From Trametes villosa (Eukaryota > Basidiomycota > Agaricomycetes > Polyporales > Polyporaceae), in NCBI GenBank assembly GCA_002964805.2, contig PUDQ02000016.1, positions 558,001 to 622,000 on the forward strand: a stretch of DNA of 64,000 nucleotides, given 5' to 3'. The notes under the pieces were generated by a model. It was given only the letters and a program-made list of their open reading frames with translations. It was not told the origin of the DNA and ran no database searches. Each line of letters opens with the position of its first letter. The stretch's first letter is position 1. Positions 1 to 64,000 of this stretch are shown piece by piece. The position numbers and the translations under genes were made by a program.

Positions 1-2494
1 CTCAGCATACCGGACGAGATGCAGCGCGAGGTGAACAGTCGCCGGATTTCCCCGCTAATCCCGGCGACATTACTGATAATTACCGTACCGCAGGTGTTCA
101 GTCACCTTACCGTGGCTGATCTACTCAGCATGGCGCGAGTCAACAAGGAGTTCCGCGCATACGTTTTAAACAAGAAGAACGAGAAGTCTCTGTGGGTGCC
201 AGCGCGAGCAAATACCCTCGGACTCCCCGCGAGGCCACCCTTTATGAGCGAGCCAGCTTTCGTTCACCTCCTTTACTCGCCGCACTGCCACGTACGTACT
301 GAAAGTGCTGGCGATATGGAACTCAGCTCATGTTTTATCCTAGGCTTGCGGCGCGTCTAACATCCGCAAGGTTTTGCCCGGTTGCTTCATCCGCCTATGC
401 GCAACCTGCTTCCAGGACCAGTAAGTCGATGCACATTCTGTACGGGGACAAGCCTCAACACATGCCGCAGGACAATCTGGCTACCCCATGCTTTGGCTCT
501 GGCAAAGAAGACCGACCCGACGTGGCAGCTGAGCTCTCTGTTTAACGAGCGGGCAGCAGCAACCTATTTCCCCGTGCAGGAACCCTCCTCTTCGTGAGTA
601 AAGTCCGAGAATATATGAGTACGCAGTCTGACCCCATTGATGGCATGCAATCCAGGCGCCACTATGACAAGAAATGCAATCGGATCCTCCGGGGGGATGT
701 CGAGGATGTGTTTGAACGGTTCCAGGCGCTCCCGTCTCCGGTAACATGGCAGGCGTTCAGAGAGTTTGCTGCAACCATCAGGGATGAGTTCAATTCCGGC
801 GTACCAGTACGTCCTCTTATCGTGCGCTCTCACACAATGTTCAACAATTTGTTTTCAGTACGCGCGCTCCGTCGATGCATGGGTGAACCAGCAGGAGCAA
901 CTCAGGCGGGCGGGTCTCGGGGACGCGAGAAAGCAGAGGTTTGATGCGTACGTCGGTCGAGGTGATTAGTATATGTCCCTCACTGACGCTTCTTCCTGGC
1001 CATAGCGTCGTTGACAGACTGCGAAACTCAGGGTGGGAGAAGGAGCTCGACTACTTGGGGGAGAAGGGACTCGAGACCATGTCGAACCTGCCCGTCGTAA
1101 GGCAGTCGACCAAGTTGACAGAAGGAGGTGAGTGCTTTTACCTTGGCGTCCACAGGCATGCTGACCGAACACCTGGGTTGTAGCATGGAAGAAGGTCCTC
1201 GCCGCTCTCGACGGGTTCCTGAAGACTACACGGGAGGAGCGCCTCGACAAGGAATACCGGGCCGCACTCAAGACGCGCTTCGCCGTCCTCGAGGAGGCCA
1301 TCGTCGCGCACTACGTGACGCTCCCGCGTAACTCGCGCATGGACTGCCGCCCGACGTACATCGACTTCGCGTTTACGCCCCAATGCCGCGCGCTCATCGA
1401 CGTGCCCACGTCGGAGGTCGTCACCGTCGAGCAGTTCGCCACTGTCGTCCCCGCCCTGGCGCGCAAGTGGGATGCGGACCGCAAGAAGGAGCTCACCAAG
1501 TATATCCGCCCGTACCTCGGGAAGGTCGCGCGAGGCGTAGACCCGCTCGATCTCGCAATCGCCGTCTTCGATTACAAGGGCTTCTGCAGAGCGCCGCTCG
1601 CTTCCAGGCGATACCCTACCGTCCTCGCGCCTCACCGCTGCTGCAAGCGCGACTGCCTCCGCAGCCAGGAGTGTACGGAAGCAGAGCTCCCGGAGGAACC
1701 AGCGTACGACCGCGCGACGAAAACCCTCGGCTGGACGGAAGCCGACTTCCAGAACCTCGCGCGCGCGCGCTCGTGGAATATGCCTTCCATGCACGTTCCG
1801 TTCTCTATCGACAGGCTCGCCGGGCCGGAGGATGCAGCAGAGGCAGTAGAGACGATGCGCAACGTCGTCGGCGAGGTCGGGCTCGACCCTGCGCGCGCGA
1901 CGATCGCTGATCTCGAGCAATGCGGTGTCTGGATGCGGTGCGCGACGTGCGAGAAGGAGAAGCCGTACGACTCGATCTATGCATTCTCGTGGAGTGCAAT
2001 GGTAAGCCCAATTCCGCATGTCCGCTAATATAACGACCCGAATTGACTTGATGCCCCGGCTTTTCTCTACAGTATTATCATGAGGACACTCACACGATCG
2101 TACACAAGAAGCGCTCGAAGAGGGTGCGCCCAGCGTGGCAGCGCGTGAACGACGAAGATATGGAGTTAGTACACGCTAAGCTGGAGGAGAAGGCCAAGGA
2201 CATGAGCGCGGGCGACACGTGGGAGTGTTCGCTCTGCCCGGCGTTCGACGCGGACGTGAAATCAATGTCAAGCCACCTCGAGGTGACGTGAGTACCGTGA
2301 TGGCCCGAGCCCTGTTAGGTGATATGCTGACAACTGTGTCTTCGCACGGCAGGCACGGCGTAGTGGATATGCTCGAGGCGCGACAAGAGGGTGTCGTCTA
2401 CCTCCACCCGTCTGCAGACAAGTCGGGGGTGTGCCCTCGCATGGTCTGCCTGCGAGCTGAGATCCCGTGGCATCAGAGGCCTGCGCAAGGATAA
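1..2494 (+). CDS. F-box domain protein, 5' partial
   Basis: The gene enters from the left edge and ends at TAA 2492-2494. I join ten exons through short GT-AG introns at 31-93, 292-343, 421-470, 594-654, 807-858, 948-1005, 1128-1183, 2002-2072 and 2288-2352; the frame stays open across each. The first exons give an F-box core (FSHLTVADLLSMARVNK), followed by a cysteine cluster (C-H-x-C-G, later L-C-x-x-C) that I know from many Agaricomycete F-box proteins. The middle is a long charged region without a domain I recognise. Near the C-terminus a CxxC pair (WECSLC) and a following H suggest a second zinc site. F-box proteins recruit substrates to SCF ubiquitin ligases; the substrate cannot be inferred. 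The true start lies upstream of the window. Confidence 0.82.
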
Positions 2495-3243
2495 GCGGAG
2501 TAGTGAAGAGTATGAATTCTGCCTCGGGATGGGTCCCCCGCTTGCCGTCGGCCGCCTCTCTCGACTTACATTAGTAGATGGCTTTAGAGCACTACTTGAG
2601 GCTAGATACAATATAACCATCGGAACTCAAGACCACCTCTCTCGAGTACTTTCACTGTGGTAGCAATCACGTAAACGCTTGAGCTTGAACGTTCTAACTA
2701 CGAATATATGACAGCTATAACGACAGCTTACTTCACTTGCGGAGTTTGAACGACGATCCGCACCAGCGCAAGTCAGACGCGGCTGGCCAGACTCGTGTCG
2801 TCATCGAACCATGGGGCGTACTTACTACAGTGCCCCAACACCGCCCGCTCTCTCGTCTCTACCGTCTACGCCAGTCTGCTGGATGCTTGCTCTGACGGTT
2901 CCACGCTGCTATACCTCGGGCTCGCTGCTGCCCCCCAGCGCCCCGCGATAACGGGCCCGAAAAGCGGCGCGGTGCGCGTCGGCAGTCTGCGACGATGAAC
3001 GGTGTATTGGCCGAGGGATTCGCTTGGAGGGGACATTGGGGGCCTGCGCCAAGTTCCCGGGCGAGGGCGCATTGCGGGGAGGAGCAATCACGACTTCTAC
3101 GCTGCTGAGTGCTCTTCAAGTACTGGGTACCCTGACCGCCCATATCTTCCCCCACCTCCCCTCTTTCCCCTCCTCGCCTTCCTCCTACACGACCACCACC
3201 ACTGTTGCCGTCACCTTTGCTTTCCCCTGCCCTATCCACCGCC
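2495..3243. other. Intergenic region between the F-box and BTB genes
   Basis: No open frame of coding quality is present. The right end (about 3140-3243) is pyrimidine-rich, as is usual just upstream of start codons in basidiomycete genes, and probably contains the BTB gene promoter. No TATA box or repeat stands out. Confidence 0.5.
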
Positions 3244-4380
3244 ATGTCTTACGACTTTGACTGGGACTCCGTACTTCAGTATGACTCTAGCACGATCGCA
3301 GACCTCCCCTCTTCCCAATTTGAATGCTCGACGCCTGGGATGGCGAGTGCTTCTTGTCCTGTCGATGTCATTCCACAGCAATTGCCTACCCCCCCTGTAA
3401 GCGTCAACTCTCTCACTTTCTCCGCGCAATGTTCTAACGTTGATTGATTCCTCAGTGCTCTGATCATAGCTCGCCCCCTCCCGGTGGACAGGAAGACACG
3501 TCTCAGACGCGTGATCCCGTTCTCTCCATATCCAGCATCTTCCATCCCCAGGCCACTTTATTAAACTCAGCTCCAGACTGCATTCTCCTCTCGTCCGATG
3601 GCGTGTTCTTCTACGTGCACGCGACGCGCCTTCTCTTAATGTCCTCCAACCGCTTCCGCGGGCTTGTGACCGCCACCGGGCCCGGGTCGTGCGACGACTA
3701 CGCGGACATCATCTCGGTGCCCGAGGACGCCACCGTACTCAACATCGTCATGCATGCCGTGTACGGGGTTTCTTGTGCACACTTCAACCCCGGCGTAGAC
3801 GCGCTCGTCGCCGCTGTGGACGCCATGGCGGCATATGGCCTCTCCCCTTCAGCGCATATTCATCCATCCACACCGCTTTACGCTTTGCTTTTGGCCCAGT
3901 CGCCGATGAAGCCCATCGAAGTCTACGCCCTTGCGGCCACCTACAACCTTCACAACCTAGCGGTGCCCGTCTCTAGCCATCTCCTGTCCTTTTCGCCATA
4001 TACCTTGTCCGAGGAGCTAGCGACACGCATCGGGCCGACATACTTGAGGCGCCTCTTCTTCCTCCACCTCGGCAGGATCGAGGCCTTGAAACGGATCATA
4101 CGGGCGCCCCCGCACCCTCACCCATCGACTCCAGGATGCAACTTCGCCGAGCAAAAGAAACTGGCCAGAGCTTGGGCGCTTTCTGTGGCTTATCTGGTAT
4201 GGGATGCCCGTCCAGGTACGCTCTCTTGTCTCATGATTGCGGCAGTCGCATTCATGTTCACTCTATCCGCGTTTTCCTGTAGACACAACGACGAGCGCGA
4301 TCAAGAGTGCACTGTTATCTACTTGTATCTGTTCGCTGATGACGCGCCTGACCTTTCCCGCAGAGTACCATCTGACGTGA
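3244..4380 (+). CDS. BTB/POZ domain protein of Agaricomycete type
   Basis: Start chosen at ATG 3244 (context gccATGtc), giving MSYDFDWDSV. Introns at 3397-3455 and 4216-4282 keep the frame open to TGA 4378-4380. The second exon holds a BTB-like fold: D-x-V-F-F-Y-V-H at the usual ligand-facing strand, then an acidic loop and I-I-S-V-P-E-D with V-M-H-A-V-Y-G. After it comes the helical region I associate with this fungal family (EVYALAATYNLHNLAVPVSS, RIGPTYLRRLFFLHLGRIEAL, LARAWALSVAYL). Family members usually end with a cysteine-containing tail; here the last exon reads only about 30 residues and lacks it, so the C-terminus may be truncated or an exon may be missed. BTB proteins mediate dimerisation or cullin-3 adaptor roles; no specific partner can be inferred. 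Confidence 0.75.
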
Positions 4381-5325
4381 CAGGCATTGCACGTCCCGCA
4401 GACACGCTATAGCGCCACACCGACCGCCGTCGTCCCTCATCCCTGGCCCGTCATCCCCGCTACCTTCCTTCGTGCCGCGGACGTAACACATACCTGACTG
4501 TCCCGGTCCTGTTCCGGTGTTTCTTACCATCATCTCGTCCCGCGCTCGTCCCCCTCGCATACCCAAATCACGCTCTCGAGCTTCCTTGCCCCTCACCCCG
4601 AAAAACCTGCCACCCGTCCTGCGTACTTACAACTTCCAGTCCCCCATGCTGTCTCGTCTCTTCTCATCCCTCATCACATCGCCAACAACCCTCTCTGCGC
4701 ATGTCTGATGTTGTTACGCTCCCCTCGATCATCTTCGCCGTGGCGTATGCCGCTTGTACGTTACTAACACGCTGTAAAACATAGATATCGATTGTGTTAC
4801 TGAATTCAGTGAGTTCTCATCTCGTCCTGTGTGTCCCTTCCGAATAGACGACGATCTTGGCGTGCAGCGGCTCGCACTACGTGTTAAGACATAGATTTCC
4901 AACTGACACATCCATGATGGACACGCGATGCCCCTCGTCCTGCTCGATCGGAAGTGTCGAGGCGCTATATTCATCCCAGGCCCGTTACAGTATACACGGA
5001 CCTGGTGGTGGACGAAAGCAAACGTCGGCGACGCGCAACAACCGCATCGGGCAAATGCGCGAGTGGCAGAGGTCAGCTGACCGCGTCTGGCGAGAGTAGC
5101 GTGAAGCGCCGGTGACGCGTCGTGCGCGTCAGCGTTCTCCACCCAACTCTCCTCTACTCTCTACGCTCTTCACGACTCCAATCAGTCTCACCATGGTAGC
5201 CGTTCTTATACAGACGGAATGCGCCCCTGTACACTTTCAGCTCCCGTGCGCGTCACCGCGACGCGCATCTCTGACGGCGAACGAACGTAATATCGCCAGC
5301 TAGCGAAGTCCCCGTGCGGTTCAGC
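4381..5325. other. Intergenic region
   Basis: Nothing of coding quality on either strand. The part around 4640-4900 is relatively AT-rich and may hold 3' UTR or promoter sequence. The right edge is the target site of the MITE that begins at 5334. Confidence 0.5.
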
Positions 5326-5333
5326 TCGCGCAA

Positions 5334-5789
5334 TAGGGTACCGCCCAAAAGTCCTTGCTTTCTAACAGCTGTTTATTAACCGTGTTAATAACACGTTAAT
5401 AACCGTTAAGAAGTGGTTGGGCTCGAGAGGGCCGTTAGAAAGTGTGAACAAGTGCGGGCGCCTAACGGCTCGCCGAGCGAGGCAACGCCGGGAACTCGAA
5501 GTGTGGTGCTCCCGGGGCCACTCAGGAGGGTGTTGAAGATATGGAGGGTGGGTAGAACACCGAAAAGATGTGGAATAATCAGCGGTGGCGACGACATAGT
5601 CATTCTGGATAGTAGTACGGTGGCAACACTCGGTTAATAACACTTGTTACAAAGCGCTTCTTACCGGATTTGGGTGTTTTTAATCGCGCGGTTAACAACT
5701 GTTATTAACCCTGGTTAGAAAATGGCCTCCGGGGCTCGGCGTTATTAACTGTTCGTTAGAAACCCCGACGACTTTTGAACGGTACCCTA
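5334..5789. mobile_element. hAT-type MITE, 456 bp, with perfect 8-bp target duplication
   Basis: The element starts TAGGGTACCG and ends CGGTACCCTA, and the inverted similarity continues inward for about 55 bp (AAAAGTC, TTTCTAAC, TTATTAAC blocks). It is flanked directly by TCGCGCAA at 5326-5333 and again at 5790-5797, an exact 8-bp duplication. Eight-base duplications and TAGGG/CAGGG-like termini are typical of hAT transposons. The interior carries several copies of GTTATTAAC/GTTAATAAC in both orientations, which look like subterminal transposase-binding repeats. There is no transposase frame, so it is non-autonomous. The classification rests on the duplication length and termini only. Confidence 0.85.
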
Positions 5790-5797
5790 TCGCGCAA

Positions 5798-6038
5798 AGA
5801 AGATGCTCCTCCTCGTTTGGCGGCGGGATAGCACAAGGCCGCGGCGGGGTGGCCACCACGAGAACGTCTGCCGAGCACTCGCTGACGGCTGGTTAACTAC
5901 GCTCGATCGGAGACGTCCTTTCATTTCGTCATCGAGCCACCCCTCGTCCCCGCAGATAAAGCTCGCCGACCTCCATTCCCCGCTGCCAAGCCTCCTTTTC
6001 CCATTCCCCTACCAGCCTTGCACGGTTTTCTGATCTCA
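5798..6038. promoter_or_regulatory. Probable promoter and 5' UTR of the NmrA-like gene
   Basis: This short stretch between the MITE and the start codon at 6039 is pyrimidine-rich towards the gene (TCCCCTACC, CCTTTTCCC). The MITE lies about 250 bp upstream of the start codon and so may sit inside the promoter. No TATA box is evident. Confidence 0.35.
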
Positions 6039-7566
6039 ATGGCTCCGAAGCGCACAAGCAACGGCGACACCAAGTCCGGCTCCAGCGGCGGCACACAGAA
6101 GTCTTCGCGCAAGATTCTCGTCACCGCCGGCGAGGGCCAGACAGGGCGGCTCATCATCGAGCTGCTCACGACCGACGACACCTACGCGAGCAAGTACGCC
6201 CAGCTCACCGCCCTCGTCTTCTCAGAGCAGGCCAAATCCGTCCTGGAGGAATTCGAGGGCGTGAAGACCATCGTTTACGACCCGAAGGACACAGAGGCGC
6301 TCACGGCCGCGATGTCCGCCGTCGACACTTGTCTGCTCATCCCGCCCGCGCGCAAGGTACGTGCGAACTACTTCATCTTCTGCACTGAACGCCGACTCTC
6401 TGACTGACTCTGCATTCGATCCACAGGACAAGGCCAAGATCACCCGCACTCTCCTCGACGCCGCCAAGCAGGCGCAGACCGTCCAGAACCTCGTCCTCCT
6501 CTCCAGCGCAGGGGCAGACTACGCCGAGCGTGACGCCCAGCCGCGCCTGCGCGAGTTCATCGACCTCGAGGCACTCGCCCTCGCGCCCAAAGGCCTAACC
6601 TCCACAGGTGACACCGGTCACTCGCCCTGCGTGATCCGCGCGGGCTTCTACGCGGAGAACCTGCTGCTGTACTCGAAGCAGGCACAGGGCGAGGGCAAGC
6701 TGCCCCTACCGATCGGGGAAGACCACAAGTTCGCGCCGATTGCGCTGGGGGACGTCGCGCAGCTCGTGGCGTATGTGATCACGAGCGAGGGGCCGCATGG
6801 GCTGGCGGACGATGTGAGGAGCCAGATGATCGTGGCGACGGGTACGTGTATGCGGATGTGTGCGTGTATGTGGTATGCTAATCGAGATTCTTAGGTCCGC
6901 AACTGACTGCGGGGCCTGAGCTCGCTGTGGCGGCGTCCCAGGCGCTGGGGACGAAGATGGAGTTTGAAAGTATCGACGAGTACGTCCCGCTCATCTGTTC
7001 GTCCCCCCTCGTGTCGCTAACGCCGTCCTCCTACCATCATAGAAAGACCGCGAAGAAGATCCTCAGCTCCGAGCAGGGAGAGGAAGTTGACGAAGGTGCG
7101 TCTTCCCCCTCTCGTCTTTGGCGCGCGTTCACTGACGATGACCTAGCCGAGCGCGAGTACTTACTCGAGTACTACTCGCTCGTGCGCGCGGGAAAGACGA
7201 ACTACACCGCGACGACGGCGATGCTCGCATTCTTCGGGCATCGCGGCCAGGAGCCGACCGAGTTCTTCCAGACCTACTCTGTAAGTCGCCCTCCCGCCTC
7301 TTCGATCTAGGTGTAGGCACTTGCTGACTGAAGTATTGGCTCAGGCGGAGTTCAAGCCGAAGAAACGGCGGACGACAAAGAACGGCAGCGCCTCATCGGA
7401 CGGCACAGCTCACCAAAAAACGACAGGCACAGGCACGTCTACGCGCGGGAAGGCCGCTGCAGCAGCAAACGAGGACGCGCAGGACGATGTCGACATGGAC
7501 GCGGACGTGGGCGACGACGGCGCGGTGCCGGAGAGGGGCCGGCGGACGGTCACGAAGGGCCTCTGA
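6039..7566 (+). CDS. NmrA-like NAD(P)-binding Rossmann protein
   Basis: Start at ATG 6039 (tctcaATGgct), preferred over an in-frame ATG at 6018. Six exons; introns 6357-6426, 6842-6894, 6980-7042, 7096-7146 and 7281-7344 have good GT-AG ends and keep the frame; stop TGA 7564-7566. After a basic Ser/Thr/Gly leader, residues about 25-35 read ILVTAGEGQTG, a Rossmann dinucleotide loop of the GxxGxxG type. Later motifs fit atypical SDR/NmrA proteins: V-D-T-C-L-L-I-P-P, N-L-V-L-L-S-S-A-G, I-R-A-G-F-Y-A-E-N-L, and I-A-L-G-D-V-A. Such proteins are NAD(P)-dependent reductases or redox sensors. The C-terminus adds a tail with KPKKRR (a possible nuclear localisation signal) and a Gln/Ala/Asp-rich end, unusual for plain reductases. 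Catalytic activity cannot be judged. Confidence 0.8.
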
Positions 7567-8628
7567 GGGACACCCTTGTCTACGTTGAGTTGAACGACGC
7601 GCTCGATGATGCGCGCACATGCGTGGTTGAGCACCATAGCTGGTTCGTGCAGGACTGTGATGTATTATATTGTGTATTTTTACTGTATATCATTGCGCTC
7701 GGTTGGTCACTCGACACTGCTAAACTTGAAGTCATGTTCCGCACAACGGGTTACAGGGAGAGACGGCAGCCAAGTTACCTCTGGGCCCCCGGGGCCTTGG
7801 GCTATGCAATGCGAGGCAAGTACTGGTTGTCCGTGCACGAGCACCTGGTTTCGAGTTGTCCGGCCTCGAGTCTGAGGCTGGAGAGCGGTGATGCGTCGCT
7901 ATAGAGGGCAAACCAGGTAATACTCTTGGGGCCTGGTCAGCTCGCGAGGTAGGGCATCGCGTTGAATATCGCAAACTCGAGACGTCCTTCGCGGCGGAGA
8001 GCAGTGCGACCGGGACCGGGGGTGCCAGGACGCGGTCCGGGGGAAATGTGACCTCACGCGAGCTTTTGGCGCCCACAGAGAGGGAGATGTGTGCTGTCAC
8101 GCTGAATAATCCAGTGCGTCCGGCTCGATAGAGTCTTTGCAAACTCTGACAAGTAAAGTTCTAAGGTACTCAGAAACTCAGCAAAATAGTTTTTGGCCGG
8201 GCGCTCGGGGGAGTAAAGCTTCGTGCGTAGCGACGGTGAATGTGACACTGGTCACTGAAGTGTGACCAAAGCGTGATATCATCGCAGCGCTGGAAGAGCG
8301 CCCGTTGCCCCTTTCCTGCTCGCAGCTTTGAGCTCCGTCCTTGCCGCCTGAGAATTGGTCGCTCGCCTGTGCGACTGGGCGCGTTCTTCTGAATCTCACA
8401 CATTCGTTTGCCAAGAACTATACAATTTTCATTGATTTTCTCTATGTACCTTTACGAGCCGGTTACTATGGACAAACAGTACGATCTGGTGCGGTGATAC
8501 ATGCTGATGCGAGGGTTACAGGGACGAAGCGAGCGGCGCGAGCAAAAAGCGGGTACAACACGACGGCGCGTCCGAGGTGAGCCAGCCCGCCCGAGCGTGC
8601 ACCAAGAAGCGACCCCCTTTCCCTCTAC
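7567..8628. other. Intergenic region between convergent genes
   Basis: It lies between the stop codons of the NmrA-like gene (plus) and the decayed minus-strand gene, so it should contain two 3' UTRs. AT-rich tracts near 7650-7700 and 8400-8460 could hold polyadenylation signals. No convincing gene or repeat was found. Confidence 0.45.
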
Positions 8629-10839
8629 TCAGCGCGCAACGAGCCGGACCGCGACGGCGAGCAGTGGGAGGGGGCCGGCCATGTCGTCGGTCCACGAGGG
8701 GCTGTACACCATCCCTAGCCTCTTCATCATCACGGCGCGCATGGCCTGCATCACGGAGGCATAGCCAACGATGTGCGCGTCAGCGGCCAGCGAGGCGTCG
8801 CGGTGGGCAGCGCGGACCAGCGACGACCCAGCGGGGAGGGGCTTGAGAGGCTCGACCGGTTCGCCATCGCGCTGAGCGCGCAAGTGGGCGCGCGCGGCTT
8901 GGCCAATCTGCGCGAGGAGGTTGTCGACAATGGCGTCGATCGTGGCATCGCAGAGGGCGCAGGACTGGAGTGAGGAGGTGAGGAGGGAGACGTCGGGGTG
9001 GGCTGTAGTCCCTCCGCGTCCACGGAGGCGAGCGCGGAGGGCAGAGCGGGGACGTAGGCGGGCGCGGGACCGAAGACGGACGGAGGCGGCTCGAGGGCGA
9101 TCTCGGGCAGGTCAGGCGAGGGCGGCAAAGAAGGAGGAGCGGGAGCCTGCGAGGGTCCGCCCAAGCGCACCGACGAGGCATGCGAGGGCGCGCGGGAGAC
9201 CTGAGCGCGCGAGGGAAGTCAGGTGGCGGCGAAGGAGGGCAGCGCGAAGCGGGCTCACCTCAATATGGGAGAAGACCGAAAGTACCCGGGCAGGGACAGC
9301 TGTCGCAAGTGCCGCGCCACCCTTGCTGGCGAGTTCATCTGCGCTGGAGTCCGCCGCGGGCTCCAGGGACGGGTGGCAAAAGCTCGCGCTGGCGTCGGAC
9401 TGGTCCACCGCGTCCTGGTCGGGCACGATGAAGTCGGGATCTCCGGAGCTGCTAGACTCGTGAGTGCCGTACCGCCCGTCGGAGTCCACGTCTTTGTCGC
9501 TGTCGGAGTCGTCCACCCGACTGTGGCGGACGTCGTTGTCGTCCACGTCGACGAGTGGGGCGCCCGCGGAAAAGTGCGAGTCTTGCTCCGTGAGGGCGGC
9601 CACCTTTTGCGACGAGAGGAGGCCCGCGACCAGCGTGCCATCGGGGTGCAGGCCTAAGGGAGGAGTCAGCGACTGAGTGGAGAAGGCACACGAGGGTCAT
9701 ACCGCGCGGGTACCGCTGGTGCTTGTACCACTTGCCGAAGTTTGGGGCCTTCTTGAGCTTCAGCGCTTCGGTAGTGCGGGCGTTCAGGTAGCACCCCAGC
9801 TTGGAGACGCACCATGTGGCACTCCTTGGGCTTCTTGGAGCATTTCTCGCACTACGCGGAGTTAGCAAGGCGCATCACGACGGCGAAAAGAGAAGTACTC
9901 ACGTGTGCCTCCGCTGGGATGCGTTCGGCCTCGCTGGCGGGGCAGAATACTGGCGAGGGGAAGCGCTTCCGTGCGATCGCGTCCTTCACCGCCGGAGGCC
10001 ACTCCTCGCCCGGCTCGAGCAAGGGGTCGTGGCGAACCTCCGCCATCTCGATGTCGGGGTCGTCCTCCTCCTGGTCCTCGGCAGTGGCGCGTCCTTTACC
10101 AGCACCACCAGTGCGACCCTTGCCCTTATTCGCGGACTTACTCTTCTTATTCTTCTTGGGTGGCGTCACGTGGGCGGCGGTCTTGCGCTCGCTCTTGACG
10201 GCAGCGGTGCGACGAGGACCTCCGCGAGCAGGCGCTGAGCTGGGCGCAGCCTCCGCGGCGCTGGAGACCTCGATGGCCTGCGAGGCGGCGGGCGTCGAAG
10301 GGCCCGTAGCCTTCTTCTTGCCGGCCGCCTTCTTGCTGGTGGTGGTCGCTGTGCCCGCAGCTGGCGGCGAGGACGAGCAGCACTTGCGCTTGGCCGCGAC
10401 GGAAGTGGAGGGTGAGGAGACGCTGCTAGGGGCGGAGTGCGCGCCTCGTGAGGCCGAAGGCTCACCGCGGACAGCGGTGTCGCGCCCGCGAGCGGAGGAG
10501 GAACCGGCGGAGGCCTTCTGGGCGGCTTTCTTGAGGTTGAGCATCGCGATGGGTGGTTCCGGGAGGACGTTGCGGCGAGGGGTGTAGCCGGGCGTGGTCC
10601 CCACCGGTCGGGCGCGGGGAACCGTCAACTTCGGAGCCGCGACGGCGGCGGCAGGTGCTTAGACGGCGGCGGGAGCGGAAGCGGCGGCGGGGGCGAAGCA
10701 CCTGCCGCCGCCGTCGCGGTAGAGGGGGTTTGTCCACGGCGTGCCGACATCTATAACGCCGTCCGCGCCGACGGAGCGACCTCCGGTCGCGGCGACGACC
10801 TCTTCCAGCATGTCGACGGTGTCCTCCTCCCGGCTCCGC
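8629..10839 (-). pseudogene. Cysteine-cluster protein gene, 5'-truncated and frameshifted
   Basis: Read on the minus strand, fragments of a multi-exon gene run from 10839 to a stop at 8629-8631. The parts are: an acidic segment (EEDTVDMLEEVVAATGG) that meets the LTR at 10840; a long Ser/Ala/Lys/Pro-rich basic exon (about 10628-9905); a cysteine cluster CEKCSKKPKEC then C-x5-C; the conserved stretch PNFGKWYKHQRYPRG; and a C-terminal helical part (ATIDAIVDNLLAQIGQAARA). Order and motifs match the gene at 36724-38363 (CAKCAERGQIC, then C-H-W-C, then AAWYDQQRFPRGK). A one-base frame change separates the two halves of the cluster near 9815-9835, and the N-terminus is cut off by the LTR, so I treat it as decayed. 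The family is unknown to me beyond being repeat-associated; the cluster suggests zinc and possibly DNA binding. Confidence 0.5.
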
Positions 10840-11262
10840 TGATACGCCCGGTGCACCGCTGACTCCAGAAATCGCGACACAGGCGGCAGCGCACACACTT
10901 GGATTTCGCGATGGCAGCGCGCGCGCAAAGCTCGCGACAGGGCCTTGGGAGCGAGTGCGCGCAGGAGCTCATTGGGCAGCGCGGGGCGCGAGTCACTGTC
11001 AAGAGGCGGGCGCAGCACACGCGGGGCCCTATCAGGTGCGGGCGCTAATGGCGCGGCAGGCATTCCGAGCGCGCGCGCAGTGGGTGCGCGGCGGGCGCGA
11101 CGGTCCGCGCGCGGCGCGGAGCGGTTCCCGAGAAGCAGTCTAGGCCGCGCTCGGGTCCAGGCTTAGGTAGCTACGGTCCCTCCATGTATCTTCGCGCCTC
11201 GGGCGCTAGACAATTCAGATTCCTTTCCCCCTCACCCTCAGGAGCTCAATTGCGTCTGCGTC
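10840..11262 (+). repeat. 5' part of a Gypsy-type LTR, split by the KDZ element
   Basis: It begins TGATACGCCC and follows LTR 39271-39972 closely for about 420 bp, up to GCGTCTGCGTC. The missing 3' part of the same LTR resumes at 27366. Together the two parts make about 717 bp, against 702 and 735 bp for the other two copies in the window. Confidence 0.88.
11255..11262. repeat. Left target-site duplication of the KDZ element (TCTGCGTC)
   Basis: The same octamer abuts the right end at 27358-27365, while the uninterrupted LTRs at 39271 and 40713 contain it once at this spot. A 7-bp reading (TCTGCGT), with the element starting CAGCTGG, is equally possible. Confidence 0.85.
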
Positions 11263-11576
11263 AGCTGGTGGTGTGGGAATGATACATCAAGTACCGGTTG
11301 TTTGCCTGGCCCCTGATACAAATAATGCCGGCTGTGCACCTGAAGTTTCAGGTTCCCCCGGTGGGCTCCGGTGGTGCCTCTTGGGCCCCCTTCGGCTTCT
11401 CGGCTTCCTTCCCGAAGCGGTAGGTCCGCCGCCCTTCCCCCGCAATGCCCGCCAGGACGTCCGAATGCGGTTCGGCACCTTCCGCCGGTGGCACGTAGCG
11501 TCCCAAAAGGGTAGACCGCCTCCTCCGGGCGCTTTTTCACCTCCCAAAGCGGCCAGTAGCCTCGCGCGGGCGCTTA
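11263..11576. repeat. Left terminal inverted repeat of the KDZ element
   Basis: The reverse complement of 27001-27357 matches it with scattered substitutions over its whole length, apart from an additional 41-bp tandem duplication in the right copy. An 86-codon open frame shared by both copies follows from the repeat and is not by itself evidence for a protein. Confidence 0.88.
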
Positions 11577-11766
11577 GTACTTGGGCAGCAAGCGAAAATG
11601 TATAATAGATGCTGTACTCTCCAGTTAAGCTGCAGGCAGGCAGTAGGCAGTCAATAGAATGTTAAGGAGATGCACAGCCATTATATTCCAGCACACAACA
11701 ACACAACAAGACCGTACAGGGGAAGATTGCAAGCATACAGAGAGGGACGGTGTAACCTAAGTAATA
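11577..11766. other. Spacer between the left KDZ terminal repeat and the first cargo gene
   Basis: AT-richer sequence with no open frame of note. It probably holds the 3' UTR of the minus-strand gene that ends at 11767. Confidence 0.4.
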
Positions 11767-14700
11767 CTACTGGTGGCGCATCTTCTTGGCCTTGCTGGTG
11801 GGCTGCTCGGGGTCTGCTGAATGCTTGCTGCAGGCCAGTTAGTATGTGAATGTAATGAAGAACGTGAGCACAGAACTAACCCTCCAGCCTGGGTGCCACA
11901 GGACGCCATCTGCCAGATCACCCATCCAATGTCCAGAACAGCCTCCTGGCACTCGTCCTCAGTGGCGATGGAGATGTCTTTCCACCACATGAGGGAGAGC
12001 AGCGCCATAAATACACCGTTCTTGCCGGGGTGATCGAGTGGGCCCCACGGTCCCGAGCCCGTGCGGACGGGTGCACCATGCTCCCCCTTTCGCCAGTCCG
12101 GCTGTAGCTCCAGCCACCAGGTGTTCCACGCGCGCGCGTAGATCTCGTCGTCGGAAATCTTCGGGTTCTTGTCAAGCTTTCGTCCGTACTTGACCCACTC
12201 CGCAATCGCGGGCGGGCGGGCCTTCGTCGGGAGGCTCTTCGTCTGGCAAATAAGTCAGCAAAAGGGTGAACAGGCATTAACGCGATAACCTACTCACCGT
12301 AGTTTCCCAGTCGCGCGTGCGCTCATACACCGTCCACCAGGCAACAGCCCGGCGGAAGTCCTCCCCATACTCCTCCCTGTCCAGGCGTTTGAACGCCTCC
12401 TTGATCCAGGATGGCCATCCACTCATGTCGACGGCCACGTCGGGAACCGTCGCAGGGACTGCAGGTGCAGGCGCGGTAGAGGTTGCAGGCGCGGGCGAAG
12501 AGGACGTTGCGGGTGCCGTCGCCTTCGAGGCACGTGGGCGCGGGCGCGGGCGTGGCGGGCCTGTCGTCGCAGATGTCGCCGACGCTGCGGGCGCGTTCGC
12601 TGCCGCGGGCGCGTTCGCTGCCGCGGGCGCGTTCGCCACGGTCGCGTTCGCCGCCGCCGGTGTGCTCGACATCGCGGTCACGTTCGCGTTCGCGGTCGTG
12701 TTCGCGGTCGCGGTCGTGTTCGCGGTTGCGGTCGTGTTGGCCGCCTCGGGCGTGTTGGCCGCCTCGGGCGTGTTGGCTGCCTCGGGCGCATTCGACGTCG
12801 CGGGCGCGATCGACGTCGCGGGTGTGCTCGACATCGCGGGCGTCGTCGCGTTCGCGTTCGCGGTTGCGGGCGTTGTCGCGTTCGCGGGCGCGGGCGCGTT
12901 GGCCGCCGCGGGCGTGCCCGACGCCGCGGGCGTGCCCGACGCCGCGGGCGTGCCCGACGCCGCAGGCGTGCTCGACGCCGCGGTCATGTTCGCGGCCGCG
13001 GTCATGTTCGCGGTCTCGTTCGCGTTCGCGTTCGCGTTCGCGTTGGCCGCTGCGGGCGTGCTTGACGCCGCGGGCGTGCTCGATGTCATGGGCGTGCTCG
13101 ACGTCGTGGGCGTGTTGGCCTGCGCGGGAGTACTCGACGTCGCGGGCGCGTTCGACGTCGCGGGCGTGTTGGCCGCCGCGGGCTTGTTCTACGTCGTCGA
13201 CGTCAAGGTCGCCGCCGCGGGCGAGCTCGACATGGATCCGTTCGACGCCACAGGCGTGTTTGATGTCGAGGGCGCGTTCAATCCTGGAGGCGGAGGCGTT
13301 GGCAGCCCGGACGTCGCAGCTCCAGGGGACGTGGATGTGGAGGCGCCTTCATCCTCTCGTGCCTGAAGACGACCCGACCGCCTGGGGGGCTGTGTTGCAA
13401 TCGACGCGTTGGGCGCGTGCTTCTTCGACTTGCGCTTTTTCTGCTCTGGCTGCTTTGGAAGAAAGCCGTACTTGCTTGAGATGGCGGCCATGGCCGCGGC
13501 GTTCCGAGCGCGTAGGTTCTCAGCTTCGCGTTCCCACTCGGACGAGAACTTCCACCGGAACATCTGGGCGTGCCGCTGTTGAGCCGGGAGTGCGTTCAGC
13601 GTCGCCGCCATTTCATCCCCAAACCCGAGCTCCTCCATGGTGGGGGTAGGTGCGCGTGGCTTTTTCGACGCCTCCCCGGTGAGCTCATCTCCTTCCTCGT
13701 CTTCATCTTCGTCCTCCTCATCGTCGTCGTCGTCCCCCTCATCATCCCCACCCGGCTCGTCGTCGTCGTCGTCGCTATCCTCCTCCTCGTCCTCATCGTC
13801 CTCATCGCTCGAGCTCTCCGAGCTTGAGGTCGCCTCCGGCTCCTCGCTGCCCTTCTTGCTGTGACGCGATGCGCGCGCCGGCTGTTTCCCCTTGCGACGC
13901 GAGGCTCCACCGCGTTTGCCCGTACCAGCGGACGGACTGGGCAGAGGGGAGATCTTCAGGCCGAGGGACGAGAGCTCAGCGAGCGCGGAGTCGCCAGAGG
14001 GGGGACCGTTTTGCCTAGTCCGCTCTAAGTACTCTACGCACGACGTTAATAATGTGCTGCTCGACTAGCGGGGTGCGACTTACCGGGAGTTTTCATCAGG
14101 AAGCGCGTGAATGAATGCATCACGTCCGTTGAGAAGCGTTCTTTCTCGTAGACGTGCCACGGCTGGGGCACGGGCCCGGCAGTCCGGCCAGTAGTGACGC
14201 TAGATAGCACAGGTTAGCAAATGGCCTGCTGCCATGACGGTGTACTCACACTTTCAAGAAGAAGTCCTGAGGGCCGGCGGGGAGCGGGACTCCAGCAATC
14301 AAAGTGCAGTACAAGCCTGTATACTGCTGTAAGAGCTGAAGGAGCGGCTGCACGACCGTTGCGAAGTCCTGCCGCGCGCTGTATAGTGTGAGTATGATAG
14401 GAGATTAGTGCAAGATGCGTACATACCGGTGCAGCGCCTCCTCATCCGTCTCCTCTGCTGCTGGCAGGGCGTCCGTCTGGTGCGCCGCGAGATCCTCCTG
14501 ATGCATCTCCTTGGCCTGCACCTTCAGCGCGTCGCGTACTTCCTGTGGCTCTTGCGCATAGAGCTTGCGCGCGATCTCGCCGCGAGCGTTGAGATGCTCC
14601 TCCTTCGGGAGCTCCGTGTGCGCCCAACGCTCCTGGAACACCGTATTGATCTTCTCGGTGTTCAGGTTCATGTACACCTGCCATGAGGCGAGGCGGCGCG

Positions 14701-15254
14701 GGTTCGGAAGGTCCTTCGCGCGGGTCTTGAGACAGGCGAGGAGGGGACGCCAGGGGTTGTTCTCTTTGAGCTGCTTCTGGGTGTAGCGGTACCCCAAGTG
14801 ACTCTTGATGCGCTGAAGACAATGTCAGACGTTAGGGTATTCTTACCAGGCGAGACATACATCTCCTACGTACCTGCTTGGTCTGGGCAACGACCCTGCC
14901 GTGCTCAGCGTCCACCTCAGGACTCGATGCGGGCTTTGGATACTCGTGAAGATCTTCTGGCTCTTTGTTGAGGGGGAGGTACCAGGGGAACTTGGCCCAG
15001 TACGCCGCGAAGAGCTTGTTCCAGTACTTGTTCGTGACCGAGCGACCTGACCCCTTGATCTCCGCGAACTCCGGGAAAAACTCGTCCAGCAACGCCTTGC
15101 GGGCGCCGTGGAAGTTGCCCTGGTTCCCGGCCTTTCCTCCCTTTTTCTGCTTTTCGCGCCTCTTCTTCCGCCGGTCGCGTGTCGCTTGGGAGCTGGTGTT
15201 CGGTGCTCGGGAGACCGTGATGTCGGTGGCGTCAAAGGTTACGTCCGGGTTCAT
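11767..15254 (-). CDS. Large low-complexity Agaricomycete-specific protein (KDZ cargo)
   Basis: Start at ATG 15254 (MNPDVTFDATDI). Exon 1 (15254-14874) has a basic stretch and the motifs GNFHGARKALLDEF and FPWYLPLNKEPED; exon 2 (14812-14427) carries NNPWRPLLA and NPRRLASWQVYMNLN. I remember these motifs from a large Agaricomycete family without assigned function. Further exons give a Glu/Asp/Ser-rich acidic tract, an Arg/Lys-rich stretch, and about 250 residues of Ala/Asn/Thr/Pro repeats (roughly 13090-12480). The protein then ends with SWIKEAFKRLDREEYG, W-W-x-V-Y-E-R-T and a final KAKKMRHQ, stop at 11767-11769. An in-frame TAG at 13189-13191 interrupts the repeat tract and I found no frame-preserving intron that removes it. 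The copy may therefore be inactive or be read as two pieces. Function unknown. Confidence 0.55.
12480..13190 (-). repeat. Degenerate coding repeat (Ala/Asn/Thr/Pro)
   Basis: On the minus strand short units such as SGTPAA, NTPEAA, NANA and NAPAA recur in long runs. At the DNA level they form a GCG/TCG-rich array of short, diverged tandem units. This is replication-slippage-prone sequence inside the cargo gene at 11767-15254. Confidence 0.75.
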
Positions 15255-16112
15255 CTCGGAGGGCACACAGGGGAGGCGGCGGCGCTGAGGCAAGTTAGAG
15301 CAATGCAGAACAGGTGGAGGAGGAGACGCGAGGCAGAGTGACACAAGTTGGACGGAGGAGTACGAGGAGGCGCAAGGCGCGCGCAACGCGTAGCCACGTG
15401 TGCAGGTCCCAACTAGATCACGTGGTCAGAACGAACTTGATCGATGCGTCGCCGTCAGCGCTGGCCTCTGAGTCTTATCTCTCGACCGCCACCCTCCCTT
15501 CTCTCTGCTTCCCGCCTTCGCCTTCGCCTTCGCCTTTGCCGCACCTACGCCTGCTTCGACTTCACGCTCATGGGTCGTGTCGATCCGGTTCTCATTCAAG
15601 ACTGGGACCAGCTCGCCGGCTCTCTGGGCCACACTCCGAAGTTCAATGCGGCCGGAGTGATCATCCCGATCGGCGCGCCCTGTCCCGAAGGCAAGACATA
15701 TGTGGTCTGGGTTGGACGAGCCATAGGGCTCTTCAATAATTGGTGAGATCTCATGCTTTTCCTGGGAGTGCACTAACCGCCTAGTAGGGGCCTCACGAGC
15801 GCGATGGTGACGGCCTTCCCCGGCGCCATCCACAAGTCGTTCCGGAAGCTTCACGATGCGCGCATTGCGTGGTCCCAGGGCCCCTCAAGGCTGCCGAACT
15901 GGACGCCTCCGGCTCCCCGCCCGGCGCGGCCGACACCGGGCTTGAAGGATGCGCCACCCATCGCTAGCCCCAAGGACGGCACGTATGACAAGACTACTCC
16001 CCTCCTCTCCCCCCTCCCAGCCATACCGATCCGCCTCCCGCCAGAGGCGGCTGAAGAGGCTGCCGTCTCCCGCCCCGGGCGCGCCGAGCGCACACCGTCC
16101 TCTCCCCCGGCC

Positions 16113-18724
16113 CAGCAGCTGTGGTAGTTCTATTATAACATGGTCCGTCTAATAGCCCAGAGCGCATTACATTATAAACCGTAGGCCTTTTATTATAACA
16201 TTTTCCGGCCCTCCCGCCCTATTAGCAGCCCGGGCACCTGCCTAATACGGCCGATTTCGGCGGGTGGCTGCTTATCAGCCCCGGCCTTTGTTATCTCTTG
16301 TAGATAGTACTCTTATCTCATCAACCCGAGCTTCCGGCTACCCGGGTGGCGCGTGAATGCGCGCGCTTTGGCTTTCGGCTGGGAACTGCCCCGATTAGGC
16401 AGGTTCCCCTCATCCCACCTCCCTTGGGCAGCTCTCCCTCCCTGTATCTCGTGCGTTCCGCGTCCGATCCGCCTCGCAAGTGGCTCATTCGATTCGCATT
16501 TTCAAGGGCTACACGATACAACAAACGCGAAATTACTCCGGTACGTACTTATGTTGCTACACAGTAAACACCTAAGCCCCCTTGGGCGACGCGATCCAGG
16601 CGATAGCTCGCCCGGTTTGCGTTGCACCGGGGCGCGCCTGGGCTCCCCAGAAAGCGGCTGAGCAGGGCTTTCTGGCGAGCCCAGGAACGCGCAATTCCGT
16701 CCAGCCGATCGGGTTCTGCGCTCCTCCCATCTAGGGGAGGAGCCCAGGAACCCCTCCCGGGCTGTACATCGCTCATTTCGCATCGGATGCGGCTTGAACC
16801 TTGTACAGCCCCCCAAAACTCGATGGTCATGCGCTGATTTAACCTTTTAGCCCAGATAAAGCTCTGGAAAACACCAGACAGCGTTGTCCTGGGGCCTTGC
16901 CCCTGGGCGACGCTTTGCTCGATATCTCGGGCGTCCGGACGCGCGCCGCGACCGTGTGCATATCCCCGGAAAGCTGCTGAACGCAGCTTTCCGTAGGTAT
17001 GCTTACGGTGGCAATCCGACCGCTCGTCATGGTGCACTCCCCCCTCCACCTCGCCATCCCTTCCTCCCCCTCTCCTTCACTTCCTTCTTCCAGGCTCCCT
17101 CTACCACGCCCACCAGCCGGCTCTAAGGACCCACAGGGCCCTCATGTACATAGAACAGCACTCTGGCTGTCTACATATCCCTTCAACTCGCCACAAAACA
17201 TATATTTGTTGTTCTGCACTGGACAGTGTTGCATACAATACCCCATTGTCACTGACAGGGCCCATGGGCCAAACAACGAATAGTTAGGTTACAAAGCACT
17301 GTAATACAGCTTTAAAACACATCCAGAATGAGGCTGATCGGCCAGAAACCCATAGAGATATGTAATTTACTGTTCTAGAGAGGCTCTCAGCACTGTTGTA
17401 GTGCATGGAAGCCCGGGGCAGCCACTGAGACCGTCTTAAGACGGCCTGTGGCTGACCCCTCTTCACGGAGATCCTGACATATCTCCAGCAGGAAAGCGCG
17501 AATTCCTTAGCTTTTTTACAGGTATGTACCTGAGATGAGGCCCTACGGGGATCAGCTCTCAGAATGCCTATCGGGTGCGATTTGGGCCGGGGATCGCGTC
17601 GTCTACCTGGGCATACCTAGAGGTACTGATAAGCCCAGGTAACGAAGGGCAGCAATTTCGTTACTGATCGCATCATACAGGGAGATAGTGCTACCTTTTA
17701 TGAGGACGGGAGAGGTGGAAACAAGAGAATCGGGCAGGAATTGAATGAGTAGTGGGGGAGGGAAAGGGAGGAGGGGGTGGGGAGAGGCATAACACGACTA
17801 CGGGGGTTCCAGCGGTCGGATCGTGACGAACAGCATACCTACGGAAAGCTGCGTTCAGCAGCTTTCCGGGGATATGCGATTCGTCGCGGTGCGCATCCGC
17901 GTTCCCGAGGTATTGAGAAAACGGCCGTCCCAGGGCCAGACCCCAGGATGAGGCTGTCTGGAGCCGTTCTGATGCTGTACCTGGGCTGTAAAATCGGATG
18001 AGCGAGTGTCTATCGGGTTTTGGGAAGCCTTACCACGTTTCAGCCTGTCCTGCAGCAAATTGAGCGAAATACCGGCCAGGAGGGGATTCTGGGCTCCTCC
18101 CCTACATGGGCGGGGCGTAGATCCTGATCCGCTGGACGGAATTGCGCGCGCGTGAGCTCGCCAGAAAGCCCTGCTCAGCCGCTTTCTGGGGAGCCCAGGC
18201 GCGCCCCGGTGCGACGCGAAACGGGCGAGATATCGCCCGGATCGCGTCGCCCTAGGGGGTCCAAGTGTGCACTGTGCAGGGGCGTGAGTACGTACCGGAT
18301 CGCTAAGCGCTATAGGAGAGTATTGTAGCCATGGACGATCCGAATCGAATGAGCCACTTGCGAGGCTGATTGGACGCGGAACGAGCGAGATACGAGGGCA
18401 GCAAGCTGCCCAAGGGAGGTGGGATGAGGGGAACCTGCCTAATCGGGGCAGTTCCCAGCCGAGAGCCAAAGCGCTCGTATTCCCGCGCCACCCGGGTGGC
18501 CGGGAGCTCGGATTGATGAGATTAGAGTCTTATCTAGAGGAGATAAGAAGGGCCCGGGCTGATAAGCAGCCACCCGCCGAAATCGGCCGTATTAGGCAGG
18601 TGCCCGGGCTGCTAATAGGGCGGGAGGGCCGGAAAATGTTATAATAAAAGGCCTACGGTTTATAATGTAATGCACTCTGGGCTATTAGACGGACCATGTT
18701 ATAATAGAACTACCACAGCTTGTG
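16113..18724. mobile_element. Foldback (long-TIR) DNA element, 2.6 kb
   Basis: The two ends are reverse complements over about 0.9 kb each (roughly 16113-17027 and 17811-18724), leaving a loop of about 0.8 kb. Termini read CAGCAGCTGTGGTAG on the left and, inverted, CACAAGCTGTGGTAG on the right. CCCGGCC lies directly outside both ends (16106-16112 and 18725-18731). Removing the element and one heptamer leaves the host frame continuous, which supports these borders. The arms contain smaller nested hairpins, for example CCAGAAAG...CTTTCTGG near 16640-16670 and GGAAAGCTG...CAGCTTTCC near 16970. No transposase frame is visible, so it must be mobilised in trans. Confidence 0.85.
17028..17810. other. 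Loop of the foldback element, no gene
   Basis: Between the arms the sequence is comparatively AT-rich with only short frames (for example 60 codons on the minus strand at 17284-17466). None matches a family I recognise. Confidence 0.5.
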
Positions 18725-19435
18725 CCCGGCCTCGCCGAGATCGTCGAGCGCATCTAGCGTCTCGAGCGCGTATGAGACCCCGGAGGAATCCGGTGGCGGG
18801 GCCCAAGTCTTGGCTCGTCCGCGCGCTGTCGGCGCGTCCTCCGCCCGCTCAAATCGTGCGGGTTCGTACTCGTCTACCTCGCGCCGTCGCGCTCACTCCC
18901 CCGGCGCGCTCTCGTCAACGGCTTCTCTCTCCAAAGCGGCGGTATGGGCCGCCAAGGGCAACGGTCCAGCCAGCCCGGGCTCAGCCCGCGGGGTGGACCA
19001 GGTCCTCGTGCACCCGGGCAAAAGGGTATACGCTGTCGTGCGCGGCGATCGCCCTGGCGTCTATCTCGACCGGTATGCACGCTCATCTCTCATTGGGGAA
19101 TCACTGGCTGATTCTATCTAGATCTACCGCCCTGCTGAACGCCGGCTGGCACCCGGGCATGAAGATTGTCCCCTTTCCTACGAAGGCACAGGCGTCGTGG
19201 TTCTTCACGGAGAGCTACATGGCGGGGGAGGTCGGAATACCGGTCGTTGAGATCGATGAGGAGGACGAGGCGCTCGAGCTCGAAGGGCAGGAGGGCTACA
19301 GCAGCGACGATTTGTAGGCCCATTGGGGGGCGTGCCTTCGCTAGCTTAGCTGCATCATAAGGACTCGTGTCTCAAGTACCTCGCCCGCATGTAGTTCACC
19401 AGTTCGTATGAATGTTATATCATGTGTATGTGCTG

Positions 19436-20106
19436 TTACACCGTTCGCCCAGCCTCTACACTATCAGCGCGAGCCTCTGCTACTGCAATCATCCACTGGA
19501 CTTGGAAGACTACAGAGGTAATCGACCGCCACATGAACAATGCGTACCGACGACCGAGCGTGTCAAGCAAGCCCTCGCCCAACCAACCCTCGATGTCGTC
19601 CAGGATCGAGTCACCGTCCTCGAGCCACCTATTCCATGAGCCCACCCACGCTTCGTAAGCTTCTCCAGATCTCCGCGCACCGCACAGTCCCTCGTCCACA
19701 GCGGCGATATGGGTCCCCCTCTCGTAATGAAACCCCCAATGGTGAAGGCGCGAATTGAAGGTGGCGAGGGCGGAGCTCAGCGCCGTGTTCGGTGTCCGCG
19801 GAACTGGAATGGGGCCGGACCTGTAGGGCTCTCAAGTTAGCCGTAAGTCGTAGACACTGTAGCACAGAGCGTGAGGCGTACCCCACCACGAGAGCCAGAG
19901 CTTCAGTTTCGGATTCAGCTTCTTGTGCGGCAGAGCCGTCGCCCTGCTCAGCTTTGCGCCTATGTCGGCCGCCCTAGGATTAGAATACAACTGCTGAGCG
20001 TGTGGATGTCAGCTGTGACGTACTGCCTCAGCTTCTCGCGATGGCGCAGGTTGCGATTTTTGCGTAGCAATTTGCTGCGGGCAGCGCGGAGCTCGGCGTC
20101 CTCCAT
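19436..20106 (-). CDS. Small hypothetical protein (KDZ cargo)
   Basis: On the minus strand ATG 20106 opens MEDAELRAARSKLLRKNRNL, a basic, probably helical stretch. Open segments follow in shifted frames (ATALPHKKLNPKLKLWLSWW), and then a well-formed last exon with RLHHWGFHYERGTHIAAVDE, VGSWNRWLEDGDSILDDI and FQVQWMIAVAEARADSVEAG, ending at 19436. Exon borders in the middle are not resolved; a short intron near 19820 with pyrimidine-rich acceptor is likely. I do not recognise the family. It lies inside the KDZ element between the viroplasmin-domain gene and the TET/JBP gene, and runs in the same direction as the latter. Confidence 0.4.
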
Positions 20107-20380
20107 GCAGTCGCGCGGGTGTGGAGATGACTGCACTTCGAAGAGACGAACGGTCGGTGTCGCATTGCAGAGGCTCAGGGGAGAGGTGTGTGGTAGAGAG
20201 GTGTTGCACGCGGATATTGGGGCCGGCGAGTTGTCTGGTCGTCGGGCGCGCGAATGGACAATGCGGTAGCGGGTGGAAATGGGGGTGAGCCAGTGCTGTC
20301 GTTCAATGACGCGTCAGTTCGACGAGTGGCTTGTGGGGCATAGACCAAAGTAACGCGGTGCACGCGAGCGCTCGTGCCGA

Positions 20381-20444
20381 GTGAGACGCGTCTCACTCTC
20401 AAGCCCGAGACGTCGCGCACGCGCGCACCGACGAGACGCGTCTC
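20381..20444. repeat. Paired GAGACGCGTCTC palindromes
   Basis: A perfect 16-bp palindrome GTGAGACGCGTCTCAC occupies 20381-20396 and its 12-bp core GAGACGCGTCTC recurs at 20433-20444. They lie just downstream of the TET/JBP gene inside the KDZ element. They could be protein-binding sites; this is inference. Confidence 0.6.
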
Positions 20445-20512
20445 AGCGCTGCCATCGTCTGCACACGTTCGAGTTCATTAACCTGCATTCAAGTAGTACC
20501 TATGCACGCTGT

Positions 20513-22402
20513 CTACCGTTCGGAGCTATCTGTAAATTCCGTCCACTTACTGAGCATATGCAGGCCATCTTGCCCCCAGAGCGGAGCCTCCCCACGGCAT
20601 TCCCCCAGGCGTTGAGATCTATCGTAGTCCTTCTTGGAGCGATAACCGCAGTCCGCCCAGCGGAAGAGTCCGCCAGCGGAGTATTGCGTAAAGGAGTAGC
20701 GCGCCTCACCATCGCGCAGTCGAGTGTTAGAATGTCGGAGGACGGCGGAGGGGATAAGGATGGTAGCACCGGGTGGGAACTCCACAACCATCCTTAGATC
20801 CCACAGGACAATGTGGCCGCCTTGCTTGGGGTCGAACTTGCCCAGAGCTGTGACCGCGCACCACCCCCACGGCAAGTTGTACCCGTCCGTGTGGACGTAC
20901 GTGACGGTTTGGGGCCCGAGGTTGAACGTGCACGCCGCGAAGGCGCTTCGCGGGAAGAGCGGGGCCAGACGCCTATTGCGTGCGCACAGACCATCCAGAG
21001 TGGATTTGTAGTATCCGTGTAGGCGGGGAGCGAAGAGCCGGAGCGCACCTGAAGCAACATTTAGTACGTACCAGCTGCGCGGGATGGACGCGCACATACT
21101 GCTGCCGAAGTGCGCGAGGCGCTCGATGCACGGGCTGCTGACCAGGTCGTCCGCGATGCGTTGTACACGGTCGGTGTTGCTGAAAGGTCTGGGACACTGG
21201 AAGCACGGTTAGTAAGCGGGGGCGTGACAAGTGCGGCTGCCTACCGTCTGCCCGCCGCCGTAGGATATTCCCGTGGTGATGCAGGGGTACGCCCCGCGAC
21301 GATGAGCGGCGGCGGCGGCAGTTAATCCGTACGCGCGGCCGGCATCGTCGAGGAGAGTGGCTGCCTCGCGCGTGGCGTCCTCGTAGCCGTCGTCCTTGGG
21401 AGACCCCGCCAGCACGGCAAACACCGTACCGTCGCGGTCGACGAGGGGGCGGGGTGTGCTTGAGATACCCTGTCACCGTCTGGATTATAGCACTGTACAA
21501 GCGTGAGTACTCACCGACCATCCCATTCCACCAGCTCGAACCCATCCTCCAGTAACTCCTGTAACGAGACAGGCCGGCTGTCAGACGCGGTCGCCTTGAT
21601 GCGTCGCGCGATGTACCCGGACGCCACGGTGGGTAGCCTGCTATCTCGGAAGGACCGCGATGAGCTCATCCCCGGGCGCGCCTTGGCATCCTTCATTTGG
21701 TCTAAGCGAACCGCCTTTGCATCCGCCCGCCGTTTGAGAGCGATAGCCTTGAGGGCGTGACCGAGGGCGTCAACCGCACCCGATGCCTGCGCCGCGCGCG
21801 CGCGCGCGACCTTACGCCGCCTCTTCGCGCGGTGCTTTGTGTGATAGAGCTCCTTCGTCATCGAGTCAAGGCCGGCGGGGGTGGTCTTGAGAGGCGGCGC
21901 CGCACGCGCACAGTTGGTGGCGCCGGCACCGAATGGCGCGGCCGGCGGGCGCGGTGGCTCGTCGTCCACAGGGATGGCCTTCGGAGGCAGCGTCGCGCGC
22001 GCGCAGCTGGTGGCGCAGGCACCGAACGGCACGGTAGGCGGACGCGGTGGCTCGTCGTCCGGCGCGTGCGAGGCCACGCGAGCGCCGGCGTCCGACTCTC
22101 GCGGCGGGGTGGCTGGTGGCGGTATGCACGCGGCGGGTGCGGGGGCGCTTCGTTCCATCGCGTCGAGCAGATCCGACAACTCCTCCGTAGCGCGAGTGCT
22201 ACCGGCTTGTAAATCAAAGCCTTGCGGGGCGTGAAGCGGGGTGCCAAAGTCGGTGGACCAGGGCGAGAATGCCCGGCCTTGGCGGGTCTGTAGCATAGCA
22301 AACAGTTAGTAGTAAGAAGCGCGCACCACCGAGCGCGCACACTCTTACCTGACGGAAGGGTGGCCAGTCGAGGGGCGCGTTGAGGACTCCTAAGAAATAC
22401 AT
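20513..22402 (-). CDS. TET/JBP-family 2-oxoglutarate/iron(II) dioxygenase
   Basis: Exons on the minus strand: one ending at 22349 (LNAPLDWPPFRQ), 22287-21515, 21469-21245, and 21196-20513. The exon 2/3 phase is not fully resolved, and the first exon may extend upstream because TTCTTAG precedes it. The N-terminal half is Pro/Ala-rich, with two diverged copies of DDEPPRPP and a Lys/Arg-rich stretch. The C-terminal exon holds the catalytic double-stranded beta-helix: H-T-D (iron ligands), then GWCAVTALGKFDPKQGGH, VVEFPPGATILIPSA, distal H in RHSN, and R in RYSFTQYSAGGLFRW (2-oxoglutarate). Every key residue is present. Fungal TET/JBP enzymes oxidise 5-methylcytosine in DNA. The gene lies head to head with the KDZ transposase, about 350 bp apart, probably sharing a promoter region. 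Confidence 0.88.
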
Positions 22403-22751
22403 CGTCAGCACAGCGGTCTACCGAAGCAAGCAGCGCGCGCGCACGCCGGATGCCACTGTCCGGGTTCCAAAGTCGAATCCACGCTAGGTGGACCCGGCGT
22501 GCGCGCTATGCCGAGCGCAGTATGTACTCACCGGTGACCCTGGCTGCAATGGAAGATGGATGAGCGAGAGACATGATTACGGCGGGGGAGGGTTGGTCGA
22601 ATGCGCAATGACCTGGCACAGAGGGAGGAGGAGCGAGCCTACATGGGAGGGCGGCGAGGCAGTAGCGCCCGCACGCGATGTGATACTGGGAGGTAGATCC
22701 CTGGTGCTCGCACGACCCATTCTTGGTGAAAGAAGCACTCCTGGCGGCGGC
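22403..22751. promoter_or_regulatory. Shared intergenic region between divergent TET/JBP and KDZ transposase genes
   Basis: About 350 bp separate the two divergent genes, short enough for a bidirectional promoter. Upstream exons of the TET/JBP gene may also begin here. No TATA box was seen. Confidence 0.4.
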
Positions 22752-25700
22752 ATGCGCCGCAGACCTCTCAAGCGGGCACGGCCAGACATGGAAGATTCCC
22801 ACTGCGAGTTCGACATCGCTGCGTCTGAGGCGGACGCTACTCACATCCCCCTGATCTCCACTACTCCCGTCGTCCACATCGACAATGTCTCGTCCGACCT
22901 GCGCCGCGTCTTCCGGGAGTCAGTACCGCTCTCAAGCCCATCCGTCTCTGCAAGCCCGATGCCGCTACCCGCTCCTGGCCTTGCACCCGGAATAAACATA
23001 GGGACAACGGAGGATTGGGACCCATTCCTGCCGCGGGCCTCGCCTTCGGAAGCGGACGCTCAGGGCACCCAGGCAGACGACGGCCCCGAAGATCGACCAC
23101 CCCCAGCGGTGTGCGACGAGTCCGACCAGATCCATGCACCCCGGTATGAAAGCTCAGTAAGTCCGATGCCCTAGACTGGTCAGTTTGCGCCTCTGACCAC
23201 CTGCCCCGTTTTTAGGACGAGCCTATGAAGCGATGGATACCGTTGGCCCAGGACTACCTAGACGAGAACATACGCTACGAAGGGCGCGGAGACTTCGCGT
23301 CCGAAGCATGCCCTGGCTGCAAGTCGCGCGGAGACTCAGACCAAGGCCCTCCGCGCATCCCCACTATCCGATGCCTGGATTGCTCGCCAAAGATGTACTG
23401 TGAGGAATGCATGGTGACGCGGCACGAGGATATGCCATTCCACGTCTTACAGGTGCGTCCGCCGGCACCGCATCGCTTGAGGACTTCACGCTGACACGAG
23501 TACTATAGCGCTGGACAGGTCGCTGCTTCGAGCGCACCTCGCTTCGTGATCTCGGGCATACGATCCAGCTCGGCCATGCGGACGGTACGTCTTGCCCGGC
23601 GCCGCGGCTCCCGCGCGCCGACTTCTGCGTCATCGACGTCAACGGTCAGCACAAGGTCGACCTGCGGTTTTGCGGCTGCGACATGGCCGGGCCCGCTGGG
23701 ACGCCCGCTCAACAGCTCCTTCGCCAAGGCCTGTATCCTGCAACCGACAGCGAACCACACACCGCCTTCACCTACCGCGTACTCGAACACTACCACCTGC
23801 AAAGCGTGCAAGGGAAGGTCTCAATGTTCGACTACTACCGCACCCTAGAGCGCCTCACGGACAACACTGGGATGAAGAAGCTCCTCGATCGCTACAAGAC
23901 GTTCATGCGCGTCGTCGCCCAATGGCGCTTCCTCAAACGGTTGAAGAGAGCCGGTCGAGGGCACAGCGCGGATGGCGTAGAGGAGACTAAACAGGGGGAA
24001 CTCGCGGTACGTTGCCCCGCGTGTCCGCGTCCGGAGTGCAACCTACCGCCGCAGTGGGAGAGCGTGCCGGAGAACAAGAAGTACGTGTCAACATCGCGAA
24101 GTATGCGCTTACTCACGCATGCGTACACAGATATCTTTACACACTCTGCGCCTCCATGGACGCCTGCTTCCGCTTCAAGCGACGCGCCGTATCTAACGAG
24201 GAGAAGGATCCAATTCTGGGCAGCGGGTGGGGGTATTTCGTCGAGGATAAGGCTTACAAGCAGCTGCTGGAAGAGTACGGCGATCAGACCGAGGTACGCT
24301 CAGTTTCGGCGGTCCGACAACGCGACACCCTCTAATCCGTCTGCCACCTCGCCCAGATAAGCACCTGCACCGGCCTTTCCGCGATAGATCACGCAAACAC
24401 GAAGTATCACAAGGGCTATGCGGCGACGGGCATTGGCGCCGTCCTCTGCTCTTGCCATGAATTCATCCTGCCCAACGGGGTGGGCGATACACAGAAGGGC
24501 GAAAAGTGAGTACAAGTTATATATGCGCGCCCCTCGGCCGCCTCTCACAAGTCAGGAGCTAATACATCTGTCAGACACGTCAATATGGATTATATATTCA
24601 CGTGCTCAATGTGCCATCACCGCCACGTCGGCAAGCACATCTGCTACGATATCGCATGCCAATGGTGTCGACATCTCCTCGCGCGACTGGAGAAGTTCCC
24701 TGAAGACATCCGCATCACGCTACCGGAGGGCTCGATCGTCTACTCCATTCCAAAGCTACATTGGCACAGTCACAAGCAACTCGACCACTCGAAGTTCTCG
24801 CTGAACTACCGCGTTGGCGCAGGCAGGAACGACGGCGAGGGCTCCGAGCGGCGGTGGTGGGAGCTCCAACCAATCGCCAGTAGCACGAAGATGATGGGAC
24901 CGGGCCAACGGCAGGGGGTGTTGGAAGACCAGTGGGGTTACGCTAACTGGCGGAAGTATGTGAATCTAGGTATGTTTATTTCTCCTCCTTCAACAGCCCG
25001 GGCACACGTCCACATCGCGTGTCGCCATGCGTCGCGCGCGCTCTCCTGGGCACGCGTCCGCGACACGCGTGGTATCGCGCACGCGCGCATCCCTGGACAC
25101 GCGCTGTATCGCGCGCCGGTGGAAACGCGTCTGCGAGTGGTATCGCGCGTCGCGACGCGTGGTATCGCGTGTCGCGACGCGTGGTATCCCTGTGGCGCGT
25201 CGATCATGACGTCACGCGTCTGGCCAGGTCCCGGGAACCTCGGGCGCGTGTCACAGTGCGCTGAGGTGCGAGCGTCCGACTAGATCGGAGCGCTGCATAT
25301 GACGTCATGCTACCCAGGCTGCCCGCGCGCAGGACGTCGTGCGCTCGTGTTCCTCGCTATGACCTCACGCGCACCTGGGAACTGCTCTATAGTCTATGTC
25401 TGTATTGATCTAATGTTCTGCCTACAGCTTGGACTCTCTCTAGCCGCTTGGAGGACGCGCTCTCAAGCTATGCTGAGCATCGCACCCTGCTCGCCTCGCT
25501 GACTGCCTCCCTCAAACGGCGCCACATCAACGCCTGGAAGAAGGCAGTGACTGAGTGGGAGAAGGACAATACACGCGAGGATCCGTATATCGCGGCTGGT
25601 AATGGTACGTCCGTCGCGCCTCCGTCGCGGATATTGTATTGATGACCGACTGCTAGAAATAACTGAGGCGCAAGTGCGCCAGCAAATGGCAGCAGAAGAA

Positions 25701-26915
25701 CAAGCGGCTAGCGCACAACCGGGCTACACAGCGCGACATGAAGTTAGCGTACTAGGGTTCATGACGATGGGCCTAGATCTCGAAGAGCAGCAGTGTGTCA
25801 TGCCCGCCTGCGCCCGTTTGAGCTGAGTACTGACGACCATCAGGGCTCGACTGCAAGAGGACGCTAAGGGTGCCCCCGGCTCCCGGCTGCCCCTTCTCTT
25901 CGAACGCTGCACCGCGCTCCGAACGCGCATACAGAAATTTCGCGACCTGCAAGCTACCTACATGCCCGCCGCCCTCCCACTCCTCTCTCAGCTACCCCAA
26001 GCTCAGACGGATACCGAGCTTATCGAGAACATCCGGCTATGCCTCCCATCCGACATCTCCGCCCCACACCGCGCATCGGTCTGCAGCCCGGAGCTGCTCA
26101 CGCTCGAGTCTCGACTTCGTGAGGCGCAGTGTCGCGACGCGTTACAGGACATACGCAACAAGATTCACACTCTCCACCACCTCCACCGGTACAAGCAGGC
26201 CAACGTTCGTCATCAAGGCCCAAACACGCGCGCGCAGAGCAAGCTCGACGCGCAAGCGAGTCGACGCGATCGCGCGGTGCAGAAGTATCGGCGCGCACGG
26301 CGGGCGAAGCTCGTGCTAGATGGACCTGGCGCATGGGAGGAGGTCCTCCGCGTTCTCCGAGACGAGGACGTTTGAGGGGTTGTGGCGATCGATGTCGACG
26401 AACCGCGGAAGAACAAGAAATCACACAAGGGCAAGGGCGGCGACGAGGCAAGCAGGCCTGGAGACGGTCATCGCACGGTATCCTGGATCTGGAACGCGTC
26501 CGACGCGACCGGCAAGGACGCGCACGTCGAGTCGCTTCGAATCGAATGGCTCAAAGCTCGGGCTCGCTGCATGCGATGGGAGGAGGAGACCCAGATCCTC
26601 CCGGAGGAGATGCGTCGAGTGCTCGCGACGATGCGTCACGAGGAGGAGGAGTGGGTCCGCCGAGCTGGTGCACGCGCTGAAGTGGACAGCCGTCTGCAGG
26701 AGGGCCTGGTATCGTATGCGTACGATCAGGCGCAGATCCGGAGGGCGATGCGCGTAGTTTTCAGAGCGGTTTGTATAGACAATGCCCTGGCTGCCAACGG
26801 CGGTACCGGTCCCGACTGGGACCCACCTGTGGGGTATGTTCTGACAAGCTCTGAAGGTTATCAGCCCTCAGACGCTATTGCACGGGCTTGGGTAGAGTCA
26901 GAGGAGCTAGAGTAG
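22752..26915 (+). CDS. KDZ transposase with CxC2-type cysteine cluster; one premature TGA
   Basis: Start at ATG 22752 (MRRRPLKRARPDM). Introns 23157-23215, 23453-23508, 24081-24130, 24294-24356, 24506-24574, 24970-25427, 25605-25656 and 25793-25843 keep one frame. An acidic N-terminus is followed by CPGCKSRG, C-L-D-C and C-E-E-C, then the CxC2 stretch (RWTGRCFERTSLRDLGHTIQ, C-P-x-P, V-I-D-V-N-G-Q-H, F-C-G-C). The catalytic core has SMDACFRFKRR (first D), STCTGLSAIDHANTKYHKGY, CYDIACQW (second D) and GEGSERRWWELQPIASSTKM (E). The C-terminal helical region is conserved (NIRLCLPSD, RTLL-type repeats, YRRARRAKLVLDGPGAWEEV). A TGA at 26373-26375 interrupts this region; the same frame reopens at once and ends at 26915. 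The product moves the element by cut-and-paste DNA cleavage. Confidence 0.88.
24970..25427 (+). repeat. Oversized intron with ACGCGT / GGTATCGCG repeats
   Basis: This intron is 458 bp; the other introns of the gene are 50-70 bp. It holds six ACGCGT sites between about 25052 and 25219 and several copies of (A)CGCGTGGTATCGCG-like units, two of them in tandem (TCGCGACGCGTGGTATC near 25151-25190). The sequence is very CpG-rich. Confidence 0.65.
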
Positions 26916-27000
26916 TATATTTATAACTATTTATTTCGTTCTAATGCCGCCCCAAATGCGCCAGCAATGTATGTCGGAAATGCGACAACATACCACAAAG

Positions 27001-27357
27001 GTAAGCGCCCGCGCGAGGCTACTGGCCGCTTTGGGAGGTGAAAAAGCGCCCGCGCGAGGCTGCTGGCCGCTTTGGGAGGTGAAAAAGCGCCCGGAGGAGG
27101 CGGTCTACCCTTTTGGGACGCTACGTGCCACCGGCGGAAGGTGCCGAACTGCATTCGGACGTCCTGGCGGGCATTGCGGGGGAAGGGCGGCGGACCTACC
27201 GCTTCGGGAAGGAAGCCGAGAAGCCGAAGGGGGCCCAAGAGGCACCACCGGAGCCCACCGGGGGAACCTGAAACTTCAGGTGCACAGCCGGCATTATTTG
27301 TATCAGGGGCCAGGCAAACAACCGGTACTTGAAGTTTCATTTCCACACCAGATGGTG
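27001..27357. repeat. Right terminal inverted repeat of the KDZ element
   Basis: Inverted copy of 11263-11576. It differs mainly by a 41-bp tandem duplication (27005-27045 and 27046-27086, one mismatch). The outer end reads CAGATGGTG and is followed directly by the target duplication TCTGCGTC at 27358-27365. Confidence 0.88.
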
Positions 27358-27365
27358 TCTGCGTC

Positions 27366-27659
27366 CCCTCTCTGCGAATAGCGTCTTGCGTTGCGTTGCG
27401 TTGCGTTGCGTTCCTTGCGTCTTTCACCGCGCCCATATTCGTGTCCCCCCCCCCCTCGCGAGCGCCTGCTCGTAGCTACCTTCGCGCCAGCGCCGCGACC
27501 TTCGCGAGACATGCCAGCGCATCGCGCTCTCCCCGCGAAGGGCACCCCGACTCGAACCTAGCTTCTCCCTCGCTCCGCGCTTAGCTTCCCTACAGGCCTC
27601 GTCCTCCGAAGGCCCTCGGCCTGTCTCTGGTTGTCCCTAGGGGATAGTTGAGTGCATCA
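27366..27659 (+). repeat. 3' part of the split Gypsy-type LTR
   Basis: Resumes at CCCTCTCTGCG, exactly where 10840-11262 stops. It ends GAGTGCATCA like the LTRs at 39271 and 40713. It holds a TTGCG pentamer run (about 27390-27415), shorter in the other copies, and a poly-C tract. TTCTGGTGACC directly after it is a candidate primer-binding site. Confidence 0.88.
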
Positions 27660-28050
27660 TTCTGGTGACCACCGCAGGGGGGTGGAGTTAGGACTTCACA
27701 GTCGGCTTCCTCCTTCGACGGCAACAGCGCTGTCTCTGTCGCGATCACGTGCCATCTCGCGTTTTCCTCAAGCCCACCCACACGCCCTCAAACAGGGAGC
27801 GACTGCGCGCGCGCGCAACTCGGGAGCAACAGCGCAGATTGGCGACATCGGCCCAAGTCTGCACCACACGGAGCCCTTCCCCATCACCCAGCCGGCGCTA
27901 GGCAAGCGAGCATCGAAGCTGCGCTTAGACCCCCTTCTGTCGCTAAGTGCGCAATCTTTCCGGACCTCTTCTCCTGCCTTGCCTTCTTGCGTCTCCTACT
28001 CTCCCTTGCCATTGCGCGTCTCCCCTCCTTCCAAGCTTAGCGTCCCAAAC

Positions 28051-30852
28051 ATGCCACAAGAGAACGACGACCTTCCGCGACCGTGCTCCGCGATGCCCCC
28101 AGCGCGCCACCCCACCGCTCCCATCTTCGACCCGCAAGAAGTGCGCACCCTGCGCGGTTTCTTCCAGGATCTCGAGGCGCTCTTTGAGATTAGCGAGGTG
28201 GATGACGAACGAGCTAAGAAGCGGTGGGTCATCCGTTACCTCCCGATGGCCGTGAGCGATCTCTGCGAGAGCCTTCCGGCCTACGCGAGCGACGCAAAGT
28301 CGTACGAGGACCTCAAGAGCACGATCACGGAACTCTACCCTGAGGCGGGCGAAGCGCGCAAGTACTCGGTGGCCAATGTCGAGGCTCTTGTAGCGGCGCG
28401 CAGGACGCGGTCGATCACCAGTATTGCGGAGCTCTCCAGCTACCATCGCGACTTCCTTGCCCAGACCATCTACCTCGTCAAGACGGACCGCATCTCTAAG
28501 TCGGAACAGTCGCGCCTCTTCGTGCGCAGTATCTGCTCGCCGCTCCGGGAACAGGTCTTGCAGCGCCTACAGCTCAAGGAGCCGGACCATTACCCTGACG
28601 ACCCCTACCCGCTGGAGACCGTCTACAACGCAGCGGTCTTTGTCCTCCATGGCACCCTCGCGTCTGGTCTGCCATCTGCGCCTGCGCCTGTGACAAACAC
28701 GGCACTGAGCGCGCCAAACACCGGCGGAGCGATGGTGAAGATGGAGGATCTTGGCGCCATCATGAGGCTACTCGCGCAATTGGTCAGCGAAGGGAGCGCG
28801 GGTGCGACCGCGCACACTGCGAACCACGGTAGAGGCCCCCAGCAGGTCCAGCTGCCGCCACCGGCTCACGGCGAAGCTTGGTATCCGCCCGCGAACACCC
28901 CAGGTGGACACTCCTGCCACTACTGCGGCGGCGTGAGCTGCCAGCTACGGAACTGCCCGGCCGTCGAAGAGGACATCCAGGGCGGTCGCGTCAGGCGCAA
29001 TGACCAAGGCTATGTGGTGCTCTCAAATGGCAGCTTCATCCCCAGGACGCTCTTCAGCCCACACTTCGAAGGCGTAAAAATCCGCGACCGCGTCTACGAG
29101 TGGCATTGCCGCAACCCGGGCACACTGGCACATCACGCGAACGCGCCCGCGCCGGTGGTCGCACAGCTCAGCTTCGAGGTCGCGCGCGACAACTATGGCC
29201 GCCCTCCCAGGCCTAGCTTCCAGCTCAGCGCAGCCGAGCGTATTGCGCAGCTCGAGCACGAGATCCGCATGCTCAAGCAGGCTAGCCATAGCCAAGGCCA
29301 GAATGGTGCCGATAGTGTTGCGAGGTCCCCATACCGCAGCTCACACTCGCGGCCAACTTCGCTGTTCCCCAGGGAGCGAGAGCGCTCTCGCGATGCGGAC
29401 GCCAACCAGCCACGCGTCAAACACCCCTCCCAGCCACAAGCCGAGCCCCTGCCGACACACACTAGCTCTAGCCAGCACCAGCGCGACCCCTCACCTCATC
29501 AGCCAGTTCTACCCCCGAACGCAGCGGCAGGCGAAGCGGGCGCGTACCGCGGAGCGACCACCATGGAAGGACACGAGAACCCCTTTGCGAAGACGCGCGA
29601 CACGGCATACAACCCATCCCACGGACCGGCTCAACTCAGGGCTATCGCGGTGGGCGACATGTGCAATGCAATGATCAGTATGATTGCGCGCGAGGCCAGC
29701 TCCCCAAGAGTGGCTGACCGCCCACCAACACTTTCCCCAGTCTCTTCCTCACGCCAAGGACCCACTGCGAGCGAAGGACGAGAGCACCCTTTCGCGAAAC
29801 CGCGCCGCAAGGCAGCTGCCCCTTCCCTGAACCGCGACATTGGTAAGCCCCCGGCGACGCAGAGCGCACCGGAGCGCGAGGCGGCCTATCAGACGTGTAC
29901 TCCAGACTACAGCCCTAAGTTTGCAGAGGAGACCCCCGAGACATCGCGGAAGACACCACCCGCTGCGCGATCGCCAGAGCGGCCCCTTCCCCTCCTTCCT
30001 GCGCGACATGCAAAGTCTTGCGACACCGACCCCCCATCCCCAATTCCGACCACCGTGCGCTCCACCGGCATTTCCTGCGCTGTTTCCCTCCTTGACCCTT
30101 GCGAGAGCCAGGACTTGCGTCACCGGGATTCGCCAGAGACCGCGAGTCTCGCAAGCAACAAGGCGCTAGGCTGTGCTACGGTTGCGGCGATCATGGAGGC
30201 GGATGGGGACGGATGCGCCCTCAATGCCTATACCCCTGTGCCTCCTGCTTCAGATTCTACGCGCTCCGTGTCCTCACATTCCGCTCGCGCGCTCTCTCTA
30301 CCTGCACTCTATCTCCCGTCCTGCGATCGCGTCCCCGAGGCCACTGCGGCCTTTCCCCCCAGCTCGGACCTACAAAGCGAACCTGCCGCCTCTGCCTCGT
30401 TGCTCGGCTCTGCGGTTGCGGTTGGAACTACTGGCACAGCGACACGCGACTCCGTTGCCCTGGACCTCACGCTGGACCATCGCAAGATGCGCTTATCCTA
30501 CTGCCCCTTCCGCACGCGACCAGCGAAAACGCTCTACCTGGTCGGCGTCCACAGACTAGTTGCGGAGACGCAGATCAGCCAGGGCCAGAGCGTGACGCAC
30601 TGCCTTCCCCCGCAACCGCGCAGGAGCCTCTCTGGCACCGACAGCCTCACCCACCCTTTCGCGCTCACCCAGGTGACCGAGGACGGTCACAATCTCAGTG
30701 GGGGGGAGGATGCACTGGACACAGGCACCCAGAAAACGAGCGGAGCGCCATATAGAACGAAATCTCAGTCTGTATTCGCAGGACTAATACACAAAGCTTA
30801 TGTACCTATAGAACGAAATCTAGCGGCACTAATCAGTAAGCTAATCGAGTAA
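28051..30852 (+). CDS. Gypsy-type Gag protein
   Basis: ATG 28051 (MPQENDDLPRPCSAM) fits the usual fungal gag start; an in-frame ATG at 27652 lies in the leader. Residues about 25-200 form the capsid-like helical region (TLRGFFQDLEALFEISEVDD, KRWVIRYLP, SYEDLKSTITELYP). A knuckle-like CHYCGGVSCQLRNC follows, with Cys where a His is normal, then IQGGRVRRNDQGYVVLSNGS and VKIRDRVYEWHCRNPG, known from basidiomycete Gypsy Gags. The rest is Pro/Ser/Arg-rich with two F-A-K repeats. The frame runs on through the polypurine tract (TEDGHNLSGGED). The last 34 codons, after 30750, belong to the Copia LTR, so the original C-terminus is lost. Gag would package element RNA into particles. Confidence 0.7.
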   Translation: MPQENDDLPRPCSAMPPARHPTAPIFDPQEVRTLRGFFQDLEALFEISEVDDERAKKRWVIRYLPMAVSDLCESLPAYASDAKSYEDLKSTITELYPEAGEARKYSVANVEALVAARRTRSITSIAELSSYHRDFLAQTIYLVKTDRISKSEQSRLFVRSICSPLREQVLQRLQLKEPDHYPDDPYPLETVYNAAVFVLHGTLASGLPSAPAPVTNTALSAPNTGGAMVKMEDLGAIMRLLAQLVSEGSAGATAHTANHGRGPQQVQLPPPAHGEAWYPPANTPGGHSCHYCGGVSCQLRNCPAVEEDIQGGRVRRNDQGYVVLSNGSFIPRTLFSPHFEGVKIRDRVYEWHCRNPGTLAHHANAPAPVVAQLSFEVARDNYGRPPRPSFQLSAAERIAQLEHEIRMLKQASHSQGQNGADSVARSPYRSSHSRPTSLFPRERERSRDADANQPRVKHPSQPQAEPLPTHTSSSQHQRDPSPHQPVLPPNAAAGEAGAYRGATTMEGHENPFAKTRDTAYNPSHGPAQLRAIAVGDMCNAMISMIAREASSPRVADRPPTLSPVSSSRQGPTASEGREHPFAKPRRKAAAPSLNRDIGKPPATQSAPEREAAYQTCTPDYSPKFAEETPETSRKTPPAARSPERPLPLLPARHAKSCDTDPPSPIPTTVRSTGISCAVSLLDPCESQDLRHRDSPETASLASNKALGCATVAAIMEADGDGCALNAYTPVPPASDSTRSVSSHSARALSLPALYLPSCDRVPEATAAFPPSSDLQSEPAASASLLGSAVAVGTTGTATRDSVALDLTLDHRKMRLSYCPFRTRPAKTLYLVGVHRLVAETQISQGQSVTHCLPPQPRRSLSGTDSLTHPFALTQVTEDGHNLSGGEDALDTGTQKTSGAPYRTKSQSVFAGLIHKAYVPIERNLAALISKLIE
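30678..30710 (+). promoter_or_regulatory. Polypurine tract and hairpin box of the Gypsy element
   Basis: GACCGAGGACGGTC can form a small hairpin and is followed by CAGTGGGGGGGAGGA, a likely plus-strand primer. The same box precedes both other LTRs (before 39271 and before 40713), which fixes the LTR start in each. Confidence 0.7.
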
Positions 30853-31152
30853 GAGATGTATAGTAATAGCTCACCTCAGTCTGTATTCGCAGGACTGAGG
30901 TGGCCGGGCAATCGCATCGTAGCTATATAGACCACAAGACAAGACGTGTCGAGTACAATAGGAACGAGACCGGGCAGTGCCCGTAGACGTATAGGGATGA
31001 GGCACAAAACATACGAGTCAAGAACAGAAACAAGACCAAAGGCCGATCGTACCAGTCCTAGTCATGCGCGCGCGCGAACGCGCGCGCCGCCCTCCGCCGC
31101 GCCGTCGCGAGCTCGCGCACGGCTTGCCCGCGAGCGCCCCGATTCTCCAACA
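30751..31152 (-). repeat. 3' LTR of the Copia element
   Basis: 402 bp, same length as the 5' LTR and one difference. It includes an internal repeat TATAGAACGAAATCT at both its edge and about 55 bp inward. Confidence 0.93.
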
Positions 31153-31159
31153 CTCCCCC

Positions 31160-34100
31160 TCAAGCCTGCGCGAGCCCGAGCGCGGCTGCGAAATGCTTGA
31201 CCTTGACGGACGGCAGCGCCTTCGTCAGGATGTCGGCGGTCATGTCGCCAGTCGGGCAGTAGAGCAGTCGAATAGAGCCGGCATCGATAGAGTAGCGGAT
31301 GAAATGGTAGCGCACATCGATATGCTTCGTGCGCGCGTGATAGGAGCCGTCCTTGGTGAGCGCGATCGCGGCCTGGTTGTCGTTGTAGAGTGTGGTCGGG
31401 TCTGCGAGGGGGCCGAAGACCTCGCCTATGAGCTGCCGTAGCCAGACGGCCTCCTTCGCGGCGTGCGTCGTCGCGACGTACTCGGACTCGGCTGTACTGA
31501 GCGTGACAAGTTCTTGCTTCTTCGACGCCCAAGAGACAGCGCCGCCATCGACCAGGAAGACGTACCCAGTGATCGCGCGACGGTGCTCCTGCGTGGCGCC
31601 GTCCGCATCGACAAATCCTTCGAGTTCGCGCTTCTCGCCACCGTAGACCAGCGAGAGCGTGCGTGTGCCCAGCAGATAGCGAAAGACTCGCTTGACGGCG
31701 TCCCAGTGAGGCTGACCAGGGTTCTGCGCGAACTGCGCGAGAGTGGAGACTGCGAACGCGATGTCGGGTCGCGTTCCGAGTGCCGCGTACATGAGCGCGC
31801 CGACGGCCTCTCGATAGGGCACTCGCCGCATGCGCGCGACTTCAGCGGGGCTCTCGGGGCACTGCGTCTTCGAGAGCAGTTGGTGCGGGTCCATGGGCGT
31901 CGAGACCGGCTTGAGGTCGGTGAAATTGAAGCGTGCGAGGAGAGCGTCGATATAGGCATGTTGGGAGAGGGAGAGGGTGCCGGCGGTGAGATCGCGGGAG
32001 ATCTTGATGCCCAGGAGCCACGAGACAGACCCGAGGTCGGTCAGCTTGTAGAGAGCACCGATCTTCGCCTTGTTCTCATCGAGGAGGCGTTGCGAGCTCC
32101 CCGTAACGAGGCAGTCGTCGACATGGACTGCGAGCACGACGAAGTGCTCACCTTCGCGCTTGTAGAACACTCCCCAGTCCGCCTCCGCCCTCGTGAACCC
32201 CAGCTTCCCGAGCGCCGCGCACAGCGTCTCATACCACTTCCGCCCGCCCTGCTTCAACCCATACAGTGCCTTCTCGAGCTTGAGGACAAAAGCCTTTCGG
32301 TCCGCGAACGCGTGGTCAGGTGGCTGTTCGAGGTAGACGTCCTCGTCAAGTTTCGAGTTCAAGTAAGCGCTGTTGAAGTCGAACGAGTCTGCTGCCCAGC
32401 CGTTGCGAGCCGCGATAGCCAAGAGAAGACGGATAGAGGAAAGCTTAGCGACAGGAGCAAAGGTGTCGTAGTAGTCGACGCCGTAGATCTGAGTGAAGCC
32501 CCGAGCGACTAGCCGGGCCTTGTACTTGTCGATTTCGCCGGCAGCGTTCTTCTTGACACGGAGAACCCATTTAGAGTCGACGACATTGCCAGTAGAGGGT
32601 CGGGGGACGATGCGCCATGTCTTGTTCGCGACAAGGGAGTCGAGTTCAGCTTGAATGGCGTCCTGCCACTTCGGCCAGTCTGGGCGCTTCTTTGCCTCCG
32701 CGTACGTCGGCTCGATGCACTCGGCGTCTCCCGCTGCTGCCGCCATCGCCAGCTCCACCTCGTCCTCCACCGTTCGCGCCATCGCCGCCGTCTCTCCTTC
32801 CTCTTCCTCCTGGACCTCCTCGATCCTCGCCGTTCCTTCCTGGACACCTGTCGGCAACGCTGGTCCTCCCGCGCGTCCCGACACCGTGCCTTCGCCCGCC
32901 CTCAGCCGCCGCACATAATCCGATTCCTTACGGACGCGCGACGACCGCCTCGGCTCCCCCTCACTCTGCTGCTCCGGCTCCCTCGCAGCCGTCTCGATCT
33001 TCTTCGGCCTGGAGTCCTCGGTAGGGATGGGAGGTTGGGGAGTAATGGGTGGATCGGGGAGTGAAGATGTCGGAGAGGGTGCACGCTCGTCAAGGTGAGT
33101 ACTCACAGGAGGCTGCGCCGTTTGACTCTCCCCCTCGAGCTGCACCTCGACGTTGCTGTCTGCGTTCGGGAACACAACGCTGCGCTCGACCGTCACCGTG
33201 TGACGTTTCGGCCAGTAGACCCGGTGCGCGTCCGATTCCTCGTCGAACCCAACCCATCGCGCCTCCTCCGCCCTCCCGGACAGCTTTGAACCGCCAGGCG
33301 AGTGCACGCGGACTCGACACCCCCACACATGCAAGTGCGCGAGGTTCGGCTTGCGCCCCCAGAAGAGCTCGAACGGCGTCTTGCCGTTGAGTGCTCGGGT
33401 CGGCGTTCGGTTCTTCAGGTACACAGCATGAAGAGCGGCTTCCCCCCACAGCGCCTTGGGCAGCGCCGCGTCGTGCAGCATCGCGCGGACCTTCTCCATC
33501 ACGGTACGATTTCCCCGCTCCGCTATGCCATTGTACTCCGGCGTGTCATGCGCCGTGAGCTTCCTGATCGTCCCATCTTCGTCCAGCAGCTTCGAGAAGT
33601 CCGCGCTCAGAAACTCGCCACCCCGATCGGAGTGCAAGCACCGAATTCGCGCGCCCTTCTGCGTCAGGTAGAAGCCCCGGACTTTACGAAAAGACGACAG
33701 GGTCTCGTCCTTCGTGCGCATGAGGTGGAGGGAGGAATAGCGGGAGTAGTCGTCGGTGTACATCGAGTAGTACTGACGTCCACCCAGGGTACGGACAGGG
33801 GACGGTCCCCAGACGTCGGCGTGGACTTCTTCGCCGACAGTGCTCGCTCGTGGACGTACGCGCTCGGTCGCGATCGCCTTCCGCGTCGTCTTGCCAGCAG
33901 CGCAGGACTCACAGTCCTCGACAGGTCCGTCGGTGCTCGACAAAACCAGCCCTTCGACAGCTCCGCGCGCCACCATGTTGCGTGCGGCCTCAGGTGCGAT
34001 GTGCCCAAGTTCGCGGTGGAGTTCCTCCCGCGTGACTGCACGAACCGGCCCCTCCTTCTCCGTAGCCGCTGCTGCTGCCTCGCCTCGCGGAATACGAAGG

Positions 34101-35731
34101 CGATACAGGCCGTTCGAGCGTGGGATGACCGCAACGATCGTGCCATCCGCGCGCGAGATGCGGCACACGTCGTCCTTGAAAACGACGGCCGTTCCGGCTG
34201 CTGTGATACGGGAGATTGAGACGAGGGTGACGCCCATCGTGGGTGCGTGGAGGACGTCTCGGAGTAGGACGCGGGTTGTTCCTGTCCCGTTCGGGAGGTG
34301 GACGTGCATGTCCCCTTTCCCGACGGCCTTGAAGATGTGGCTGTCGGCTGCATGGATCGCGCGGGGCTCGATCTCCGCGTAGTTGATGAACTTGTCGCGG
34401 TAGCACGACATATGACGGGTCGCGCCGGAGTCGAAGAGGATAACCTCGTCTTTGGTAGACAGGTCTCGGGCGAACATAGCCTTCAGCTCCGTGTGCAGGT
34501 CCTCAAGGTCCTCGCCGTCGTCAGACTCTCCCTCGAAGACGCCGTCCGGGAAGTCCGCCAGCAAACGGTCCGCCTCGCCAGGCTCGGAGGCTGAGTCCGA
34601 CACCGTGCGCAGGTCCGGCATGTCGTCGTCGGAGTCCAGTCCAGCCGTGGTCGTGTACCAGGACTCGTCCTTCTCAGCAGCTGCGGCGGCTGTCTCCTTC
34701 GGCTTATCCTTGCTCTTCGGACCCTGGCCTTCCTTCCCTCCCCCTGGCGCCCAGCACTCCGACTTGTAGTGCCCGCGCTTCTTACAGTTGTAGCATTCGA
34801 CGTTCTTCTTGTTCTTCCCGCCTTTCGCTCCGCCAGCACGATCATTGGCCGACATCGCGACGTCAGCTCCATTGCCACGCTTGGCGCTCTTCGCCTTCAG
34901 AGCACGGCGCTCGTACTCCTCGGTGAGCGCCTCCATCAACTCGTCCGGGCTCAAGACATTGCCCGAGACGCGGGAGGTAGCGGAGATAGCGGAGATGTAG
35001 GGTTCGTAGGAAGAAGGCATGGAGCCTAGGATGATAGCGTAGAAGTCGTCGTCAGCGGGGGGGTGTCCCATGGCAGATAGGTCCTCGCGCATCGTGCGCA
35101 GCTTCGCGAAGTGCGTCCGCACGTCGTCGCGTTCGAAGCATCGCTGCTCTTGGAGCCGGCGCCGCAGGTCAACCGAGACCATGCGCGACTTGCGCTCAAA
35201 CTCCTGCGCGAGTGCCTCCCAGATCGCGCGCGCATTCGGCTTCGCGCGGATCTTCATGAAGAGTGAGTCCGGGATCGTGCTCGCAATGAGCTGCTTCACG
35301 TTCGCCTCGCCCTTGCGCCACTCAGCTAACTTCGCTTCGTGCGCAGCTTCCGCCTCTGGGTCAGGAGTCCCTCCAGCTGCCGCACCTGCGGCCGCCGTCG
35401 GCGTCCCTCCCATCCCGGCAGTACCACCAGCGGGGGCTGCTGTACCACCACCGGTCCCTCCGGCAGCAGCACCAGCACCTCCTCCGGCCGCAGCGGGCCC
35501 GGCTGCCGCTCCTGGAGCAGCCGTCACCACCGCCGTGTCTGTGGCAGCATGCGTAGCAGAAGCCTGGGGTGCGATCGGCTCCGTCACCGTCCCGTCCAGG
35601 TGACCGCGATAACCACCCTTCGCGTCGGCGGCCCACAGCAACCGGTCCTTGTACAGGACCCAGTTCGAGCCGCCGAGCTCGAGTTTCGGAACGCGTACGG
35701 AGTCGTCGCCGAGCTTGATGTTTGAAGACAT
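31160..35731 (-). CDS. Copia-type Gag-Pol polyprotein
   Basis: One uninterrupted frame of 1523 codons, start MSSNIKLGDDSV. In order: Gag region with an Ala/Gly-rich insert (about residues 70-120) and the capsid-like part (SMPSSYEPYISAISA); CCHC zinc knuckle CYNCKKRGHYKSEC near 311-326; protease LFDSGATRHMS near 430; integrase with HRELGHIAPEA and the C-x2-C site, then the core with HADVWG, CLHSDRGGEF and a downstream E; reverse transcriptase from about 1040 (WVLRVKKNAAGEIDKYKARL, DTFAPVAKLSSIR, the HVDD active site near 1200); and RNase H (SLVYGG, DADGATQEHRR, STAESEYVATTHAAKEA, HIDVRYHFIR). The order integrase before reverse transcriptase defines Ty1/Copia. All catalytic motifs look intact, so the element may be active. 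Confidence 0.95.
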   Translation of the reverse strand: MSSNIKLGDDSVRVPKLELGGSNWVLYKDRLLWAADAKGGYRGHLDGTVTEPIAPQASATHAATDTAVVTAAPGAAAGPAAAGGGAGAAAGGTGGGTAAPAGGTAGMGGTPTAAAGAAAGGTPDPEAEAAHEAKLAEWRKGEANVKQLIASTIPDSLFMKIRAKPNARAIWEALAQEFERKSRMVSVDLRRRLQEQRCFERDDVRTHFAKLRTMREDLSAMGHPPADDDFYAIILGSMPSSYEPYISAISATSRVSGNVLSPDELMEALTEEYERRALKAKSAKRGNGADVAMSANDRAGGAKGGKNKKNVECYNCKKRGHYKSECWAPGGGKEGQGPKSKDKPKETAAAAAEKDESWYTTTAGLDSDDDMPDLRTVSDSASEPGEADRLLADFPDGVFEGESDDGEDLEDLHTELKAMFARDLSTKDEVILFDSGATRHMSCYRDKFINYAEIEPRAIHAADSHIFKAVGKGDMHVHLPNGTGTTRVLLRDVLHAPTMGVTLVSISRITAAGTAVVFKDDVCRISRADGTIVAVIPRSNGLYRLRIPRGEAAAAATEKEGPVRAVTREELHRELGHIAPEAARNMVARGAVEGLVLSSTDGPVEDCESCAAGKTTRKAIATERVRPRASTVGEEVHADVWGPSPVRTLGGRQYYSMYTDDYSRYSSLHLMRTKDETLSSFRKVRGFYLTQKGARIRCLHSDRGGEFLSADFSKLLDEDGTIRKLTAHDTPEYNGIAERGNRTVMEKVRAMLHDAALPKALWGEAALHAVYLKNRTPTRALNGKTPFELFWGRKPNLAHLHVWGCRVRVHSPGGSKLSGRAEEARWVGFDEESDAHRVYWPKRHTVTVERSVVFPNADSNVEVQLEGESQTAQPPVSTHLDERAPSPTSSLPDPPITPQPPIPTEDSRPKKIETAAREPEQQSEGEPRRSSRVRKESDYVRRLRAGEGTVSGRAGGPALPTGVQEGTARIEEVQEEEEGETAAMARTVEDEVELAMAAAAGDAECIEPTYAEAKKRPDWPKWQDAIQAELDSLVANKTWRIVPRPSTGNVVDSKWVLRVKKNAAGEIDKYKARLVARGFTQIYGVDYYDTFAPVAKLSSIRLLLAIAARNGWAADSFDFNSAYLNSKLDEDVYLEQPPDHAFADRKAFVLKLEKALYGLKQGGRKWYETLCAALGKLGFTRAEADWGVFYKREGEHFVVLAVHVDDCLVTGSSQRLLDENKAKIGALYKLTDLGSVSWLLGIKISRDLTAGTLSLSQHAYIDALLARFNFTDLKPVSTPMDPHQLLSKTQCPESPAEVARMRRVPYREAVGALMYAALGTRPDIAFAVSTLAQFAQNPGQPHWDAVKRVFRYLLGTRTLSLVYGGEKRELEGFVDADGATQEHRRAITGYVFLVDGGAVSWASKKQELVTLSTAESEYVATTHAAKEAVWLRQLIGEVFGPLADPTTLYNDNQAAIALTKDGSYHARTKHIDVRYHFIRYSIDAGSIRLLYCPTGDMTADILTKALPSVKVKHFAAALGLAQA

Positions 35732-35796
35732 TGTGCGAGGTAAGCCTGACTTGTTCTGCAGCTCTGGAGTCCGCCTAGAAGGCAGGGCTCATAACC

Positions 35797-36198
35797 TATA
35801 GAACGAAATCTCAGTCTGTATTCGCAGGACTAATACACAAAGCTTATGTACCTATAGAACGAAATCTAGCGGCACTAATCAGTAAGCTAATCGAGTAAGA
35901 GATGTATAGTAATAGCTCACCTCAGTCTGTATTCGCAGGACTGAGGTGGCCGGGCAATCGCATCGTAGCTATATAGACCACAAGACAAGAAGTGTCGAGT
36001 ACAATAGGAACGAGACCGGGCAGTGCCCGTAGACGTATAGGGATGAGGCACAAAACATACGAGTCAAGAACAGAAACAAGACCAAAGGCCGATCGTACCA
36101 GTCCTAGTCATGCGCGCGCGCGAACGCGCGCGCCGCCCTCCGCCGCGCCGTCGCGAGCTCGCGCACGGCTTGCCCGCGAGCGCCCCGATTCTCCAACA
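35797..36198 (-). repeat. 5' LTR of the Copia element
   Basis: 402 bp. The element promoter is expected here, driving the minus-strand polyprotein. Just inside (35782-35796) lies the primer-binding site candidate. Confidence 0.93.
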
Positions 36199-36203
36199 CG
36201 CCA

Positions 36204-36723
36204 GGTCAGAGCGCGCGAGCGAGGAGAACCACGGAGCGAGCCAGAGTCATCTTGACAGCGGAGGGTGACACACGCGTGATCGCAGGACTAGAGGACAGCA
36301 ACGACAGCGAGCCAGCAACCGAGGGGATGACACTGGGAGGCAACTAGCGCGGCGCATGGCGGACGCGCAGGCGCGATAGGCTCCCAGACAATGCGGACAC
36401 ATACGAAGAGCGCGCTGGCGTGCTCCCACTTCCCTCTCGCTTCCATCTTCTTCTTTGTACATTGCGCTGATTCGCTCTGGCTCGCGCGCTCTCTCTTTCT
36501 CTCGCTCTCTCGCTCTTGCGCCCCTTTGCTCTCTCTCACGCGCTCTCTCACCTCTCTCCCCTTCCCTTATCCTGCGGACCAGCTTGAGACCCAAGAAAGG
36601 CCGACCAGCGCCGCGCAGGAGCGCGCGGGCAGGCCGACGCGATTGACGATCTGGGTACTGACTACGGACATTACCACCTTACGGCCCGCTCACCACCTCC
36701 CCTCCCTTCCGACTGCACACCCT
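36204..36723. other. Flank of the Copia insertion with CT-rich tract
   Basis: The sequence from 36204 should be the continuation of the Gypsy target. It has a pyrimidine tract with many CTCTCT runs at about 36478-36562. It does not match the 3' part of the other LTRs, and no gene is visible. Confidence 0.45.
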
Positions 36724-38363
36724 CACTCATCATCCTCCAAGAACGGCAGGGTGTTGCGGGCCCGAGCGCTGCGCACATCGCGGAGGTATCGCTCCACTTC
36801 ACCGATCTGCGCATCAAGCACGACGCGACGGAGACGGAGACCACTAAGCTCGACACGCGCGTTGTCGGCCGCGCTGTCACGCAAGGAGGCAGTGCCAGCG
36901 GGCGCGGACTGTAGGATTGTCAGCGGCGCGCCAGCAAGCGCAGGAGATCAAAAGACAGACGTACAGCGGACTGGGTACGTGCGCGCGTGCCGGATCCGGA
37001 CGCGACCGCGTTGGCCGAGGACCTGCCGGCCACCGACTTGGCCTTGCCTTTAGCAGGCTCGGCTGCGAGGGCGGGGACGGTCTGTGGCGTCGCGAAGTTC
37101 GCGGAGACGACCTGGCCGGTGGTGTTCAAGGTCGCGATCGCTGAGAGGACGTCAGCAGCGAGTGATAGGAGGAGAGACCAGGACACCTTACCGCGTGGAA
37201 AGCGCTGTTGATCGTACCAGGCCGCGTACGGCACGCCGGGCTCAGGGCCGAAAATGGTGCGGCGGTGGTGTTGCGCGCACCAGTGGCAACGCGGCGCATC
37301 CTCTTGAAGGATGCAAATCTGGCCGCGCTCCGCACACTTCGCACAACGTGGGTACTGCTACACCGGAGGAAGAAGGTCAGCGCTACCGCGCACCTGTAGG
37401 AGGACAGGCAGACGCACCACCCAGTTGGCGAGCAGCTCGGGCTCAGGCGCGCGAGTGGCCTTGCTCTTTGCGGAGGTGCGCGCCTTCTTGGCAGGCGGCG
37501 CCGAGGTGGTAGATTGGCCACGGGTCGCAGAGCGGGTCGCGCGAGCGGGCCCAGTGTCGTCTTCTTCAAACTCCGACTCATCGCTCTCCTCCTCGACCAG
37601 GTGGTCCAGGTCCAGGGACGCCTCGGGGGTTCGGTCGCGCTTGCGCGGCGCCGGAGCACCCGCGGGAGTAGCCGACGAGGTGCGCGACGGGACGGCGACG
37701 TGGTCGAACAACTGCGTGCGCGGGGTTGTGAAGTTGCGCGGGCGCGGTTTGGGGCGTTCTGGGACGGCGGCCAAGTCCGGCTCCTTCTCAGGGGTCGCGA
37801 AGGCGGAGGTGGAACGGCGAGCGGACGCGCCCAGAGCTCGGAGACGGTCCATCGCGGAAAGCGCAGCCGGCGGCGCGAGGGAGGCGTAGTTGCGCGCTCC
37901 AGCACCGCGCGGTGCAGCCTCGCGAGACTCGAAAGGTGCGGCGCGACGAGCCTCGTCTTCAGCAGCGCGGCGGGCAGCTTCAGCAGCCTGGGCGCGCTCA
38001 TCTGCCTGCAGCAGGGCGCCGCTCGCCCACTCCGGCCACATGTCGCGAGCGCCAGGTAGGCGGCGCGCGATAACATGATGGACGCGGTCCGCATACGCGG
38101 CGAGGCGCGAAGGGTCGACCCCGGAGGCGATCGCGGTGTCCTAGCAAGAGGGTGTCAGCGAGCGCAGTGGTAACAGGAGTCGCGGCTAGGCGTACCAAGG
38201 CGGTGGCGACCTGCTCCGCCCACAAGAGGTAGTCGGTCGCGTCGGCAACACCACTGGGCTCAGACATCCACAGAGGCTCCAAGACTTCGTCCAGGAGCTC
38301 CAGGGCAACGTCAGCGTGTCCGTCAGGAGGTGCGAGCCCCGCGGACGAGGGCTGGCTAGACAT
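36724..38363 (-). CDS. Cysteine-cluster protein, paralogue of the decayed gene at 8629-10839
   Basis: Start at ATG 38363 (MSSQPSSAGLAPPDG). Exon 1 has acidic helices (ALELLDEVLEPLW, YLLWAEQVATAL). The next exon begins SRLAAYADRVHHVIARRLPG and continues through an Ala/Glu/Arg-rich helical stretch (ERAQAAEAARRAAEDEARRA) into a Pro/Lys-rich region with an acidic patch (EESDESEFEEDD) and basic KKARTSAKSKATR. A separate exon carries CAKCAERGQIC, C-H-W-C-A-Q-H-H and AAWYDQQRFPRGK. The last exon ends in a probable coiled coil (LSGLRLRRVVLDAQIGEVER) before stop TGA 36724-36726. The C-x2-C-x6-C...C-x2-C spacing suggests zinc binding. I do not know a function; both copies in this window sit next to Gypsy LTRs, so the family may be transposon-associated. 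Confidence 0.55.
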
Positions 38364-39270
38364 TGGGAGCGGACACCAGCGGGCGGACGAGGACACGTCA
38401 GACGGTCGAGGGGACAGCCCAGCGCGAGCGCACTGGCCTTATAGCGAGCAGCGCGCGGACCGCGCGTGGCGCGGAGGCTTGCGCAGGCAACGCGACCCGC
38501 AGCGCGGCAAGGAACCAGGCATCGCGAAGAGAGGACCGCGCTCGCGCTTACCGCTACCCTGGGAGGCGTGGCGATGGGGTGATTTGGTGCCTACCGGTGA
38601 CCATCATGGAGGCCCCTACTGCGCGCGGCGTGTAGGACGTGTTCCGCCTCATGAGAACCGCCAGGCGCGTACCCGCGAAGTCACCGATGTGTCAAGACGC
38701 CTCGTTACTCAACCAGCTCGTCACAAACGCCCATTGCTACTCGGCCTCGCCCATCCCGCGCTCCTGCGCTATCTCGCCACCAGAGCCGAGCGCACGCGAG
38801 TCGCACCCAGTGCGTGCGCATCCCTTGAGGCCTACGAGCGCACCGGTGTCCGCAACACCGGGCCACAAGTCACGTTAGTGCAGCGCAGCGGTTTGGATCA
38901 CGACGGCCTCGCGCGCGCGACTGCAATAGACGTCAACCTGCGGCGGCCTGGCCGCGGAAGACCCTATCCTCCTTCAAGCGAAGAATGGTGTTGTGCGCGC
39001 ATATCCCCTTCGCGTTCCCCATTAGCGAGCATCCGGGAGACTGCCGACCAGCGAGCGGGCGCGGTACACGCTGATCAAGCACGTTGCGACACACTGAGCG
39101 CAAACTCCGCGACCTTCCGTTCTCCACCCTCCACAGCGCGGGCGGGTGCGCCTCACATCACGCTTTGTCGCTCCACCTCTAGCGACGCGAAGTGCCCGGT
39201 TCCCACACAGCGCGCACGCACGCACCACGATGGCCGACCGAGGACGGTCGGGATTTCAGTGGGGGGGAGA
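38364..39270. other. Upstream region of the cysteine-cluster gene and remnant of an LTR element
   Basis: The left part should include the minus-strand promoter. The right end (about 39233-39270) has the same hairpin box and polypurine tract as 30678-30710, so the last few hundred bases are probably a decayed internal part of a Gypsy-type element. A 264-codon plus frame here shows no recognisable domain. Confidence 0.4.
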
Positions 39271-39972
39271 TGATACGCCCGGTGCACCACTGACTCCAGA
39301 AATCGCGACACAGGCGGCAGCGCGCACACTTGGATTTCGCGATGGCAGCGCGCGCGCAGAGCTCGCGACAGGGCCTTGGGAGCAAGTGCGCGCAGGAGCT
39401 CATTGGGCAGCGCGGAGCGCGAGTCACTGTCAAGAGGCGGGCGCAGCACACGCGGTGCCCTATCAGGTGCGGGCGCTAATGGCGCGGCAGGCATTCCGAG
39501 CGCGCGCGCAGTGGGTGCGCGGCGGGCGCGACGGTCCGCGCGTGGCGCAGAGTGGTTCCCGAGAAGCAGTCTAGGCCGCGCTCGGGTCCAGGCTTAGGTA
39601 GCTACAATCCCTCCATGTATCTTCGCGCCTCGGGCGCTAGACAACCAAGATTCCTTTCCCCCTCACCCTCAGGAGCTCAATTGCGTCTGCGTCCCCTCTG
39701 CGAATAGTGTCCTGCGTTGCGTTGCGAACTGCGCCCCCGCGTCTTCCCTAGCGTTCCCACTTGCGCTCTCACTGCGAAGCCTACCCGCCAGCGCTCCGCG
39801 TACGCGTTGCGATCCGCGCGAGACTTGCCAGCGCATCGCGCTTTCACCGCAAGGGCACCCCGACTCGAACCTCGCTCCTCCTCCGCTTTGCGCTTAGCTT
39901 CCCTACAGGCCTCGTCCTCCGAAGGCCCTCGGCCTGTCTCTGGTTGTCCCTAGGGGGTAGTTGAGTGCATCA
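39271..39972 (+). repeat. Gypsy-type LTR, copy A (702 bp)
   Basis: Starts TGATACGCCC directly after a polypurine tract and ends GAGTGCATCA. It is the uninterrupted version of the LTR that the KDZ element split, and shows the empty target site. Confidence 0.88.
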
Positions 39973-40590
39973 GCGGGACGAGGCTAGCGAGAGCGGGCGC
40001 ACCGGCGGCGGTGCGCGCGGCGGCGTCGTTAGTCGCTTCTTCAAGTGCACCCAGTTCGCGCCGAATGGCTCGCAGGTGCTGACGCACGGATGCCTCGACA
40101 ACGGTAGCGCGCACGAGCGCGAGTGCTCCTTCAGCACTCGCGCGAGTGAAAGCGTGACAAGCGGCCAGCACAAGAGCGAGTTGGACCTCCAGGTGCGCCT
40201 GCGCGGCCTCCATGACCCGGGTCTCGATCTCCCTACAGACGGATGCCAGTCGCTCCAAGAAGTACGGCCGCAGGCCTGCGTCCGTCGTTTGGGCTCCTAC
40301 CGCATGCTCAATCCGCGTAAGGAGGGGTGTGAGGCGAGCGTCACCGTCCGTTACGATCAAATACGACTCCTGTTCCTCGTCAGGCCCGGTCCGCGAGCAG
40401 CACGCAACGAACTCACAGTAGCGAAGATGGCCTCCTTCAGAGCGGCGTACCAGTCTTCCTGGCTGAACGACAGCGCTTCCTCCATCTCCTCAAGATTCGC
40501 GGTCTGTCGCTCAAGTTGTGGCAGGGCCAGGGGTTGGGCCTCCTCACGGAGGGCAGCGACGGCGTCTTCAGTAGCACGAAGTCCTCTCAT
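39950..40590 (-). CDS. Helical protein of unknown function, antisense between two LTRs
   Basis: ATG 40590 opens MRGLRATEDAVAALREEAQP. A 41-bp GT-AG intron (gtgagt...gacgag, near 40380-40420) joins ALKEAIFAT to the next exon EQESYLIVTDGDARLTPLLT, and the frame then stays open to a stop at 39950, a few codons inside the left LTR. The product is about 206 residues, nearly all predicted helix, Ala/Glu/Arg/Leu-rich (EIETRVMEAAQAHLEVQLAL, RATVVEASVRQHLRAIRREL), without cysteine clusters or signal peptide. I do not recognise a family. A weak resemblance in composition to the C-terminal helical part of the gene at 8629-10839 is not enough to call homology. It may be captured host sequence or a fragment of that family. 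Confidence 0.5.
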
Positions 40591-40712
40591 GGCGTACAAG
40601 AGCAGAAGAATGCGTCTCCCCTCGGGTTCGCGAGGCCCTTAAGTACGTCATGGCGCAGATGCGATCGCATCGATAGCGACCGAGGACGGTCAGGATTTCA
40701 GCGAGGGGGAGA

Positions 40713-41447
40713 TGATGCGCACGGTGTCTCCCTGACCCCAGGATCCTCCGCCAGGCCTCTACGCTCCACCTACGCCCTGGCCTTGCTCGCTCACTCGCGG
40801 TAGGGCGCGTACCTCCTCGGGCAGCAGCGAAGGTGCGGTGGCCCGCTCGCGATGAGTTCTGAGGCTTCGCGCGCCGGGCGAAAGGCTCGGCCGAGCAGGC
40901 AGCGCGCGAGTCATTGCCAAGAGGCGGGCGCAGCACGCGGGCAGCCTTATCGGGTGCGACCGCCAATCGCAGGGCGGGCATTCGCGAGCGCGCGCGGCAG
41001 AGCCACTGTCCTCGTGATTCACTGCGCGAGTCACCGAAGACGTTCTGGGTCCTTTCGCTGGTCTAGGCTTTGGTAGCACGATCCGGCCATGTACCTACGC
41101 GCCTCGGGCGCTAGAGAATTCAGATTCCTTTCCCCCTCACCCTCAGGAGCTCAATTGCGTCTGCGTCCCCTCTGCGAATAGTGTCCTGCGTTGCGTTGCG
41201 AACTGCGTCCCTGCGTCCTCCCTAGCGTCCCCGCTTGCGCTCTCACTGCGAGATCTACCCGCCTACGTCTCCGCGCCCGTGTTGCGATCTGCGCGAGACT
41301 TGCCAGCGCATTGCGCTTTCGCTGCAAGGGCACCCCGACTCGAACCTCGCTTCTCCCCTGCTTCGCGCTTAGCTTCCCTACAGGCCTCGTCCTCCGAAGG
41401 CCCTCGGCCTGTCTCTGGTTGTTCCTAGGGGATAGTTGAGTGCATCA
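40713..41447 (+). repeat. Gypsy-type LTR, copy B (735 bp)
   Basis: Starts TGATGCGCAC after the box GACCGAGGACGGTC...GAGGGGGAGA and ends GAGTGCATCA. Its left half has diverged from copies A and 10840-11262; the right half (from about 41080) is close to them. Confidence 0.88.
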
Positions 41448-44400
41448 CCGGAGGCGCGCTAGGTCCACAGGTACGCCTTCAATCTGTGCACTGTAAATGC
41501 AGTGACTTACCAAACCACGCTAACATTCGCTGTATAGCGCGGCGCGTCCGACGAGCAAGGTCACACTGCAATCGAGGGCGACACGCGAGCTCCAGACCAC
41601 AAGTCCGATACCCCCGTACTCTCCCGCGGAACACAAAGCAGCATGTCGCCGACCGTGCATCTTTACGACACACCCTTGTCCGTCGGAGCTCAAGGATCAT
41701 CCAAGATCATAACTCTTACCTCCGCCCGAGCGGATGCGTGCTCGCGCTCTGGGCCCATTCGCAAGGATGATGAAGACACCCAAAGCTTGTACGCAAGGCA
41801 ACACGTCGTTGATGCGCTGCGACGCGAGAACGAGGACTTGCGGACTCAAGTAGCCGCGATCGCTTTGCAGAACGCCAGCCTCTCGTCCCAGATGGCCGAG
41901 GTGCTCTCACATCTTGATCGCCCCACTCCGCCACAAGGTAGGCCTATAAATTCAGCTTTGTGAAGAGAACCCCGTCGCCTTTGCTGATGCCAAGTACGAT
42001 ATCAGCCCCACAGCCGTGGACACGACTTCGGAGAACTGTTCGTCGAGGAATCCCTTCGTTCCACGCTCCCGGTCAGGAAGGTTGCATCATGACGTAGTAG
42101 GCCGGGTCTTGGAGCGGCGAATTAGTCACGGTGTATGCGCGGCGACACTGCTTCGTGTAAGTCAGCCTTGGAACGAGGTTCACATCACGAAGGACCCAAG
42201 TTCAGCAGTCCGTGCAGCTGTCCGAGTTCGAAGGCCTTTGGCCGGCTTGTTTGGTACTGCCGCAACGAGGTGCAAGTCAAACGTCCGAGGTAGAGTGAGT
42301 CGGTATACATCAATGACTAGATACAAGTTGCGCAGTACATCGAGGTCAACGTTCAAACGTTCATGAGACGGAGGCGGGCGATATGCCTGATCTATCGCGT
42401 GTGCGCCCCGGTGCATAGGACACGTCAGCGTTGGCGCGGCCCGCCGTCGCCTCGTTCGAGCACGGGAGGGGCGGCGTCGACGCCCGCCCAGCTAGACGAT
42501 CAAAACTCGAACCACCGATACGCGACAGAATGTAGCTTTCCCCGGCCGAGGGAGTGCACAGGAGTGCCACACCCAAACAACGCAACTAGAGGACACGACG
42601 TGTCCTCATATTCCGGCTCCGGCGACCGAGGCTAAGCTGAGTAGGCAAGGCGCCAGCACCGAGCGCCCCGAGGCTCATCGTGCAGGAGAGGGGCGGACAG
42701 CGGCCTTGAGCCACTGCTGTCTGTTGGGGAGAGCCTGAGTATCGCCGGCGAGACGTGAAGCGCGGAAGCGAAGACCCTGCACGCACCTGACGCTTCTTCT
42801 GCGGGCTCGAGTCAAGATCGCGGCGTGCACGATTGGCGTCGCAGTACCCCCTCGTTTGTCGTTGGAGACTCGGCGCGACGCGGCAGCGCCACTCCGGATG
42901 CGTCCACCTCGCCCGGCCCTGTTTGAATGAGTCTCGGTCCGTTTGAGGGAGGGGTGGAGAGATCGCGTACACGCAGGGTGGACGGCGGGCGTGCTGACGG
43001 CGGGGCAGCACGGACACGCGCGCCGCGGCGTGTCTGTCCGTGAACACACGTCGGATGCGCCTCGGGCTGTTTGGAAGCGACGGGCGCGAGCGCGAAAGCT
43101 GCGTCGCGAGGGGTAACACAGTGTACAGCGTCATAATAACGTTCTATAGCCCTCTCTCATCGCTCCAGAGGTGCCGCTGACCAACGCTCGAGGTACCCAC
43201 CCTTGAATCACAGGGCGACCGCGTCGTGCGTGTCTTGAGGGCGACATGGGACTGTCGAGAGCGTCCCCGGGCGAGCCTGCCCGGGATGGCGCGGTTGTAA
43301 TTTATTTATATACGCGGCGGGGTCGTCCCGGGGCGTGCGCCCGCGCCATTCGACAGTGCATGGCTTTCTACCACTGCAGGTGAACGCGGCGCGCGGCTGC
43401 TACATCTATCACACACAGAAGGACCTCGATTAGCATCTGTAGCCCTCTTCCACGACTCTCGCAGCGCGATGTCGCGCGTTGCGTAAATTCCGGGGAAGGA
43501 CTCACATAGAGGGTTGCCGGCACTAGCCAATGAAAGACGCTCTCTAAGACCAAGACTTGAAGGGGTAGAAGAGGTTGCCCAAGCCAGTCGGAGAGCAGCC
43601 TGAGAAGAGAGCGCGGTGTACAAGGTGCGCGGTCACGGGGTGCGCAAGGAACGAGGAGGAGTAAACCGTGATTAGCGCGTAGGCGTCATATGCATAGATC
43701 CGGAAAGTGGCGGAGAGTGCAGGAGATGCTTGCGCGAGGATGAGCGCGGCAGCAAGCAATGGACGGGTGTGCAGTGCAGCCGCCAGCGCGGTGCGGCGCG
43801 GGAGCTCGAGCGCGGTCGGCGAGGCTCGCCGTCGTCGCTGTACAGTCGAGCGTAGTGCTGATATTGACTCAGGGCCTTGCGCGCGGCGGGGTAGGAACTG
43901 GGGCGGCCGCTGTGCACATCAGCAAAAGGGGAAATCGGAGCTAGCACGCTACAGCGCGATATGGTGGAGACAGCACGATACAGACGCTCATCGTCTGCGG
44001 CGGACGTGCTGAAGGTTGCTACAGTACGTTGCGGTCTCAAGTCGCATACCACGTAGCCTACAGACATTAATCTTGTGATACCTTGACTCTCTAGATTATT
44101 GCAATGCTTAAACCGCACACGACGTTTGAATAGCACAGGCTACAAGACGCCACACTAGACACGGGTGATAGCTTACCGTGCTCCCTGCGGGGCCTGCCAC
44201 ATACAAGTTAATTTCCACTTCAACGTTGCGCACACCTAGCGGTAGCAGCAAACCTTCGGGAATGCAAAACTATGCGCCCTGTGTTATTCGACTAGTTAAT
44301 GTGAGGGTGCGTATGACATACGAGTTCCCGGAGGCTGCTTGAAGAGGGACGGCGCCCTTTACTTGACGGCGGCGGAGGATCGAAGGACGAAGCGCCTATA

Positions 44401-44452
44401 ACGACGTATGACGTCACCCGGTCACCCCTCATTTGACCGCATATAGCCGCTT
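41448..44452. other. Three-kilobase stretch without a confident gene
   Basis: Short frames occur on both strands. The best are a plus frame at 41643-41963 that includes a likely coiled coil (VVDALRRENEDLRTQVAAIA) and a hydrophobic minus frame around 43544-43759 that could be part of a membrane protein. Neither has a recognisable domain or neat splice partners. AT-rich sequence occurs near 43290-43320 and 44040-44280. Confidence 0.35.
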
Positions 44453-44469
44453 CACTTGAGGGCGACTTT
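44453..44469. repeat. Target-site duplication at the 3' end of the LINE
   Basis: CACTTGAGGGCGACTTT; the identical 17 bases stand at 57465-57481. The last T residues could partly belong to the poly-A tail, so the true length may be 14-17 bp. Confidence 0.88.
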
Positions 44470-44655
44470 TTTTGGCGGTGCACAAACTGGCGCGGCTCGT
44501 AGTGAGCCTTCCAGTAATGTATTGCAAGCTTCGGGGAGCAAGTCCCCTACGCTACAAGTGCAGCCGCACGGGGGGAAATGCGTTACGCACGCAGGCGCGC
44601 CGAGGCGCGCCCCAGTGTGGGACTCCCCGCCGGCGGCACACCAGTAAGTGGCGAT

Positions 44656-47600
44656 TTACCCATCCGGCAGTATACCCACTAAAACCCCCGGTAGATGTAG
44701 CCAGTCCGCTGGTAGCTCCCCCTCGTTCTCCAGTACCCCTCTCCACGTCTCCAGCACCGTGTGCTCAGGCACCGCCATCCTGCCAGCTACCCGCCTGTTC
44801 GTCAGCGCCCGGTCCAAGGTCAGTCGCCTGTTAATGTTCTTCAGCCACCGGTTCCGGATTTCAGCATCCGAAGGATCTCCGTCAGGCGTGCCCTCCCGTC
44901 CGATGACGCGCTCGCATCGCAGTACCCAGATCAGGTGGGCGGACTCCGAGAGCACCAGCCTTGCAAGCCGGGATGCGCCGCGTCGGATTTCGCCCTTTGC
45001 ATCGGGCGTGATGAAGGAGGCGCAGCCCAAGGGGAGGTCGGCGGGGATGGGGTCTGGTAGGGCGATTCTTCTACGGGAGAGGGTACGCCTGGCCAGGGAC
45101 CAGACCTGCTTCGGCCCCGGGGCGGCGCACTCAGTCAGGATGTGTTGCAAGGATTCCAGAGTTCCGCAGGCGGCGCAGAGTGCGCGATTTTCGAAACCCG
45201 GAATGTTAGACCAGTAGCTGCCCACGCGGTGCGCACCGTGCAAGGACCGCCAGATGAAGTCACGACATTTACGGGAGATCACGGGTGCACGGAGCTGTCG
45301 CCATATGGTACCAGCCGCGGGCTCGAGCCCATCTGCTAGGAGCGCGATCGTCTGCTGGGCAGCCCTAACGCGCAGCAGTGTGGACTCCTTTAGAGGCGCA
45401 GTCTTAGTAGCTCTGATGCCCGCGTAGGCTAGCTTCTGGGTGAGCGACGACAGGGCGGCACCCGTGCTCATGAATCCGCGCGGGGGAGGGAGGTGGAAAG
45501 GGCGAAAGGGCATGGGGTCGTTTGCGCCGATCGCCGCAAGGCGGTCAGCTTCTTCGTTCCCTCGCTCCCCGCGGTGCCCTTTCACCCACCGGAAGGTAGT
45601 TGGTGCGCATCTTGTTCTCAGCAGGGCGGCCACTGAGCGGAGTGCGGCCGCGTTTGCCACCCCAATCCATCCTTTAGCCTCCCATGAGGGGAGGTGCTTG
45701 GTAAGGCCATCGACAACGTACTTGGAGTCGCTGACGAAATGGAGCGGGGCGTACGGCGGAACTTTACGGTGAGCTACCTCAATCGCATAGATTTCCGCGA
45801 GCTGGTTGGTCTGCTCCTCGAGAGGTACCCTGACACCGTCATTTCGCCGGTCAGCATCGCCAAACCACACGCCACTCCCCGCGGCCGCGCTTCGTAGGCC
45901 ATTGCCGGAGCACGAGCCGTCCGTGAAGACTTCAGTGTCCTCACTACTCACTTGGAAAGGCCTCGGGGGTCTCAGCGCGGGGAGTGGTGGAGCGCCGCTC
46001 GGCTCGGCGAAGACTCTGAAGACACCCGCCAGGGGGCCATCTGATGTGAGGGAGGGGTCGAAAAGGATTCTCCCGTCCTCAGCGCGTGCAGTCCGGTTTG
46101 CATCCTTCCGGCGCCGGGTGAGGGAGAGGCCGTCGTGGTTGCCAGGCCGCTCCGGGTGCCACACTGCACCGATCTTGTCGATCATCTTGGCGGCCGCGAC
46201 AGCGCACCGGTGCGGGTTGTCACATCCCGCTGAGGTCCGATCCACCACACAGGGTGTACACGGGCATGCTGCCTGTCGAAGGTGCGTACCATCATTCTCT
46301 CTCACCCTCTCGGCTACGGCGAGACACTGTTTTGTCGAGCGTACAGCATGGTTCGCTCTAAGGCACTTCGCTGAGCGCGAGTTCGCCGAGCTGCGGCCAG
46401 GCAGCAATTCGAGGTGGTACCATATCGGCAGGTCCACACGTAGTGCCTCAGACGGGTTCGCCGAGGAGCAGCTGATCTTGAATTTCCCAGCCGCGGTGAT
46501 CATGCGTCGCAGCAGGTCCGGGAGCCCAGCCGACCGCCGAGTGCTCACTTTCCAGGACTGCAGGAACGTGTTTATGCGGGCCAGCGGGTCTACGGACCTC
46601 GAGTCCGCGGCCACCGCTCTCGCCAGGAGGGAATCCGCAAGTGCGGTCCACGGTTGACGCTTAAAGCCTATCTGCAGGTAGGATTTGCACCACATGAGCT
46701 CGATCGCCTCGTTTCGGGACTTGACATCAAGCAGCTTCAGTCCGCCCTCCTCAATCGGTCCGTATAGGGTTTCCCGTGCTACACGGGGGTGTGCGTCCCC
46801 CGCCCACACAAAACGAGCGACGATCTTGGTGAGGGCGGCCTCTACCGTTTGCGGCATACCCTGGGCGACTGCGAGAAACTGCGTCCGCCCGCCTACCTCC
46901 ATGTTGACCACAAGCCTCCGTCCATTCAGGGAGGGCCTGCTTGCGTCCCACTTCGCAAGGTTCCGTTCGACAGTTTCGAGGATCCTCGTCCATGGCGCGG
47001 CTGCGTCTGTCCGGTTCCCGATCCAGGCTCCGAGGGACCGTATGGCAACACCATCCGGTACTATGTGCACGCCCTGCGGTATGGGGTCTGCGTCCGGTCG
47101 GAGGCGGCGCGAGTCGACGACAGACCGCCGGTAGTCCAGGGTGCCCACGGGTATGACCTCTGTCTTTTCAACGTTGAAACGCGCTCGTGAGGCTCGGCAC
47201 CACGCTTCCGCGATCTCGAGGACCTGGCTATAATCGTCACGCGCGTCAAGGAACACGGTAGTGTCGTCGGCAAAAAGTTTCGCTATAAGCCGCTCGCTCT
47301 CCCCGGGGAGGGATAGACCTCGCAGCGGGGAGCAGCGCAACGCATTCGCCAGTGGCTCAATTGCGAGGTTGAAAAGTAAGCATGACATGGGGTCTCCCTG
47401 GCGGACACCCCGGCGAATTCGGAAGAAGGCGCTTTTAACCCCGTTTATTATTACGCAGCTCTCGGCGCCGAGGTACAGATTCTCGACAGCACGGATGAAG
47501 CTCTCGGGGAAGTTTAGGTGCCTCAGAACCCTCCAGAGGTACCTGTGGTCAATTCTGTCGTACGCTTTCTCCTGGTCAAGGGCGACCAGCACTCCGTTCA

Positions 47601-49833
47601 CCTCCTCGGCCTCCGCGTACTCAAGCACCAGCTGGGATAACCTGATGTGGTCGAAAATACGCCTGCCCGGGATGAAGCCCGCCTGGTCGGTGTGTACCAG
47701 AGCCGGGGCAACCGCCACCAGCCTGTTCGCGATCGCCTTGGTCATCAGTTTGTAGTCCGAGTTCAGTAAGGTGATCGGTCGATAATTCCCAATCTCACGC
47801 TTATCCTTCTTCAGCTTGTAGATCGGGCATATCCAGCCCTGCGCGAAAGACGACCCCGGCATCATTCCGTGTCGGCTAATGTCGTTGAAGACCGCCGCCA
47901 GGGCAGCCGCGATGTCGACTGCAGGCCTCCCACGGCGGGAGTCAGAGTCATACCACCGCAGGTACGCCTTCCAGACCTCTGAGGGGAGCCCGTCAAGCCC
48001 CGGGGACTTGTTGCATGCCGCAGCCTTTATCGCGTCCGCGACCTCGTCACGCGATAGCTCGCTGTCCAACTCGTCACGCAGACTGTCGTCTAGTCTGGTT
48101 GTCGTGGTTGTCAACGCGGCGTCGATGTATTCATCGTGTAGTGCTTCGTTCTCGGCACACCCATCGTCCTGTAAGGTGTCGTAGAAATCCGCGGCGATCC
48201 GTACCATTGTCTTCGTGTGGTTCGTGAAACGAATTTGGTCCGGCACGGGTTCCCGCATGGAGAACATCACCTCGGATGCCAGAGGCGTGGCTCCCTGCCG
48301 GCACCAGTGCTTGGTAATGGTCTCGGAATGCGCCCAGTGCCGTGTCGCGGTGTTCCTTCGTTGCCAGCCGAAACGTTTCCGTTCGAGTTCACGGAGCTTG
48401 GTTTGTAAGACGGCAACATTGCGGACAAGGGCTTCATTTGTCTCCCGTGGAGCATCCGGGGCTCGCGGTTCGTTCAGGAGGGAGTGGAGGTCTGCCTTGA
48501 GGCCGTCAATCTGCTTCTGAAGTTTCGGGACGCGGGCACGCGCGCGTGCTCTGGCCTCCTTCGTAAGCTGTTCTTTAAAGGTCTCATAGGCACGCTGGGG
48601 GTTCCGCTCGAGGGTTCTGGCACCGATCGAGGCAAGGTCACCCGCAAGGGCAGCTCCCAGTCGTCTCATTGTCTTTTGCATTTCAGTATCGTTGAGGAGG
48701 TGCGAGGGCATCACCCACCGCCCCTTCCCCACGTAGGGGGCTTTATAATTAGCAGCTTCAACTGAGACAAGGTCATGGTCTGTGGGTACACCCGATTCAG
48801 TTATGGCCCAATTGTCGCAGTCTCGCTCCATTCGCCTATTCACATAAATGCGATCTATCCTGGATTGGGAGCCAGTACCGTCTTGGAGGTATGTGAAGGC
48901 GCGCGTACCGGGGTTCGCATATCGCCAGCCGTCGCACACGTTCAGCGCGGTGCAGAGGGAGTTCAGTGCATCATTTTGCAGGACGGCGTCCTCGCGCTGC
49001 GGGAGTCTGTCTAAGGCAGCTTCCACCATGTTGAAGTCGCCTAGGAGGAAGTCGACACGACCAAGGCGCCTGTCCTCCAGCATCTTCCAGAAGGCTGCGT
49101 TTTCCGCTCGGTCGTTTGGGGCGTAGACGTTGAGGACACGTATAGTACGGTCCTCCGACCATGGGATGCAGGCTAGGAGCGCGCGCCCTGGCACAATGCA
49201 CTGGAAAGTCGGTGCGGCACCTTTTAACATGCGCTTGTTGACGACAAAAGCCACCCCTTTTGCGCCTGTACTGCGGGCTGCATCAGGAGAGTGGGCTATG
49301 TAGAGATGCCGCCCGAAGAGCGCGTTTAGGCTCGTAAGTCTTTCATCGCTGAGGTGCGACTCCTGGACAGCTAGTATCGCAATGCGGGCTTCGCGCACCA
49401 ACTGATTTAGCAGCATCCACTTGTCTGATACTCCTGATCTGTCCGGCACGCCGAAACCCTTCATATTCAGGGAAGCGACTTTCAAGCGTGCGCACGACTT
49501 GTTCTTCCTCTGGGGGGCGTCGGCAGTGCTCGGTACGTCGTTCGTTTGGTCAGTTTCGCGTCCTGTCGCTTGCGGCTCCGCCCGCGCCGCATTCGGAGCA
49601 TGTTCATCACCCCGGGCTTCAGTTGCGCCAGCCAGGGCGCAGGCATCATCGCGCGCAGCGCTGCCGGTCGTCGCAGGCTCCCCGTCGTCGCGAGCCCAGT
49701 TGGCAGAGGGACCCGGGCGGCTCGGGGGAGACTGAGGCAGATGTCCGAGGTCGTTGGAAGTGTCCGTGGGGTGGGGTGTGTTTGTCTGTGGAGTATTCGT
49801 GGTTGAGTAGGTGTCCTGCATGGTATCAACCAT
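44656..49833 (-). CDS. LINE ORF2: AP-type endonuclease, reverse transcriptase, RNase H
   Basis: One uninterrupted frame of 1725 codons. After a Thr/Pro/Ala-rich leader the endonuclease begins near residue 117 (LKVASLNMKGFG), with A-V-Q-E-S-H, V-L-N-V-Y-A-P-N, LLGDFNMV and the C-terminal TDHDLVSVEA. Reverse transcriptase follows: GNYRPITLLNSDYKLMTKAI near 681, DQAGFIPGRRIFDHIRLSQL, ALDQEKAYDRIDH, GVRQGDPMSCLLFNLAIEPL and the FADDTTVFL active site near 853. RNase H is near 1302 (FTDGSCSG, QTNQLAEIYA, VSDSKYVVDGL, WVKGHRGERGNEEADRLA). The end has a CxxC-H-C site (CAACGTLESLQHILTEC). All catalytic motifs look intact, so the protein may be functional. It nicks target DNA and reverse-transcribes the element RNA. 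Confidence 0.94.
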   Translation of the reverse strand: MVDTMQDTYSTTNTPQTNTPHPTDTSNDLGHLPQSPPSRPGPSANWARDDGEPATTGSAARDDACALAGATEARGDEHAPNAARAEPQATGRETDQTNDVPSTADAPQRKNKSCARLKVASLNMKGFGVPDRSGVSDKWMLLNQLVREARIAILAVQESHLSDERLTSLNALFGRHLYIAHSPDAARSTGAKGVAFVVNKRMLKGAAPTFQCIVPGRALLACIPWSEDRTIRVLNVYAPNDRAENAAFWKMLEDRRLGRVDFLLGDFNMVEAALDRLPQREDAVLQNDALNSLCTALNVCDGWRYANPGTRAFTYLQDGTGSQSRIDRIYVNRRMERDCDNWAITESGVPTDHDLVSVEAANYKAPYVGKGRWVMPSHLLNDTEMQKTMRRLGAALAGDLASIGARTLERNPQRAYETFKEQLTKEARARARARVPKLQKQIDGLKADLHSLLNEPRAPDAPRETNEALVRNVAVLQTKLRELERKRFGWQRRNTATRHWAHSETITKHWCRQGATPLASEVMFSMREPVPDQIRFTNHTKTMVRIAADFYDTLQDDGCAENEALHDEYIDAALTTTTTRLDDSLRDELDSELSRDEVADAIKAAACNKSPGLDGLPSEVWKAYLRWYDSDSRRGRPAVDIAAALAAVFNDISRHGMMPGSSFAQGWICPIYKLKKDKREIGNYRPITLLNSDYKLMTKAIANRLVAVAPALVHTDQAGFIPGRRIFDHIRLSQLVLEYAEAEEVNGVLVALDQEKAYDRIDHRYLWRVLRHLNFPESFIRAVENLYLGAESCVIINGVKSAFFRIRRGVRQGDPMSCLLFNLAIEPLANALRCSPLRGLSLPGESERLIAKLFADDTTVFLDARDDYSQVLEIAEAWCRASRARFNVEKTEVIPVGTLDYRRSVVDSRRLRPDADPIPQGVHIVPDGVAIRSLGAWIGNRTDAAAPWTRILETVERNLAKWDASRPSLNGRRLVVNMEVGGRTQFLAVAQGMPQTVEAALTKIVARFVWAGDAHPRVARETLYGPIEEGGLKLLDVKSRNEAIELMWCKSYLQIGFKRQPWTALADSLLARAVAADSRSVDPLARINTFLQSWKVSTRRSAGLPDLLRRMITAAGKFKISCSSANPSEALRVDLPIWYHLELLPGRSSANSRSAKCLRANHAVRSTKQCLAVAERVRENDGTHLRQAACPCTPCVVDRTSAGCDNPHRCAVAAAKMIDKIGAVWHPERPGNHDGLSLTRRRKDANRTARAEDGRILFDPSLTSDGPLAGVFRVFAEPSGAPPLPALRPPRPFQVSSEDTEVFTDGSCSGNGLRSAAAGSGVWFGDADRRNDGVRVPLEEQTNQLAEIYAIEVAHRKVPPYAPLHFVSDSKYVVDGLTKHLPSWEAKGWIGVANAAALRSVAALLRTRCAPTTFRWVKGHRGERGNEEADRLAAIGANDPMPFRPFHLPPPRGFMSTGAALSSLTQKLAYAGIRATKTAPLKESTLLRVRAAQQTIALLADGLEPAAGTIWRQLRAPVISRKCRDFIWRSLHGAHRVGSYWSNIPGFENRALCAACGTLESLQHILTECAAPGPKQVWSLARRTLSRRRIALPDPIPADLPLGCASFITPDAKGEIRRGASRLARLVLSESAHLIWVLRCERVIGREGTPDGDPSDAEIRNRWLKNINRRLTLDRALTNRRVAGRMAVPEHTVLETWRGVLENEGELPADWLHLPGVLVGILPDG

Positions 49834-50432
49834 AACATGCAGTCAGGCAGGATATTCCGCCTGCCACGGAGGGGTCTGCACTCGGGTAGGGCAGCGTGGT
49901 CCGCTCCACGGTCCTATCCTCCGGCTTGAGCCTCTCGGCGCGGCTCTCCCAGGCCTCAATAGGCCGCCGCAGGGGCGGAGTATTATCTCCTACTCACGAG
50001 CTTTCCTGCGCTCATAGAGCGAGTAAATGTGGGCATCGCGAGGACAGCCGAGTCGGGGCGCGCAGGGCGGATTCACTGCTGCCGGTCAACTCAGACTTGT
50101 GCGCATTTTGGTAGTACGCCGCGCGTCATTGCGGGTACGCGCGTCGAATCGCTAGACGGGGTATGGGACACGCTTCGGATTAGTTAGTGCAGTAGATGGG
50201 AGTAGATACAGCCCCTATTATGTACAGTATGGGAGGAGGGCGGGATGTAGCTCATGTACTTCATTCCCCAATGGGCTTACATGAACAGCATCTCAGTAGT
50301 GGTAGGATCATACGGCGATGCACCGAGCGGCTCACAAAAGGCTCGCGTGCGTCAAGAAAAGAGAAGGGAGAGGAAGAGGAGGTGAAGGCGGGACGTCAAG
50401 ACGCGCGCGCGCGCGTAAGCGGGAGGGACACC
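49834..50432 (-). other. Spacer between LINE ORF1 and ORF2
   Basis: About 600 bp with no long frame in the element direction. ORF2 must be translated by reinitiation, an internal entry or a frameshift further upstream; nothing specific is visible. Confidence 0.5.
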
Positions 50433-53093
50433 TTAGGGACGCGACGAGCCCGGGTACGATCCGTTATGGCGCGAGGGGGCGGGCTGGTAACCAGAGTCGT
50501 GGAGAGTCGTGCCTCGCCATCCTCGCGGCATTTCATTCCGTGGCCCCCACCCGTCTTGTTGCTGCTCAACGGGGGCAGCAGCGCGTGCGCGCGCGTCCTC
50601 ATGGTGGCCCATGCGCTCCGGGACGGGCGGTGCGCCCGCGGGCGCGTCCGTCTGGTAGCAGTAGGTCTGCCTGTACGGAGCGGTGGGCGCAAAGACCGGT
50701 GCATGTCGCGGGGGAGGCGGGGCGAGCACGTGTCCTGCAGCACCTGTCGCGGGTCCCGCATCACGCGTGGCGTCCTGCTGCGTCTTAAGCCGCGGGGCCT
50801 GGTTTGGCTTCGCGGGCTTCGCGAGCTTCGCAGGTTTTCCTCGTGACGCGCGGGATCGGCCGCCCGCGCGGGGGGGCGGGGCGAGCGGCGCGGTTGCTTC
50901 ATCCGAGAGGTCCAGTCCGCTGAACCAGCCAGGGAGGGAGGGGAAGGGGCAGTCGTCATCGACATGATCGCCCGCGTGGCAGATCGCGCAACGGACAGGC
51001 GGCAGTGCCCAGATGAACCCGCCGTTCGGTCCCGGGGAGGGGATGACCATTTTGCGCAGGTCGTCCTGCCATCTTCTCCAAGCTTCCTCGTTCTTCGTCG
51101 GTGCCTCGCAGTACACCGCCGCGGTGACGGTAAGTGCGCCCGTGTCCTCGTCAACCAGCTCTCGTACGTCAAGCTCGATGTCGTTGACGAGGGAGCGCGC
51201 GACGACGAAGGGGTCTCCGCCTTGGATTCCCTTATCGTCGTGCTTGATGAGCTCCGCGATCGCCCCGAGGTTCGTAGGCGATAGGAAGAAGCCCAGGACG
51301 ATTGCGCGGACGCTTCGCTCATTCGGGAAGGGGAAGCCGCAGAGCGTGAACAGATACTCGGACGGGCCCGTGATCTCACGATGGATGGAGAGCGACATGC
51401 GGTTCGTGGACCACTCCGTGCTTTCAAGGAGGAAGTTCGTGGTTTGCACCCTGAGATCGCGGATAATCCACAGGGAGGAGTTGTCGCTATCCTCGTCCTC
51501 AGAGGTGGTGATCGGCGGCGGGAGGATGCTGAACTCGGAGTCGTTCGTGATGATGGCCACAACGCGTGTCAGGGCCGCGGTCGCACGCGCAACCTGTTCC
51601 TCGTTCCTGAGCGTGCCCAGGTAGTGAATTTCCGCGCCGCAGAAGGTCCCCTTCGGGAACGACTCGATCATTGCGACGTCCTTGCGGGACATGCCACGTA
51701 CGAGATCGCGTGGGCCGCGCCTGTGCTTAGTGGGAAAAACGAAGCCCTTCGGGCACTTCATGATCTCGAGCGTGCCGAAACGCGTCGTCCAGGTCATCCG
51801 GGGAGGAGGGGGCGGCGCGACGGGCGGCGCAAGGTTCATGATCGCAGCTCTCTTCAGCTGGGCAGCAGACGGCGCGTGCATACTCGCAGCTAGGGAACGT
51901 GACGAGGACGACGATTTCTGCGGTCGGTTTGTCGCGGGCATCCGCGACGCCGACGGTTTTTCGGCGGCCGGGCTTAGTGGCACGGGGTCGACCTCCATTC
52001 GGTCTACGCGTGCAGCCTCAGCGTACGCGTCGCTGCTTCTTTCGCCGGGATGTCTTCCCTGACTCATATTGCGCTGTGCCACGCGTCCGGGCGGGGCGGG
52101 AGGGTGCGCCGAGGCCGCCATGTTCGCCGGGACGGCCGGGTGCTCTGGCACGGGGGAAGGGAGGGAGGAGGGGAAGAGGGGCAGTACCGCCGCGATGAGC
52201 GACGGCGGGATGGCCGTCATCGTTTGCACCGGCCCGAAAGCAGCGTTCAGAGCTCGGATAATGGTATCCGAGAGGCCGTCTCCCGTCGGCTCGGTCAGCA
52301 GGGCAGGGAGCATGTACGGTTCGCAGAGACCAGCCCGTGCCGCGGCGTGGAAGTACTGAGCCGCGCGCCGTAGGTAGCGTATGAGCATTTCAGCGTAGGC
52401 AGCTTCCATCGGTTCCTGCTCCGGGTGATCGTATGTCGGAGCGGTCGGGGACGGGGCCGGGGGAGCAGGGGGCGCATCGTGGGGAGCGTGGTCAGATGCA
52501 GGGGCGGGAGCGCTTTCAGCCGGGAGCTGCAGCAGTGCTGGGTTGATTGTCGTGTACACCGCGCCCGGGGGGAGGGCAGAGGATGGCTCATGCCGCGCAC
52601 CCGCGTCAAGCGACGGGTGGTCATCGGGATCGTGCGCGTGTGAGGTCGACTGCGCCATGAAGGGGTCATAATTCACGACGACGGTCGGCTGCAGCTCCCC
52701 AGTGCGTTTCCTCTTGTTCTCGCGGGCGTCCGCAGTCTGCGACGTATGCGGCGGGACGCGCTGAGGAGACGTGTCGCATAGTCCCAGTCTCGGAGTCGCA
52801 GATCTTCGAGGGGATGTATTTGCGGGGGTGGCATGAGAGGAGAGGTGGCCGAGTACGTACTTGTCAAGCCACTCATCATCACTTATCGCCACACGGGCTT
52901 CCTCTGGGGCTGTGGCGAGCGGCGGTGCGGATTGGTATCCCAGCACATAGCGTGCGTTCGCGCGGTTTGTCGGTGTCGGCGTCGCAGGATCCGGCACCAG
53001 CGGCGATGCGGACGGGTGCTCGTCGTTGAAGAAGGGCGAGTTCGTGATGCTCTTAGTACAGGTAGGATTCAGTACGCGGCGGTGAGCGAGCAC
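50433..53093 (-). CDS. LINE ORF1: Gag-like protein with CCHC zinc knuckle
   Basis: A frame of 886 codons on the element strand. The N-terminal third is Pro/Ser/Ala-rich; the middle has the more structured part (RFGTLEIMKCPKGFVFPTKH, MIESFPKGTFCGAEIHYLG, NRMSLSIHREITGPSEYLF, NERSVRAIVLGFFL). One CCHC knuckle, CAICHAGDHVDDDC, follows near residue 730, then a basic Pro/Ala/Arg-rich tail. ORF1 proteins of Tad-like LINEs bind element RNA and form ribonucleoprotein with ORF2. The ATG at 53093 lies inside a small overlapping frame (53053-53283), so the true start is uncertain. Confidence 0.85.
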   Translation of the reverse strand: MLAHRRVLNPTCTKSITNSPFFNDEHPSASPLVPDPATPTPTNRANARYVLGYQSAPPLATAPEEARVAISDDEWLDKYVLGHLSSHATPANTSPRRSATPRLGLCDTSPQRVPPHTSQTADARENKRKRTGELQPTVVVNYDPFMAQSTSHAHDPDDHPSLDAGARHEPSSALPPGAVYTTINPALLQLPAESAPAPASDHAPHDAPPAPPAPSPTAPTYDHPEQEPMEAAYAEMLIRYLRRAAQYFHAAARAGLCEPYMLPALLTEPTGDGLSDTIIRALNAAFGPVQTMTAIPPSLIAAVLPLFPSSLPSPVPEHPAVPANMAASAHPPAPPGRVAQRNMSQGRHPGERSSDAYAEAARVDRMEVDPVPLSPAAEKPSASRMPATNRPQKSSSSSRSLAASMHAPSAAQLKRAAIMNLAPPVAPPPPPRMTWTTRFGTLEIMKCPKGFVFPTKHRRGPRDLVRGMSRKDVAMIESFPKGTFCGAEIHYLGTLRNEEQVARATAALTRVVAIITNDSEFSILPPPITTSEDEDSDNSSLWIIRDLRVQTTNFLLESTEWSTNRMSLSIHREITGPSEYLFTLCGFPFPNERSVRAIVLGFFLSPTNLGAIAELIKHDDKGIQGGDPFVVARSLVNDIELDVRELVDEDTGALTVTAAVYCEAPTKNEEAWRRWQDDLRKMVIPSPGPNGGFIWALPPVRCAICHAGDHVDDDCPFPSLPGWFSGLDLSDEATAPLAPPPRAGGRSRASRGKPAKLAKPAKPNQAPRLKTQQDATRDAGPATGAAGHVLAPPPPRHAPVFAPTAPYRQTYCYQTDAPAGAPPVPERMGHHEDARARAAAPVEQQQDGWGPRNEMPRGWRGTTLHDSGYQPAPSRHNGSYPGSSRP

Positions 53094-53283
53094 GGCCAGT
53101 TGTTCTCACCAGGTCCGCGTTGCTCATGAGCCAGGTGTTACTCATCGGGCCATCACTCAGAAACCCGCCATTCCATGCCGTGTGCTCTCCTTCTCCCGCG
53201 AAGCCGCCCGGTTCGTCCAGTCCAGCGGAATTTTCTTGGAGTTCAGAAGGGAACGGGGGAAGACGCTGCGGATTGTCGCTCAT
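53053..53283 (-). CDS. Small LINE leader ORF overlapping the ORF1 start
   Basis: 76 codons beginning MSDNPQRLPPFPSELQENSA and overlapping the first 41 bases of ORF1 in another frame. It may be an upstream ORF, or the true ORF1 N-terminus joined by a frameshift or short intron. No domain recognised. Confidence 0.3.
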   Translation of the reverse strand: MSDNPQRLPPFPSELQENSAGLDEPGGFAGEGEHTAWNGGFLSDGPMSNTWLMSNADLVRTTGRARSPPRTESYLY

Positions 53284-54501
53284 AACGGTCGCCAGGGAGG
53301 GGAGAAGCAGCGAAGAGTGGATGGGGAGGGGAAGAGGAGCAAGCTCGCCAGCAGTATAAGGGAGCCCAGCTTGCATGCACTTTCCCGTGCTCTCGCGCCC
53401 GGCTTTCGGTTCGCGACTGCATTCCTGCTCCCGCGGGTGCTCGGTGACGTTCGATCGGGGCCACAGCAAGAGGGAGCGTTGCGAGTTCAGTAGGAGAAGT
53501 GCTCGATCTGGCACGGAGGAGGGCGCGATGAGCGCGCGTTGCGCGCGTTCGGCCCACGTGCCGCTTTCCCTTCCACGTGGTAAGCACGTTCGTTTCGCGT
53601 GGCCGGTAGTCGGGCCGATAGGAGGAGCCACAGGGCGTCATCATGTCCATGCACGGTCTAGACGTTACTTATCCCCGGTTCCTTGTGCCTCGACCCTCTG
53701 TTCCTGATCTCAGATTTGCGTTTAGGCGTCCCTCCCACTCCGATCCGTCCGGGGAGCGCGTGGCCCTGCCGTTCCTCTCACCATTCGCGTGGTAAGGCAT
53801 GCTTCGGGAGGTTTTGCCTTATCCTCTCCAGTCACGCAGTGCTGACACGGTCTCTAGGCACCTTTGGGCACTCCACGGACCGCCACCTTCTCAGTATCAT
53901 CGGGGTGGGGCGGCGCGGACGCCCGTTTGTTCACTTAACGCTTCACGACTCGCGCATAGAAAGGCCTGTCATGGTGGCAGGGTGCTCTATCCGTCGGGTT
54001 TTTGCTTACTGATCTTCGCTTACAGGTGTCAGTCTCGCGCGACCCTCGTGGGCCCGCCGGACGTGCGTTTTTTGCGGCTCCGGACTGCGGGAGCAGTCGT
54101 CAGAAGGCGGGGGTCCGTGAAGAGTCGGGCCGAGCACTAAATCGTAAGCCAATTTTCGTCAGGCTATCCCCGCGCTCCCAACAGACCCCGCCGGAGTTCA
54201 GCAGCCCGCTTACTCAGCATGATAGGGTAGAATACTCCGTTGTTTCAGCCGTTCGGTCACAGGATCATCGCCACTCGCTCTGTGCGATCCATGCGGTGCG
54301 TTTACACCCCGGTATAAACTTGGGGGGGGGCGTGGCTTACCGTCCGTTCGAGATGCCTCAGCACCACACGCCAGACGTTCCGCTGCTACCGCTGTTCCCT
54401 CAATATTTCCGCCGCTCTACGCTCACAGGAACTTTATGTGCCACACCTGTGCTCCAAGTGTTTCCGCCATCGTCCTCGCACCCCGGAGTCCTCCCCGTCC
54501 G
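53284..54501 (-). other. LINE 5' region between ORF1 and the first accessory ORF
   Basis: No long frame in the element direction. It has a run of eight G (plus strand) near 54329 and otherwise unremarkable GC-rich sequence. It could be untranslated leader or an internal promoter. Confidence 0.35.
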
Positions 54502-55026
54502 TTACTCTTCCAGTCTAATCTCCACGCTTTTCTCCAGGGGGATGTGCCTCGTGTGCGGGAGGAGGGGGAGCAGTGCAGTGCGAATGGCGGTCCTCCAGGG
54601 GCCGAGGCGCACGGTTACGCCTTCGACGTGCTTCACGCTGAGGTAGGCGTGCTCGACCTCCGCGAAAACGTCCTCGTTTCTGACGATGAACTCCGTGACG
54701 GCCAGCTCCAGGCACCGTATGCCCATGATTGTCCCTTCGAAGTCGAGTGGGGAGGATGTGTACACGGTCGGTGCGCGGCGGTTCGTCATCGTCGGGATAT
54801 TGCTAACGGGCTTCCTCAGCACGTTTATGCGGATACGGAGTCCAACTTCCAACGGGACGGAGGGCGGGATGGTCACATCGAGGTACGCCACCTCTCTGAT
54901 TTGACTTGAGTGCGGCAGGTGAGCTGGAGCTCTTCCTCGCAGCTTAGCATGGATGAGGGTGGGTGGCATGCTGAGGCAAGCGGCAGCTGGGGCGAAGGGG
55001 AGTTTTAAGGTTGGTGCACGGTCCAC
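54502..55026 (-). CDS. LINE accessory ORF A, paralogue of 56390-56905
   Basis: 174 codons from MDRAPTLKLPFAP; an internal Met (MPPTLIHAKLRG) could be the true start. It aligns by eye with the protein at 56390-56905 along most of its length: V-A-Y-L-D-V-T-I-P-P-S-V-P-L-E-V-G-L with D-L-T-Y-I-P-P-M-P-L-R-I-G-L; EGTIMGIRCLELAVTEFIV with VGTITGIRAMEQEITEFVV; N-E-D-V-F-A-E-V-E with H-E-D-D-R-D-A-G-W; and Y-L-S-V-K-H-V-E-G-V-T-V-R-L with C-I-A-V-P-H-V-Q-G-A-T-V-D-L. The alternating hydrophobic pattern suggests a small beta-rich fold. No known family comes to mind. It sits in the 5' part of the LINE, same strand as ORF1 and ORF2. Confidence 0.6.
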   Translation of the reverse strand: MDRAPTLKLPFAPAAACLSMPPTLIHAKLRGRAPAHLPHSSQIREVAYLDVTIPPSVPLEVGLRIRINVLRKPVSNIPTMTNRRAPTVYTSSPLDFEGTIMGIRCLELAVTEFIVRNEDVFAEVEHAYLSVKHVEGVTVRLGPWRTAIRTALLPLLPHTRHIPLEKSVEIRLEE

Positions 55027-55237
55027 GTCCTTTATATACAGGCAGACAGTGACTTTGCCTCTGTTGTGGCATTTTGCAGAGCTGGGACGCGTGTTTCAGA
55101 ATATTCTGTCCAAGATAGCAGCCATGATGATAAACATTGCATGGTTTATGGGCTGGTATGTCATGTGCCTTTTGGTGCAGTTGGGCAATGGTTTGGTTTA
55201 GGGGGGTGCTGAGTGGTATGTGCTCTTCTTATATTAG

Positions 55238-55323
55238 CTCGACGCCGCGTGCGGACGCTCGACGCCGCGTGCGGACGCTCGACGCCGCGTGCGGACGCTC
55301 GACGCCGCCTGCGGACGCTCGAC
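55238..55323. repeat. 20-bp tandem repeat, 4.3 copies
   Basis: CTCGACGCCGCGTGCGGACG repeats four times with one substitution in the fourth copy, plus a partial fifth. It lies between the two accessory ORFs of the LINE. Confidence 0.92.
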
Positions 55324-56389
55324 TTATATATGTGCTCAGCTCAGTTGTAGGTGGTTGTCTGTCCATCAGCTGTGAAGTGGTTCAGGGCAGGTCTGTCTTT
55401 GGTCACATGGCACTTCTCATTTCTAGTATGGGTTTTACTGTGTAGGCTCACGCCATTACACAAAGCCAGTGCTGTGTACTTAGAGGTGGCAGGGCTTCGT
55501 TTGTGAGCCAAACTCGTACTGAGTATTAGAGCTGCTGCTTGTTGATTGGTTTCTGATGTGGTCTTAGGTCGCGTTCAGTGGTAGGAAGGGCGTACTTCTC
55601 GTACCAGTTGTATGTATTATCACTGCACCAGTTTTGCAGAAGTGACAGTGTTGCAAGATCCGCTTCTTACTCAAGAATTTCATGTACCAGGTCTCCTCAG
55701 CAATGCACGGTTTTCAGGAATGTGTATCAGCCTGCTCTGTGTGTATGTGCAGAGTTTCATGCTGCCTGCGTGAGTGTAAACGGATTTCATTAAGTAACAC
55801 TGTTCGACTTGACCATCAGCGTCCATCGGCGGCTAGCGCCAACATTGGCGGTGCTCGGTTTGCCTAGTACCTTTACTGGGTACCGTCGGACTCCTCTCAG
55901 CGCTTTGGGGGCTATATTTACATCATCCGGTCGCGTTCCGGTATTTTCCAATGCGTGGTACGACGGTGGGAGCACAAGTTTTGCTACGTGCGCTTTACCG
56001 CGGGGAGCTTTTGCACACTATTGCGGACATTGTCGACACTATGTGTCACATCCCCCATTTGCGAAATCGCGCGAGTAGTCGGTCAGAAGTAACGCGGATA
56101 TTTTGAGTGGGTGTCAGAGTTTTGCCACACCGAGTCAGTGACAGTAGCGAGGCTTGTATGGGGCGCTTGTCTAACATCAGGTTGTCGCTCACGGGGGGTG
56201 CGGCATCACGGAAGCTTCACATTTGCAAGGTAGTGGTCACGCGTAGCAGTACATCATGTCTATTTAGCGGCCAGAGTGTTCTGGCTGAGCTCGATGCTCG
56301 TGCGTCAGGAGGGCGCGTGGGCTAGCCAGGTGCAATAGTGACTCAGTGCCATGTTTCGGAAAGCCTGCTTAGGGGGGTTCTTACCTCGC
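55324..56389 (-). other. LINE 5' region between the two accessory ORFs
   Basis: AT-richer than the rest of the element, with no frame of note in the element direction. No homology to the coding parts was seen. Confidence 0.4.
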
Positions 56390-56905
56390 TCAGTCCCATC
56401 TCATCACCGGGTCCGGCTCATCCGACCGCCAGACACGGACGTTGTCGGTGATCACGGGGTCGTTTTCGACATAGATGGTCCGGGATTTGGCGAGGTAGGG
56501 GAAAGCGATCCAGCGCAAGAGTCGGAGCCAGGCCGGCAGGTCGACGGTGGCGCCTTGGACGTGCGGGACAGCAATGCAAGCGTTCTTCACCCATCCAGCA
56601 TCGCGGTCGTCCTCATGCATGACGACGAACTCCGTGATCTCCTGCTCCATGGCGCGGATCCCGGTGATTGTGCCGACGATGCCGGTCGATTTGGCGACGT
56701 ACGGGTCGGGGCCACCGCGCGGAGGGGTGCGGAAGCCTCGGTCCTCAATTTCATGGATCCTAACAGTCAATCCGATTCGCAGCGGCATAGGGGGGATGTA
56801 GGTGAGGTCGTAATAGTGGGTCTCCCCTGGGATCCGACCTTCGTAGTCGAGCAGACGGGGGACGGCGCCCCGTTTCTTTGCGTAGAGGAGGACTTGTTCG
56901 TACAT
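56390..56905 (-). CDS. LINE accessory ORF B, paralogue of 54502-55026
   Basis: 171 codons from MYEQVLLYAKKRGAVPRLLD to a stop at 56390. Conserved blocks shared with accessory ORF A are listed there; the spacing is nearly the same, so one arose by duplication of the other or both were acquired together. The C-terminal part (RTIYVENDPVITDNVRVWRS) has no counterpart beyond a few residues. No signal peptide, zinc site or catalytic motif is visible. The frame is clean over its whole length, which argues for recent selection. Confidence 0.6.
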   Translation of the reverse strand: MYEQVLLYAKKRGAVPRLLDYEGRIPGETHYYDLTYIPPMPLRIGLTVRIHEIEDRGFRTPPRGGPDPYVAKSTGIVGTITGIRAMEQEITEFVVMHEDDRDAGWVKNACIAVPHVQGATVDLPAWLRLLRWIAFPYLAKSRTIYVENDPVITDNVRVWRSDEPDPVMRWD

Positions 56906-57464
56906 CGCAGTTGGGAGAGGGTGTAGGTAGAGTCCGGGCAGCTCACAGTGCCATACTTATACCCTTTCTCAACGGTGTCTCACGGTGGGTGAGGCCTTCC
57001 CTGCTCGCGATCTTTCACAGGCTTGTCAGTTCCCGGGCTGAGGCTTTCGTGGGATCCAGTCCGTGTGGTGCTTCATCTGCTCAGAGGGGCAGTATGAGTG
57101 GTGGTGGCCGTGCACTCGTAAGTTTTCTAGCCTAAGCAGCGGCATCCGGTTGTTCATCGCTGTGTCCCGCGGGGTGCGTCCGTTGCATTGCTCATAGGGG
57201 CCTTACGTTTTTTGGGTTTCTCGTCAGCGCCACCGGATGGTCGGCGAGCGCTCAGCCCAACGAGTATCATGGCTTGGGCTTAGGTGTGTTGCGTCCTCCG
57301 CAGGGCTCGAGGGGCCACTACGTCGTTTACGCGGTCTCATCTCTCTCGCTACACGGCCTCAGAGTTTGCTTAGTTACCATGCTGTGTCTTTTGTCGCCTT
57401 CCGCACGCTTGGGGGAGCGTGGGAAAAACGGTTATGGTGGTGGTGCGAGTCAGAGGAGCCCCCC
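56906..57464 (-). other. LINE 5' UTR / promoter region
   Basis: From the 5' end (run of G on the element strand next to the duplication at 57465) to accessory ORF B. LINE internal promoters normally lie here; no motif was recognised. Confidence 0.4.
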
Positions 57465-57481
57465 CACTTGAGGGCGACTTT
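57465..57481. repeat. Target-site duplication at the 5' end of the LINE
   Basis: CACTTGAGGGCGACTTT, identical to 44453-44469. Confidence 0.88.
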
Positions 57482-58861
57482 GTCAGACTCTACCCTTCCA
57501 ATCTCTCGCTGCTAAAAGGTTTCCCTATAAAAACCCTCCACCCTGCTCGTCAAGAGGCATAGCGTCCTTGTCTCTTCCCACCATCATGTAACTTCCGCGA
57601 TACAGCCTCCCCAACGCTCTACCTCTACATGGCCCTGACACTTCTGCTCGGCCTCTCGGCTCCTGGTGCTAGTACTAGGCCTCTCGGACTCAAGCACGGT
57701 CGCAGCCGCCTATTGCAGGCATCGATGGATGTAGGAGGGCTGGGAGTCATCAACTGGTGAGTAAGGTATGCATATATGCGCATATACTCGCATCTTTAGT
57801 CCAAGATCCGACACACTCACCAACGATACAGCCTTGTGAGTACTATTTTCTCTCTTTCGATCGATAAGACGCTCAGTGCTCGCAGGGGCTCTTTTTGCCT
57901 CCTGGAGTCCCTCTCTCATAGTTACCGTGCGTACGTTTTGCCTCTTCGCTCCGTCTGGCACCATACTGTGATATCTGATCCTCACGCTGATCCCGCGTGT
58001 TCACAGGCTTCCCACTCCGAGTCCGGTCCGCCCAACTGCCCTACATATGTGTCGCCCGACTTCCGTGATGGGCCGCATGAGGGCCCCGATGTAATATTAT
58101 TTTCATTCTATATATCGCATTATCATGCTGCACCGTATGCATGGTGCACACCTCGCGCCCGAGCCATGCACCGCCGCGCGTCGGGACTGCCCCGGAGGCG
58201 TGCTCTCGCCTGTGCATGCAGCATCCGCGTGAATATGTGAGCTGTGCTATGGTACCACTAGCAATTGAATACGGTTCGCTACAATCTCTGGCACGACGCG
58301 ATACAGAGCCTGCCAGAACGCTACAGCGACCCATGCGCAGCGCTGCAGCGCGAGACAAGACCAGGCGCGAGAGCCTGTCTCCCGCTACAGACCGTCGCGC
58401 CACCTCTTGCAGCGTCCTGGAATCCGCTACGCTGAGCTAGTAGAGCCCATGGCCTCGCGTCAGCTATCAATCTTGGACTACGAATGCTACAGCGTACTAC
58501 TTAGGCTATAGCGTCTTACCGCTGCCTGTATCCTTCATACCCACTTTGCTGATGCAGGAGGATGCATACGTCGGAGGCGGGGCTAGCTTGTAGGTTAAAC
58601 GTTGAACGTTGGGTCAGAATCGAATGAAACCGGTACTCTGCCCTCCGCGCCGACCCGTACAACCAGAATATGAAGAAATCAAGCAGAACGGGCGTGTGAT
58701 TGGGGAGATATCGTCGACGCGCGGTGGAGGTCGCGGGGAGAGGACTCGGTGTGCGCAATTGGCGCTGTTTGGCCCAAACGACAAGCGCGCTGAAAAAGGC
58801 TGAAAACGGCTGTAAGTAGCGCTCGCACATGGTGCCGGCGCCAATTGCTCTTTTCCTCGTC
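57482..58861. other. Region between the LINE and the MULE
   Basis: Apart from the TATA-like site and the possible short signal-peptide frame at 57629, I see no gene. AT-rich alternating TATGCATATATGCGCATATA lies near 57767-57788. Confidence 0.4.
57526..57533 (+). promoter_or_regulatory. TATA-box-like site
   Basis: CCCTATAAAAACC is a good TATA match. It is followed by a pyrimidine-rich stretch and, at 57629, by an ATG opening MALTLLLGLSAPGAS, which resembles a short signal peptide. A small gene may begin here but I could not build its later exons. The LINE inserted only 45 bp upstream. Confidence 0.35.
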
Positions 58862-58870
58862 CTCCCTCGG
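58862..58870. repeat. Left target-site duplication of the MULE (CTCCCTCGG)
   Basis: Exact 9-bp repeat of 63165-63173, as expected for Mutator-like elements. Confidence 0.93.
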
Positions 58871-59103
58871 ACTTGACGTTAACGGCCCAGCCGTTTGTCA
58901 CGGGCGTTCAAACCCCGCTGTGGCTGCATCACCGTAGCGCCCGCCCGCCACCGCCACTCGTCCCGACATAGTGGCCCCGCCCTCGCGCGCGCCCCCTCGC
59001 CTCGCGCGACCCCGCGCGCGACCATCGCGACCCCGCGCCACCTCGCGCGCACTCGCGCACCTCGCGCACCCTCGCGCGCGCGCGCGCGCCTACGGCCCGG
59101 CGC
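58871..59103. repeat. Left terminal inverted repeat of the MULE
   Basis: Inverted copy of 62933-63164. The inner half is very rich in CGCGC and CTCGCGCG runs. Confidence 0.93.
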
Positions 59104-59155
59104 ACACTATTTAGCTGTATTTGTAGCTGTGTTACAGTTAGATCGAATATACATT

Positions 59156-62100
59156 TCAGTGGTACCCGTAGACATAAGTCGGTTTAGGGTCACCGCGGCG
59201 CACGGCGTTCGCCATAGGCAGCGTCCGGCGCGTTTTGTGGCGCTCGAGGTCCCTCGTCCAACGTAGCACACCCTTCAGGCCTTTTTTCGCCTCCGCCACA
59301 CGAATATGGCTGTCCGCGAGGTCGCGCCGCTCTTGTACCAACCCAATACCGCGCGCAAGCGCTTCCTTGATGTCCGCAATCTCCCAGTCCTGCACGTCCG
59401 AGCGGCTGAGGCTGCCGGACCACTGGACCGAGTCCCGCGCAGTCTTCAAGATCCAGCGCACGGAGCTCCTAGCCGCTTTCTTGGCGTTGGGCAAGAAGAG
59501 CGCGTCTTGATAGCGCTCCTGGTCCGTGTAGATGGCAATCGCTTGATGGAGAAGCCGTTGGACTTCATCTGCCTCGCGCTGGTCTTCATCGTCGAGCTGA
59601 ATATATTTAATCAATAGTAATGGACGCAATTATAGGGCATTCCTACCTCGAAGCCGGCACCATCACCTGCGCGCGTGCGGAACATCCCATCCGAGCCCGT
59701 TGGGGGTGCTCTTCCCGGAGACGAACAGAGCTAGAAGGCAATCTGTTAGCACAGAGCTCCAAGCCCGATAGATGTAACGCACCGAAGCAGTGGACTGGTA
59801 TCCATCAGTCTCTACATCGGGGATGTTGACATCGGTGTCTTCGGCAGCCGCGCGCACCACGGGCCTAACTATAGGCGGACGCGCCCTCATGCGCGCAATC
59901 CAGGAGTGATCGCGCATGCTCTCAGGCGGGGGAGCGGTGACTCCATTGATGGGGACGACGTAGAAGGGAGGGATGTGGTAGCGGACCGCTTCTACCCACC
60001 ACTTCGCACTCATGGGGCCGGCAGCCTTGACGAGGTGCTTGCACAGCAGATGTGCATGGAACTTCTGATTTCCGCAGGTGCAGGTCCAGCGTGCCAGGCT
60101 CGTTCGGTAGGAGCCTACAATCGGGATCCTAGCAAGACGCTTCCACGCGCGCCGGAGATCCTTCTGGACATTGGAGGGGCGGGCGGCCCGGGACGCGCGC
60201 GGGTTCTTCAGAAGCGCCTCCAGCTTCAGCCGGTATGGTGTCAAGCCTTTCGTGATGATCGAATACTGCGCGAAATCGACGGCGGGACGATTGTATCGGG
60301 GAAGGACCTGCCGTTTGATTCCGCGCCAGAGAGCCTCCACGATCATTGTGGTCCGCTTGCGGGGAATGCTTGATGGACATGCTGATCGCGCCCAGAGGAC
60401 CCAGCGCTCCGGGCGGTACCACGAGTTCCACAGGTACGCCCAAACCTCTGCTAGGTGGTTCAGATGGCAGTGGTGGTACATCTCCGAAACAGCGTCCCGG
60501 TGGATGTTCTCGGCTGATCGCGGCTGAAGATGCCGCTCAGGAAGGAGGGGGTGTAGGGATGCGTGCTTGGCATAGAGGCGGTAAATGGGAATGCGGTGCG
60601 CAGCCGGGCAGAATTGGTAGGCAGGATCAGTTGGCCGCGGTCCGCTTTCGGAGGGAAGGGCATCAGCCTGGTTGATGCCGGCGTTGTCTCGGGCAAGGGC
60701 CTCGACCTCGTGCCGCAGATCCCCAGCGTCGGAGTCGGCGGCGTCCCACTCAGCGTCCGAGTACCAGGCACCGCCGTCATCAGCGGCGGAGGCCTCCATT
60801 GCCTCGGCCTCGTCCGTCCAGAACATCCCGCTCTCGCTGCGCTCGTCGTCGTCACTAGCCGCTGGAGCATCCGAGTCCTCAGGCACTGGTGGCTTGTTCC
60901 TGCAGGCTGCATCGACGCCGGAGGGCCGCGCGCTGCCTGTACTTGCCATGAGAACGTCAAAAGAGTCCGGGTGATCAGAATCTGATGAGGAGTCCTCCCG
61001 CAATGCGTTGGCAATGGCTGTGGCGGACAAGCGGATCGGAGGCACCGCCTGAGTCTCCACCGGAGGTATGTGATCGAGGGTAAGCCGGACACGGCGGAGG
61101 GGACGCGCAGGCGGCGGCGGTAACTGAAACCCAGGGAAACGGTACATCAGACAGCGCTCCGGAAGCAGATGCTGAATGCAGCTCACCGTGTCGCCCGCGG
61201 GGCGCTGAGACGCGGGGACGAACTCAGTGTCGATGAAGCTGAATAGGTGATTGGCCGCCTGAGAATTGTACGGTGCAGGCGTGCTCTTGTTCTTGGTGAG
61301 GCGCTGTTTGCATGCCCGGAGACCGTGCCAGAAACAAAGCTGATGCTTCGCTTCGTCCCACGTTGCACGCATCGCGCCAATCTCGGACCAGTCCTTATCC
61401 GAGAGCGTGAACTCGGGCTTAACGCCCAGATCCTTTAGTTGCCCCAGGAAGCGTTCAAGAACAGTCTGCTTTGCACCCGGAAGCGCGTGCTCGGTCGTGC
61501 GGATGAACAGGAACGCGAGCGGAAGTCCGAATCCATCGGCGTCTGCGACCGCGGCGAACAGCTCGAAATTGCCGCCGTTTGTGTTCCCTATATCCGTCAC
61601 CACGTGAGCGTCACAGGAATCTTCGATGAATCTGTCCCACGAACATGTTGAATCCATCGCTAACTCTTGCGTGTTCGCCGCCCATCCGTCAATGAAATCC
61701 TTCACATAGAATGCCACTAGCTCGGTCCCTGGCTCGGCTTCGATTTCCATCTGGACGACATCATACTCCTCTCCTTTCGTCTTCAGAAACTCTCTCGCGG
61801 ACTCCAGAGGGCTACCCGCAAGTCGCCACTGCTTGCGGGTCACAACCTGCCAGTAGTAGTACACCGATTTCTCGGTGAACGTGATTGGTCGCCGGCTCTT
61901 GTCAGCGCGCCGTCGAGCCATCTCGACGTTCGTGATATGGCTCCACATCTAAAGTAAGTAGATCAGAACCGTGTTCCTGGCTCACGCAGCTTGATGCACT
62001 CACATCACCTGGAACCTGGGCCTCGGCTTGTTTCTCAATGTAGCGTTTCCATTCCTCCGGGAGCTCGATGTCCGTATACGGTAGGTGCGTCTCGAGATGT

Positions 62101-62788
62101 TTGACCGTAACGTCAATGACGTCGGACGCGTCGCTCACCCGCAGATGCAACCACCCGTGGCAAGCGAAGCGCGACATGCGGCGGCGGTCGCGCGCTTTGT
62201 CGCCCTTATCGACCTTCGGCTTCTTGTCACGGTCCGCCGACTGGCAGCAGCTGTACGAGTACACGGTAGCCCCGGTACGCTTCTTCTTTTTCTTCCCTTC
62301 GCGCCTGGACACTTACCCATCAATAATTGCAGCCTTTAATGAAACCAGATCACGTACGCCCAACGCAGCAGCATTGCCTCGCCTATGTTCGCCGACAGAT
62401 CGTGTGCGCGCTCGGCGCGCGTACGGCCCACTCGTGCCTCAGCGCCGACGTCAACCTTCCAGTTCTGGAGATGACACGGGTTCTCCTCAGCCTCGCGGAG
62501 ACGCGCGAGAAGATCCTCAAGCGCGATCGCAGGCTGTCCCTCCGGAAAGCCTTCCACCGGCACCTCCGGATCCTCTCGCCCTCCGCCGTCTTCTTCAGGT
62601 CCAGGCTGGCCGGTATTGTCAGGCTGCTTCCGCTTCCGGTGTTTGCGCTGGCGCTCCGCCATCCGCTCCCGACACGGACTGCAAGACACTGAGTAGTCGC
62701 TGTCTTTTGCACCGCCGGAATTGATCTTCTTCAGGAACTCTTTGGGCGGCTTCACCTGCCCGCATTCTTTGCACTTGCGAGGGTCCAT
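59156..62788 (-). CDS. MULE transposase with SWIM zinc finger
   Basis: Start at ATG 62788 (MDPRKCKECGQVKPPKEF). Introns 62305-62357 and 61949-62003 join three exons in frame; a last exon (about 59590-59156, starting LDDEDQREADEVQRLLHQA) follows an intron whose donor is uncertain. The N-terminus has a small C-x2-C...C-x2-C site (KCKEC, SCSPCRER), a basic part and the FLYWCH/FAR1-like segment (YSCCQSADRDKK, RFACHGWLHLRV). The core shows the MULE acid triad: D in ELAMDSTCSW, D in TLSDKDWSEIGAMRATWDEA, followed by H-Q-L-C-F-W-H, and E in TTMIVEALWRGIK. A SWIM finger (WTCTCGNQKFHAHLLCKHLV, C-x-C...C-x-H) follows. All key residues are present; the frame is open, so the element may be autonomous. 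Confidence 0.9.
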
Positions 62789-62932
62789 GAGGGCGGTAGG
62801 GGGGGGGGGGACGAAGTCCAGAGGTACAAAAGTGCAAACTTCATCCATTGCACAGTTTGTCGCTCTCGATATTCTAGCTAATATCTGGTTTATTACAGGA
62901 CTTGTAATCTACTACACAGCGTATCTAATCAG

Positions 62933-63164
62933 CGCGCCGGGCCGTAGGCGCGCGCGCGCGCGAGGATGCGCGAGGTGCGCGAGTGCGCGCGAGGTGGCGC
63001 GGGGTCGCGATGGTCGCGCGCGGGGTCGCGCGAGGCGAGGGGGCGCGCGCGAGGGCGGGGCCACTATGTCGGGACGAGTGGCGGTGGCGGGCGGGCGCTA
63101 CGGTGATGCAGCCACAGCGGGGTTTGAACGCCCGTGACAAACGGCTGGGCCGTTAACGTCAAGT
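62933..63164. repeat. Right terminal inverted repeat of the MULE
   Basis: Inverted copy of 58871-59103. The target duplication CTCCCTCGG follows directly at 63165-63173. Confidence 0.93.
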
Positions 63165-63173
63165 CTCCCTCGG

Positions 63174-64000
63174 CCGTGCTGAGACTCGGTCGCTCGCCTG
63201 CTGCTGCCGCTCTATAGCTGCGCGCGCCTTATGCTGGGCTCTGTATCCCTCGCTTACTGTGTCTAGGCTCTCTCTATGTCTCGTTCGGATCTCTTGGTTC
63301 TGTCATAGCCCTCCCCCAGCCTCAATGCTGCCGCTCGATTCGCCCAGCTGCGGCAGCTTGCAGTATCCTGCGAGACTCCAGAAGAGCAGCCTGGTTAAGT
63401 GTGGATCAAATTTTCCTTCCAGGTGAGCTCTATGCGGCTCCTTATCCAACGTGTCTGCTGCGTATATCGGAAATGAGATCTGGTCTGGTCAATGAATGCA
63501 CGTCCCGCTCGCGCCGTCCTCTTCAGTCGTGCTATGCTGTACGCTGCCGTCTTTCTCTCTGAGCATTCTGCACGCTAGAAAGATGTCTGGAACTTGTGAT
63601 TGCTGCCCTGTGATGCTGCGGATTCTGGTTCGGGGAGTAGTTCACGCGAGTCGAGTGCTAACATATATTCATGTCCGCCTCAGCTCAGCAAGCATGGCGT
63701 ACAAATACCTACTCATACTCCGGGATGCGCTGGTCGTTCTGCATCTCGACCTCATCCAAGAGTTCTGAGACACACTCAACCCGGCGCGCGGCTGCGAGCA
63801 ACACCGCGTCTACACGCGTTCATCCGAGCAGGGGATCCCCATATCTATGCCACCTTGTCATCTCGAAAACAATGCGCTTCTGGATGCCATATCCTATAGG
63901 CTGGCCGGGGCCGGCGCGGAAGAGGCACTCCTGCTGAAGCCCGAGGTATGGCGACTCTCGTCAATCATGTCCGTCCGCTGAGGGCGGTCTGTGCCACGGC
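63174..64000. other. Right edge of the window, no gene seen
   Basis: Only short frames (up to about 99 codons at 63600-63899). None has a recognisable domain; splice-like sites are present but no chain of exons is convincing. Confidence 0.4.

What the first reader, a model, noticed from the sequence alone, without database searches (positions are those of the whole stretch)
11255..27365. 16-kb KDZ transposon with cargo, caught between two halves of one LTR
The two ends are inverted repeats of about 315 bp, the octamer TCTGCGTC stands at both borders, and the LTR flanks rejoin to match LTR copy A (39271-39972), which shows the empty site. The interior contains KDZ transposase, TET/JBP dioxygenase, a small hypothetical, a double viroplasmin-like gene and a long low-complexity gene. 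A cut-and-paste element this large carrying a DNA-demethylation-type enzyme and several unrelated genes is a cargo-bearing mobile element comparable in concept to fungal Starships, but of a different class. KDZ-TET/JBP linkage is established knowledge; the exact borders, the full gene set and the three extra cargo genes may not be described.
Basis: partly seen in the sequence, partly recalled or inferred. Interest (0 to 1): 0.95.

Follow-up and report, generated by a model that had tools for sequence, protein, structure and literature searches.

The report
Five-gene transposon with methylation eraser
A 16-kilobase fungal jumping gene keeps four partner genes that stay together at all seven places where the family was found in this genome, among them an enzyme predicted to strip methyl marks from DNA and so likely to protect the element from silencing; jumping genes of this kind are already known, but the fixed gene set appears not to have been described.

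Summary
The element is real. It spans window 11262-27357 (16,096 bp), with 307-bp subterminal inverted repeats (98.4%) and a 7-bp target-site duplication (TCTGCGT), not 8 bp. The rejoined LTR flanks match the empty LTR copy A. Four more copies with the same ends (12.9-26.2 kb) lie elsewhere in this genome, each with its own 7-bp duplication; two further loci keep one end. The element carries a KDZ transposase. The other genes are not casual cargo: g1 (unknown), g2 (RNase H1-type hybrid-binding domains), g3 (unknown) and g4 (TET dioxygenase by fold) stand in the same order at 7 of 7 loci and show purifying selection. The window copy is damaged: a 2.6-kb element splits g2, and g5 has an in-frame stop. 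TET-carrying KDZ elements with 7-bp duplications (Kojima 2025) and mobile TIR-bearing KDZ elements of about 10 kb (Cryptococcus) were already known. Apparently new: the constant five-gene unit, and relatives of this TET beside Plavaka transposases at 14 of 33 TET loci; Trametes gene models suggest TET-g3 adjacency in other fungi. De-silencing by TET, and any helper role of g1-g3, are inferred. Starship-like variable cargo was not found.

The parts
11262..27357 (.). KDZ transposon, 16,096 bp
   Evidence: shared termini in five copies, 7-bp TSDs, empty site
11255..11261 (.). left target-site duplication TCTGCGT
27358..27364 (.). right target-site duplication TCTGCGT
11269..11575 (+). left inverted repeat, 307 bp (outermost 7 bp 11262-11268 not repeated)
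   Evidence: 98.4% identity to the right arm
27044..27350 (-). right inverted repeat
11767..15254 (-). g1: predicted 987-aa protein of unknown function, acidic and repeat-rich middle; predicted exons 14874-15254, 14427-14812, 14250-14378, 14084-14199, the rest less certain
   Evidence: conserved between copies, dN/dS 0.155-0.191
15570..16112 (+). g2, 5' part: first RNase H1-type hybrid-binding (Cauli_VI, PF01693) domain
   Evidence: Pfam E 3.6e-5; Lenzites homologue E 9.3e-15
16113..18724 (.). nested 2,612-bp element without detected coding, 0.91-kb inverted arms, TSD CCCGGCC (16106-16112 and 18725-18731); splits g2
18725..19314 (+). g2, 3' part (end approximate): second hybrid-binding-like domain
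19436..20106 (-). g3: predicted 180-aa protein of unknown function
   Evidence: conserved; a homologous domain follows TET in T. sanguinea and T. versicolor gene models
20513..22402 (-). g4: TET/JBP-type dioxygenase, predicted 557 aa; HxD and distal H in the exon 20513-21048
22752..26915 (+). g5: KDZ transposase with CxC2 cluster; KDZ domain hit 24138-24947
   Evidence: PF18758 E 2.9e-51, PF18803 E 7.4e-40
26373..26375 (+). in-frame stop codon in the C-terminal part of g5, absent from the C3, C5 and C93 copies
10840..11261 (.). left half of the interrupted LTR (with TSD)
   Evidence: 96.7% to copy A
27365..27659 (.). right half of the interrupted LTR
39271..39972 (.). LTR copy A, the empty-site reference

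Best explanation
This is a 16,096-bp KDZ-type DNA transposon that carries a KDZ transposase gene, a gene of a TET-fold dioxygenase family and three further genes, and that likely moves by transposase cutting at its conserved ends while the predicted dioxygenase likely oxidises methylcytosine on the element's DNA so that the host cannot keep it silent. Shown: borders, inverted repeats, 7-bp target duplications in five copies, the empty LTR site, the constant g1-g4 order at seven loci, substitution patterns of purifying selection on all five genes, the KDZ assignment by profile, and the TET assignment by the fold of a homologue. Inferred: transposition by cut-and-paste, enzyme activity, and the de-silencing role. 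Least certain: g2, with two RNase H1-type hybrid-binding domains, would bind RNA:DNA hybrids or RNA made at the element, and g1 and g3 would be further partners. The window copy is predicted to be unable to make all its proteins, because g2 is split by a nested element and g5 has an in-frame stop.
Confidence: 0.7

Rival explanations
1. A cargo carrier in the Starship sense: KDZ machinery with unrelated host genes picked up by chance, differing between copies.
For: Size 12.9-26.2 kb and several genes with no obvious role in transposition.
Against: The same four genes in the same order at 7 of 7 loci, purifying selection, a g3-like domain after TET in Trametes gene models. Much of the extra size comes from nested transposons: a 10.3-kb KDZ element and a 2.6-kb element in C3, an insert with a hAT domain in C5; the C45 insert is unexplained.
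Confidence: 0.07
2. g1-g3 are transposition factors (end binding, regulation) and TET acts on the donor DNA during transposition rather than on silencing.
For: Constant linkage to the transposase; dN/dS of the same order as TET. Other KDZ elements move, with no TET mentioned in the passages read: Cryptococcus KDZ1-3, 9-11 kb (PMC12810828).
Against: g1-g3 were found only in this family (apart from two g2 relics), although the genome has many other KDZ genes, so they are not general KDZ factors at this sensitivity.
Confidence: 0.22
3. The genes serve the host (a host TET pathway spread by transposons), and the element is a relic.
For: At least 33 TET loci in the genome; the window copy is broken in g2 and g5.
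Against: g1-g3 were found only in the element family, apart from two g2 relics; five copies remain bounded by matching ends and TSDs.
Confidence: 0.05

Closest known systems
TET+ Kyakuja elements of Agaricomycetes (Kojima 2025, PMC12730594; parts 1-4 of 7 of the text, section 4.2 and figure legends read; supplements not seen)
   Same: KDZ transposase, TET/JBP gene, 7-bp TSD, CA..TG termini; Polyporales among the hosts.
   Different: The paper says the two Laccaria Kyakuja families have no TIRs; here 307 bp. In what I read it names no further genes in Kyakuja. It calls Kyakuja TET close to CcTET; here CcTET is reached only by fold. It reports only Kyakuja TET+ elements in Polyporales.
KDZ1, KDZ2, KDZ3 of Cryptococcus neoformans (PMC12810828, passages)
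   Same: KDZ transposase with a cysteine cluster, 9-11 kb, 139-241-bp TIRs; shown to insert into a reporter gene in culture.
   Different: 8-bp (KDZ1) or 4-8-bp (KDZ2, KDZ3) TSDs, CxC1 instead of CxC2; no TET mentioned in the passages read.
KDZ and Plavaka elements of Marasmius oreades (PMC8290104, passages)
   Same: Says that TIR motifs of its KDZ and Plavaka elements were characterised (supplementary figure, not seen), so TIRs on KDZ elements of mushrooms are not new as such.
   Different: TSD length, gene content and TET are not in the passages read.
TET+ Plavaka elements (Kojima 2025)
   Same: TET next to a Plavaka transposase; this genome also has TET beside Plavaka.
   Different: Another transposase superfamily; the paper has TET+ Plavaka only in two Agaricales species and lists Plavaka under PE-type (HxE) TET, whereas the Plavaka-linked TET cores read here have HxD (10 of 10).
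Pleurotus ostreatus helpo1.3 10.7-kb insert with capD-capE-capF (PMC4289320, passages)
   Same: A Cauli_VI (viroplasmin) gene and a nuclease called a putative transposase between inverted repeats.
   Different: Read there as genes captured by a Helitron; whether it is a KDZ element was not tested here.

Membership tests
KDZ DNA transposons | KDZ transposase domain (PF18758) with CxC cysteine cluster | tested here: met
   E 2.9e-51 over 217 of 217 profile positions; CxC2 E 7.4e-40
KDZ DNA transposons | Defined ends with target-site duplication | tested here: met
   7 bp in 5 of 5 two-ended copies
Kyakuja (within KDZ) | 7-bp TSD and CA..TG termini | tested here: met
   criterion from PMC12730594
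Kyakuja (within KDZ) | No TIRs, as stated for the two Laccaria families | tested here: not met
   272-350-bp inverted repeats in 5 of 5 copies; whether absence of TIRs defines Kyakuja as a whole is not said, so I call the element KDZ, not Kyakuja
Kyakuja (within KDZ) | Transposase groups with Kyakuja, not Dileera or Zisupton | not tested
   reference transposases not held
TET/JBP dioxygenases | Fold closest to TET among 2OG-Fe(II) oxygenases | tested here: met
TET/JBP dioxygenases | HxD ... H iron ligands | tested here: met
   4 of 4 g4 models; in 37 relatives H308 invariant, D310 and H361 at 90% or more
TET/JBP dioxygenases | Oxidation of methylated bases | not testable with these tools
   needs an enzyme assay
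AG-type TET (Kojima) | Close sequence kin of CcTET | tested here: inconclusive
   profiles A1 and A2 did not reach CcTET at E<=10; no AG-type reference sequence to compare
RNase H1-type hybrid-binding / viroplasmin domain | PF01693 match | tested here: met
   first domain of g2: window E 3.6e-5, Lenzites homologue E 9.3e-15
RNase H1-type hybrid-binding / viroplasmin domain | Second domain of the same fold | tested here: inconclusive
Starship | Variable cargo between copies | tested here: not met
   g1-g4 constant at 7 of 7 loci
Starship | Tyrosine-recombinase captain | tested here: inconclusive
   none among the Pfam hits, but not every frame was scanned; a KDZ transposase is present

The most novel reading that the evidence does not exclude
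The five genes form one self-protection machine: the double hybrid-binding protein g2 senses RNA:DNA hybrids at the element's own transcription and, with g1 and g3, brings the TET enzyme to that DNA, so that demethylation is targeted in cis to the transposon. The TET gene itself has been handed between KDZ and Plavaka transposons.
Probability: 0.15. Interest if true: 0.8.

Novelty: new variant of a known kind. Interest (0 to 1): 0.5.

Why it matters
Transposon-borne TET genes are known, but Kojima 2025 states that their function is not experimentally validated. A constant, selected set of partner genes gives concrete candidates for how such an enzyme might be aimed at its own element. Related TET genes beside two different transposase superfamilies in one genome make the gene's movement between transposons testable. 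The exact borders, the empty site and several diverged copies give material for direct experiments.

Tried and rejected
Octamer as TSD: rejected, 7 bp in five copies. Chance or old inversion: rejected by copies, TSDs and the empty site. RIP or CpG-decay signature: not found. Coding content of the nested 2.6-kb element: no Pfam match, no codon periodicity (22 copies, L027 dropped because an end is missing). Autonomous partner of the 2.6-kb element by its terminal 17-mer: 36 sites, 35 of them at matches listed, one (C49:69365) not followed; no longer partner recognised. Pfam Tet_JBP over the genome: no match, but the control rang nowhere, so this shows nothing. PDB by sequence with TET profiles: only matches that I take for chance. 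Borders of TET-Plavaka elements in two 10-kb stretches: no convincing inverted ends, so TET-Plavaka is adjacency only. Insert in C45, about two thirds scanned: no Pfam match. Host species: not identified; the nearest TET proteins are from Trametes at about 40%, so a polypore-like Agaricomycete is inferred. Iyer 2014 not held, so whether it lists g1-g3 is unknown. Searches for the gene set in print. Rows left out: C3 in g1, the window in g2, C45 in g5; the C5 g1 model contains false exons in its insert, which the identity filter drops. The g3 and g4 window models typed were the first ones, later corrected; the corrected g4 was not rescanned, but the T. sanguinea homologue also matched no Pfam family.

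Full report
What is there. The window is G000:C16:558001-622000 of an unnamed 46.7-Mb genome. Self-comparison gives an inverted pair 11269-11575 and 27044-27350, 98.4% over 307 bp. A search of the own genome with the left end gave four more inverted pairs. Reading their borders side by side fixes the ends as CAGCTG(G/C)TG... and ...CCACACCAGATGGTG, with 7-bp duplications TCTGCGT, GCGGATG, CATGCAA, GCCCTCC and GGGTCTG. Joining the flanks restores LTR copy A across the site. The C93 copy (C93:16047-28945) sits inside an older relative: g1-g4-like sequence on its left, KDZ sequence on its right. A further left end lies at C1:5708346.

Genes. Comparing stop-free segments between copies marked five coding regions, modelled with a small gene finder. 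g5 is a KDZ transposase with a CxC2 cluster. g4 in a first model, and its T. sanguinea homologue, match no Pfam family. g4 has 49 relatives in the protein search, 47 of them named and, as I recall the genera, all from Agaricomycetes; the best is from Trametes at 40% identity. A homologue folds confidently, and its nearest solved structures are CcTET, NgTET and TET2, well above other 2OG oxygenases. g2 has an N-terminal PF01693 domain. In the model of a Lenzites homologue a second domain has the same strand-helix order and superposes on the human RNase H1 hybrid-binding domain, though without a significant Foldseek E-value. g1 and g3 matched no Pfam family. g1 had three and g2 five relatives in the protein search. 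The T. sanguinea and T. versicolor TET gene models run on into a g3-like domain (E 2e-17 and 7e-16, single comparisons), which suggests the same TET-g3 neighbourhood in other fungi.

Cargo or core. Searches of the own genome with parts of g1, with g2, an exon of g3 and a core of g4 find the same seven loci in the same order: the window, C3, C5, C45, two at C93, and C1. g2 also gives two weaker extra loci. g4 gives 33 loci in all (a lower bound), 26 of them outside the family and without detected g1-g3. g5 of the family is found at six of the seven loci, not at C1, and in C45 it is interrupted. dN/dS is below 0.31 in 36 of 38 comparisons and below 0.5 in 38 of 38 (only 20-residue windows with at least 9 identities, which lowers dN). 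Without that filter, substitutions favour the third codon position in 17 of 17 comparisons. The extra genes are therefore a maintained part of the element.

State of the window copy. A 2,612-bp element with CA..TG ends, 0.91-kb inverted arms and TSD CCCGGCC splits g2. g5 has an in-frame stop that the C3, C5 and C93 copies lack. Inserts explain size differences elsewhere: C3 holds a 10,280-bp element with a 7-bp TSD, 20 of 20 matching terminal bases and a KDZ match, plus a 2.6-kb element; the C5 insert has a hAT dimerisation domain.

Other TET loci. Of 33 TET loci, 13 have a Plavaka match within 5 kb and 17 within 10 kb, counted against 47 positions that I took from the 144 matches. One of the latter, C60, has a 2.6-kb element between TET and Plavaka, which makes 14. 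Three neighbourhoods of 10 kb were read: ten long reading frames gave a Plavaka match about 2 kb downstream of TET at C71 and C19, none at C102; g1, g2, g3 and KDZ queries found nothing in the three. Three other loci have a KDZ match about 2 kb downstream of TET. In a 67-row tree of a 170-column core, with 21 of the 33 loci, the seven five-gene TETs form one group (100/97) and the three simple-KDZ TETs another; the ten Plavaka-linked TETs do not form one group (bootstrap not settled, root arbitrary, and the transposons of the 46 database rows unknown). The 16 cores printed all keep HxD. Kojima 2025 reports only Kyakuja TET+ elements in Polyporales and no cross-superfamily transfer in the AG type. 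Because Plavaka borders were not found, the contrast rests on adjacency and on the inferred host group.

Mechanism. Shown: a mobile element by its footprints, its gene set and selection on it. Inferred: transposase cutting at the ends, TET oxidation of methylated DNA, and escape from silencing, as Kojima also argues. The host has matches to DNA methylases, but no mutational scar of methylation was seen. Guesses: g2 binding hybrids or RNA; g1 and g3 as partners.

Known and new. KDZ elements with TIRs that move are known (PMC12810828, passages); TIR motifs of KDZ elements were characterised in Marasmius oreades (PMC8290104, passages); TET+ Kyakuja elements with 7-bp TSDs and CA..TG termini are known (PMC12730594). 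The constant five-gene unit with its hybrid-binding gene did not turn up in the searches, whose listed papers were mostly seen as listings only. Iyer 2014 and all supplements were not seen, so prior listing cannot be excluded.

Noticed in passing
window 16113-18724 and 22 further copies (L027-L046, C3 and C1 copies): A 2.6-kb family without detected coding, with 0.91-kb inverted arms and 7-bp TSDs (exact in 18 of 23 copies examined, one more with a 1-bp shift). Length is nearly constant (mostly 2607-2617 bp) although copies are down to 72% identical to the window copy; almost all gaps are 1 bp. Why length is so fixed without coding is unexplained.
   Followed up: partly
30 near-full 2.6-kb copies against 33 TET loci: 8 of 30 lie within 10 kb of a TET gene; transposon clustering was not controlled for.
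   Followed up: partly
C19, C71, C126, C99, C12, C1:576k, C10:3189k, C127, C60, C129, C113, C3:2100k, C17, C45:99k: TET genes next to Plavaka transposases, with HxD in the 10 that were read, against the published picture of Polyporales and of HxE Plavaka TETs.
   Followed up: partly
C3:2978342-2988621 (inside the C3 copy): A 10,280-bp element with about 333-bp inverted repeats, 7-bp TSD ATGCACG and its own KDZ match: a KDZ element nested in a KDZ element.
   Followed up: partly
window 58871-63164: A 4.3-kb element with 234-bp inverted repeats (98.7%) and a possible 9-bp duplication CTCCCTCGG; no Pfam match.
   Followed up: partly
window 30751-31175 and 35797-36220: Direct repeats of about 425 bp at 98.1%, possibly the LTRs of a 5.5-kb retrotransposon.
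   Followed up: no
Pleurotus ostreatus helpo1.3 (PMC4289320): The published genes captured by a Helitron, flanked by inverted repeats, may instead be an inserted TIR transposon with a g2-like gene; not tested.
   Followed up: no
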